Both the position numbers and the translations under genes were made by a program. Below, piece by piece: positions 1 through 64,000 of a DNA stretch of 64,000 bases. The stretch lies in contig CP136061.1 in the NCBI GenBank assembly GCA_032622095.1, positions 53,393,762 through 53,457,761 on the forward strand, written 5' to 3'. How positions within the stretch are numbered: the first letter of the stretch is position 1; every line of letters begins with the position of its first letter. The DNA comes from Siphonodentalium dalli. Lineage: Eukaryota; Mollusca; Scaphopoda; Gadilida; Siphonodentaliidae. The notes below the pieces were generated by a model that had not been told where the DNA came from, did not search any database, and worked only from the letters and a program-made list of their open reading frames with translations.

Positions 1-2094
1 CTTGATGAATCAACTCATCTATCTTGATGAATAAACTCAGCTATCTTGATGAATCAACTCAGATATATTGATGAATCAACTCATCTATATTGATGAATCA
101 ACTCATCTATATTGATGAATCAACTCATCTATCTTGATGAATCAACTCATCTATCTTGATGAATCAACTCATCTATCTTGATGAATCAACTCATCTATAT
201 TGATGAATCAACTCAGCTATCTTGATGAATCACCTCATCTATATTGATGAATCAACTCATCTATATTGATGAATCAACTCATCTATCTTGATGAATCAAC
301 TCAGCTATCTTGATGAATCAACTCATCTATCTTGATGAATCAACTCATCTATATTGATGAATCAACTCATCTATCTTGATGAATCAACTCATATATCTTG
401 ATGAATCAACTCATCTATATTGATGAATCAACTCAGATATATTGATGAATCAACACATCTATCTTGATGAATCAACTCATCTATCTTGATGAATCAACTC
501 ATCTATCTTGATGAATCACCTCATCTATCTTGATGAATCAACTCATCTATCTTGATGAATCAACTCAGATATATTGATGAATCAACTCATCTATCTTGAT
601 GAATCAACTCATCTATATTGATGAATCAACTCAGATATATTGATGAATCAACTCAGATATATTGATGAATCAACTCATCTATCTTGATGAATCAACTCAT
701 CTATCTTGATGAATCAACTCATCTATATTGATGAATCAACTCATCTATATTGATGAATCAACACATCTATCTTGATGAATCAACACATCTATCTTGATGA
801 ATCAACACATCTATCTTGATGAATCAACACATCTATCTTGATGAATCAACACATCTATCTTGATGAATCAACTCATCTATATTGATGAAACAACTCATCT
901 ATCTTGATGAATCAACTCATCTATCTTGATGAATCAACTCAACTATCTTGATGAATCAACTCATCTATCTTGATGAATGAACTCATCTATATTGATGAAT
1001 CAACTCATCTATCTTGATGAATCAACTCATCTATCTTAATGAATCAACTCAGATATATTGATGAATCAACTCATCTATATTGATGAAACAACTCATCTAT
1101 CTTGATGAATCAACTCATCTATCTTGAAGAATCAACTCATCTATCTTGATGAATCAACTCATCTATATTGATGAATCAACTCATCTATCTTGATGAATCA
1201 ACTCATCTATCTTGATGAATCAACTCAGATATATTGATGAATCAACTCATCTATCTTGATGAATCAACTCAGATATATTGATGAAACAACTCATCTATTT
1301 TGATGAATCAACTCATCTATCTTGATGAATCAACTCAGCTATCTTGATGAATCAACTCATCTATCTTGATGAATCAACTCATCTATATTGATGAATCAAC
1401 TCAGATATATTGATGAATCAACTCATCTATATTGATGAATCAACTCATCTATATTGATGAATCAACTCATCTATCTTGATGAATCAACTCATCTATCTTG
1501 ATGAATAAACTCAGATATCTTGATGAATCAACTCAGATATATTGATGAATCAACTCATCTATATTGATGAATCAACTCATCTATATTGATGAATCAACTC
1601 ATCTATCTTGATGAATCAACTCATCTATCTTGATGAATCAACTCATCTATCTTGATGAATCAACTCATCTATATTGATGAATCAACTCAGCTATCTTGAT
1701 GAATCACCTCATCTATATTGATGAATCAACTCATCTATATTGATGAATCAACTCATCTATCTTGATGAATCAACTCAGCTATCTTGATGAATCAACTCAT
1801 CTATCTTGATGAATCAACTCATCTATATTGATGAATCAACTCATCTATCTTGATGAATCAACTCATATATCTTGATGAATCAACTCATCTATATTGATGA
1901 ATCAACTCAGATATATTGATGAATCAACACATCTATCTTGATGAATCAACTCATCTATCTTGATGAATCAACTCATCTATCTTGATGAATCACCTCATCT
2001 ATCTTGATGAATCAACTCATCTATCTTGATGAATCAACTCAGATATATTGATGAATCAACTCATCTATCTTGATGAATCAACTCATCTATATTG
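1..2094 (+). repeat. Higher-order duplication of 67 monomers (1474 bp)
   Basis: Positions 1-620 match 1475-2094 monomer by monomer, including the rare aatCACCTC variants at 231 and 517, which recur at 1705 and 1991. Both offsets are exactly 1474 = 67 x 22. The aatAAACTC variant near 30 also recurs near 1505. The copies differ by only scattered changes, so the array has expanded in blocks of many monomers as well as by single-unit slippage. Confidence 0.85.
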
Positions 2095-3117
2095 ATGAAT
2101 CAACACATCTATCTTGATGAATCAACTCATCTATATTGATGAATCAACACATCTATCTTGATGAATCAACTCATCTATATTGATGAATCAACTCATCTAT
2201 ATTGATGAATCAACACATCTATCTTGATGAATCAACTCATATATATTGATGAATCAACTCATCTATATTGATGAATCAACTCATCTATCTTGATGAATCA
2301 ACTCATCTATCTTGATGAATCAACACATCTATCTTGATGAATCAACTCATTTATCTTGATGAATCAACACATCTATCTTGATGAATCAACTCATCTATCT
2401 TAATGAATCAACTCATCTATCTTGATGAATCAACTCATCTATATTGATGAATCAACACATCTATCTTGATGAATCAACTCATCTATATTGATGAATCAAC
2501 ACATCTATCTTGATGAATCAACTCATCTATATTGATGAATCAACACATCTATCTTGATGAATCAACTCATCTATCTTGATGAATCAACTCATCCATATTG
2601 ATGAATCAACTCATCTATATTGATGAATCAACTCATCTATCTTGATGAATCAACTCATCTATCTTGATGAATCAACACATCTATCTTGATGAATCAACTC
2701 ATTTATCTTGATGAATCAACACATCTATCTTGATGAATCAACTCATCTATCTTGATGAATCAACTCATCTATCTTGATGAATCAACTCATCTATCTTGAT
2801 GAATCAACTCATCTATCTTGATGAATCAACTCATTTATCTTGATGAATCAGCTCATTTATCTTGATGAATCAACTCATCTATCTTGATGAATCAACACAT
2901 CTATCTTGATGAATCAACTCATCTATCTTGATGAATCAACTCATCTATATTGATGAATCAACACATCTATATTGATGCATCAACACATCTATCTTGATGA
3001 ATCAACTCATCTATCTTGATGAATCAACTCATCTATCTTGATGAATCAACAGATCTATATTGATGCATCAACACATCTATCTTGATGAATCAACTAATCT
3101 ATCTTGATGAATCAACT

Positions 3118-4050
3118 CAGCTATCTTGTTGAATAAACTCATCTTTCTTGTTAATCAACTCAGCTATCTTGATGAATCAACTCAGCTATCTTGATGAATC
3201 AACTCAGCTATCTTGATGAATCAACTCATTTATCTTGATGAATCAACTCATTTATCTTGATGAATCAACACATCTATATTGATGAATCAACTCATTTATC
3301 ACGATGAATCAACACATCTATATTGATGAATCAACACATCTATATTGACGAATCAACACATCTATATTGATGAATCAACACATCTATATTGATGAATCAA
3401 CACATCTATCTTGACGAATCAACACATCTATCTTGATGAATCGACTCATTTATCTTGATGAATCAACTCATTTATCTTGATGAATCAACACATCTATATT
3501 GATGAATCAACTCATTTATCACGATGAATCAACACATCTATATTGATGAATCAACATATCTATATTGACGAATCAACACATCTATATTGATGAATCAACT
3601 CATTTATCACGATGAATCAACACATCTATATTGATGAATCAACACATCTATATTGATGAATCAACACATCTATCTTGATGAATCAACACATCTATCTTGA
3701 TGAATCAACTCATCTATCTTGATTATTCAACTCATGCAGCTATCTTGGTGAATCAACTCGGCTGTCTTGATGAAGCAACTCATCTACCTTGATAAATCAA
3801 CTCATTTATCTTGTTGAATCAACTCAGATATCTTGATGATTCAACTCGGCTGTCTTGATCAACCAACTCATCTATCTTGATAAATCAACTCAACTATCTT
3901 GATGAATCAACTCAGCTATCTTGTTGAATAAACTCATCTTTCTTGTTAATCAACTCAGCTATCTTGGTGAACCAACTCAGCTATCTTGATGAGTCAACGC
4001 AGATATCTTGTTGAATCAACTCAGCTATCTTGGTGAATCAACTCATCTAT
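3118..4050 (+). repeat. Diverged satellite block D1
   Basis: The monomers here carry unusual variants: TTGTTGAATAAAC with CTTGTTAATC at 3126, several CACGATGAATC monomers (3300, 3522, 3610), TTGACGAATC, and GGCTGTCTTGAT. The same ordered series recurs at 9321-10408 (D2) and 16726 onward (D3). A short partial copy at 7191-7240 returns at once to ordinary monomers. Confidence 0.8.
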
Positions 4051-7000
4051 CTTGATGAATCAACTCATCTATATTGATGAATCAACACATCTATCTTGAT
4101 GAATCAACTCATCTATATTGATGAATCAACACATCTATCTTGATGAATCAACTCATCTATCTTGATGAATCAACTCATCTATATTGATGAATCAACTCAT
4201 CTATCTTGATGAATCAACTCATCTATATTGATGAATCAACACATCTATCTTGATGAATCAACTCATCTGTCTTGATGAATCAACTCATCTATCTTGATGA
4301 ATCAACTCATCTATATTGATGAATCAACACATCTATCTTGATGAATCAACTCATCTATATTGATGAATCAACACATCTATCTTGATGAATCAACTCATCT
4401 ATCTTGATGAATCAACTCATCTATATTGATGAATCAACTCATCTATCTTGATGAATCAACTCATCTATATTGATGAATCAACACATCTATCTTGATGAAT
4501 CAACTCATCTATCTTGATGAATCAACTCATCTATCTTGATGAATCAACTCATCTATATTGATGAATCAACTCATCTATATTGATGAATCAACACATCTAT
4601 CTTGATGAATCAACTCATCTATCTTGATGAATCAACTCATCTATATTGATGAATCAACTCATCTATCTTGATGAATCAACTCATCTATATTGATGAATCA
4701 ACACATCTATCTTGATGAATCAACTCATCTATCTTGATGAATCAACTCATCTATCTTGATGAATCAACTCATCTATCTTGATGAATCAACTCATCTATCT
4801 TGATGAATCAACTCATCTATATTGATGAATCAACACATCTATCTTGATGAATCAACTCATCTATATTGATGAATCAACACATCTATCTTGATGAATCAAC
4901 TCATCTATCTTGATGAATCAACTCATCTATATTGATGAATCAACTCATCTATCTTGATGAATCAACTCATCTATCTTGATGAATCAACACATCTATCTTG
5001 ATGAATCAACTCAGCTATCTTGATGAATCAACTCATCTATCTTGATGAATCAACACATCTATCTTGATGAATCAACTCATTTATCTTGATGAATCAACAC
5101 ATCTATCTTGATGAATCAACTCATCTATCTTGATGAATCAACTCATCTATCTTGATGAATCAACTCATCTATATTGATGAATCAACTCATCTATCTTGAT
5201 GAATCAACTCATCTATCTTGATGAATCAACACATCTATCTTGATGAATCAACTCATTTATCTTGATGAATCAACACATCTATCTTGATGAATCAACTCAT
5301 CTATCTTGATGAATCAACTCATCTATCTTGATGAATCAACTCATCTATCTTGATGAATCAACTCATCTATCTTGATGAATCAACTCATCTATATTGATGA
5401 ATCAACACATCTATCTTGATGAATCAACTCATCTATATTGATGAATCAACACATCTATCTTGATGAATCAACTCATCTATATTGATGAATCAACACATCT
5501 ATCTTGATGAATCAACTCATCTATCTTGATGAATCAACTCATCTATATTGATGAATCAACTCATCTATCTTGATGAATCAACTCATCTATCTTGATGAAT
5601 CAACTCATCTATATTGATGAATCAACACATCTATCTTGATGAATCAACTCATCTATATTGATGAATCAACACATCTATCTTGATGAATCAACTCATCTAT
5701 CTTGATGAATCAACTCATCTATATTGATGAATCAACTCATCTATCTTGATGAATCAACTCATCTATCTTGATGAATCAACACATCTATCTTGATGAATCA
5801 ACTCAGCTATCTTGATGAATCAACTCATCTATCTTGATGAATCAACACATCTATCTTGATGAATCAACTCATTTATCTTGATGAATCAACACATCTATCT
5901 TGATGAATCAACTCATCTATCTTGATGAATCAACTCATCTATCTTGATGAATCAACTCATCTATCTTGATGAATCAACTCATCTATCTTGATGAATCAAC
6001 TCATCTATCTTGATGAATCAACACATCTATCTTGATGAATCAACTCATTTATCTTGATGAATCAACACATCTATCTTGATGAATCAACTCATCTATCTTG
6101 ATGAATCAACTCATCTATCTTGATGAATCAACTCATCTATCTTGATGAATCAACTCATCTATCTTGATGAATCAACTCATCTATATTGATGAATCAACAC
6201 ATCTATCTTGATGAATCAACTCATCTATATTGATGAATCAACACATCTATCTTGATGAATCAACTCATCTATATTGATGAATCAACACATCTATCTTGAT
6301 GAATCAACTCATCTATCTTGATGAATCAACTCATCTATATTGATGAATCAACTCATCTATCTTGATGAATCAACTCATCTATCTTGATGAATCAACACAT
6401 CTATCTTGATGAATCAACTCATTTATCTTGATGAATCAACACATCTATCTTGATGAATCAACTCATTTATCTTGATGAATCAACACATCTATCTTGATGA
6501 ATCAACTCATCTATATTGATGAATCAACACATCTATCTTGATGAATCAACTCATCTATATTGATGAATCAACACATCTATCTTGATGAATCAACTCATCT
6601 ATATTGATGAATCAACACATCTATCTTGATGAATCAACTCATCTATCTTGATGAATCAACTCATCTATATTGATGAATCAACTCATCTATATTGATGAAT
6701 CAACTCATCTATCTTGATGAATCAACTCATCTATCTTGATGAATCAACACATCTATCTTGATGAATCAACTCATTTATCTTGATGAATCAACACATCTAT
6801 CTTGATGAATCAACTCATCTATCTTGATGAATCAACTCATCTATCTTGATGAATCAACTCATCTATCTTGATGAATCAACTCATCTATCTTGATGAATCA
6901 ACTCATTTATCTTGATGAATCAGCTCATTTATCTTGATGAATCAACTCATCTATCTTGATGAATCAACACATCTATCTTGATGAATCAACTCATCTATCT

Positions 7001-9320
7001 TGATGAATCAACTCATCTATATTGATGAATCAACACATCTATATTGATGCATCAACACATCTATCTTGATGAATCAACTCATCTATCTTGATGAATCAAC
7101 TCATCTATCTTGATGAATCAACAGATCTATATTGATGCATCAACACATCTATCTTGATGAATCAACTCATCTATCTTGATGAATCAACTCAGCTATCTTG
7201 TTGAATAAACTCATCTTTCTTGTTAATCAACTCATCTATCTTGATGAATCAACTCATCTATCTTGATGAATCAACACATCTATCTTGATGAATCAACTCA
7301 GCTATCTTGATGAATCAACTCATCTATCTTGATGAATCAACACATCTATCTTGATGAATCAACTCATTTATCTTGATAAATCAACACATCTATCTTGATG
7401 AATCAACTCATCTATCTTGATGAATCAACTCATCTATCTTGATGAATCAACTCATCTATATTGATGAATCAACTCATCTATCTTGATGAATCAACTCATC
7501 TATCTTGATGAATCAACACATCTATCTTGATGAATCAACTCATTTATCTTGATGAATCAACACATCTATCTTGATGAATCAACTCATCTATCTTGATGAA
7601 TCAACTCATCTATCTTGATGAATCAACTCATCTATCTTGATGAATCAACTCATCTATCTTGATGAATCAACTCATCTATATTGATGAATCAACACATCTA
7701 TCTTGATGAATCAACTCATCTATATTGATGAATCAACACATCTATCTTGATGAATCAACTCATCTATATTGATGAATCAACACATCTATCTTGATGAATC
7801 AACTCATCTATCTTGATGAATCAACTCATCTATCTTGATGAATCAACTCATCTATATTGATGAATCAACTCATCTATCTTGATGAATCAACTCATCTATC
7901 TTGATGAATCAACACATCTATCTTGATGAATCAACTCAGCTATCTTGATGAATCAACTCATCTATCTTGATGAATCAACACATCTATCTTGATGAATCAA
8001 CTCATTTATCTTGATGAATCAAGACATCTATCTTGATGAATCAACTCATCTATCTTGATGAATCAACTCATCTATCTTGATGAATCAACTCATCTATATT
8101 GATGAATCAACTCATCTATCTTGATGAATCAACTCATCTATCTTGATGAATCAACACATCTATCTTGATGAATCAACTCATTTATCTTGATGAATCAACA
8201 CATCTATCTTGATGAATCAACTCATCTATCTTGATGAATCAACTCATCTATCTTGATGAATCAACTCATCTATCTTGATGAATCAACTCATCTATCTTGA
8301 TGAATCAACTCATCTATATTGATGAATCAACACATCTATCTTGATGAATCAACTCATCTATATTGATGAATCAACACATCTATCTTGATGAATCAACTCA
8401 TCTATATTGATGAATCAACACATCTATCTTGATGAATCAACTCATCTATCTTGATGAATCAACTCATCTATATTGATGAATCAACTCATCTATCTTGATG
8501 AATCAACTCATCTATCTTGATGAATCAACACATCTATCTTGATGAATCAACTCATTTATCTTGATGAATCAACACATCTATCTTGATGAATCAACTCATT
8601 TATCTTGATGAATCAACACATCTATCTTGATGAATCAACTCATCTATATTGATGAATCAACACATCTATCTTGATGAATCAACTCATCTATATTGATGAA
8701 TCAACACATCTATCTTGATGAATCAACTCATCTATATTGATGAATCAACACATCTATCTTGATGAATCAACTCATCTATCTTGATGAATCAACTCATCTA
8801 TATTGATGAATCAACTCATCTATATTGATGAATCAACTCATCTATCTTGATGAATCAACTCATCTATCTTGATGAATCAACACATCTATCTTGATGAATC
8901 AACTCATTTATCTTGATGAATCAACACATCTATCTTGATGAATCAACTCATCTATCTTGATGAATCAACTCATCTATCTTGATGAATCAACTCATCTATC
9001 TTGATGAATCAACTCATCTATCTTGATGAATCAACTCATTTATCTTGATGAATCAGCTCATTTATCTTGATGAATCAACTCATCTATCTTGATGAATCAA
9101 CACATCTATCTTGATGAATCAACTCATCTATCTTGATGAATCAACTCATCTATATTGATGAATCAACACATCTATATTGATGCATCAACACATCTATCTT
9201 GATGAATCAACTCATCTATCTTGATGAATCAACTCATCTATCTTGATGAATCAACAGATCTATATTGATGCATCAACACATCTATCTTGATGAATCAACT
9301 CATCTATCTTGATGAATCAA

Positions 9321-10408
9321 CTCAGCTATCTTGTTGAATAAACTCATCTTTCTTGTTAATCAACTCAGCTATCTTGATGAATCAACTCAGCTATCTTGAT
9401 GAATCAACTCATTTATCTTGATGAATCAACTCATTTATCTTGATGAATCAACACATCTATATTGATGAATCAACTCATTTATCACGATGAATCAACACAT
9501 CTATATTGATGAATCAACACATCTATATTGACGAATCAACACATCTATATTGATGAATCAACACATCTATATTGATGAATCAACACATCTATCTTGACGA
9601 ATCAACACATCTATATTGATGAATCGACTCATTTATCTTGATGAATCAACTCATTTATCTTGATGAATCAACACATCTATATTGATGAATCAACTCATTT
9701 ATCACGATGAATCAACACATCTATATTGATGAATCAACACATCTATATTGACGAATCAACACATCTATATTGATGAATCAACACATCTATATTGATGAAT
9801 CAACTCATTTATCACGATGAATCAACACATCTATATTGATGAATCAACACATCTATCTTGATGAATCAACACATCTATCTTGATGAATCAACTCATCTAT
9901 CTTGATTTTTCAACTCTATCTTGGTGAATCAACTCGGCTGTCTTGATGAAGCAACTCATCTACCTTGATAAATCAACTCATTTATCTTGTTGAATCAACT
10001 CAGATATCTTGATGATTCAACTCGGCTGTCTTGATCAACCAACTCATCTATTTTGATAAATCAACTCAACTATCTTGATGAATAAACTCAGCTATCTTGT
10101 TGAATAAACTCATCTTTCTTGTTAATCAACTCAGCTATCTTGGTGAACCAACTCAGCTATCTTGATGAGTCAACGCAGATATCTTGTTGAATCAACTCAG
10201 CTATCTTGGTGAATCAACTCAGCTATCTTGATGAGTCAACTCAGATATCTTGATGAATCAACTCAGCTATCTTGCTGAATCAACTCAGATATCTTGTTGA
10301 ATCAACTCAGCTATCTTGTTGAATCAACTCAGCTATCTTGGTGAATCAACTCAGCTATCTTGATGAGTCAACTCAGATATCTTGTTGAATCAACTCAGCT
10401 ATCTTGGT
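9321..10408 (+). repeat. Diverged satellite block D2
   Basis: This is the second copy of the D block, starting with the TTGTTGAATAAAC variant at 9331, which is 6205 bases (about 282 monomers) after the D1 marker. It runs through the same order of CACGATGAATC and TTGACGAATC variants and ends in GCTATCTTGGTGAATC and GATGAGTCAAC monomers before ordinary monomers resume near 10410. Confidence 0.8.
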
Positions 10409-13400
10409 GAATCAACTCATCTATCTTGATGAATCAACTCATCTATCTTGATGAATCAACTCAGCTATCTTGATGAATCAACTCATCTATCTTGATGAAT
10501 CAACTCATCTATCTTGATGAATCAACTCATCTATCTTGATGAATCAACTCATCTATATTGATGAATCAACTCAGATATATTGATGAATCAACTCATCTAT
10601 ATTGATGAATCAACTCAGATATATTGATGAATCAACTCATCTATATTGATGAATCAACTCATCTATATTGATGAATCAACTCATCTATCTTGATGAATCA
10701 ACACATATATCTTGATGAATCAACACATCTATCTTGATGAATCAACTCATCTATCTTGATGAATCAACTCATCTATCTTGATGAATCAACTCATCTATCT
10801 TGATGAATCAACTCATCTATATTGATGAATCAACTCAGATATATTGATGAATCAACTCATCTATATTGATGAATCAACTCAGATATATTGATGAATCAAC
10901 TCATCTATATTGATGAATCAACTCATCTATATTGATGAATCAACTCATCTATCTTGATGAATCAACTCAACTATCTTGATGAATCAACTCAGATATATTG
11001 ATGAATCAACTCAGATATATTGATGAATCAACTCATCTATATTGATGAATCAACTCATCTATATTGATGAATCAACTCATCTATATTGATGAATCAACTC
11101 ATTTATCTTGATGAATCAACTCATCTATCTTGATGAATCAACTCATCTATCTTGATGAATCAACTCATCTATCTTGATGAATCAACTCATCTATCTTGAT
11201 GAATCAACTCATCTATCTTGATGAATCAACTCATCTATCTTGATGAATCAACTCATCTATCTTGATGAATCAACTCATCTATCTTGATGAATCAACTCAG
11301 CTATCTTGATGAATCAACTCATCTATCTTGATGAATCAACTCATCTATATTGATGAATCAACTCATCTATATTGATGAATCAACTCATCTATATTGATGA
11401 ATCAACTCAGATATATTGATGAATCAACTCATCTATATTGATGAATCAACTCATCTATATTGATGAATCAACTCATCTATCTTGATGAATCAACTAATCT
11501 ATATTGATGAATCAACTCATCTATCTTGATGAATCAACACATCTATATTGATGAATCAACTCATCTATATTGATGAATCAACTCAGATATATTGATGAAT
11601 CAACTCATCTATATTGATGAATCAACTCATCTATATTGATGAATCAACTCATCTATATTGATGAATCAACTCATCTATCTTGATGAATCAACTCATCTAT
11701 CTTGATGAATCAACTCATCTATATTGATGAATCAACTCATCTATATTGATGAATCAACACATCTATCTTGATGAATCAACACATCTATCTTGATGAATCA
11801 ACACATCTATCTTGATGAATCAACACATCTATCTTGATGAATCAACTCATCTATCTTGATGAATCAACTCATCTATCTTGATGAATCAACTCATCTATCT
11901 TGATGAATCAACTCATCTATCTTGATGAATCAACTCAGATATATTGATGAATCAACTCATCTATATTGATGGAATCAACTCATCTATATTGATGAAACAA
12001 CTCATCTATCTTGATGAATCAACTCATCTATCTTGATGAATCAACTCATCTATCTTGATGAATGAACTCATCTATATTGATGAATCAACTCATCTATCTT
12101 GATGAATCAACTCATCTATCTTGATGAATCAACTCAGATATATTGATGAATCAACTCATCTATCTTGATGAATCAACTCAGATATATTGATGAAACAACT
12201 CATCTATTTTGATGAATCAACTCATCTATCTTGATGAATCAACTCAGCTATCTTGATGAATCAACTCATCTATCTTGATGAATCAACTCATCTATATTGA
12301 TGAATCAACTCAGATATATTGATGAATCAACTCATCTATATTGATGAATCAACTCATCTATATTGATGAATCAACTCATCTATCTTGATGAATCAACTCA
12401 TCTATCTTGATGAATAAACTCATCTATCTTGATGAATCAACTCAGATATATTGATGAATCAACTCATCTATATTGATGAATCAACTCATCTATATTGATG
12501 AATCAACTCATCTATCTTGATGAATCAACTCATCTATCTTGATGAATCAACTCATCTATCTTGATGAATCAACTCATCTCAGCTATCTTGATGAATCAAC
12601 TCATCTATATTGATGAATCAACACATCTATCTTGATGAATCAACTCATCTATCTTGATGAATCAACTCATCTATATTGATGAATCAACTCATCTATCTTG
12701 ATGAATCAACTCATATATCTTGATGAATCAACTCATCTATATTGATGAATCAACTCAGATATATTGATGAATCAACACATCTATCTTAATGAATCAACTC
12801 ATCTATCTTGATGAATCAACTCATCTATCTTGATGAATCACCTCATCTATCTTGATGAATCAACTCATCTATCTTGATGAATCAACTCAGATATATTGAT
12901 GAATCAACTCATCTATCTTGATGAATCAACTCATCTATATTGATGAATCAACACATCTATCTTGATGAATCAACTCATCTATCTTGATGAATCAACTCAT
13001 CTATCTTGATGAATCAACTCATCTATATTGATGAATCAACACATCTATCTTGATGAATCAACTCATCTATCTTGATGAATCAACTCATCTATCTTGATGA
13101 ATCAACTCATCTATCTTGATGAATCAACACATCTATCTTGATGAATCAACTCATCTATATATTGATGAATCAACTCATCTATATTGATGAATCAACTCAT
13201 TTATCTTGATGAATCAACACATCTATCTTGATGAATCAACTCATCTATCTTGATGAATCAACTCATCTATATTGATGAATCAACACATCTATCTTGATGA
13301 ATCAACACATCTATCTTGATGAATCAACACATCTATCTTGATGAATCAACACATCTATCTTGATGAATCAACTCATCTATCTTGATGAATCAACTCATCT

Positions 13401-16400
13401 ATCTTGATGAATCAACTCATCTATCTTGATGAATCAACTCATCTATCTTGATGAATCAACTCAGATATATTGATGAATCAACTCATCTATATTGATGGAA
13501 TCAACTCATCTATATTGATGAAACAACTCATCTATCTTGATGAATCAACTCATCTATCTTGATGAATCAACTCATCTATCTTGATGAATGAACTCATCTA
13601 TATTGATGAATCAACTCATCTATCTTGATGAATCAACTCATCTATCTTGATGAATCAACTCAGATATATTGATGAATCAACTCATCTATCTTGATGAATC
13701 AACTCAGATATATTGATGAAACAACTCATCTATCTTGATGAATCAACACATCTATCTTGATGAATCAACTCATCTATCTTGATGAATCAACTCATCTATC
13801 TTGATGAATCAACTCATCTATCTTGATGAATCAACACATCTATCTTGATGAATCAACTCATCTATATATTGATGAATCAACTCATCTATATTGATGAATC
13901 AACTCATCTATCTTGATGAATCAACTCATCTATCTTGATGAATCAACTCATCTATATTGATGAATCAACTCATCTATATTGATGAATCAACACATCTATC
14001 TTGATGAATCAACACATCTATCTTGATGAATCAACACATCTATCTTGATGAATCAACACATCTATCTTGATGAATCAACTCATCTATCTTGATGAATCAA
14101 CTCATCTATCTTGATGAATCAACTCATCTATCTTGATGAATCAACACATCTATCTTGATGAATCAACTCATCTATATATTGATGAATCAACTCATCTATA
14201 TTGATGAATCAACTCATCTATCTTGATGAATCAACTCATCTATCTTGATGAATCAACTCATCTATATTGATGAATCAACTCATCTATATTGATGAATCAA
14301 CACATCTATCTTGATGAATCAACACATCTATCTTGATGAATCAACACATCTATCTTGATGAATCAACACATCTATCTTGATGAATCAACTCATCTATCTT
14401 GATGAATCAACTCATCTATCTTGATGAATCAACACATCTATCTTGATGAATCAACTCATCTATCTTGATGAATCAACTCATCTATCTTGATGAATCAACT
14501 CATCTATCTTGATGAATCAACACATCTATCTTGATGAATCAACTCATCTATATATTGATGAATCAACTCATCTATATTGATGAATCAACTCATCTATCTT
14601 GATGAATCAACTCATCTATCTTGATGAATCAACTCATCTATATTGATGAATCAACTCATCTATATTGATGAATCAACACATCTATCTTGATGAATCAACA
14701 CATCTATCTTGATGAATCAACACATCTATCTTGATGAATCAACACATCTATCTTGATGAATCAACTCATCTATCTTGATGAATCAACTCATCTATCTTGA
14801 TGAATCAACTCATCTATCTTGATGAATCAACTCATCTATCTTGATGAATCAACTCAGATATATTGATGAATCAACTCATCTATATTGATGGAATCAACTC
14901 ATCTATATTGATGAAACAACTCATCTATCTTGATGAATCAACTCATCTATCTTGATGAATCAACTCATCTATCTTGATGAATGAACTCATCTATATTGAT
15001 GAATCAACTCATCTATCTTGATGAATCAACTCATCTATCTTGATGAATCAACTCAGATATATTGATGAATCAACTCATCTATCTTGATGAATCAACTCAG
15101 ATATATTGATGAAACAACTCATCTATTTTGATGAATCAACTCATCTATCTTGATGAATCAACTCAGCTATCTTGATGAATCAACTCATCTATCTTGATGA
15201 ATCAACTCATCTATATTGATGAATCAACTCAGATATATTGATGAATCAACTCATCTATATTGATGAATCAACTCATCTATATTGATGAATCAACTCATCT
15301 ATCTTGATGAATCAACTCATCTATCTTGATGAATAAACTCATCTATCTTGATGAATCAACTCAGATATATTGATGAATCAACTCATCTATATTGATGAAT
15401 CAACTCATCTATATTGATGAATCAACTCATCTATCTTGATGAATCAACTCATCTATCTTGATGAATCAACTCATCTATCTTGATGAATCAACTCATCTAT
15501 ATTGATGAATCAACTCAGCTATCTTGATGAATCACCTCATCTATATTGATGAATCAACTCATCTATCTTGATGAATCAACTCAGCTATCTTGATGAATCA
15601 ACTCATCTATATTGATGAATCAACACATCTATCTTGATGAATCAACTCATCTATCTTGATGAATCAACTCATCTATATTGATGAATCAACTCATCTATCT
15701 TGATGAATCAACTCATATATCTTGATGAATCAACTCATCTATATTGATGAATCAACTCAGATATATTGATGAATCAACACATCTATCTTAATGAATCAAC
15801 TCATCTATCTTGATGAATCAACTCATCTATCTTGATGAATCACCTCATCTATCTTGATGAATCAACTCATCTATCTTGATGAATCAACTCAGATATATTG
15901 ATGAATCAACTCATCTATCTTGATGAATCAACTCATCTATATTGATGAATCAACACATCTATCTTGATGAATCAACTCATCTATCTTGATGAATCAACTC
16001 ATCTATCTTGATGAATCAACTCATCTATATTGATGAATCAACACATCTATCTTGATGAATCAACTCATCTATCTTGATGAATCAACTCATCTATCTTGAT
16101 GAATCAACTCATCTATCTTGATGAATCAACACATCTATCTTGATGAATCAACTCATCTATATATTGATGAATCAACTCATCTATATTGATGAATCAACTC
16201 ATTTATCTTGATGAATCAACACATCTATCTTGATGAATCAACTCATCTATCTTGATGAATCAACACATCTATCTTGATGAATCAACACATCTATCTTGAT
16301 GAATCAACTCATTTATCTTGATGAATCAACACATCTATCTTGATGAATCAACTCATCTATATTGATGAATCAACTCATCTATCTTGATGAATCAACTCAT

Positions 16401-16725
16401 CTATCTTGATGAATCAACTCATCTATCTTGATGAATCAACTCATTTATCTTGATGAATCAACTCATTTATCTTGATGAATCAACTCATCTATCTTGATGA
16501 ATCAACACATCTATCTTGATGAATCAACTCATCTATCTTGATGAATCAACTCATCTATATTGATGAATCAACACATCTATATTGATGCATCAACACATCT
16601 ATCTTGATGAATCAACTCATCTATCTTGATGAATCAACTCATCTATCTTGATGAATCAACACATCTATATTGATGCATCAACACATCTATCTTGATGAAT
16701 CAACTCATCTATCTTGATGAATCAA

Positions 16726-18297
16726 CTCAGCTATCTTGTTGAATAAACTCATCTTTCTTGTTAATCAACTCAGCTATCTTGATGAATCAACTCAGCTATC
16801 TTGATGAATCAACTCATTTATCTTGATGAATCAACTCATTTATCTTGATGAATCAACACATCTATATTGATGAATCAACTCATTTATCACGATGAATCAA
16901 CACATCTATATTGATGAATCAACACATCTATATTGACGAATCAACACATCTTTATTGATGAATCAACACATCTATATTGATGAATCAACACATCTATCTT
17001 GACGAATCAACACATCTATCTTGATGAATCGACTCATTTAACTTGATGAATCAACTCATTTATCTTGATGAATCAACACATCTATATTGATGAATCAACT
17101 CATTTATCACGATGAATCAACACATCTATATTGATGAATCAACACATCTATATTGACGAATCAACACATCTATATTGATGAATCAACTCATTTATCACGA
17201 TGAATCAACACATCTATATTGATGAATCAACACATCTATATTGATGAATCAACACATCTATCTTGATGAATCAACACATCTATCTTGATTATTCAACTCA
17301 TGCAGCTATCTTGGTGAATCAACTCGGCTGTCTTGATGAAGCAACTCATCTACCTTGATAAATCAACTCATTTATCTTGTTGAATCAACTCAGATATCTT
17401 GATGATTCAACTCGGCTGTCTTGATCAACCAACTCATCTATCTTGATAAATCAACTCAACTATCTTGATGAATCAACTCAGCTATCTTGTTGAATACACT
17501 CATCTTTCTTGTTAATCAACTCAGCTATCTTGGTGAACCAACTCAGCTATCTTGATGAGTCAACGCAGATATCTTGTTGAATCAACTCAGCTATCTTGGT
17601 GAATCAACTCAGCTATCTTGATGAGTCAACTCAGATATCTTGATGAATCAACTCAGCTATCTTGCTGAATCAACTCAGATATCTTGTTGAATCAACTCAG
17701 CTATCTTGTTGAATCAACTCAGCTATCTTGGTGAATCAACTCAGCTATCTTGATGAGTCAACTCAGATATCTTGTTGAATCAACTCAGCTATCTTGGTGA
17801 ATCAACTCAACTATCTTGATGAATCAACTCAGCTATCTTGTTGAATCAACTCATCTATCTTGTTGAATCAACTCAGCTATCTTGGTGAATCAACTCAGCT
17901 ATCTTGATGAGTCAACTCAGCTATCTTGATGAATCAACTCAACTGTCTTGATGAATCGACCCAGCTTTGATGAATCAACTCGGCTGTCTTGGTGAATCAA
18001 CTCAGCTGTCTTGGTGAATCAACTCAGCTTTGATGAATCAACTCAGCTGTCTTGATGAATCAACTCAGCTGTCTTGATGAATCAACTCAGCTGTTTTGAT
18101 GAATTAACTCAGCTATCTTGATGAATCGACTCAGCTATCTTGATGAATCAACTCAGCTATCTTGATGAATCGACTCAGCTATCTTGATGAATCAACTCAG
18201 CTGGTTTCATGAATCAACTCAGCTATCTTGGTGAATCAACTCAGTTATATTGATGAATCAACTCAGCTATCTTGATGAATCAACTCAGCTATCTTGC
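16726..18297 (+). repeat. Diverged satellite block D3 and degenerate right edge
   Basis: This third copy of the D block (marker at 16736) runs directly into the right edge of the array. From about 17930 monomers become increasingly irregular (GCTGTCTTGGTG, shortened AGCTTTGATG units, GTTTCATG) and the periodicity ends near 18297. Decay toward the edge is expected for a satellite homogenised from within. Confidence 0.8.
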
Positions 18298-18556
18298 TCA
18301 ATGACCGTACATGTGTAGCGTACTTGCGTAACAAACTTAGCTTTACTGATTCATCATCTTACTATCATGATTAATCAATTGAGATATCATTATTGTTTAG
18401 TTTTCTTTCGACACCCTCCGCAGCTCTTCCCAAATGCTCAACCAAAAGGAGTATCTCGGGAAGGGATGAACTCGTCATATAACATGTGCATATAATGTGT
18501 GTTTGTGTATATTTATATACTGGAGTATAGCCGAATAAATCTGGTAGAAATTGTAA
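18298..18556. other. Low-copy AT-rich DNA
   Basis: After the satellite edge, this short stretch shows no repeat, ORF or structure that I can support. Confidence 0.5.
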
Positions 18557-18961
18557 ATAATGAATGGAACTGTAACACCATATAGACCTATGAGTATATT
18601 TAATACCGCAAGCTTTCGATTTGCACCTTCCTCGTGCGGCAGATAAAACAATACTAAAGTTAAAGTCAGTTACGACGTCCCACGTTTAGGATGTCCCGTA
18701 ATAGCATTGGTAAAGAGGGTGGACTAAATTCACACCCACTACGACATGAACCCCTTGTCCCGATTCATTCCGTCACTCATGCCTCCAAACAGTGCTATCA
18801 ATATCTGCTCATCAATATTCCGTCTGTGTGTATCATCATGCAGGCCACTGACTTTAACGTTAGTATTGTTCTATCTGCCGCCCGAGGAAGGTGCAAACCG
18901 AAAGATTGCGGTATTAAATATACTCATAGGTCTATATGGTGCTACAGTTCCACTCATTATA
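18557..18961. mobile_element. Foldback element with ~115-bp inverted arms
   Basis: The left arm (18557-18670) and right arm (18847-18961) are inverted copies with few mismatches. Both include the pieces GGAACTGTA, ACCATATAGACCTATGAG, AATACCGCAA and GAAGGTGCAAA (or their complements), around a 176-base spacer. The short ORFs across it are by-products of the arms. The class is unknown and no clear target duplication is visible. Confidence 0.75.
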
Positions 18962-19011
18962 TATATAATACGAATAATGGTCTACTTAAGTGGAGTGAGA
19001 AAGTGTGTTAA

Positions 19012-19170
19012 TTAACCCTTTCAGTGCCAAGTTCGATTTTTGTATCAACCCATATTTCCTCTAAGAGCTCTTTCCATCAATGTATCACATTATTATAATC
19101 AGTAAATTTGAAAAATGATCAAGGAAATATGGGTTGATACAAAAATCGGACTTGGCACTGAAAGGGTTAA
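19012..19170. mobile_element. TTAA-flanked palindromic MITE, piggyBac-like (copy 1)
   Basis: The element at 19016-19166 is bounded by TTAA on both sides. Its termini are inverted repeats beginning CCCTTTCAGTGCCAAG and ending in the complement; the arms extend about 47 bases through the complementary pieces ATATGGGTTGATAC and GTATCAACCCATAT. TTAA targets and CCC/GGG termini are characteristic of piggyBac-type elements. At 151 bases it is shorter than copy 2 at 34290 because part of the left inner arm is missing. It cannot encode a transposase. Confidence 0.8.
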
Positions 19171-19239
19171 AACAATAAATATGATTATGACAAAGCGTTG
19201 ACGCGTGTCGTATCATTTCGCTGTGTGAATAGTCTAAAC

Positions 19240-20085
19240 AAACCTGATCAGGAAAACGCATGCACTCTTATGACTAATGTTTAGGTTTTCTACACACATT
19301 GTGTAGCCCTGCTACACAGTCATTATTCATTTTTTATCTTAAACATATGCGTGTAGTATATGTGTAGTTTCATGTAGGTACACAAATTGTTTAACAATTT
19401 TTACACAATAATGGGTCCATTTCTACACTACACCGGCGTGCATAAAATCAACATATTTCCCTTACACGTTTTGTGTAGATTCTTACACATACAGATCGTA
19501 GACAAGAATGTAAGTTCAGTATTCCGAACTGTGCATGGGTATATAGTGTTGATGACATATGGAGATTTATATGTTAAAACTTTCATGGCGTACAATGGTA
19601 CAAAATATTTTGCTCTGTTGTGTGTGAGTTTTCGTTTTAAATGAACAAACTAGGGTCGTGGCGTGGTTGCATACTATTACAACAATCATATAAACGAGTC
19701 TGAGGGCAGTATTCGCCATGAAAGTTTTAACAAATAAATCCTCATATATCATTAATACTATACCCACAAGACGGAATTCTGAACTTACATTCCTTGTCCA
19801 CGTTCGCTGTCGATTGTATTCCAAAAAATATACTTAAACAATATGGCCGTCATGTAGCAGACTATGAAACTGAAGGCACCGCAATGCGCATTCTCTACGT
19901 TCTTACACAAAATAGTGTAACAAAATATACACATTATGTGTATAACGGCCCTTTGTCCATGTATTTGTATGTAAAACTACACATTGATGTGTGTATTAAC
20001 CGGGTTTACACATTCCATGTGTGTTCGTTTCTACACATTAGTTACAAGAGTGTGGACCGTTTGGATAACTAAACGATTGACAGTG
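19240..20085. repeat. Cluster of TGTGTA/TACACA hairpins with a long internal inverted repeat
   Basis: The motif TGTGTA and its complement TACACA recur throughout, often facing each other as mini-palindromes (CTACACACATTGTGTAG near 19290, ACACATTATGTGTA near 19930, ACACATTGATGTGTG near 19980). A larger inverted repeat is embedded: 19501-19590 pairs with 19714-19798 (TGTAAGTTCAG against CTGAACTTACA, CATGAAAGTTTTAAC against its complement). The whole region resembles a foldback element of unknown class. The ORFs of 85-92 codons here follow from the palindromes and show no protein features. Confidence 0.6.
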
Positions 20086-20216
20086 TAGATGCGTGTTTAT
20101 TGCCTCAAACCCTAGACTCCCTTATATGACAAATGACAAGATGGTTATTTAACTTAAAGATTGTCTATCTCTTCCGAGCCACAATAACAACCACAACATA
20201 AGTTTTATAAATCCCA

Positions 20217-21180
20217 ATATCTAGTCTACAAATAGCTATTTTGTGAATAAAATATAGATACACCTGAAGATTTGGTATATTATTTGTCTATAAAGGCATG
20301 ATGAAGTGGTTTATTTCGATTAAGATCGTTGTGAAATCTATGGTCGAAATGATTGAGGGTGATAACAAGATATAATTTTCCCTCTTGGTATGAGTTTGGT
20401 ACAATGGGAACGTTTATGTCCTAAAGCGTTTCGACCCTAAATGATTATATTTCTTTTATTTGCGAATCTACACTTAAAAAACAAATTGCTTCCGGAATTT
20501 CAACTTGATGTGTGGCATTTACCTCAGAAGTGGACAAACCTCCCATTCAAGCATCTCATTCTGATTTATTATATGTATTGCCTTCCAGAGCACAACAAAA
20601 ACAAAAATAGAAAACAAATCAAGTGTACCATTATATTTTACAGCCAACATACAAGTACTAAGAATAGATATTATATTGGAACTTGTCAATCATACCAAAC
20701 ATTCATAATATAGTGACATATTTTAAATACAAATTTTCTCTCAGCCAAGAAACAACCTCAAGTCTGATCATTTCTGGAAGGCACTACACATTATATATCA
20801 TAACTTATCACCATGTAAATACGTTTGTATCGTCATCTTGATCACATGTGTGTTATTATATTGTGTCAGGAGAGGGGCTTCATAAGTTGCAAAAACTTGT
20901 GCCCCAATCCATTTTGTATATGTTTTATGCAAATATAATATGTTACAAGTCAAGTCAAGTCAATTTTTATGTTCTAAAATGATAGCCCCTAAAGCTGTCC
21001 CGCGGATGTGATAATCAAAACGAAATACAAATGTTACTAATTGATAAAAACTTTTCCGGACAGATGTCCTCAATGCATATTTATTATGTTACACCCCGTT
21101 TATATCTTAGGTCAGGGACAACAATATTTCAACGAAAGCTGTCACTAGTTTGAACCGCGTGCCTATTTATTCCAGAGAAT
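20217..21180. repeat. Dispersed duplicate, copy 1 (related to 28440-28870)
   Basis: Sequence at 20228-20420 (GAATAAAATATAGATACA, TTATTTGTCTATA, ATTGAGGGTG) and 20970-21130 (CTTTTCCGGACAG, TGTCCTC, TTATATCTTAGGTCAG) matches 28440-28870 in the same order and orientation. About 540 bases (20420-20965) are present only in this copy. A weaker third relative lies at 47860-47990. No coding potential is recognisable; what was duplicated is unknown. Confidence 0.65.
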
Positions 21181-21394
21181 GTGAAGACAATTCAAATACA
21201 AATGGTTTATTTCGGTGAATACCTTCATTCAGCAGAGAATAGATATACGGAAGATGTGAAAAAAACAGCCTGACTTAATTCTTTGCGCGGATACCATATA
21301 TATATCTGTATTAACCTCCATTATTGGAGAGCATACATCAATACATTGTACATGTTGTATAAACGAATTGGGGCGTTTTGTACACACAAAGGTG

Positions 21395-22440
21395 AGCAAG
21401 GTGATGTGGTATTTACACATAGTGTATAGTATATATACAAACAATATGAGCATGGACAATGGGGGGGGGGGGGGGGGGCAAAAGTAACAAAACTGAATTC
21501 CGCTAAATCTCAGCAGTATAGACTCTGTGTCATTTTTGAGTTTGAGCAGATTTAAATCTGGAAAGTGTATATCGGATGCGTACATGTTAATGTAAACAAG
21601 CCTTGCTTTTCTGACGGACAGCATGCACACGCAGACAGTCGGATATAATCTTAACGGGATTAATGACATTGCACACAATGACATATACTGTGTGCACATC
21701 GAAGGTGGCATCAGCCCTGTGTAGATAGTCGGTTAATAAGGAACTGGGAGTAATGTGCGTTGTCAAATGAGAGCTACTCTCATTGGCAGAACATAATTTT
21801 GAAAAACGATTTGAACGCGGTCGGTGAGAGCGAAGCTAGAGCTATACGCATGTCTACATAACCTACAGCTATACCCTTACACGAGTACTCGCGTTTACAG
21901 AAACTTCGGAAAATCCTACATACACTCAGAAAACCTGGGGATTTCCCCATCTCCACATTGTCCATCTTGTGACGAGTGTTTGACCCAGTTACCAAACAAC
22001 ATAATCGTAAACGCGTTTTAGCCAATCGGAAAGCGCATGGGTGTAAACTGTGACCTCGTGTGTCTTATTGAGTGAGTCGCATGAACCGCATTTACTTTCG
22101 TTTACAAGCACGCTGTTTTATTTATATTTATGCAATATACTATATTAATGTTCTGGCACCGTTGACTGACAGTTTTAGAACATATGTAAACCTATTTGTA
22201 TTGGCTTGTCTCGACGTCAAATGACGTAAGCATTGTCAGTATTTGACGTATATGTTAATTGTTCAACTCCGCGAACATTAGTGACTAATGGAATTGTTGT
22301 TTAACTAGTCGTGATTGAATAATTGCCAAAACGCACACCTAACCTTCAGTTGGACATTTAGGAACGACGAACAGTCAGTTCTTCCGCCGTTTTGGCCACT
22401 GTTTATATCGAAAGAGTACAGCTCTAAATATAAGACTATA
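21395..22440. repeat. Dispersed duplicate, copy 1, with the uninterrupted insertion site
   Basis: This stretch matches 30045-30099 joined to 32116-33300. Shared landmarks include the ATACAAACAATAT run, the poly-G tract (21462-21478 and near 32158), AGCAGATTTAAATCT, GCATGCACACGCAG, GCACATCGAAGGTGGCAT, and a 60-base identical run (22272-22331 and 33004-33063). The A^T at 21426/21427 corresponds exactly to where Helitron-like DNA interrupts copy 2. ORFs in the two copies are not conserved, so this is probably not coding sequence. Confidence 0.85.
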
Positions 22441-22615
22441 AACAAAGCATTGCAACACGCAGAACGATGAACCAGTTATCGAACGAAAAAAGAACAAGAG
22501 GTGTGCACTCGCGTGCTAGCATACCCCCACCGTGGCAAATTCAACCCGCATTATCCGTAAACCCAACAAAAAAGATTTTTAACTTTAAAGAAAAATTTGG
22601 ATTAATAATCCCAAA

Positions 22616-23035
22616 ATTTTCTAAGTCAAAATAAGTCGAAAATGAAGTGTAATGTTAGGAAAAACAGTCCGAGCCAACCCTGAGCCGCATCATGTAGAGA
22701 GGGTGTTGTGAGAAGCATGTATACCAAAAATTATTGAATTCGGTTCATATTTGTTAAAGTTATTAAGTCGGACAGAATTTTCTAAGTCAAAATAAGTCGA
22801 AAAGTAAGGCGTAACTTAAAAAAAGAAAGTCGGACCGCACCGCAATTAGCATCATGCGGAGATGCGGTCCTAAGGAGATTGCATACAAAAAAATATTGAA
22901 ATCGGTTCATAGTTGTTCGAGTTATGAGATCGGACGGATGGACGGACGGACGGACACACGGAGGGAGAAAGTGTGACGGACAGACGCACGGAGGGAGAAA
23001 GTGTGACGGACAGACGCAGTCAATCCAGTATACCC
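22616..23035. repeat. Two-unit ~162-bp direct repeat with a GGAC-rich tail
   Basis: The units at about 22616-22777 and 22778-22940 both begin TTTTCTAAGTCAAAATAAG and end with a TCGGTTCATA-type segment and TAAGTCGGACAG or GAGATCGGACGG. A short (GGAC)n run follows, then two ~31-base repeats containing CACGGAGGGAGAAAGTGTGA (22960-23016). The unit style (identical reading of short motifs, sequence tail) fits a dispersed non-autonomous repeat. Confidence 0.7.
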
Positions 23036-23650
23036 CCCATTTTCTTCGAAAGTATGGGTATCATAAAACAGGTGAAGTGTCAAAAATAATTCCAAATGTG
23101 AATTGTCTGATTTTGAAACTTTCACTTTCCCAAAGTTTCTGTCACATTACTCACATATGTGTCACCAGTTCACATTTCGAGGTTATCAAATACGGCATGT
23201 GCATGTGTGTGTGTGTGTGTGTGTGAATGACATCCTGTTCTGACGCACACACACAATATTGAATTAAGATGATATAGCTATTTTCAAATAAATCAGGTAC
23301 TATTGTTCTGAGTTTCAAACATACATGTACGGCCTACATATATTTTGCAAATGCAAACTTGCAAGTTCACAAATTAGTTGATAATAATAGCCCAGACTCG
23401 GACGTTTTAGAAATAATATGATCCCACTAATGGGGAGATGGGATGTCGGCAACCGGTAACGCTATCAGCATTGAAATTCTTTGACGATTATAATCAGTAT
23501 ACCAAAATACCATCCAGATTAACTTTGACACGACTTTGAGTGTACCGGTACCGATATTTGGTTTGACGTCAAAATGTGATAAGTCTAATTTAATTAAGGG
23601 GTTATGTCCTTGTATTGTGTTTATTGCGCAACTCAATTACGCTTTAATAC
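23036..23650. other. Low-copy DNA with a short TG microsatellite
   Basis: The only notable feature is a (TG)n run at about 23203-23224. ORFs of 67-100 codons in the area overlap simple repeats and look incidental. Confidence 0.5.
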
Positions 23651-24624
23651 GTATTATTATCCATCCCTTAACTAACACTTTTTCTGATTAGGCAAAAGCT
23701 ATCACAAGATAATCCTGGAAAAAGTCATATTGGACACCCGAAACTCATATTGGACTCAATCCGAGTCCAATATGACTTTTTAATCGGGAAATGAATCGGT
23801 GAAATTGTGATGCGCGCGCAAAACTGGTGGATTTAGCAGACGCTTCACTTCCGCATTGGGTACATATTTAATATAGATTTAGGAAGATTGATTGACATCC
23901 ATATAGCCCAAAAATGGCACGTGGTAGGCTTATGTTAATTGATTTATTTGTTGAAGGTATTTCCGTGCACTTGTATTCATGTACACAGCGCATTTCGAAT
24001 CGGTAAAAGTCTGTTTCTAGGCGTCATATCAACATGTTAGTTTACAAAAAAATCTATGTTTTCCCCGGATATATATACTTCCAGAACGCATCCTATTTCC
24101 CATACTTAAACATAAAATAGGATGTGTTCTAGTAGTATATATATATATACGACAGAAAATTATTTTTATGCTAACATAACACCACATTTTGGTGTCACGT
24201 GACCAACAAACACAATTTTACCGATTCGAAATGTGCTGTGTGCATGAATACACATGAAAATGTCATAGGTGCTGTTCCGGAAGTATGCCTATATCTTTTC
24301 ACTTCCGTGTTTACTATTCCACATCATGATTTCTGATGATCAAATATAGGCTTTAATAGAGAATCAAGTGCCGACAAATAGCAAAAGTAACCACAAAAGT
24401 TTTATTTCCAAAATTTGGATAAACATACAGATGGATAATAAAAATGTCATTATACAATGTTGTGTACAGTATGCATTTTTCTTTTGTACTCGTCCATGTT
24501 GTGATGCCAAGTCATATTGGACTCGACAATGCGCGTTTCGTCCAATATGACTTTTCACCACAACCTGGACTCGTACAAGAAAAACACATACTGTACACAA
24601 CATTGTATAATAACTTTATAATAC
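23651..24624 (+). mobile_element. Foldback element family F, long copy
   Basis: Both ends and the order of internal segments match 43606-44170 read on the other strand (shared: CATCCCTTAACTAACAC, GCAGACG(C/T)TTCACTTCCG, GTGCCGA(C/T)AAATA, AAACATACAGATGGATAA). It contains stem-loops whose arms share the motif AGTCATATTGGAC: one at 23720-23790 and a long hairpin at about 24445-24612 (ATACAATGTTGTGTACAG against its complement). Relative to the other copy it carries about 438 extra bases (23858-24295). No ORF is conserved between copies, so this is a non-coding element. Confidence 0.8.
23858..24295. mobile_element. Nested inverted-repeat insertion inside element F
   Basis: This segment is absent from the shorter F copy at 43606-44170, where the flanking CACTTCCGCATTG and TTTTCACTTCCGTG are close together. 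It has its own inverted arms (23974-24008 with 24215-24254, through ATTTCGAATCGGTAAAA) and an inner hairpin at 24081-24131 (AGAACGCATCCTATTT against AAAATAGGATGTGTTCT). The edges could shift a few bases because CACTTCCG occurs at both sides. Alternatively the shorter copy lost it by deletion. Confidence 0.65.
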
Positions 24625-25029
24625 ATCCATGTCGTTCAATCATTTTTAATGCATTTTTTTTTTATCTTTTCGCACCTTCAACATTAAGCCTTGTGACAAA
24701 TGAGAAATATTCGTAATATTAAAGTCTTTAATCAATTTGTATTCCACAGTAGGAATCTTGAAACAGTATAATGAAAATAAATTGAACACAACAAGAATGA
24801 CGTTGCAATCGGTCGAAAGGCTCCATCACTGGATACCATACATATACTAAATGGCCTGCCGCAACCGCCCACAAGCGGAAGTTGCCCAGCATCCTGGACT
24901 GTGAAGAGGAACATATATCCAGCCTAAGTTGCTGAGTATAATGAACTTGTGCATATTATCTACAAGTCTGGGTAGACTATATATACCAATACACTTGTAA
25001 TATTATTTATTAATATACTAATGACATTA

Positions 25030-25185
25030 GTTTGGAGGCCGTTGCGGTTTATAATCGGCCTGACAGGCATTATTAATAATCCGTGGCATATTGGCGGTCC
25101 GAGACACAGTCGAGTGCCACCAATTGGACTGGGGCTGTTAATAATTCCTGGAGGACCGTCAAAAACTACGCCACCCGACAAAATC
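25030..25185. repeat. Imperfect inverted repeat
   Basis: The segment around ATTAATAATCC-TGGCATATTGGCGGTCC (25066-25100) is imperfectly complementary to 25118-25165 (TGCCACCAATTGGAC, TTAATAATTCC). The open frames on both strands here follow from this symmetry. Confidence 0.4.
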
Positions 25186-25239
25186 ATATTATTACTATTA
25201 TAGGTTTACATGTACATAGGCGTAATTTAAACCGGGAAA

Positions 25240-25800
25240 TCTTATTAGATAGGTCCCATTGACCTCAGATGTCTTAAAGGAGTACTAACAAGTAATTTAA
25301 ATAAACAGCTAATTATATACCAAAAATGGTTGCAATCTGGTCAGTGATTATTGAAACACGGATATAAATTGACCCGTGAAGTGTCATGGGATAGATGCCG
25401 TTGGCCTCAGACGACTTAAAGGTGGTAATATGAGCAATGAAGAGCGTTCCTTATCAGCTTAGAAGATATGTAGGAACAGTATTACAGATGGGTTTACTGA
25501 CCTCACTGGCAGGGGAATGTCATGGGATAAGCGCTTTTAGGGTCTACTAATTATATCAATAAAGAGAGTTCATTATCAACCCAGAAGTTATGTTGCAAAA
25601 ATGTTGCGCAAAAGTAAAATGACACGGGGAATGTCGTGATAGCTGCTGTTGACCTCAAAATGACTTAAAGAGGCAATATTAATTAGCAAAAAGAGCGTTT
25701 ATTATTAACTTAAAAACTAGATGTATCTTTATCCGTAGAGTCACGCAATATGCGCTGTTAACCCAGACGATTATTAATTATTTAAAATGAACCGAAGAGC
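25240..25800. repeat. Degenerate tandem repeat, unit ~115-140 bp
   Basis: Units begin near 25240, 25381, 25516, 25630 and (partial) 25745. Each has a version of GTCATGGGATA, TTGACCTCAGA, GACTTAAAGG and AAGAGCGTTC. The copies are strongly diverged, so this is an old array. Confidence 0.6.
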
Positions 25801-25991
25801 CACAAATGATAAGAATTAAAATTAGAATACAATTCACTAAGTCACTAACATATTAAGTAAAGTTATTTTTCCTTTCAGAAGCTGCATCTTGCACAGGTTA
25901 ACATCGAACGAGAATTTAAAAAACAATTTGCAAAACATACGGATGGTACTAACTACACATGTCGTGGTGTATCTGAACTTCCAGTACTTAC

Positions 25992-26140
25992 GAGAACGTT
26001 TGTGATCATGTGAGTGTGACTGGCGAACATAACTCTTGAGTAGTTCATTCAAATCTGGTATCTGCAAGTACTGTTTGTTGCTATTGTATATAGCACCATC
26101 ATAAATATATTCTAGTGAATGATGGACTGTTTTGTCCTCC
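25992..26140 (-). CDS. Candidate internal exon of an unknown gene
   Basis: On the minus strand an open stretch is bounded by a plausible acceptor (TAACATCAG, AG at 26142-26141, after a moderately pyrimidine-rich tract) and a perfect GTAAGT donor starting at 25991. The implied exon is 149 bases, with intron phase 2 upstream and phase 1 downstream. It reads through as about 49 residues without a stop, including an IPDLNELLKSYVR helix-like stretch and a basic His-rich end (SHSHDHKR). The family is not recognised. No neighbouring exon could be joined to it, so it may be chance; the splice sites and protein-like composition are the only support. Confidence 0.33.
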
Positions 26141-26179
26141 CTGATGTTAGATGGTGCGAACACAATGAAGAATGTTCAA

Positions 26180-27119
26180 CAGGACCTGGCGCAGACATGC
26201 ATCCACATTTAATGTCACAAGATATACTGACATTTAAGTATTTTCTAAATCCATGGCAACTGTGATGCACTGTCTGATATATACAGTTGAGTTGTATGTG
26301 TTGTTTAATTCAGTGGTTCAATGATATTCCAGATGTGTATTCAAACCAACTGGATTTTCCGTGAAAGTAATACAATAGCTGCAACCGAACATGGAGATTT
26401 CTAGATATGTGCCATTACGGAGTACAGAGGAATATGGTCACTGATTCATCAGTTTATCACTTTTATTAAATGTTATTTATCTACATAATATTCACATTTT
26501 ACTAAGGTTGCGTAATTCATCTCCGTGTGTCTGTCGAGAGTTGAATTTACAACAATGCATTTTAATTTGAAATTAGTAGGGGTAGATTTGCAGTTTGCAA
26601 CATCAAGCATATCGTAATAATCACAAAATGATTGGGTTCAGTTAATATATGAACAGACTGAACTTAAGATATTATGAACAGACCCTGATAATTCACTGTT
26701 TTTCTACAAACTGGTTAACCAGGTAACCATTAAATTCCACGATTCAATATCTCCAAAACACTGTTATTTTGCAAAAATACGCTTTAGCTCGTTAAAATAT
26801 ATACGTATCCCAGAAAATTTACCAGAATTTTGTTGCGTAAAACTACGAATATTTGTTTAACAGTGTAATGCATTGTCAGCCAAGTCTTATTTACAGCCGA
26901 TGGGCAAGCACCCACCCTCTGATTAACGAATGCCATTGAATGGTCAAAGTGAATACTGAACATATTTTCCCCAACAAATTAATCATAATGGCTGACAGAT
27001 TCAAAATGGCGGCAACATTTTTTCTTAAAAATTGCCGTAGTTTTCAGCTTGCATGTACTCAACATATGCAAAGACTTTCATTCCTTATTCCTCATTTGAA
27101 ATTTTATATTTCGCTCAAA
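26180..27119. other. Low-copy DNA
   Basis: I see no gene, convincing exon or repeat in this stretch apart from a few AAATGGC(T/G)G motifs near 26985-27012, which recur in the adjoining tandem repeat. Confidence 0.45.
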
Positions 27120-27480
27120 TGAAGGGTGTTGTGTGGTTGTCCCAAATACACTCTTTCCACACAAACCACCCCGAATCAAAATGGCCGCCTTCCAGAATGA
27201 TTCAAATATGGGACCCAATCCATGCCATTTATCGCCCTCCCCTGACCGATTTAGATCAAACAAAGGGTGTTGTAGGATGGCACACAAGGAACCATAAACA
27301 CACGTTGCACACAACCCACCTCGATCCAAAATGGCCAACCCCCAGAGGGGTTCAAATAGGAGACCCGTGCCATTTCTAGGCCCTTGACCGATTTGGAGCC
27401 CTCTGGACGCCGCCCATTTTGGATCGAGGCGGGATGCGTTGGGTGTAAGTTTAGAGCGTATGGGGGCCACCAACAAACAA
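27120..27480. repeat. ~140-bp tandem repeat with an inverted partial unit
   Basis: AAGGGTGTTGT recurs at 27123 and 27263, and each copy is followed by ACCC(A/C)CC(T/C)CGAATC- or CGATCC-AAAATGGCC and then CCTGACCGATTT or CTTGACCGATTT. A third, inverted piece (CCATTTTGGATCGAGG) lies at 27413-27428. ORFs of up to 132 codons on both strands are by-products of the symmetry. Confidence 0.65.
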
Positions 27481-27499
27481 ACACCCGTTTGTTTGTTCC
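27468..27499. repeat. Perfect short hairpin
   Basis: AACAAACAAAC and GTTTGTTTGTT form an uninterrupted 11-bp stem around a four-base loop. It borders the tandem repeat on its left and may be part of that element's end. Confidence 0.6.
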
Positions 27500-28439
27500 A
27501 ACCCTGGTCAGATTCACTAAGTATGCTATGACACTTAATCTCCTGTTACTAGATATCTATTACTATTATTACTCTACTATTATTTCTTGATCTACATGTA
27601 GAATTATGTAGATACTAAATGACATACAGTCATTATCGGGTTTAAAACCTATATTCGACCAAAAGTGCAGAAATCTTTCGAATAAATCTCATGTATAGAA
27701 TCGTAACAGTCGTGATTGGCTTGAAGTAGAACCGTAACACACGCGTTGTGATTATGAGGCTAAATTGTAGTGCTCCAAATTATCAACCATTATCGGGATA
27801 TTTTCTCAGAAGAATAACACAGTTAATACTTTAAACTCAGTGTTTGGTCCACACTATATGTGCCCCCAAACACAAATGAATTATGTTTACATGGCTTGAT
27901 TTTCAGTGATTACATGTTGATAATTACACGATAACTCTATATTTCGGAGTTAATTGTGATCTAAAGTTAAGTGTTCGGTAAAACGGCATTTCTGCAGTCT
28001 ATGTTCAATCAGGAATGTTGCATGCATTCAAGATATATATAATTCTGCGTGATTTTGTCCCGAAATGTTTTATTTTTTGTCATAAGAGACCGCAAAATAT
28101 TCCAGAACCACCACAAATCAGGCTCCGAATTAGTTATTTCGTGGCCACGAAAAAAAAAACCAATTCGAGAATATCTGAGTTGGAATTAATCTCCAGTGCG
28201 GGAAAGTTATTGTTTGCCCGATCAAAGACACAGCCACGCTAAGCTCAAGAGCAGAAGCCATAGATAGACAAGGCCTCGAGATAATAATGAAATAACCAAC
28301 AAAGCTCCTGTTTGTTATGCATTCCATCAGCGTATGGTAATTTATATGTGGAGTTATCTTCGCAATCGCCGGTTCGGCCTCTAATAGCATGGATAAGTGA
28401 CCGGATATGAGACATATATGATCCGATCCGATTCCAGAC
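27500..28439. other. Low-copy DNA
   Basis: Only short ORFs are present (75 codons plus at 28015, 103 codons minus ending at 28130). Neither shows a recognisable domain, and neither has matched splice signals that I could find. Confidence 0.4.
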
Positions 28440-28870
28440 ATCTATATCTAGACTAGATATTTTTGAATAAAATATAGATACAACTGATTATTGTGTATGT
28501 TATTTGTCTATAGAGCCATGATAATGTGTTTTTTTTTCGATCGTACCATCGTTATGAAATATACAGTCAAATTGAGAAATAAATGAGGGTGCGAACAGGA
28601 TACATGATTGAGGGTGCGAACAAGATATAGTTCTCCTTCTTGGAACGTTTTCGCGCGGATTTATGTTCTATCAATAGCCCATAAAAATGTCCCATGGGTG
28701 TGATAAGAAATTCTAAATAAATTATGTATTTAATTGATAGAATCTTTTCCGGACAGGTGTCCTCGATTCACATTTATTATTCTATATCACAGAAAATATA
28801 TAACACTTTCTGGGAAGAGATAGACCTTCTTTAATCGACACAAGAGTATATCTTTGGTCAGTCATTATTT
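28440..28870. repeat. Dispersed duplicate, copy 2 (related to 20217-21180)
   Basis: This stretch is collinear with 20228-20420 and 20970-21130 (GAATAAAATATAGATACAAC, TGAGGGTGCGAACA, CTTTTCCGGACAGGTGTCCTC). It lacks the ~540 bases found only in the other copy and has an internal duplication of the GAGGGTGCGAACA segment at 28587-28624. Confidence 0.65.
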
Positions 28871-29239
28871 GGTGGGAGATTCTGGATTCAGAATCCTAAA
28901 CCTATTACGGGGCGGGGCTAAATCGAGATTACACGGATTCTAGGTCAGGTTTTGAAATCCACGTGGTCTCCGATACTATGTTTAATGTTCTCCCAGCGTC
29001 AAACATGGCTCATGTATTTGACACAAGTATCATGTGTATCTTATATTTATAAAGTTCATGTTTGTTGTGAAAGTTGTGCTTTGCTTCTATGTGTATATAC
29101 ATGGCACTTGATTAGCTGCCAATCCGACTTAATCGCATTTGTTTCAAGTTAAGGTGTGTTTTTTGTTGAGGGCAAGCATTTCTAACAGCTCTAGGTCTCC
29201 TGAATCAAATTCCGAAGACGTTGTGGAAACACGAAACTT

Positions 29240-29905
29240 GTCAGTTGTACAGGGACGTGGCGACAGGGGTTGGTTGCGGATGTATCGACCCCCCCCCCCG
29301 AACTTTGGTACAATTGTCTTAGCTGTACATTCATTCATACGTGAGGCAAATCAGGATTCTTTTGACTAACTGTTCCAAATAATGATATATACGTACAAGT
29401 CAGCAAACGCAACAAACAAACCCGATTTTAAATAAATACATATTTACAAACTTATGACTAACTCGGGGAGGGGGCGACCGGTGGATCTATATATATATAT
29501 AACTTGTTTTGGTAGTCATGTTGCTTTGCCATTACTAATTATATATTTGTCAGTATAATAACCTATGGGAGGGGGGTACCCTTAAGTGAATCAGCACTTG
29601 TCCTCCAATCCCATTGTATGTATAAACAAATGTAAGTGTTATATATCATGTGTTATCAATATTTGACAAATATTTTAATAAATATGTCTAAACTAAACAT
29701 TTTTTTTCAACCAGTAAAAGTTGGTAATTTTCCAATCTTAGGGTGTGTAAGGTTGGATATTTCCAAGGGGGTGCAAACAAATGGAATTCTGCGAACCTGT
29801 GACTGTGAGATTGATGTTTGGTTCAAGGGGGGTGCAGTTGGTCGGAAATTTGAGGAAACCTCCAGCCACGTCCCTAGAACTTGTACAAGTGGGTATACTT
29901 AATCA
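29240..29905. repeat. Imperfect inverted repeat (possible foldback relic)
   Basis: AACTTGTCAGTTGTACAGGG followed by ACGTGGCGACAGG at 29237-29270 is roughly the complement of CCTCCAGCCACGTCCCTAG with AACTTGTACAAGT at 29859-29892. Poly-C (29289) and GGGGGG (29827) also oppose one another. The arms are diverged and the inner 500 bases look unique. Confidence 0.4.
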
Positions 29906-30099
29906 ATAAATTGACTGACATTTCCACTATATAGTCCTGAGATCCTAGAATAAGCTTTACATTTGTGTTTGTGCGATTGTGAGATGCAGTTCACGTGCGA
30001 TCACAAGACCACAACATTAACTTCATGGGCAAAGCTTTATTTTCCAACTAATTGGTGCGTAAGCAAGCTTAGTGGTGTGGTATTTTTACACACAGTATA

Positions 30100-30623
30100 T
30101 CTCATATATATTTTGAAGACCTCTGTCTGTCTGTATGTCCTTTATAGAATCGAAAACGGGTTGACCGATCGAGACCAAACTTCCCATCTAAAGGTAAAAT
30201 CCCACGGGAATCGTCGACGTCGCATTTTGGACAAGCTCTGAGCACCGATTATCCACTCCCAATCATCAAAATCACCGCAAACGCCACTTCGGGGGTTAAG
30301 GCATTAACGATCTTTATATTGACCATATTCGGAGGTGTTAAGGATTAACGCTCATCAACCAGGCGGTCGTCGTTGTCGTATTGGCGAGCCCGTGCGACAC
30401 CCGTGCAGCGCATGCGCAGACGAGATCTCGGAAACGGGTGGAGCTATCGACTTGAAATTTGCTATGTGAATGTATCTTGCCCCGGATACGAATTTTATCG
30501 GGTCGCCGAGCCCGTGCGACACCAGCTTCGCGCATGCGCAGACCAGATCTCGGAAACGGGTGGAGCTATCGACTTGAAATTTGGTTTTTGAATAGCCCGG
30601 ACAACGTCGGGCTCATCGGCTAG
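30100..30623 (+). mobile_element. Helitron-like element, type A (E1)
   Basis: The left end is TCTCATATATATTTTGAAG with a (TCTG)n-like run just inside; the right end is a stem-loop at 30595-30612 (GCCC, bulged G, GAC, loop AAC, GTC, GGGC) followed by TCATCGG and CTAG (30620-30623). A 5' TC, a 3' hairpin about ten bases before CTAG, and insertion between A and T are the defining features of Helitrons. The interior holds two 122-bp repeats centred on GCGCATGCGC (30408 and 30530). There is no Rep/helicase coding region, so it is non-autonomous. The left border is confirmed by the uninterrupted paralogous site at 21426/21427. Confidence 0.85.
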
Positions 30624-32115
30624 TCTATTATATATTTTGGAAGATCTGTTTGTTTGTGTGTTTGTTTGTGTGTAATCGATGGACTCGAAAATGGCCCAGC
30701 CGATTTCGATTAAACTTGGTATGTGGGGGTATTTTCGGGTCAGGACCAACATAGGCCTATTAATTTGTCCGTGCGAGGTCAACTTTTCACGTGCCGAGGT
30801 CAAATCTGTTTTTACGCCGTTTTGCGCTAATATATTTCAGTTCGGTGCTTACAAATCGATTCGAAACAGCGCGAATAATAACATGCCAGTCATAATAATG
30901 ACACTATGAGAATCTTTCGTGTTTCCTCTTTCCAACGATATATAATATGTATGTATCCGTTTTAGTTATCTGCCTCAATTATTAAGAAGAAGTGGTACGA
31001 TCTTCTATCAGGGTAAAAACAATGCGTAACTTCTATGACGTCGTTAGAGGTCATAAAGTTAGATCACGTTAACTCTTAACAGGCCGATGCATTTGACTGT
31101 TTCAGACGTCTTGGCAATATCTCGGGCACCGATGGTAATTTATCTTTACGTTGAAACTTGAGGCGCGTTTATATACTTCAGTGGAAATCAAATTGGGTTA
31201 AACTGGCGGATTTTTACGGACGAAATTTGATGCATAGGGTATCTCGGTATCCGCTGGGCCGATTTCCCGGTATCCGCTGGGCCGATTTCCACCATTTTTG
31301 GCTGAGCCAATTTCGATGAAACTTGGTATGTGGGGGTATTTTCGGGCCACGAGTAACATAGGCCTATTAATTTGTCCGCGCGAGGTCAACTTCTCACGTG
31401 CCGAGGTCAAATCTGTTTTTACGCTGTGTTACAGGACTTTCATTTGAGTTCGGTGCTTACAAATCGATTCGAAACAGCGCGAATAATAACATGCCAGTCA
31501 TAATAATGACACTATGAGAATCTTTCGTGTTTCCTCTTTCCAACGATATATAATATGTATGTATCCGTTTTAGTTATCTGCCTCAATTATTAAGAAGAAG
31601 TGGTACGATCTTCTATCAGGGTAAAAACAATGCGTAACTTCTATGACGTCGTTAGAGGTCATACAGTTAGATCACGTTAACTCTTGACCGGCCGATGCAT
31701 TTGACTGTTTCAGACGGTAATTTATCTTTACGTTGAAACTTGATAATTAATGAGCGTGTGTATATGAGGCGCGTTTATATACTTCAGTGGAAATCAAATC
31801 GGGTTAAACTGGCGGATTTTTACGGACGAAATTTGATGCATAGGGTATCTCGGTATCCGCTGGGCCGATTTCCCGGTATCCGCTGGGCCGATTTCCACCA
31901 TTTTTGGGGTGTTGGTCCACCTGACCTTGACCATCAAAGTGGTCAATTCAAGGTCAAATCGGGTAAAACCGGATGGATTTCGACGGGTACTTTTGTCGGG
32001 TACTTTTGTTCGGGCACTGTGTTTTGGACGGGTCAAATCGTGACCCCACTTGACCTTGGCCTTCAAAATAGACAATTCAAGGTCAAAGCCCGGACGAAGT
32101 CGGGTCACCTTCTAG
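30624..32115 (+). mobile_element. Helitron-like element, type B (E2), joined to E1
   Basis: It starts TCTATTATATATTTTGG immediately after the CTAG of E1 and ends with the stem-loop CCCGGACGAAGTCGGG (32089-32104), then TCACCTT and CTAG (32112-32115), with T following. Inside is a tandem duplication of about 607 bases: for example ACAAATCGATTCGAAACAGC at 30851 and 31459, and GTGGAAATCA at 31181 and 31787. The 177-codon ORF at 31740-32273 runs across the element's right end into the flank, so it is not a genuine gene. No transposase is present. Confidence 0.85.
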
Positions 32116-33300
32116 TAGTATATATATACAAACAATATTATATTAGCATAGCAAATGGGGGGGGGGGGGAAGTAACAAAACTGAATTCCGCTAGATCACA
32201 GCCGTATTGTAGGAGTTCGAGCAGATTTAAATCTAGAAAGTGTATATCGCATGCGTATGAGTTTGGATCGTAACTACATTCACTAAGTCATGCTCCTTTT
32301 CGTCCTTAAGACATGTTAATGTCAACAAGACTTGCTTTTCTGACGGCAGCATGCACACGCAGGCAGTCGGGTATAGTCTTAATGGAATTTATTGACATTG
32401 CCACCTCATATATACTGTGTGCACATCGAAGGTGGCATCTGCCCCACGTAAATAGTCGGTTAATACGGAACTGGGGATAATTTGTGTGGTCAAATGAGAG
32501 CTGTATTCAATAGAAGAACATAAATTTGAAACACGATTGGAACGCGGTTGGTAAGAGCTATGGAGTTATACGCATGTCTACATAACAGTTATATCCTTAA
32601 GCGTACGTGCACTCCTTTACAGAGAATTCGGAAAATCCTATATACACCCCGAAAACCTGGGGATTTCCCCATATCCACATAGCCCATCGTGTGTAAAAAG
32701 TGAAACGCGTTTTAGCCTATTGGAAGCGCATGGGTGTAAACTGTGATCTCGTGTGGCTTACTGACTTGACACAACGTGACGCATATAAGTTGCATGAACC
32801 GCACTTACTCCCGTCAACATGCAAGCTGTTTTTATTAATATTTGTATTTGTGCAATATACTATATGTTATTGTTCTGGAACTGTTGACTGACAGTTTTAG
32901 AACACATGTATGTAAACCTATTTCTAATGGCTTGTCTCGACGGCAAATGAGAATCCCGTAAACATTGCCGGTATTGGTCATATGTGTTAATTGTTCAAAT
33001 CCACGAACATTAGTGACTAATGGAATTGTTGTTTAACTAGTCGTGATTGAATAATTGCCAAAAACATCTTGTCTGTGACACGGCTGGGCAGCATAACGAA
33101 TAGCAATTATTTAGTGATGAGACGAGGCGCATTGATCTTTTGAACCACACGAATTGAAAGCTGATCAATCCTGTGCGTTTAGCAACGCACACCTAACCTT
33201 CAATTATACATTTTGGCGCGATCGAACAGTCAGTCTGCCAATTCTTCCGCCGTTTTGGCCACTGTTTATATCGACAGAGTATACAGCCCTATATAACTAC

Positions 33301-33794
33301 GTACCGAGGTTCTTATATTAAGAGCAATTATTCAAAACCCGAGCAGACATTCGAGTTAGACTTGAATTGACTTCCGATGAGAGAATATTTAAGCGAGTCT
33401 ATCGATAGTAGCTAACGATCATTCCTCAAAAAAATGACCCGTTCATGGGAGGTTTTACGTTCCAACGATTGCGTTCGATCGTAGATAATTGCACTTTCTC
33501 GAGTTTGAGGATCATACTATTCAACCGTTTAGTGGGCTTATCTTAAATGGGGCAAATTGTTGTTGTTGTTGTTGGCAAAAATTCCTGGATGTGAAGATAT
33601 ACAACATCTTTACAATGTGTGAACACCAAACGAGATAGCATCAAAGTGGTTATGAAAAGAACATGAATGAAACATCGGAATTGTCGTGCACGTATATATA
33701 CCACCGATGATTAGCAGCACACTAATTGAGATGTTTATCAACATCTACATCTACATATACAGTATACCCCATGCCCTCAATGAACTGAGGATTA
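33301..33794. other. Low-copy DNA with a short GTT microsatellite
   Basis: A (GTT)n run lies near 33559-33574 and GTAGAT-like hexamers occur at about 33743-33757. The latter probably form the 3' tail of the LINE remnant on the minus strand. Confidence 0.45.
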
Positions 33795-34193
33795 TTAGGG
33801 GTCGCATGAATAAAAGATATTTACATGGGTAAAAATGTTGTTTTGTTTGTTTATTATAAAAATAAGAGCATTATAATTTTTTGTACCTTTCTTTTGGCAC
33901 TCTGGTGATCGGGCTGGTGGTGGTTTTGTGGAGGATCCCTGCTTGCCTTTACCGGGTTCATAGAAATGACTCTGGAGGGCATCCTGAAACATTGATGCGT
34001 CCTGGTTATGAGCAGTGTCGGTTGGGATTTTGTTCCAGAGAGAAATGATTCGAGGATGGAAGGAAGTGCTGAGGTATTTTGGTCGATATAATGGGCGGGG
34101 TAGTTTGTGGTCTCGTGTGGGTGTAAGAGGAGCAGAGTCAGTGATGTTTACATGGTTATATCGGATTTTATGGAAGAGAAGTCTCTTCTTCTG
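33795..34193 (-). pseudogene. C-terminal remnant of a non-LTR (LINE) reverse transcriptase polyprotein
   Basis: Reading the minus strand from 34193, one frame stays open to the stop at 33795. It contains the segment TPTRDHKLPRPLYR and then STSFHPRIISLWNKIPTD, followed by a QDASMFQDALQSHF segment. The pattern aromatic-P-R-x-I-x-x-W-N-x-(L/I)-P followed by an F-x-x-x-L helix is the typical extreme C-terminus of LINE reverse transcriptases of the CR1/Jockey type. The RT catalytic domain and endonuclease are absent: a TAG at 34196-34194 and unrelated DNA lie upstream. This is a 5'-truncated dead copy. A repetitive GTAGAT-type tail beyond the stop fits a LINE 3' end. Alternative starts inside the frame are not meaningful. 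Confidence 0.75.
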
Positions 34194-34285
34194 CTAAGAG
34201 TAGGCCATTTGAGAATTAGAGCGCATGGTAAACACACCAATTCAAGATTTTATGGAAGTACCGATATACCTTCCTCCTGATTAAT

Positions 34286-34498
34286 TTAACCCTTTCAGTG
34301 TCAAGTCCGATTTTTGTATCAACCCATATTTCCTTGATCGTTTTTCAAATTTATTGATTATAATAATGTGATACATTGATGTAAAGAGCTCAGAGCTCTT
34401 TCCATCAATGCATCACATTATTTAATCAATACATTTGAAAAATGATCAAGTAAATATGAGTTGAGAAAAAAAATCGGACTTGGCACTGAAAGGGTTAA
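34286..34498. mobile_element. TTAA-flanked palindromic MITE, piggyBac-like (copy 2, full length)
   Basis: The element at 34290-34494 is bounded by TTAA and starts CCCTTTCAGTGTCAAG, ending in the near-complement. Its two halves are complementary almost throughout (ATTATAATAATGTGATACAT against ATG(C)ATCACATTATTTAAT, and AAGAGCTC beside AGAGCTCTT at the centre), so the 205-base element can fold into a single hairpin. It is the complete version of copy 1 at 19016. Confidence 0.85.
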
Positions 34499-34554
34499 AC
34501 ACGTGTTTTAACGACGGGAGCTTGGCTGGTGGTGCAGCATTAAAAATCCTGTGC

Positions 34555-34700
34555 TCTTAAATACATTCTCTTATATATGCATCGCATATATAAGTGAATA
34601 TACACAAGGTAAATATTGTTAGCCCAATCTATTCTCTTATACATATATATGCTAGGCTCCATATGGGAGACTCGCTTACTCTATATAAGAGAATGCATTG
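34555..34700. repeat. Degenerate copy of the CATTCTCTTATATATGCG hairpin module
   Basis: TACATTCTCTTATATATGC at 34561-34579 and TATATAAGAGAATGCATTGG at 34681-34700, followed by CACAGGG, are the two ends of the module seen intact at 40488, 40621 and 46384. The middle is rearranged and expanded. Confidence 0.65.
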
Positions 34701-34707
34701 GCACAGG

Positions 34708-35446
34708 GTTTTCGCAAAAGTATAGGAAAATCCGGTGATGGAGGGTTAAAGTCTGGTGAATGATGGAGCCAAGTTAGCCCAACTTGTTTGTAACTGTAAA
34801 CTGCGATGTTTTTACGAAACCTCTCTGGAGAAAAAAAAATCATACTTACAGAAGTTACGAAGATGTTGAGCTCATTGGGTCACACCAGCCACAAGACTTC
34901 AGTCAATTGCTCAACCGCGAAGAAGGCATACAACGGTTTCGATGAAACCCGAAATCGAAGAATTTTGACTCTGGCATGCTGACATGTGTAAGGTTGTATT
35001 AATCGTATTTTTCGGAAGTACAATTTGGAAAATCGAATGCTGGTCGGTGTGCGGGAACCAAACGTCTTTGGTTTGAGAGTTTATGGAGCAGTGCCTTCCT
35101 CGTGACCAGAGCCGTGGCTAGAGGTATCGGTGGGGGATGGGGTGTCCGCTGTTTACCATATATCTGCAGGACAAGCTGTTCTACCACCTGGAGTGTATAA
35201 TTGTCACCGCATAGACCACAGCGTTGATATTGTTGATACTTCGATGGATTGGTGTTTATTTTTTATTTTAGATTTTTTTTTTTTTTTTCTGACTTAGTGA
35301 AACATAGTTGACATCTTGTGAAGATGCAATGTCTTTCTCGAAGTCACGATGTGCATCTTGTTATAATCACTGGTAATTGTGATGAAATGCATCCACGGAT
35401 AATCTGGGTGACTTCGATATCAGTTGCCACTTTGGTTATATCGATA
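34708..35446. other. Low-copy DNA
   Basis: The only ORF (62 codons, minus, 34999-35187) has a Pro-rich stretch but no recognisable domain. A poly-T tract lies at 35272-35289. Nothing else is supported. Confidence 0.4.
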
Positions 35447-35460
35447 TCTATATTTGCGAA

Positions 35461-35491
<31 letters not shown>

Positions 35492-38403
35492 GTTCTATAG
35501 AAATTCACAGGTGATCACCTAGATGGCATAAAAAGGTCTAATAGGGGTCACTTTTTACGAGAAAGATAATGGCGAGGGTTAGAATTTTCTAAAGTGACGC
35601 CGTTGTTGTCAGGGGCAGAAAAGGGGGAGGGGCAGAAAAAATGTCGCAGTTTGCCACCAAACTTATATATAATCATCCCCATAATATAAGGAATCTAATG
35701 GTGTGGTTTAAATATATCAAAAGTCGCGCCGTTCGCGTCAGGGGTGCCCGGAAGGGGAGAGGGGCACCAAAATTGATCAAAATAATTTTAGCGCCGAATT
35801 CCACCAAATTGATAAACATTCTTCTTAGATCTTCTCCATAATAAAATGAATCTTATTGTGCGATTTAAAGACGCCAAATTGGTGTCGTTGGGATCAGATA
35901 TTTGGGGGGGGGGGATGGTGGGTACTATTTTGACAAGAATTGGTTTAGTCGCTGATTGCAGCGAAACTTATACAAATTCATCCCCATGGTATGAGGTGTC
36001 TAATGGCGTGGCTTAAAGCTGTCAAAAGTGGCGTCATTCGAGTCAGGGGATTGATACACAATATTTTTAGCGCTAATTTCCACCAAATTGATACACATTC
36101 TTATCCATGATATGAGGAATCTAATCGTGTGATTTTAAAGACGTCATATTGGTGCTGCTTTGGTGAGAGATGGGGGTGGGGTGGGCACTAAATTTGATAA
36201 AAAATTGTTTAGTCGTGGATTAGCACCAAACTTACAAATAATAAGCTCCGTGATATCAGGAGTCTAAGTATGTGGTTTAAAGAAGTCAAACGTGGGGCCA
36301 TTCGAGTCAGGAGTGCCCAGAGGGTGAGAGGGACACAAACATTGATAAACAATATGCTTAGCGCCGATTTCCACCTGATTGATACAATTTCTTCTCAGTG
36401 ATACGAATAATCTAATCGTGTGGTTTAAATGCGCCAAATTGGTGCCTTTTGGGTGAGAGATATGCAATGGTCGCCATAAATTTGATACGAATTTGTATAC
36501 TCGCCAATTTTCATAAATTTTATATATATTCATCTCTATAATGAGTCTAAGTATGTGGTTTAATGATGTCAAAAGTGGCGCCGCTTGAGTCCGAAATAGG
36601 GACGGGAGGGTCACCAAAAACTTATAAAAATATGTTTAGTGCCAATTACCATCAAACTCATACACGTTCTTCTCCAATGATACAATGAATCAAATATTTG
36701 CGAATATCTGTCTGTGTTATATATATAACTTTAAGGGTACAGTCGAGATGGCACCAAGGCGGTCTAACAGGGTAACGTTTTACGAGTAAGATAATGGTGG
36801 GGGTTAAAATGTTCTAAAGTGACATTGTTGGTGTCAGGGGAGGGGCTATTGTTAGCACAGATTTCGACCAAATTGATGTATTATTCTTCTCCGTGATACG
36901 AGGAATATAAACGTGTGATTTAAAGACGCGAAAGTGGTGCCGTTTGGGTGAGAGATGGGGGGGGGGGGGGGGTAATAACTATGATACGAATTTGTTTAGT
37001 TGCCTATTACCACCAAACTTATATATAATCATCTCCTTTATATAATGCATGCGTGAGTCTAATAGACGTGGTTTAAATATGACAAAGGTGGCGCGGTTCA
37101 AGTCATGAATGAGGGGAGTTGCACAAAAGTTGATACAAATATATTTAGCACTGATTCTACCAAATTCATGCACGTTCTTCTCTAATGATATGCTGAATTA
37201 AATCACATTTTGGGTCGTTTGGGTCATGGATGGCGAGAGGAGATTCACTAGCATTTATAAGATTGTTCAATTCGCCAATTGTTCAATATCCAACAAAGTT
37301 ATATGTAGTCATATCCCAGACCATCTCCATGTCGTTCTAATGAGTTTTTGGCATTCCAATTTCACAATCTTGAAAAATGGTGACCGAATTAAGTCACTTG
37401 ATCAATTATATCTTCTCAACTGTTATATTTATATGGGGATGGAAATCAGGGCATTCCTATAACGATCTAGCAACACAGATACACAGAAGAAAGAATTAAA
37501 AGTATATTTATATCAATCTATTTAAGAGATACATATATTCATTCAAACTGAGGGACCTTGAATCGTCAGAGGATTGCATATTATAATGGCTCATGTATAT
37601 ATTATAACACGATTGAGTCTGTCCCATTCAATATAGTTTCCACAAAAAAGGTTAGAATTGCCAAGTGATATGGAAATGTAGAGCAGGCCTGTTAAAAAAT
37701 AGTGGTCACAGTGTGCAGTCAAATATGGTTACTTCTGAGATAAAGGAAAACGCAGTCCGTAGCACATGACTTTTCAGGATCCTCCAATATTGACATCTGA
37801 AATAGGTATATCTGCCCGATTAAGAGGATTTCTTTCATATTTTAGAACAGACTCATCGCCTAACATAAACAACTCAAAATCTCACCGTGTCGGGCACATG
37901 TAGCTGCTATACGTGCATAACATCAATTCTTTTAAACTGAAAATGATTAGCCAGTATATAGCACCAGAACAGAGGAGCACCTGGACATATATTTAAAACA
38001 TCTGTATCTTCATGAAGATATGATAAACTAGATTGATTGAATGATTGATACATCTCTGTGTAAAACACAATTGTCATCTTTTATTTTTTCGAACTAATGT
38101 GTTTATGATGTTCATGTTTCATGCTATAACGTCTGAAGTATACGCAGTTGTAAATAAATAAATACTTCTTTATGGGACGGATTTAAACGCGATAAACAAA
38201 ATGATAATCGCTTCGACCTGACAAGGTGATCCACTACTTATATTCCATGTGTAAGAATCATGTTTTGTGATGCCATTTGGATATACAATTTTAGAGAATA
38301 CGTGTAGCACGTTGAGAGCAAGAGTATATTCTCTATTCCCACCAAATATCCACAGAGGGTTTCACATCACTTTAACCTGGGCAACGCCGGGTAACCCTGC
38401 TAG
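35447..38403 (+). mobile_element. Large Helitron-like element (E7)
   Basis: The left end is A then TCTATATTTGCGAATG, leading into a (TCTG)n run (35463-35490). The right end has a stem-loop at 38376-38391 (CCTGGGCAACGCCGGG, with a bulged G as in the smaller elements), then TAACCCTG and CTAG (38400-38403) followed by T. The A^T flanks fit Helitron targeting. The left half (35447-37200) is a tandem array and the right half (37200-38375) looks unique. It has no transposase ORF, so it is non-autonomous. There is no uninterrupted control site here, so borders rest on the terminal motifs. Confidence 0.65.
35600..37200. repeat. ~280-bp degenerate tandem array inside E7
   Basis: Segments such as TTAGCGCCGA(A/T)TTCCACC recur near 35787, 36068, 36357 and 36633. 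Between them a second half-unit containing GTGTGGTTTAAA and GAGTCAGG(G/A)GTGCCC alternates, so the unit is a dimer of ~140-bp halves. The head of the element (TTTGCGAATxTCTGTCTG, then a GATGGCA segment) recurs at 36690-36800. G-rich runs (35908-35918, 36958-36971) fall at equivalent points. Confidence 0.7.
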
Positions 38404-40454
38404 TAGCCGATACATTATCGGAAATAATTCTGCGCATAATGCCGAATATCTATTTCCGAGGAATCTCGAACGACTATGACCGGGACTGTATCCGTATCGA
38501 AAGCCGCTTTCAGTATACAATACAAACGTTGTAAGATAAGATAAGATACGTTTACGGTTTTAATACTCTTTGAATAACATGTTATATAACAGACAACGGT
38601 ACAAATAGTACAAGTACAAGAGGTAGCTTTAAACAAGTATATAATGAATAATGTGCTCTATCGTAAAGTACATATATTCATAATTATGGCAATATGAGTC
38701 TTTTGAATATATAAGCAAGGATTTCACTATAGGTTTAGCTCTGAAAAGAAATTATCCGGCACTAGCAGGTGACCAAAACCATCATGGATAGCACCAAAAC
38801 GGTCTGACGACCATTTATGTCCATTATGGTCCCCAATTGGGCACATATTTTTGAATCACTGAATTAACTAGAAACTCCACCTTTCCAAAATAATTTCATG
38901 AAATTAGATAATTGTTTTCTTTAAAAAAAAAAATCCAACCCTTAGATATAAATCTATCAACCACACATTCACTATTTTCATTCATTCAGTAATTGTTCGC
39001 TAGTTTAATTCATTGTCCACCATTTTAATTCATTGTCAACCATTTTGGATATGATCGATAGTACGATAGCTCGCATCCAACATTGATGTTAACGTGACGT
39101 CACATATCTTGGCCATCAGTAATTCGATGTCCCATCTCCCGTTACAGCCGACTGTAGCTGATCTCGAAGTCACCATTTGTGTTTTATTTCGTGACCTTTG
39201 TTCATATCGTATACCAACAGCATCAGGATTCGGATCAAACCCTGGACAATCTGGAAACATGCTTTCCATTTTGATATATTTTACTAACTGTCGCCAATGT
39301 GATGTATTGGGGATAAATTAGAGATTATTTATAATCGAACACGTATAAGATTTCGTTTTAAGATAGAGGCGCAGACATATTGGCTGATACAAAAGTTAGA
39401 CACGTCTGGATATTTATCGGAACGAAATAACTGATAACACTAAAATATGTATTGAATTGAATAAAACTGTACACATCATGCACTTATGACATAATGCTGT
39501 ATCAGCCTTATGTCATAATGCTGTATCAGCGCCAGGTAACAAAAGGAAATCAACTATAAAACAAATCGCAACTTCTTAGTACGAGCTATCATCGGTGGAA
39601 TCGCGTATGTGGTTATTACATGGTGGCTGTTTCTTATCGGATCACGGTAAATTCCACCGTAATGGCTGCGTCTGAGAATTTAGACCAATTTAACGGGTGG
39701 CGGGATATTCTAACAGTGTATGGGGCACCGTGCGAACAATTATTACGCGCACCGCGTGTATACTAATGTACAAATTCTTGTTTCGCATGGGCGCTGTCAT
39801 AGCGCATGGGGTTTTTATTTATAGAATGTTAATTATTGGACACATTAAAAGTTGTAGTGCGACCCCGAGTCCGAGTTGTAGTGCGACCCCGAGGCCGAAC
39901 CTGGTAAAAGGTGTAGTTGAGAATTTCAATTTCGTTTATTGGCGTTTACATTATGTCAATAATGTTGATTTTTGGTTTGTGATAAGATATGCCAATTACA
40001 AATAACAGAAATGAAAAAGATTCTATAATTACAATCATGGGTATATAATATATGATCTTGAGCGCGTTACCATTTCTGACTATGGTTTTCTTGTTTTAAT
40101 CGAACTGGCGACTCCGTCAGCGTCAGAGTTAACAGCACCCTGTACATTCCTCTTAATTATAACTTGACTCGGTGTGGTAAACCACATGCTAAATGATTGG
40201 GTTGTCAGCGGACAAATATTACACGACCAGTAATTCCCGTACAAGTCGCCAAATACACGATATTTGCAGAGATTACATGCAAGTGTGTATCCACCCTTAT
40301 TCTAGAATGCGATGGCAGTGTCTCACCAGTGTAACGGGGGGGGGGGGCAATATTTGCCTTGCAGTTTGGCAAAGCATATTATGCAATTATTGTAGTCAAT
40401 GGTCAAGGGGTAGAATCCACGAAGAATGCATAACTAAGACGTTTGATCTCCAGT
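38404..40454. other. Low-copy DNA with two small tandem duplications
   Basis: A 24-base unit containing CATAATGCTGTATCAGC is duplicated at about 39483-39531, and a 24-base unit starting GTTGTAGTGCGACCCCGAG is duplicated at about 39852-39900. A fragment at 38775-38820 resembles the E7 repeat head. A poly-G run is at 40338-40347. ORFs up to 102 codons show no domain. Confidence 0.45.
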
Positions 40455-40487
40455 TTAACCCTTTACCCAACAGAAGGGCCCTGTGCC

Positions 40488-40553
40488 AATGCATTCTCTT
40501 ATATATGCGAGTCGACCATATGTCGCCTCGCATATATAAGAGAATGCATTGGC
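40488..40553. repeat. Hairpin module, copy 1
   Basis: CCAATGCATTCTCTTATATA at the left pairs with TATATAAGAGAATGCATTGG at the right. The near-palindrome is about 66 bases, centred on CGACCATATGTCG, with a few mismatches near the tip. It is preceded by CCCTGTG, the complement of the CACAGGG that follows the other copies. Confidence 0.85.
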
Positions 40554-40620
40554 TTAACACATTAAAAATTATAAAATTGTTAAAGAATGTAAAAAGTGTT
40601 AAAAAAAAGATTTTTTTAGG

Positions 40621-40687
40621 CCAATGCATTCTCTTATATATGCGAGGCGACCTATGGTCGACTCGCATATATAAGAGAATGCATTGG
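40621..40687. repeat. Hairpin module, copy 2
   Basis: This is the same module in opposite orientation to copy 1, with centre CGACCTATGGTCG and a single mismatch in each arm near the tip. CACAGGG follows at 40688-40696. Confidence 0.85.
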
Positions 40688-40841
40688 CACAGGGCATAAC
40701 TGTAACTATCACAATGTGGTCAAGGAGCCGGTTCCAATGATATCCATATTTGTATGGTTCTATTGAGACAGACCGAAGATATTTTAGGCTGTTGAAGCTT
40801 TATTTGGCCGGTTTTGGCCGGTTTGTTGGGTAAAGGGTTAT

Positions 40842-43185
40842 TTTAAACTCAATAGGCCTGTAGGAGTGTGGGGCCAGCAAGAAAACGTTAGTTCAACCCT
40901 TTCTTTTTAAAGAGGTACTGTACGCCAAATGTTGTTGTTGGTTTCTATAGTCTCCGAGTCGGAGAATAAGGTAAAAAAAATTTCATTATTTGAAAGTCTG
41001 TTGAGTACGAAGTAGTGTTAAGGATGGCAAATTTACCGGAATGCAAAAATACAAATTGTCGTTGTCGAGTAATTTTTGTACAGTTTTCAACCAAATGAAT
41101 CAAATAAAAGTTATATTATAGGCATACTAGTCCCATATCATCATTTAAGTTATTGTATCGTCGCTAGTCAGTGAGTGGCTTGAGTGTTCTCCCCGTATAT
41201 CATCATAATATTTTAAGCGATCGTATGTGCGATCGGTTTAACAATCCAGTATCCCTCAATTACTTTGTTTGATTACGGAAATTCGTAATTTAATTGACGC
41301 CATTTTATGGCTCCAGACATAAATTCAATTTATATCAAATTATTAACTTTTAAATTATTAAAGTTTAAGATAGCCTATTAACCTGAGCGTTTACAGAATA
41401 CATCTTCGACTCAAATTACTTATGTTTCTATATATTATCGATATTAGATCGTTGTTGTCACCGGAAATTTAATGAAAATGGCGTACAGTACCCCTTTAAA
41501 TGGATATTCAAACCCAGTTAACAAGTATACATTGGAATAGTCTATTATTAATTCATAAAGACGACAGACAGCTGCAAAGATAATACAAGTTACATGTTCA
41601 GACGGGTTCGTATTGATCTGTGGCAAATGATCAGATAACAAGTTCAACAAAGTTAACGAACTATGTTCGTTTGTGAGTGTAAACATATTTTATTGCATAA
41701 TAAGCATAACAAAGGGATTGAGACACCAAGTTTTCAACTTATAGTTAAGTTTCTTCCCACAGTCATTTGTTGAGCTTACTAGCGGAATATTTCCAAAGGG
41801 ACTACTCGTCAGTGAGTATTTATAGCAAATATATAATGGTTAAATATATTCTCGAAACCTGGTGTAAACGGTAAAATAGTCACAATTATTTCAGTTCAAA
41901 GTAAACGATGCATTCTCTGCCAATTAAATCATCCATTATCTAATCGTTCAAAGTGTGTATTGTTTGAAGGCCATAGTAATTTGCGCTCGGAAATACCCCT
42001 AATAATATCCGTTTATAATTATTCCCGTCATCCATATAGGTCGATCAACACCTGCCATACCTTTCTGCAATCATTTATCCAAGAAAGAAGCACTGGACTG
42101 ATAAAAATACGATTTTTAGCAGTTTGCGGGAACCGAACTCTTGACACGCCATTTGTATTTATTGAAATTCCGGAATCGGAAGCAGAACAATGCGACTGTC
42201 TTCTAAAAGGTCGTACCTCAGGAAAATCAAATTGTTCAGGAGATACTAAAAAACTATTTATTGCTGGAACTAGTATTGGAATCTGCCAATAACTTTGCAC
42301 AATAACACTTTATATCACAGTTGTTATAATATATACACTTTCATATTCAATTATTCAATAATCTTCTAGTTGATGAGAAAACATGATTTGATTGTGTTAT
42401 ACCACAGTTTAGAAGTAAAACAACGAAATATTTTCTATACGACATTTTAGTTTGACGTTTCCCGCGGCTTCGTTAGTTTGTGTCTCTCGGGATAAGGAGG
42501 ATACAACCTCTATCCATTCTTCAAAACAATCCAATCAGTATTACCCTATCTGGACGGTTTCGAAAATAAAAATTACATTTTAGAATTAACGAATATTTTT
42601 TAGCGGGGAAACAGATATGATATTTTAGAACACTGATAAACATCGAAAATGGCATTTATACTTGCAACATTAACAAGTTATCTGAGGAAGTTATGTAATC
42701 GAACCCGTAGATTCCGAGAATGCAATAAAAAGTTTCGCGCCAAAATGACAGGTACGACCTTTTATAGAAGCCCACCGACGGTATGTTGCATTAAAGATAC
42801 GCAAATATTATATTATTGATTGCGTTAACGAATCGCATTCCAATATATTATTGATCAACAGGCATGCCAAGTGTCACATGAAATTCTGAAAGAGAATAAG
42901 ATAAACTCATTTCCATCTTATTATCTTCGGATATGATATCGTGGATGTATAAGCTGTGCATATGCTCGTAGAAATGTACTATTTTGCTAAACACAATCTG
43001 GATGCAAGTACTCGAAAACAATAAATCTGATGAACGAAATTTACAACAAAAAAGTTTTCCAGACAGATCTTGAAAAAAATACTTTTGAAATAACGAAACA
43101 TTTATACATTTATATCTAGGCTTTGGTCGTGTCACCCATATTGACGTCACTCACGCTGAATTGCTTAAGTTCGCATATTTGCGTT
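40842..43185. other. Low-copy DNA with unclassified ORFs
   Basis: Overlapping ORFs on both strands occur at 41960-42300 (110 codons plus, 90 minus), and a 100-codon minus ORF lies at 42848-43150. None has a domain I recognise, and none has an evident signal peptide or paired splice sites. The first pair mirror each other, and I could not choose a real one. Confidence 0.4.
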
Positions 43186-43189
43186 CATT

Positions 43190-43340
43190 ATAGTACCCAT
43201 CCATGATCTCAAAATGTTAATTTGAGTACCCAGAGTAGCCGAAACGTTAATTAAGTACCCATAATCTCCAAAGCGTTAATTAGGGTACCCATAATCTCCA
43301 AAACGTTAATTAGGATACACAGGATCTCCAAATATCACAC
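43190..43340. repeat. ~35-bp minisatellite
   Basis: About four to five units of GTACCCATAATCTCCAAA with CGTTAATTAGG, diverging to the left. An inverted single unit (GAGATCCTGGGTAC) lies at 43590-43603, immediately before element F. Confidence 0.75.
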
Positions 43341-43605
43341 CGAATTGACAGGACGTCATTGTCATGTCAGTGTCTTCTATATAGGCAGCATGCTTCGATT
43401 CAAGGGCAAGTCGGTATATATCGCTAATCGTTTCGTGCCAATTTTCACTCGACGAAAAAACTCAACTTTATTAAATATTTCCATCATAAATCCACAAGCG
43501 TAATTTAAAATGAGATATATTCCGAAATCGTCGTCATCTTGATTGCATGTCTCTTGGTAGAGATCCCGTTCCTAATGGGTGATATTTTGAGATCCTGGGT
43601 ACTAT

Positions 43606-44170
43606 ATTATAAAGTTATTATACAATGTTGTGTACAGTATGTGTTTTTCTTGTACGGGTCCAGGTTGTGGTGAAAAGTCATACGCAGTGTCGATTCCAAT
43701 ATGACTTTTCACCACAACCTGGACGAGTACAAGAAAACTCATACTGTACACATTGTATAATGACATTTTTATTATCCATCTGTATGTTTATCCATATTTT
43801 GGGAATAAAACTTTTGTGGTTATTTTTGGTATTTATCGGCACTTAATTCTCTGCAAATTTAAAGCCTGTATTTTGATCATCAAAAAGCATGATTTGGACC
43901 AGTAAACACGGAAGTGAAAACAAAACTCAATGCGGAAGTGAAACGTCTGCTAAATTCACCAGTGTTGCGCGCTCATCACAATTTCACCGATTCATTTCGC
44001 AATAGAGTTAATTCGTGACGGCACAGAGTCCCGATAAAAAAGTCATATTGCACATTTAGGAGTCCAATGTGACATTCGGGAGTCAAATATGACTTTTTCC
44101 CGGATTATCACGTGGCGGATTTTGCCCAATCAGAAATAGTGTTAGTTAAGGGATGGATAATAATAATAAT
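43606..44170 (-). mobile_element. Foldback element family F, short copy (inverted)
   Basis: Read on the minus strand this matches 23651-24624 end to end except for the ~438-base insertion there. It includes the hairpin at 43617-43760 (ATACAATG(TTG)TGTACAGTATG arms) and the AGTCATATTGGA-like motifs at 43674-43706 and 44040-44097. It ends about 110 bases beyond the stop codon of the GPCR gene. The 73-codon ORF at 43625-43846 has a close mirror in the other copy but comes from the hairpin and is not considered a gene. Confidence 0.8.
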
Positions 44171-44235
44171 ATATAATCTACGTTTCGGAGATAATGGGTT
44201 CCCAAATCAATGTTCTGGAAATCATGGGTACCCTA

Positions 44236-44241
44236 TTTATT
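44236..44241 (-). promoter_or_regulatory. Probable polyadenylation signal of the GPCR gene
   Basis: The plus strand reads TTTATT, so the minus strand has a canonical AATAAA, 38 bases beyond the TGA stop. No other AATAAA lies between the stop and element F, which would give an unusually short 3' UTR. Confidence 0.55.
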
Positions 44242-44279
44242 CAACGGAAATATGCGAACTTGACCAATTGAGCGTCAAC

Positions 44280-45398
44280 TCACACAGCGGTGTTTGGACT
44301 CCGGTAGTATCTACCTGTATATCTAAATAACACCGGAATACACAGATGAGTTCCACGTCGGAAACAGTTCAAAGTTAAAGCGAACACGAAATACTTCAAA
44401 ACAAAATAAAATTTTGACAGCCCACTGAATAAGTTCAGCAACGACGGAACCACTTGATTGGTCATTGGATTCGGTGGGTCAAAGGTCACTTGTACTCTCA
44501 TCACCGACTCTGGCAACGTCAATACTAGAGATAAAATTATCAGCACGAGAGTACATGTCGTAACTTCCTTCTTGTCTAATAAAGACGTGATACTCAAAAC
44601 TGGTGACCCGTTGTTGCCGTTCAAAGGGACAGTTACATTGTTGGTGCTCGTGTCCGAATATCGAGTCTGTTCACACAATGACGTCACACAATGGCGCCAC
44701 GCGATACATAACACGAGAATTATACACATAAATTTGGGGATGATAAGAGAGAATACTATGTCGACCTTTCGCATTATCAGTATGTCACCCAAAGTTTCGG
44801 GAATGATCACGCAGAATGACCTTTCGCCATACTTTATGACTCCGCTGGTCCATGTCCGATATAAGTAGGCCACGAGAGAAAGGTACGTAAACGTTATTAC
44901 GCCGCATTTAACTCTGAACAAGGAGAAATACTTCTTATTCGACTCATAGAAGAACAAAGCGGTTGTCCTTTCAACGAGGATCAAAACCAGAAACCACTCC
45001 TCCAAGAACAGCGTCAAGAAATTACAGTAGTATACAATCTGACATATACCGACAACGTTGTAAAGATCGAATCCGTGTCGAGAAATCCAGGGAATAAATC
45101 CCATGAAGAGGTAAATGATATCCACAATGCACAGCGCAGTGAAGACGACGAACAAGGGAAGTAATCGCAAATCTCTTTGCAAGAAAACGCAGACGGCAAG
45201 AATGTTGAGAACTATGCCGACGCAGACGAGAGTTGGGAATCCATATTCGTCGAATTGGGCGGCGATGTTGTTCACTTCCTCCAACCATTCTTCTTGCGGT
45301 GGTGGAAACGGTGGTGGTGGCGGCGGATGGAACCCACTTCCGTTGGTTTGTCCGAGTGGCAGCACTGAGAAGTTCGCTTCATACATGGAGATCATCAT
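44280..45398 (-). CDS. Divergent rhodopsin-like (class A) G-protein-coupled receptor, orphan
   Basis: A 372-codon intronless coding region for a seven-helix receptor at the plasma membrane; ligand unknown. The N-terminus (1-53) has two N-glycosylation sequons (N9, N19) and a Pro-rich run (25-34). Approximate helices: TM1 54-74, TM2 80-103, TM3 116-148, TM4 165-183, TM5 212-235, TM6 278-301, TM7 316-345. Class A landmarks are N65 (1.50), D93 (2.50), C119 (3.25) with C196 in loop 2 for the disulfide, R144 (3.50), P221 (5.50) and P296 (6.50). Departures are strong: DRY is ERT (143-145), the CWxP Trp is replaced (LTLP), and NPxxY appears as KYFVF (335-339). The tail is short with F346-R-R in the helix-8 position and ends T-A-V, a class I PDZ-ligand pattern. 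The start is the first ATG; an in-frame TGA sits two codons upstream, so no N-terminal extension is possible within this exon. Overlapping plus-strand frames are shadows. Peptide or orphan lophotrochozoan receptor is the likeliest class. Confidence 0.85.
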   Translation of the reverse strand: MMISMYEANFSVLPLGQTNGSGFHPPPPPPFPPPQEEWLEEVNNIAAQFDEYGFPTLVCVGIVLNILAVCVFLQRDLRLLPLFVVFTALCIVDIIYLFMGFIPWISRHGFDLYNVVGICQIVYYCNFLTLFLEEWFLVLILVERTTALFFYESNKKYFSLFRVKCGVITFTYLSLVAYLYRTWTSGVIKYGERSFCVIIPETLGDILIMRKVDIVFSLIIPKFMCIILVLCIAWRHCVTSLCEQTRYSDTSTNNVTVPLNGNNGSPVLSITSLLDKKEVTTCTLVLIILSLVLTLPESVMRVQVTFDPPNPMTNQVVPSLLNLFSGLSKFYFVLKYFVFALTLNCFRRGTHLCIPVLFRYTGRYYRSPNTAV

Positions 45399-45480
45399 GC
45401 ATCAACTATGGTTTCATATCTGCTTATAGGTGTCGTTCACGTTCGTGTGATCAAGCGATTGTTGTTCACATTCCACTCAA

Positions 45481-45484
45481 CCTG
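45481..45484 (-). promoter_or_regulatory. Probable 3' splice site in the GPCR 5' leader
   Basis: On the minus strand TCTTCTCTATTTCAG is followed by GTTGAG, an excellent acceptor (AG at 45483-45482), 83 bases before the start codon. It implies at least one upstream non-coding exon, whose donor and promoter I could not locate. Intronless coding with a spliced leader exon is common in class A receptors. Confidence 0.6.
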
Positions 45485-45489
45485 AAATA

Positions 45490-46037
45490 GAGAAGATTGT
45501 TTATTATATACTTGCGCGGAAAATTACCGATGCGTAAATCGTCGTATTTATCTCGCAGAAGCTACAATGAGATACGATTTTGTTATCCACTGTAGCTTTT
45601 TGTTATTTCACTGTAGGATAGAGGTTTGCTACCTATCAGCTGATCGGTTTCAGAGCTTTGGGCAAAGAAAAACATATACCAACGCAAAAACAGTTGTCAC
45701 GTTTCTTTTCAAATAAGTTGAATGAAAAACAATCCAAACTATGCTTTTTTAATACATTAGTTTATGGTAAATAAATATACAATAGGTTAAATTAATAGAC
45801 ATCCTTTCAAAATTAATAGGTGTCAGATAAACACTCAAATAACACTGAATAATTCTGTATATCGTGTTTTAATGATATGTGAATGGAAACAACTCTATCG
45901 TATATTTTCAGACCATGGTGAACAAGCGGAAATCATAACGATAGCTATATAACCCCACTGACAGAATCACGCGCATCAATCTTTATTTGACCCGACAAAG
46001 GGGATAGGATATGTTTGTTTTCCAACTGGCATGGTGT
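45490..46037. other. Intronic or intergenic low-copy DNA
   Basis: Probable first-intron DNA of the GPCR gene if the acceptor at 45482 is real. I see no other element. Confidence 0.4.
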
Positions 46038-46506
46038 TTAACCCTTTAAGTGACAGGGGCCGATCTCATCGGCCCTAATTTACGGTCTGTAAAATCGGCC
46101 CTAAAAAAAAAATAAAAAATTAATTTTCGATTTATTTTTTGTTTGGTTGAATTATTTTTGGGTATGCTTAAGCATGCTATAGCGAATTTAAAAACAAGCT
46201 GGTTAAAACCTTAGGAGCATGTTATAACTCAAAACTATCACCAAGTATTCTTAGTAATAATTTTGATGCCCATGAAAAATGTAAGATTCCCTGGCACTTA
46301 ACCTACAAAATAAGTCTGTTAAAGAATATAAGAAAAAATTATTAAAATTGTAAAAAATAATAACAAATGATGAAAAATTGTTAGGCCAATGCATTCTCTT
46401 ATATATGCGAGGCGACCTATGGTCGACTCGCATATATAAGAGAATGCATTGGCACAGGGTATATATGGGTTGATACAATAATCGAACCTGGCACTCAAAG
46501 GGTTAA
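46038..46506. mobile_element. TTAA-bounded composite element with a hairpin module
   Basis: The element at 46042-46502 has TTAA on both sides. Its right end (GGGTTGATACAATAATCG, CACTCAAAGGG) is homologous to the right end of the MITE at 19016/34290, but the left end after CCCTTT is different (AAGTGACAGGGGCCGATC) and folds on itself through GGGCCGAT and ATCGGCCC. The hairpin module lies at 46384-46452. This looks like a recombinant of two families. Confidence 0.7.
46384..46452. repeat. Hairpin module, copy 3
   Basis: Apart from its flanks it is virtually identical to the module at 40621-40687, including the centre CGACCTATGGTCG and the following CACAGGG, and it is preceded by a similar A-rich stretch (TTAAAGAATATAAG, compare 40580). 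Confidence 0.85.
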
Positions 46507-46806
46507 TTTGGTTTAGAATTAGAGCCTCATGTCAAGAACTTATAGCACAGCTATAATATTATATCGTCACTCGTTTGAAGTTTCCTGTGAATGTTACATC
46601 ATGTGTCGGCGCGTTGTTTCTGTCGTCGTTGACCATGATGGTCACATTGTCACGGTCATTTCGCCTTTCAATGGTTGTAGCATCCATTTGAACTGGGATT
46701 ATGACTTTCATTAGCTTTTCGTTACCCATTAGTTGAGACCTAACAATGTGCCGCACTCTCCGTCTAAGTCCCCTTGGTGTGGACCACTGTCGTTCGAGAG
46801 ACCTAC

Positions 46807-46958
46807 CTGAACGTTCAAATGGAACTTCTTTTCGCGAAGGTTTGATGTTAACTCTATAGGTTTTGTATTTACGATTTTGAGGTATAGTCCACCAAACGAA
46901 ATTGATGCTGTGTTAATCTTCATGTTCCAATTTGTATCGATGGCACATATATATGACG
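46807..46958 (-). CDS. Candidate internal exon of an unknown gene
   Basis: On the minus strand a strong acceptor (TTTTGTGCTTTTTATCAG, AG at 46960-46959) and a strong donor (CAG then GTAGGT, from 46806) enclose 152 bases that read through in one frame as about 50 residues, including SFGGLYLKIVNTKPIELTS and REKKFHLNVQ. Intron phases would be 1 and 0. A second open frame of 65 codons follows at 46559-46756 in another phase, which may be a further exon or chance. The exon cannot lead straight into the GPCR coding exon because of the stop upstream of that ATG. No family is recognised. Confidence 0.33.
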
Positions 46959-46982
46959 CTGATAAAAAGCACAAAACTTGAT

Positions 46983-49900
46983 AAATTTTGTTTTGTGTGT
47001 AAATGTCATATACAATGAATAATAGCCGTCAGCATTTTTAGTGAATTATCAACGGGACTGAAGGATATTTTCTCGAAATTCTCTGTAGACGAAATTTGCC
47101 ATAACGGCAGTGCTACAAGACTGCACTCTGACAGAAGTTTGTCTAACAGTGTAATAGTAATACGTTTATTCTCTTATCAAATATATATTGAGATACAAAT
47201 AGAAGATATATACAAAAGATTAGAATGTTGCAGCATATGTACAATAGTCGCCTGCTAGACAACATTAATTAGAAGTGAGTGCATATCCATCTACTAATAG
47301 ACCTCACATTTTGTTGTCTAATTTCCTTTCAAATACGGGTCCAATGAAAATCAATAGGCGTTTTCGAGTTTATAGCGACTATGTCAAACCCAAGATTTAA
47401 AAAATGCAATGTTACATTTGTTTTAATTGTCATCCATCAAAACTTATTGTATGCATTTATATTATCAAATGTTAAAGATGGATTATCTCTTTAAATAACA
47501 AATTTGAAATAGTTGAAATATAAAACGCTTCTATCAATTAATATTGATTTTATTTAGAATATTTTATTATGAAATGATTGATTAAATTGGACACTTTATT
47601 GTTCTATTTTTAGAACAGAACATTCAGGCGATACCATATAGCGATAGAGATCATTAGGCTGTTCCTATAGCTACGTTCCGATCGTCAAATGTGCCAGATT
47701 GATTGTTTGTATTGTTTTATTCCATAGTTATAAGAGACAATGAGTCTAATTAACGTTTATTTGTGACAAAATTACGCAATACAATTTCTGGTCTCTGTTA
47801 ACAGTAATCACTATTGTTCGTTAGCTAAACAACCACACCTTTTGAGACGGAAAATATTCGAAATATAATCAATATTAATCGATAGAAGTATTTCCGGACA
47901 AGAGTATTCTATTCATATCTAATATTGTATATCCCGGTAAATATATAGCACAAGTTTACAAAGATATAGACCATCTCTAATGATGAACCAAACGTTCTTG
48001 TTCTCTGAAGCAATTGCATGTGTTATTTAAAACGAAAACATTTGGAATTGACAAATCGATTGATATTTGACATTTATTGGTTTTCATTCGACTTATTTGA
48101 AAAGAAATGTTACATCTCAGAGATGCACATTTAAAATAATCAGTTTCGATGTTCAGCTAATAAGGTCAGCATGCGTCATTTTAAAGATGTTCGTTCATAT
48201 TATTATATGAACACTTCTCATTACAATAGCGGTATTATAAAGAGTCCTCTCAAATAGTATGCTTGTATTTCTATTCTGATCAGAATTAAGTATGAGTAGC
48301 CAGTATCCAATTGCCGGTGTCTGGAAAATGTATACAGATAACTGATATTTCAATCGTTTTCAATGAATATAGACCCGATTGAATCAGTGGATTTCGCCTT
48401 TGATTGTCTAAAGCTACACGTTTTGTTTGCAAGCAATAACTCGACTAGCTGACGATATATTTGTATAGCTGAGTTAATTTCTTTCAGACAGCCATAATCA
48501 AGTATTTGCGGTGTGGTGGTAAGTTGACCGCCAATTTTTTTAGGACTTGTAAAAGATACGAAATTCGTACGCCATGCAAGTAAAGTAAAGATTAAAGTAA
48601 AGATAATATGTATACACAGTTATTTAAAATAATGTAATCAGCACACTGTTGAGAGAACTCTTTAATACCTTTAGCTGTTGGGTACCGAAACATAGATACT
48701 TTTAAAATGTATATATAAGATAGTCGTTATAGTTGTCACTATAATGCCTAACATAATGTAAAACTAGAGCTAGGCGTTCTTTCGTGGGATGATTACGATT
48801 AATTACGATTAATTACACTTCGTAAACTAGGGTTCATGTTGTATAATCTTTCCCTCATCAATAAACAAACTATAACTTGAATAAAGACTCGCTATTGAGT
48901 GTGGATTGACAGCTAATTAGGTGACATTATGTGTATAAAAATCGAACAATTGAATGACTTTCACCACAAACATGAACATTATAAATCTACACTCTTAGCA
49001 GTAACAATCGATATTGGTACTCTGGTGGTAGTATTATCCTCGGAGTACCCATTGTGGTAACTTCCTTTGGTTCCAGAGATATTATATAGCCACTGGTAAT
49101 GTGAGTAGGTTCCCTGGTGTACACATGTACCGACTGGCCGCACCCAAGCTGATTGGATGCGGCGATCACGTGGTCGATCAAGTGGTGCACGATACATTTT
49201 CACATTGGAAAGAAATAAACACGCCGGCATCGGATTGGCTTCTTTTTTTGTTGCAATGTATAACAACGAAGAAAATACAATATAATAGCCCGCTTACACC
49301 TTTTATTTTGGAGCCAACCTTGGTCTCGGCTTACACGTTATAGCGTGTCCCTAAGTTATGCACACTTTCCTAATTGGTGGCGATTGAGAATTATCGTGGG
49401 GAAGTGGTATCGATCATTTTCTTAAATTGTTTTCTCAATTTATTTTTCCGTGAAATAGGACTAAGTTGCTTCACATAATGCTTGAATATTGTTAACACTG
49501 TCTGATATTGGTTTGTTTGTGAACCGGACAAGACTCTAATCTCCGAAATCGGCCGATGGCTAAGCATTAATATTTATCTCGCTGAAAGCAGCAATCTGCG
49601 TAAGCGGTCATGTTGACCAACAAGCTACACTTGACAGTGTTGTGACTTTCAAAACACAGATACTTAAGTTCCACAAATTTAGAAACGCACCAGAATAATT
49701 CAAAAGAGTTTGATGTCAACCAGTGGTGACTAAGACAAAAATGTAGACATTAGTCGGAATTAATTAATTGACGTCATATATCAGTCAGTCACAAATATGT
49801 TGACTACAACTTACAAGTACCTGTACAAACATTACAAAGGTCGGATGCATCATATTTATCAATTTTCATCATGAAACGTGTGTTGAGAACAATGTCGCCT

Positions 49901-52870
49901 TAACATTGCCCAGTTATGGAGTCAGATATTGTTTTGATCGAACCGTCTGCGAGGCACTGATACTGAGTGATATTGTTGTGATATACGTATCGAATAGACG
50001 GATAACCACGGAGACACCGAACCAATTCTGTGATATCCAATATCACTGAATCGGTCTCAAGCTGTTATAAACAGGTTGTACTGTGTTCACTGCAACTCTC
50101 GCTATGCTCTAATTAATCGGCCACTGTAACGAGATTGTAGTGTGTTAATGGCCGCCATTCAACAACGGTCAAGTGGTATCACCGCGATTGGTAGCGGTTT
50201 AAATGCGGCATTCGTCGGTAATCTTACTGCTGTACTTATACATGTAGTAATAATGTTGAAACCGCCGCGTTAATATGTTTTATGACCGCCGTACTCCGCA
50301 TTAACATTTTACATTCACGACCGCCATACACCAGTCCAGTTCTCGTGAGCGCGTTGCACCGCGTTAACTATACACACAACAATATTTCAATTAATAAATT
50401 GTTTACGGTTTATTCAACATACGTGTACGAAGTTGGTCACTGACCGACATACGCGATTCCACCATCAATACAGCGTCACGCCATGTACGAAATATACATT
50501 ATCTGGTGTGGTTATACTGCCGACTTAAAAAAAAACAACATAAGATTCATATAAATATTGCCCCGCTTCCCTTATCACAATTGTAACCAGGTGTAATCTG
50601 ATAGCCCACGAATTAACGCCTCTGGAAAACGTGACTCTTTTGAAATACGACTAAAAGGGCGGTAATTGCTATACGGACACCTGGTGTCTGCCTTGACGTT
50701 TCAGAGAACGAGAACGTAATTTAATCTGGGGTTCAATGTCAATCCTTTCTTTACTAAACACTCACTGTCGAGTAGCTCCCTTGTATATATAGAAAATGCA
50801 GATCGTATGATGAATATACTATCTTAGCATTCCCTACCAATGAATATGAATGCTTCTGTACGTGCATGGTCTGTTTGTCTGTCTATGGTGTGATTATATT
50901 TCTTGAACATCCCTCTAGACGAAGAATAAACCATTCCAATGAAGGCTATACCGTTATAACTGAATGGGAGAATCTATTTAGAAAAGACATGCTTGAAAGA
51001 TAAATGACGTGGGACAGTAAATACCATTGATTTTATTACCGGGCCATACTGTCTTTTGATTGGACGAAGGGAGATCACGTGTCAGAGTAGTTTTGACTAT
51101 AGTCATCGAACTTTTTTCAGCCTGCTGACGTCACAGTTGACGCGAGAGATGATACCTGTGGCAAGCCAAATATCGCCCAGGCTAATCGTCTACGCTGGGA
51201 GTAGGCGATAATAACCATATAGTTATTATAAGTTTCAAGTCACTATCCACTGTTAGGTAAACCGCTTGTTTCATTTGGTCACACCGGTGCCATCTCGCAA
51301 AGATGAGGCCCGCTTATTGTATTCTGACATTTGGACGAAGCGCGATCACTTGTCAGAGGGCAGTTTTGACCATTGCCTGGTAAGCTCAATATCACTCGGT
51401 CAAATGAGGATTAATTAAAACTAATATATGGTGTCATTCGTGTTGACAATTAAAATATGGTCCAATGAGGACTAATTAAAATATGCACCCCCATGATGAT
51501 AAATTAAAACATGGTCCAAGGAGGGTTAATTTTTGGACATTGTTCAAGTCATATAGCAGACTGATAGCATACACTGATATAACAATTTTGCTTAGAATAA
51601 GGCCAAATTGTATGTTAAACAACCAATGTGAAGGGTTAGTGTTGGAACTGTTCTTAATTCTTAATAACATCTCTATTTATAGCTCAGATATATTCAGCAC
51701 ACAGAAATGGAAAAAAAGTTTAGAGACCAAGACTAAAGTTCACTAAACGTCAATATTTACAAACAGCACGAACAAGTAACGTGGGAATTGGTTAATAGTT
51801 ACCATCCCAATTAATTTAGAATATAACATGCCGATATCTCACGCGTATAAATAAATGAAAGAGTTCACTGAACGATGTTAAATAACATGTTAAACACATA
51901 TATAAACAAACAGCTCAAATGTTTCATGTGTGAATTAAATGTCTTATACCATCCTCAAATCCCCATGCAATATAATAGTAGATAGCATTCCTATTTATGT
52001 CACGTGAAAATAAATGAAACATGTTCAAATAACAACAATAGAAACACACTTCGCGCTGCGTGCTAATGGTTAACTCGAGAATTCCCATTCCAATAAATCG
52101 GCGCGCACTTCTAAGCATGAACAAATTATCTCCATGGTTCAATAAAGCATGTCGAGGCGCATCCCAATATAAACACCAAGTGATACGTACATATACATCG
52201 CGACGAGATGCTCCCTCTGAAATAGAAACAAGTCCGCAAATACCAAAGTACGTATTTATTCACAATCACATAGCTGAATTGTCACGTCGAAAACAACCTA
52301 ATAGAATACACCCTATAGAGGGCGCAATCAATAGTCATTTTGTAAGTAAGTGTTTACAAAATTCCAAAATTCCGAGAAATCAGACATATTGACAGAGCGA
52401 AATCTAAATGTTGTGGGAGTGAAGTGAATAGTAACCATTCTGCAAAAATAAACTACGTCGCAATTTGGAGCAATGTTACATTATAACACTAGCTTTGTTT
52501 AATGTTTGATATTCTAGTCTGGATACAATACTTGATTTGGCAACTACGATTAAATTTCTTAGCTCAAGGCGTTCATATAAATGTTTTCTTAAAAATTAAA
52601 TGGGTGCATGTAAACCCCACACTGGTCCATCTATGAGCGCGGTCAAATCTCTTGTTTGGATAATTCTATGCCGCGGTTATCTCTTCCCATTCATCAACGG
52701 CCACGGAAAGCTTCGCATTATGCTTCGCCATGTTAAAACTACCTGGACTATATATACAACATGTTGGTGAATACCACCCAGGGTTTTATTTTTTGAAAAT
52801 GCACAATACGTACGCTTATGTATAAACATGGATGTGCCGACAGGGGTATGGTGCTGCATCATCTCTGCAA
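46983..52870. other. Long low-copy region with minor repeats
   Basis: No gene is supported here. Minor items: a relative of the 20.2/28.4 kb repeat at 47860-47990; short AGTAAAG tandem units at 48578-48606; GATTACGATTAATTAC units at 48790-48815; repeated GACCGCC and CCGCGTTAA motifs at 50145-50360; a repeated module (TTTGGACGAAG, GATCAC, TGTCAGAG, AGTTTTGAC) at 51050-51095 and again at 51330-51375; and a diverged ~35-bp minisatellite at 51402-51530. A pair of overlapping minus-strand frames at 48979-49266 remains unclassified. Confidence 0.45.
51402..51530. repeat. Diverged ~35-bp minisatellite
   Basis: Three to four units share ATGGTCCAA(T/G)GAGG followed by A(C/T)TAATTAAAA, with decreasing similarity to the left. 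Confidence 0.55.
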
Positions 52871-53588
52871 TCTCATATATATTTTGAAGACCTCTGTCTG
52901 TTTGTCTGTATGTTTGTCTGTCTGTATGTTTGTCATTTATACAAATCTACGATTCTCGACCGATCGGGACCAAACTTGGTACGTGTGTGTAGTTTGACCA
53001 GGCGGTAGACGTTGTCGTATTGGCGAGCCCGTGCGGCGCCCGCTTCGCGCATGCGCAGACGAGATCTCGGAAACGGGTGGAGCTATCGACTTGAAATTTG
53101 CTATGTGAATGTATCTTGCCCCGGATACGAATTTTATCGGGTCGCCGAGCCCGTGCGACGCCAGCTTCGCGCATGCGCAGACGAGATCTCGGAAACGGGT
53201 GGAGCTATCGACTTGAAATTTGCTATGTGAATGTATCTTGCCCCGGATACGAATTTTATCGGGTCGCCGAGCCCGTGCGACGCCAGCTTCGCGCATGCGC
53301 AGACCAGATCTCGGAAACGGGTAGAGCTATCGACTTGAAATTTGGTTTTTGAATAGCCCGGACAACGTCGGGCTCATCGACTTGAAATTTGGTTTTTGAA
53401 TAGCCCGGACAACGTCGGGCTCATCGCTATGTGAATGTATCTTGCCCCGGATACGAATTTTATCGGGTCGCCGAGCCCGTGCGACGCCAGCTTCGCGCAT
53501 GCGCAGACCAGATCTCGGAAACGGGTAGAGCTATCGACTTGAAATTTGGATTTTGAATAGCCCGGACAACGTCGGGCTCATCGGCTAG
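52871..53588 (+). mobile_element. Helitron-like element, type A (E3), first of a four-unit array
   Basis: It begins TCTCATATATATTTTGAAG after an A, carries a TCTG-rich run, then 122-bp repeats centred on GCGCATGCGC (53047, 53169, 53291, and 53495 after an ~82-bp duplicated insert). It ends with the hairpin at 53560-53577, TCATCGG and CTAG (53585-53588). The tail GCCCGGACAACGTCGGGC also occurs twice internally, near 53357 and 53402, without the CTAG. Confidence 0.85.
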
Positions 53589-54100
53589 TCTCATATATAT
53601 TTTGAAGACCTCTGTCTGTCTGTCTGTCTGTTTGTTTGTCTGTCTGTCATTAATACAAATCTACGATTCTCGACCGATCGGGACGAAACTTGGTATGTGT
53701 GTGTAGTTTGACCAGGCGGTCGTCGTTGTCGTATTGGCGAGCCCGTGCGACGCCCGTGCAGCGCATGCGCAGACGAGATCTCGGAAACGGGTGGAGCTAT
53801 CGACTTGAAATTTGCTATGTGAATGTATCTTGCCCCGGATACGAATTTTATCGGGTCGCCGAGCCCGTGCGACGCCAGCTTCGCGCATGCGCAGACGATA
53901 TCTCGGAAACGGGTGGAGTTATCGACTTGAAATTTGGTTTTTGAATGTATCTTGCCCCGGATACGAATTTTATATCGGGTCGCCGAGCCCGTGCGACGCT
54001 AGCTTCCCGCATGCGCAGACGAGATCTCGGAAACGGGCAGAGCTATCGACTTGAAATTTGGTTTTTGAATAGCCCGGACAACGTCGGGCTCATCGGCTAG
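53589..54100 (+). mobile_element. Helitron-like element, type A (E4)
   Basis: It starts directly after the CTAG of E3 with the same TCTCATATATATTTTG terminus. It contains three 122-124-bp repeats (53761, 53883, 54007) and ends with the hairpin at 54072-54089 and CTAG (54097-54100). Its ORFs arise from the repeats. Confidence 0.85.
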
Positions 54101-54614
54101 TCTATTATATATTTTGGGAAATCTGTCTGTCTGTCTGTGTGTCTGTCTGTGTGTCTGTTCGCGATGGACTCGAAAACGGCCGAGCCGATTTCGATGAAAC
54201 CTGGTATGTGGGGGTACTTTCGGCCGGGGACTGGCATGGGCCTATTCGTTTGCCCGTTCGACGTGACCTTGACCTTGAAATCGGGTCGATTCAAGGTCAA
54301 ATCGTGAATTTTGATGGGATTTCGACGAAATTTGATACTTGGGGTTACTTTTGTACACTGAGTGTTTTGGACGGGTCAAATCGTGACCCCGACCTGACCT
54401 TCAAAATGATCAATTCAAGCTCTAATCGGGTAAAACCGGATGGATTTCGACGGGTACTTTTGTCGGGTACTTTTGTCCGGGCAGTGTTTTGGACAGGTCA
54501 AATCGAGACCCCACCTGACCTTGACCTTCAAAATGGACAATTCAAGGTCAAATCACGCAATTCGCCGAAAAGCAGAGGGGAAACAGCCCGGACGAAGTCG
54601 GGTCCACCTGCTAG
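54101..54614 (+). mobile_element. Helitron-like element, type B (E5)
   Basis: It starts TCTATTATATATTTTGG immediately after E4, has a TCTG-rich run, then segments rich in GACCTTGACCTT and TCAAGGTCAAATC. It ends with the stem-loop CCCGGACGAAGTCGGG (54587-54602), TCCACCTG and CTAG (54611-54614). The 203-codon ORF (54139-54750) crosses the junction into E6 and is incidental. Confidence 0.85.
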
Positions 54615-55212
54615 TCTATTATATATTTTGGAAGATATGTCTGTGTGTGTATATGTGTGTGTGTGTCTGTCTGTTTCCAATGGACTCGAAAACGGCCGAG
54701 CCTATTTCGATGAAACTTGGTATGTGGGGGTATTTTCGGCCGGGGATTGACATAGGCATATTAATTTGCCCGTGCGACGTGACATTGACCTTGAAATCGG
54801 GTAATTTCAAGGTCAAACGCCCGAATATCGCGGGATTTTGATGAAACTTGGTATGTGGGGGTATTTTCGGCCGGGCAGTGCCATAGGCATATTAATTTGC
54901 CCGTGCGACGTGACCTTGACCTTGAAATCGGGTCAATTCAAGGTCAAATCGCGAATTTTGATGGGATTTCGACGAAATTTGATACGTAGGGTTACTTTTG
55001 TCCACTGAGTGTATTGGACCTGACCTTGACCTTCAAACTGATCAATTCGAGGTCAAATCGGGTAAAACCGGATGGATTTCGACGGGTACTTTTGTCGGGT
55101 ACTTTTGTCCGGGCAGTGTTTTGGACGGGTCAAATCGTTACCCCACCTGACCTTGACCTTCAAAATGGACAATTCAAGGTCAAAGCCCGGACGAAGTCGG
55201 GTCACCTTCTAG
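54615..55212 (+). mobile_element. Helitron-like element, type B (E6), last of the array
   Basis: It has the same left terminus as E5 and the same internal vocabulary (GGTATGTGGGGGTATTTTCG twice, GACCTTGACCTT, TTTTGTCCGGGCAGTG). It ends with the stem-loop at 55186-55201, TCACCTT and CTAG (55209-55212), followed by T. The outer flanks of the four-unit array are A (52870) and T (55213). Confidence 0.85.
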
Positions 55213-58200
55213 TGACCATATATAGGTTGAAATGATTCTAATGGTGAGTTTCTACAGCCAGTGATTAATGTGATATTTGGTTTCTAATCAAAAGTGAAAT
55301 ATGGTCATATATTTGCGCCAATTAAAGGTACTCAATCCGATTAAGCGCCCCTCAATTACTTTTAATTTGACTTCCGGGGGGGTAAAAATATTTGATTCGA
55401 GTCGAGGAACCCATCCATCAAAGCTCAGAGTGATCAGATATCGATTTTTTAAATCTATTATTTAAAACCACCTGGAATATTTAGTGGCCCAGTAAAAGTC
55501 GACGCGAAGACTGTCTCGGACCAAATTCGGATGAGGATGGAAAACTCTAAAATCAAGTGGCTTTTTTTGTGTCAGATATTTGACAAACCTGAAAATTTTC
55601 GTTAAAAAAATGTTGATAAATAACAGGTTTTGGGCAATTTTATACTATTATAGTTGATTGTGTTTAGCATTATTTTTTGGAAATTAATCGATTGTGATAA
55701 CTGAAACGGCATTTCAAAATCTGATGATATGGGGGACCATGGAATCGGATTGTGTACCGTTAAACTGCCCTTCATGATCATTGTTATCCTTAAACTGTAT
55801 TAGTAAAGCAATTTCCAACAGCTCAACATTTTCTGTACCAGTTGGAAAATATCAACCTGGGATGTAAGTGGAATGCCATTGACTTGGTAGTGTTTCTCTG
55901 GTCTAAGAGGGTGCAGTTAGAAATTCAAAGGAGAACACCAACCATCCAATCAGACCGGGTAGCCACGCCCCTGTTGGTTTAAACATGTTTATTCCAACAA
56001 AAGTTACAAGGGATTGATACACACGTTATATCAATGTAGCCCATCTCCCAACAATTTATATACACACACGTTTAACCAAGACGAAATAAATATAACGTAC
56101 ATGTGATGTGAATATTGGTGATGACTCAGGATCATGATGATTGGTGATTTGTGACTACGGTTCCTTGATCTCAGATATAGACATCGTGCCATTCCGTGAA
56201 TAATAATGAATGATTATCGTTTAAGTGAACCGTTTGATATCTGAAATATATATTTTTTAACAATGTTAAAAGTTGATTTCGACTTGTTCAGAAATTGTGG
56301 GATATTTCGTACACTCCCCTTTTCATAAGATTGTTTTGTTTCTTTTATACCATTTTTATCATCGAAGTGCTCACGGTGGGGGTATCATCAAATACATATT
56401 GAACATTTTCTGATTTTATTTTATTGTGAAATCTGTTGTTTTTTTAAACCAAATTCAAATAGGTTCCCACTTTCGATCACAGTTTTGGACCGAAGTGATA
56501 TCAAGTCGGCTTGGTGTGCCAGACTATTAATATCCAACAGTTAATTTAAGAAGTTTGCATGAGGTAGTTTAGACAATTCCACCCCAATGAGGTACAAATG
56601 ACATTTCCATTAAATTGCGTCTCTTCGATATAAGTCAAGTTTGACACTCCCTTTCAAATCAAGAAAAGAGATGAAACATGTTTTGAAGGCAATTATTTGC
56701 TCTTATGAACTGGGTATATGAAAGTTTTTATGGTGGCTAGCTCTTGTCTGTTTTAACCATATTAAAAGTTTAAAATTAGGATGTCTATAAACCATGAACC
56801 ACGACTTACCAACAATGAAGACACTAACACATATTGATGATCATAGTTATCTTAATTTAATTCACTAAAATATGAAATGTTACAGATAAAGTTTCAATAC
56901 GGGGGAAACAAATAGCATGATATTACCGCAATCAATTATCATTTTGCTGTAATTTAGTTTTTTTCCGTATATGTATATAATGCCCCCTCCCTCCCCCGAC
57001 CCTCGGATCATGTGATGTGGCAACGGGAGCTGTTTGTCGCAATACTGGCTCTAATGGTTTTGTGCTGAAGCTCTTAATCTTGTGGATTATAATGGGCTCA
57101 TTCTTGGTATTAGTAACGGCGTAACCCCACCCTTCTTGTGGAAATTAAAATTAACAGGAACATAATGATAAACGCAAAAATCGGCAAAACTCATGTATAC
57201 ATAGAGCGTATAGGCGCCTATGGTCGTGGCGCCACAATTGGACCAGGGTGATTGCGATTCATTTATCCGTCCACTGCCATGGCTGTACTGACTCGGACAT
57301 TTCAGCGCGACGGGACCATGTGCACATTCAGAGTTCAGTTCCACGCTGATATTCGAACGATTAATGCATTTGCATGAACATATCTGAAATCCTGTTCATA
57401 ATAAAATAATATACATGAACTAGATCCCATCCATTTATCCGACCAAAGGTGGATCATAACTTAGGTCTTAACTTTAAGAATGTCTTAAGACACCTCACCT
57501 CATGCAGACCTAAAGTTAAGACCAAAGTTAAGTTATTGCCTTGTTCGCGAAACGCATTTATGACTGAAGTTTGAACTTAAGACTATCTTAAGGTTCCAAC
57601 TATGTAATATGTTGCTTTCATGCAACTACAGAGCCTCGCACATTTTGAATTATCTGAACTGATAAGAACCCAGCGTTATGACCTTCTCAATGATATGCGG
57701 AAGTAATTACAGCTTTAGTGCTGAGTGGCATATCTCTTCAAAACACCTCTGGGGATACATTTATAACATATACTTCGAAATGAAGAGGTCGTATAACAAA
57801 TGTATCCGTTTAAATTAGCTTGTCTCGAGTATTCAGAGAAGGCGTCTCGACATGTCTTCAAGTGTCAGGTTACATGTGAAACAGACGCTCCCATATGGTC
57901 CCTGTCTATAGCGACACAGTATACTGTCAAATGAATGCACCTCTGGGAAATTCACGCCACTGGAATCAGCTCAACCCTTACATTACCGAGTGGATATTTA
58001 GAATGGTCTATTACCCAGGCTCCATTTGCACCCACCCCTTCGATTGGAAGCACACACACCTGCGTAAAACGCACCCGATGTTCATATGCGTAAGTCGCAT
58101 CCCTTTTCGTCGACTACCAACATATTATTTTCAATTGACCATGACACATACCTGCGACAACGATTATTTGATACGACAATTGGATGCGAACAACGCATAA

Positions 58201-58880
58201 TACCAAAATATATGCGTCATTCGGTTACGATTTCCGTATCTGAATAACCAAGAAATTCCAATTTACATGTATGACGTAATATTTGACATGCCTCTTCCTT
58301 CTCGCCACGTGCAATCAAAGGTAACTTTTTTTTTTACAAATAATTCATCCAATTCCCATACGTTATACTCATACCTATAAATGAATACGATAATACGCAG
58401 GTATATATGTGCCTAGCTTTATCTCAAATTGAGGATGGTATCCGTAGTATCAGGTAATATGTTCACATATACGACCTAGCAATAGAAGTCATCACGATAC
58501 ACAGAAATTCCCGAATTCCTGGGAGGAAGTACAACAAATAAGAGTTGGAAAATGATGTATAGTGGATTGTAAGTCAATGTATATACAAATTTGCAAGGAA
58601 ATCTTGCAAGCATTTCAGAACATTTCCAAACTATTCCAGAAATGACCTGCATGTAAATTAACGCACTTTGGTATAAGGCAGTACTAGTACCAGCTTGTCT
58701 AAGGGAGGGGTGCAAACACTCAACAGCTGGAAAATCATAATAATAACTAGAGGTCAGATTCCATGGAATCAGATATACTTCCATGGTATACCATCCCATC
58801 CCATGTGAGTGCTATGCGTATATGTGTGTTCGTCTTCATGCGACAACGTATTGGTGTCTTATGATCTGATGGTGCACTTG
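55213..58880. other. Low-copy DNA
   Basis: No gene is supported. A minus-strand frame at 57087-57344 has four Cys residues and an N-x-S sequon and could include an exon after an AATATCAG acceptor, but no donor is clear. Short CTTAAG-rich symmetric sequence lies at 57458-57595 (TTAAGAATGTCTTAAGAC, AACTTAAGACTATCTTAAGG). A C-rich stretch is at 56983-57003. Confidence 0.4.
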
Positions 58881-58889
58881 CATTAACAT

Positions 58890-59300
58890 TTCTAAATTTT
58901 ATATATATTTTGGGACTTCTGTCTGTTTGGTTGTCTGTTAGCTATGACCGGGAAAACTGCTGGACGGATTTTGACAAAATTTGATAAATATGGGTACTTT
59001 TGTCCAGGGAGTGTTTTGGACGGGTCAAATCGTGACCGCGACATGACGTTGACCTTCAAAAATGTCAATCCAAGGTCAAATCTGGTAAAACAGACGGATT
59101 TCAACCAAATTTGGTGCCTAGGAGTACTTTTGTCCGGGGAGTCTTTTGGGTGGGTCAAATCGTGACCCCGACCTGACATTGGCCTTCGAAATGGTCAGTT
59201 CAAGGTAAAATCGAGTAAAGCGAACGGATTTCGACGAAATTTGATACCTAGGGAAACTTTTGTCCGGGGAGTGTTTTGGACAGGTCAAATCGTGACAATA
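58890..59300 (+). repeat. Helitron B-related relic with a 130-bp tandem repeat
   Basis: The left end TTTATATATATTTTGGG followed by CTGTCTG resembles type B elements. About 2.7 units of 130 bases follow, marked by GT(G/C)TTTTGG at 59011, 59141 and 59271 and by TTTTGTCC(A/G)GGGAGT. The right hairpin and CTAG are missing, so the element is truncated where the next tandem array begins. Confidence 0.7.
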
Positions 59301-59301
59301 G

Positions 59302-60130
59302 GTTACTTTTATAGTAGAGCTGGCATACCTATATAGTATATCGGTGAGCATGTTCATGCATTTGCCTTGCTTCTTGACAAGTCCGTTTGAATTTGCGTCA
59401 TGAAGAGAGGGTTTGATTTTCAGTAATATATATCACCCGTTACAACGTTATACACTACCAGCGTTAAACCGTCAAATCTAAATCTTTAAAAATCGTACTA
59501 ATCTTGCGTTTAGATACTACTTATCACATCCACTCGTCGAAAAGTTTTTATCTCAATATCTGATTTTCGGAGTAATTTCCCCCATTTGATCTTCGGTGGA
59601 ATTTGCCAAATCTGAACCCAACCGACAAAAACACTCCCTTGAGCAGGTTGCGTTTATAGTAGAGCGGTCAAATTTTGTAGGCGTGCCTACATTATACCGG
59701 CTTACATGCTCCTGCGTGAAAGTCGCTCCTACATTAGCCCGTTTGGATTTGGGGCTAAAAATCGGCTAGTGATAGACTACATACGTATACATATTTATGA
59801 TATATAGCGTTGTCACGAGTAAACCGTTCCATCTGAAAATTAGAAAATTGTGCTCTAGATGCGCGTGAACACTAGCCATCAGATTTACTCGTCAAAAAAA
59901 ATTATATCGATGTTTGAATTTTCCCCCCTTTGCAATTTTCGTGGAATTTTCCTAAAGTCTCAAACCACCCTGACACGCATTCTCCATTGGGCATGTTACA
60001 TTTATAGTATAGCCGTCAAACTTCTGGCACGTACATAAAGTATGTCAACGTACTTGCTACGACATTATCTTGCTCTTTAATCAGCCGGTTTGGATTTGGC
60101 GGGAAAATAGTTGCAATATTTCCGTACACC
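59302..60130. repeat. ~346-bp tandem repeat (2.4 units)
   Basis: GTTACTTTTATAGTAGAGC recurs as GTTGCGTTTATAGTAGAGC at 59648 and GTTACATTTATAGTATAGCC at 59995, so the period is 346-347. Later landmarks repeat too: CCGTTTG(G)ATTTG near 59383, 59740 and 60090, and a CGTCAAA segment. The units are strongly diverged. Confidence 0.7.
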
Positions 60131-60305
60131 GTAACGCGGAAAGTCCTGGTTAAAAACATTTTTAAGCGGTATATTCGTGTCCTAATCTCTAGTCCAATTC
60201 GGAATATGCAATAAAATTTTTAGAGCTCTGTACTTATAAAAACAAAAAAAACAAAAAAAACAAAACCTCGGTTTATTCATACTGGTGTATAGTGTGCGCC
60301 TATTT

Positions 60306-63300
60306 ATGGGCGGTAACTCTTCAGGGAAAGCGCGGACACAAGTTTGTATGCCCGTGGGCAGTAGTGCATATCGAGATGTGCATACGGTCTAATTTTCGAT
60401 GTTCTGCTTCTTATAATTTCCGAGATAATAAAATGACATTTTTTCAAATAAAGGGAGATAACTCATCGATGAAAGCGCGGACAAAATCGTTATGGGCCAT
60501 AGGCATAGAACTCATGTACCCCAACCTACGTACCAAGTTTTAGTGTCCTACTTCTTATATTTTTCGAGTAATAGTGATTACAAAAGTGTCAAGTATAATA
60601 ATAATAATAACAATGAAAAATAATCGCAAAAGGGCCATAACTCCGCCAAGAAACATTGAGCGGAAATCCGGATACCATTATATCTAGTAAACCTTCGATG
60701 CCTACATTCACTAGAGATTTCGCGTTCCTACTGCAATCAGTTTCTGAGTATTTCGAAATAAACGGAAAACGACCTCAGTAGAAAAACAATATACTTCCTT
60801 GGTTACACCATGGAAGTATAATAATAGGGCAAATCATGAGCTCAATAAATCGCATTTAAGGGACGGAAAATATAAAGTAGGATGATTATATCTTTCCCTT
60901 AACATGTGTGGGTTGATCTCAAGTGTTTGGAAGTGACCCCACCCCTGCCTCGAAATTGGGTGACGAGATTGGGAAATAGTCAAACCCGACCAAAAATGCG
61001 ATTTTTGAGAGCCCGTAACTCCGTTATTTTCCAATTGATTTTGAAATTGTTTTGAGTATTGTGATCAGCTAGTTACATTGATTATTTGTTATAAATTTTG
61101 TCTGATTCAGAGACGAATAACATTTTGTTTATTGGAATGAATATGGGCCCACATTCAAAGTTTGAGGGCCCAAATCTCCGCCATTTTTTAACGGATTTAC
61201 AATCTGTTTTCAGTTTTATGATCAACGTGTATGGTAGATGTTATATATCAAGTTTCATATGATTCGGAGACGAAATAAATTTTGGTACCCCGGACCACCC
61301 CTCCCCTGACCCACAACACTGAACCGACACTGGCAAAATTTGGCTCATCGCGTGCTCTCTTCAGACCGCACGCATTGGCGTATCAGATGACATCCAAAGT
61401 TTGACATCTTCGGAGGAGATGTGATCACAAGCATATGGGGCCAAATTTGCATTGTTTGAAGGCCCACAACTCTGTCATTTTTCAATGGATTTTCGAAATT
61501 CTTTCAGTTTCTAGATCGGTTGGCGGTATGGATGTTATATTCCAAGTTTCATCCGATTCGGAGAAGAATAAAAAATTGGTACCCCGGACCACCCCTCCCC
61601 TGACCCACAACACTGAACCGACACTGGCAAAAGTTGGCCCATCGCGTGCTCTCTTCAGACCGCACGCATTGGCGTATCAGATGACATCCAAAGTTCTACA
61701 TCTTCGGAGGAGATGTGCGCACAAGCACATGGGACCAAATTGCAAACTTTGAGGGCCCGTAACTCTTGCATTTCTTCTCGGATTACAAAAATCCTTTCCG
61801 GTATGGGTTTGTTTTCGTTCAGGGAATCTACATACTTAAATAGATGAATGTCTAATAATAAAAAAAATTGCGAAAATTTTGCCCCCACCCCAGTGTAAAA
61901 ATATATGACCAACCCTGTCAAATTTTCTTCTTCGGACTAAGCTGACAACGGTCAACACGACTACAAAAACCAAATACAGTTATCTGGAATGATACGGGAG
62001 GACAACAGAGTACAATAAAATAGAGGTTTGCCAACTATGGGCGGTAACTCTTCAGGGAAAGCGCGGACACAAGTTTTTATGCCCGTGGGCAGTAGTGCAT
62101 ATCGAGATGTGCATACGGTCTAATTTTCGATGTTCTGCTTCTTATAATTTCCGAGATAATAAAATGACATTTTTTCAAATAAAGGGAGATAACTCATCGA
62201 TGAAAGCGCGGACAAAATCGTTATGGGCCATAGGCATAGAACTCATGTACCCCAACCTACTTACCAAGTTTTAGTGTCCTACTTCTTATATTTTTCGAGT
62301 AATAGTGATTACAAAAGTGTCAAGTATAATAATAATAATAACAATGAAAAATAATCGCAAAAGGGCCATAACTCCGCCAAGAAACATTGAGCGGAAATCC
62401 GGATACCATTATATCTAGTAAACCTTCGATGCCTACATTCACTAGAGATTTCGCGTTCCTACTGCAATCAGTTTCTGAGTATTTCGAAATAAACGGAAAA
62501 CGACCTCAGTAGAAAAACAATATACTTCCTTGGTTACACCATGGAAGTATAATAATAGGGCAAATCATGAGCTCAATAAATCGCATTTAAGGGACGGAAA
62601 ATATAAAGTAGGATGATTATATCTTTCCCTTAACATGTGTGGGTTGATCTCAAGTGTTTGGAAGTGACCCCACCCCTGCCTCGAAATTGGGTGACGAGAT
62701 TGGGAAATAGTCAAACCCGACCCAAAATGCGATTTTTGAGAGCCCGTAACTCCGTTATTTTCCAATTGATTTTGAAATTGTTTTGAGTATTGTGATCAGC
62801 TAGTTACATTGATTATTTGTTATAAATTTTGTCTGATTCAGAGACGAATAACATTTTGTTTATTGGAATGAATATGGGCCCACATTCAAAGTTTGAGGGC
62901 CCAAATCTCCGCCATTTTTTAACGGATTTACAATCTGTTTTCAGTTTTATGATCAACGTGTATGGTAGATGTTATATATCAAGTTTCATATGATTCGGAG
63001 ACGAAATAAATTTTGGTACCCCGGACCACCCCTCCCCTGACCCACAACACTGAACCGACACTGGCAAAATTTGGCTCATCGCGTGCTCTCTTCAGACCGC
63101 ACGCATTGGCGTATCAGATGACATCCAAAGTTTGACATCTTCGGAGGAGATGTGATCACAAGCATATGGGGCCAAATTTGAATTGTTTGAAGGCCCACAA
63201 CTCTGTCATTTTTCAATGGATTTTCGAAATTCTTTCAGTTTCTAGATCGGTTGGCGGTATGGATGTTATATTCCAAGTTTCATCCGATTCGGAGAAGAAT

Positions 63301-64000
63301 AAAAAATTGGTACCCCGGACCACCCCTCCCCTGACCCACAACACTGAACCGACCCTGGCAAAAGTTGGCCCATCGCGTGCTCTCTTCAGACCGCACGCAT
63401 TGGCGTATCAGATGACATCCAAAGTTCTACATCTTCGGAGGAGATGTGCGCACAAGCACATGGGACCAAATTGCAAACTTTGAGGGCCCGTAACTCTTGC
63501 ATTTCTTCTCGGATTACAAAAATCCTTTCCGGTATGGGTTTGTTTTCGTTCAGGGAATCTACATACTTAAATAGATGAATGTCTAATAATAAAAAAAATT
63601 GCGAAAATTTTGCCCCCACCCCAGTGTAAAAATATATGTCCAACCCTGTCAAATTTTCTTCTTCGGACTAAGCTGACAACGGTCAACACGACTACAAAAA
63701 CTAAATACAGTTATCTGGAATGATACGGGAGGACAACAGAGTACAATAAAATAGAGGTTTGCCAACTATGGGCGGTAACTCTTCAGGGAAAGCGCGGACA
63801 CAAGTTTTTATGCCCGTGGGCAGTAGTGCATATTGAGATGTGCATACGGTCTAATTTTCGATGTTCTGCTTCTTATAATTTCCGAGATAATAAAATGACA
63901 TTTTTTCAAATAAAGGGAGATAACTCATCGATGAAAGCGCGGACAAAATCGTTATGGGCCATAGGCATAGAACTCATGTACCCCAACCTACTTACCAAGT
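60306..64000 (+). repeat. 1731-bp tandem repeat, two full copies and the start of a third
   Basis: The copies are 60306-62036, 62037-63767 and 63768 to the window end. They are nearly identical; I noted only about ten scattered substitutions between the first two. Within each unit a ~294-bp segment is duplicated (GGTACCCCGGACC at 61284 and 61578), and a motif of the form GGGCC-(G/A)TAACTC recurs about seven times. Frames of 66, 88 and 105 codons repeat with the unit but look incidental. The array continues beyond the window. Confidence 0.95.

Follow-up and report, generated by a model that had tools for sequence, protein, structure and literature searches.

Probable tandem Helitrons of two types at one A^T site in Siphonodentalium dalli, with an uninterrupted paralogue of the site and a second array

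Two units arranged head to tail at one A^T site

We analysed a 64-kb stretch of S. dalli DNA (the window) and found that positions 30100-32115 very probably hold canonical Helitrons arranged in tandem at an A^T site. Two units lie there head to tail, E1 (524 bp, type A) and then E2 (1492 bp, type B). The site and its paralogous empty copy comprise the following features, all on the forward strand:

21387-22430, forward strand: paralogous empty site, insertion point 21426/21427
30060-30099, forward strand: left flank of the filled site, ending with A
30100-30623, forward strand: E1, probable type A non-autonomous Helitron; TCTCATATATATTTTG start, core repeats spaced by 122 bp, hairpin, CTAG end
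30180-30348 (limits approximate; ~170 bp), forward strand: stretch of E1 without counterpart in units A1 and A2 of the second array
30596-30623, forward strand: A-type 3' hairpin plus CTAG, internal in the array
30624-32115, forward strand: E2, probable type B non-autonomous Helitron; TCTATTATATATTTTGG start, B-type ends, internal 608-bp tandem duplication, weak hairpin, CTTCTAG end
30692-31301 and 31299-31907, forward strand: ~608-bp segment, two copies inside E2, 91% identical by BLAST
32089-32115, forward strand: B-type 3' hairpin (weaker) plus CTAG, outer 3' end
32116-33295, forward strand: right flank of the filled site, starting with T; paralogous to 21427-22430

E1 opens with TCTCATATATATTTTGAAG and closes with a hairpin followed by ten bases, the last four of which are CTAG. 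E2 opens with TCTATTATATATTTTGGAAG and closes with a weaker hairpin followed by eleven bases ending CTTCTAG. The border between the two units is formed by CTAG (30620-30623) directly abutting TC (from 30624). Each of the two units starts with TC and ends with CTAG, in line with the ends given in the original prediction. Both units have a TCTG- or TTTG-rich microsatellite 3' of the 5' motif, and repeats in the middle of the units are spaced by 122 bp in A and by about 130 bp in B. The two copies of the 608-bp segment in E2 are 99% identical over two ungapped stretches (275 and 143 nt) and 91% identical over the first 132 bp. Most of this segment has no other match in the window, and it may be captured DNA.

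A paralogous empty site

Read directly, the empty copy runs uninterrupted as ...TTTACACATAGTGTA/TAGTATATATAC across 21426/21427, and in the filled copy the left sequence, ...TTTACACACAGTATA, extends to 30099 and the right one, TAGTATATATATAC, resumes at 32116. The left flanks differ by two transitions, as had been noted before; on the right side there is also one extra TA, which had not. Over 845 gap-free columns, the right flanks of the filled and empty copies are identical at 733 (86.7%). With its end anchored against the empty copy, the terminal 40 bp of the left flank score 26, a value reached at 0 of 45,272 control positions (best control score 6), the controls being other 40-base positions in ~18400-64000 minus the satellite and the surroundings of both sites. 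When the empty copy is aligned to the joined flanks, the alignment is continuous through the join with no duplicated target base, in agreement with the predicted absence of a target duplication.

The original prediction also held that the empty site fixes both outer borders to the base. A30099 and T32116 do match the empty copy, but alignment alone leaves a few bases of play because of a TA run at the insertion site. In a scan of 961 break-point pairs, the top 15 span 30096-30105 by 32116-32122, and the pair 30099/32116 has a score of 112, the highest being 115. We therefore rejected borders set to the base by alignment alone. The second array (see below) shares both outer ends, which fixes the outer ends of E1-E2 to the base.

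The duplicated segment had been placed at about 21395-22440. The paralogy is confirmed, but shorter collinear matches with uneven spacing (20212-20372 to 28433-28602 and 20966-21087 to 28660-28780) suggest that the local duplication extends further. Because E1-E2 is present in one duplicate and absent from the other, the array was most likely inserted after the local duplication. This order follows from the absence of the array from the empty copy and not from divergence: the gap-free flank columns differ at 13%, and between the two arrays the B parts differ by 4.7-18.6% and the A parts by 0.7-21%, a clock that does not separate the two events, so dating by divergence was dropped.

A second array with matching outer ends

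A second array, absent from the original prediction, lies ~21 kb from the first at 52871-55212. It contains four units in the order A-A-B-B between A and T, and a B-like relic stands farther downstream:

52871-53588, forward strand: A1, first unit
53589-54100, forward strand: A2, second unit
54101-54614, forward strand: B1, third unit, with its own 3' end variant CCACCTGCTAG
54615-55212, forward strand: B2, last unit, with 3' end CACCTTCTAG as in E2
58897-59296, forward strand: B-like relic standing by itself; it follows an A and has one mismatch in its 5' motif (TTTTATATATATTTTG)

The outer ends of the second array, A/TCTCATATATATTTTG at 52871 and CACCTTCTAG/T at 55212, match those of the first. 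Both arrays conform to the predicted A^T rule, with A/TC at the outer left border (2/2) and CTAG/T at the outer right border (2/2); all four inner junctions read CTAG/TC. The relic starts at its own A^T with no A unit upstream, and no CTAG or recognisable 3' end was seen within 58897-59296. Within A1, a 47-bp hairpin-bearing unit is duplicated at 53329-53426, giving two hairpins without CTAG; the duplication possibly records slipped or failed termination.

Terminal motifs and hairpins

The exact 5' motif TCTNNTATATATTTTG occurs six times in the window (both strands), each time within the two arrays; allowing up to two mismatches adds four more, one of which is the B-like relic. The 3' hairpin motif occurs eight times in the window, again only in the arrays. 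Six copies are followed by CTAG and two lie inside A1 without it, and a search of the window with up to two mismatches gave no further copies. Each of the six units starts with 5'-TC and ends with 3' CTAG (CTRR). No unit standing alone with both ends intact was found in the window.

The 3' hairpin is clear in A and is not above chance in B. All three A units have a 6-bp stem 10 nt from the end (-6.4 kcal/mol), with 4 of 200 shuffles as good, and all three B units have a 4-bp stem 11-12 nt from the end (-3.3 kcal/mol), with 74-77 of 200 shuffles as good. A and B have in common the 5' motif and, by local alignment, a weakly related 5' half. These similarities suggest that the two types are branches of a single family and not unrelated.

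Subterminal inverted repeats within each of the six units are equalled in 99-433 of 500 shuffles. Between the outer A 5' end and the outer B 3' end, an inverted match is equalled in 3 of 500 shuffles at each array, while among 1345 control windows an equal score is found in 18 (score 10) to 52 (score 9), and the comparison is one of several. The match pairs 30100-30129 with 32061-32069 and 52871-52900 with 55158-55166 (ATTTTGAAG / CTTCAAAAT) and sits 46-54 bp from the outer B 3' end. Without gaps, the inverted match of the E1 and A1 5' ends is 9-10 bp long in each of the three B 3' regions but only 5 bp long in each of the three A 3' regions. The match shrinks when gaps are allowed (B 5' ends reach 10 against E2 and A 5' ends 11, with 29 controls reaching 11), and within B1 its motif is not confined to this position.

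Probable assignment to canonical Helitrons

The ends, the A^T target and the absence of a target duplication together fit a canonical Helitron, as these characters are described in PMC4778049. The target without duplication is documented by the empty site for the first array and by A and T at the outer borders of the second. We did not file the units as Helentrons or HINEs: the target is A^T at both arrays, versus the TT preferred by HINEs.

Canonical Helitrons depend on a RepHel transposase, encoded in the element or in an autonomous partner. The units here are classed as probably non-autonomous because no closed stop-to-stop ORF in 18300-64000 exceeds 373 aa (the list covers ORFs that do not run past the end). 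Of 89 listed ORFs, 10 were run against Pfam, and none scored above the curated cut-off; Rfam gave nothing at gathering scores. Exact patterns for A, for B and for a unit junction with a B 5' end had 0 matches in viral and prokaryotic contig collections, a result that says little.

Other features of the window

With few long ORFs and an 18-kb satellite, the window has a eukaryotic look. Positions 1-18296 form a single satellite array with a 22-bp unit (CTTGATGAATCAACTCATCTAT; ~831 copies, 92% matches) and strong GC skew. At the other end, 60305-62269 and 62036-64000 form a near-identical tandem duplication with a period of 1731 (99.6% over 1965 bp); it reaches the window end and holds ~294-bp repeats. 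Palindromic repeats lie at 19012-19170, 24430-24627, 34285-34499, 40478-40695 and 43604-43775; some are mutually related (e.g. 19065-19171 with 34285-34391), and they look like short inverted-repeat transposons or remnants of these. A 373-aa ORF at 44280-45401 (reverse strand) has many hydrophobic stretches by eye and no Pfam family above the cut-off. At 35483-37204 lie direct repeats, each some hundreds of bp long and degenerate, that are 67-72% similar.

Origin of the arrays

The original prediction described two different elements occupying one target site as a unit. A and then B do fill one site, and a joint move is possible. With a single empty site, insertion of an A-B composite in one step looks just like two separate insertions at the one AT. 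Our preferred explanation, to which we give an even chance, is that A and B moved together as a composite, and for this we infer both read-through and a joint move. A composite of linked A and B units would most likely have formed elsewhere. Starting from the 5' end of the outer A unit, rolling-circle transfer would then have passed over the inner CTAG and terminated at the CTAG of the outer B unit, with transposase supplied from elsewhere. Read-through and precise end-to-end circles are reported for Helraiser (PMC4778049, PMC5876387).

A comes first and B last at both arrays, an arrangement with a chance of 1/2 x 1/6 = 1/12 for two loci only. The outer units E2 and B2 have one 3' end variant and the inner unit B1 another, and the inverted match of the outer A 5' and B 3' ends, which is weak, also points towards a joint move. 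The A-A-B-B order of the second array leans towards composites as well, and so does the lack, within the window, of any solo unit with both ends intact. Against this, a single composite ancestor predicts equal divergence of A and B, so that the unequal divergence observed counts against a joint move: between the arrays, the A cores differ at 11 (E1-A1) and 7 (E1-A2) of 270 sites and the B ends at 45 (E2-B1) and 33 (E2-B2) of 349 sites (Fisher p 0.00011 and 0.00045). Counting the A leader as well weakens the contrast to p 0.025 and 0.22. Moreover, folding is stronger in the inner A hairpins than in the B hairpins, those at the outer ends included, which is the reverse of a weak inner terminator. 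Together with the solo B-like relic, these points lean against a joint move. The stronger proposal of a stable two-module Helitron, in which A would be the only working start and B the only working stop, the inner A hairpin and CTAG would be bypassed as a rule and the composite would be the real mobile unit, is in our judgement unlikely.

Stepwise stacking is a rival that we hold to be somewhat improbable. B would have inserted first at A^T, and A later at the AT that is kept at the 5' border of the resident Helitron (A from the host, T from the element); arrays would grow 5'-ward only, because the 3' border reads G/T. A^T at both outer left borders and CTAG/TC at every inner junction fit this course, the greater divergence of the B parts than of the A cores is as expected for an older B, and the worn B-like element at 58897, directly preceded by an A, is solitary. 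The four-unit array, however, requires three further hits at the same dinucleotide, stacking requires a targeting bias towards resident ends, and the window holds no intact solo unit with two ends.

Multiplication of units after insertion, by unequal exchange or circle concatemers, would make A-A-B-B an expanded A-B; we consider this quite improbable. The internal tandem repeats of the units invite exchange, and 14 sites of the A leader group A1 with A2 apart from E1, versus 3 for the other two groupings together. In the two A blocks the counts run the other way: block 1 has 7 sites shared by E1 and A2 versus 1 by A1 and A2, and block 2 has 4 shared by E1 and A1 versus 2. For the B ends, agreement of E2 with B2 (27 sites) is roughly as frequent as that of B1 with B2 (24), and E2 agrees with B1 at 9 (two alignments, one margin poorly aligned). 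The counts for A units come from block-wise alignments; a full-length MAFFT alignment was put out of register by the extra stretch in E1. Local growth also leaves the first A-B join unexplained.

That the empty copy reflects a later precise loss, or that the pair is unrelated to Helitrons, is scarcely credible: nothing beyond the few bases of alignment play speaks for it, two loci have identical exact Helitron-like outer ends, and precise excision is not known for Helitrons.

The clean empty site of the two-unit array and the four-unit array with its matching outer ends are together well suited to testing how such arrays arise. If whole composites are transferred, linked units should be of equal age and no allele should carry B alone; if units stack on the 5' side, the unit at the 5' edge should be the youngest. 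Movement of composites would imply that inner terminators are bypassed routinely, with a bearing on how Helitrons come to pick up adjacent DNA.

Comparison with known tandem Helitrons

Helitrons are reported to form tandem arrays in bats and silkworm, presumed to result from bypass of a termination signal, and distantly related Helitrons directly adjoin in bats and maize (PMC4067079). Abutting insertions with empty-site evidence are described in Myotis (PMC4778049), head-to-tail junctions and tandem arrays are mentioned for plants and bats (PMC5876387), and bypass with use of the end of a downstream Helitron has been reported (PMC6431247). The S. dalli arrays resemble those of bats, silkworm and maize (PMC4067079, PMC4778049) in their tandem clustering and adjoining of distantly related units. 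They differ in family and probably in organism, in that two arrays within ~25 kb have a common A...B order, and in that the inner units have complete 3' ends. According to PMC7492417, tandem Helitron copies in inner positions frequently lack part of the 3' end; those here do not.

Units are likewise stacked in fungi, with three Helitrons in tandem in Metarhizium acridum and composite or nested FoHelis, for which stepwise insertion or rolling-circle copying are offered as causes, but these fungal elements have non-canonical termini (PMC5148889). Like the S. dalli units, the Pacific oyster Cg_HINE (PMC7492417) has satellite-like repeats in the centre, a palindrome at the 3' end and a short left-hand module that includes a GTCY-like microsatellite, and it makes no target duplication. 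Cg_HINE, however, prefers TT and has subterminal inverted repeats, whereas the target here is A^T and the ends are TC and CTAG. The E1-E2 array is thus a well-documented further case of known tandem Helitrons and not a new kind of element; new here are the paralogous empty site and the second array with matching outer ends.
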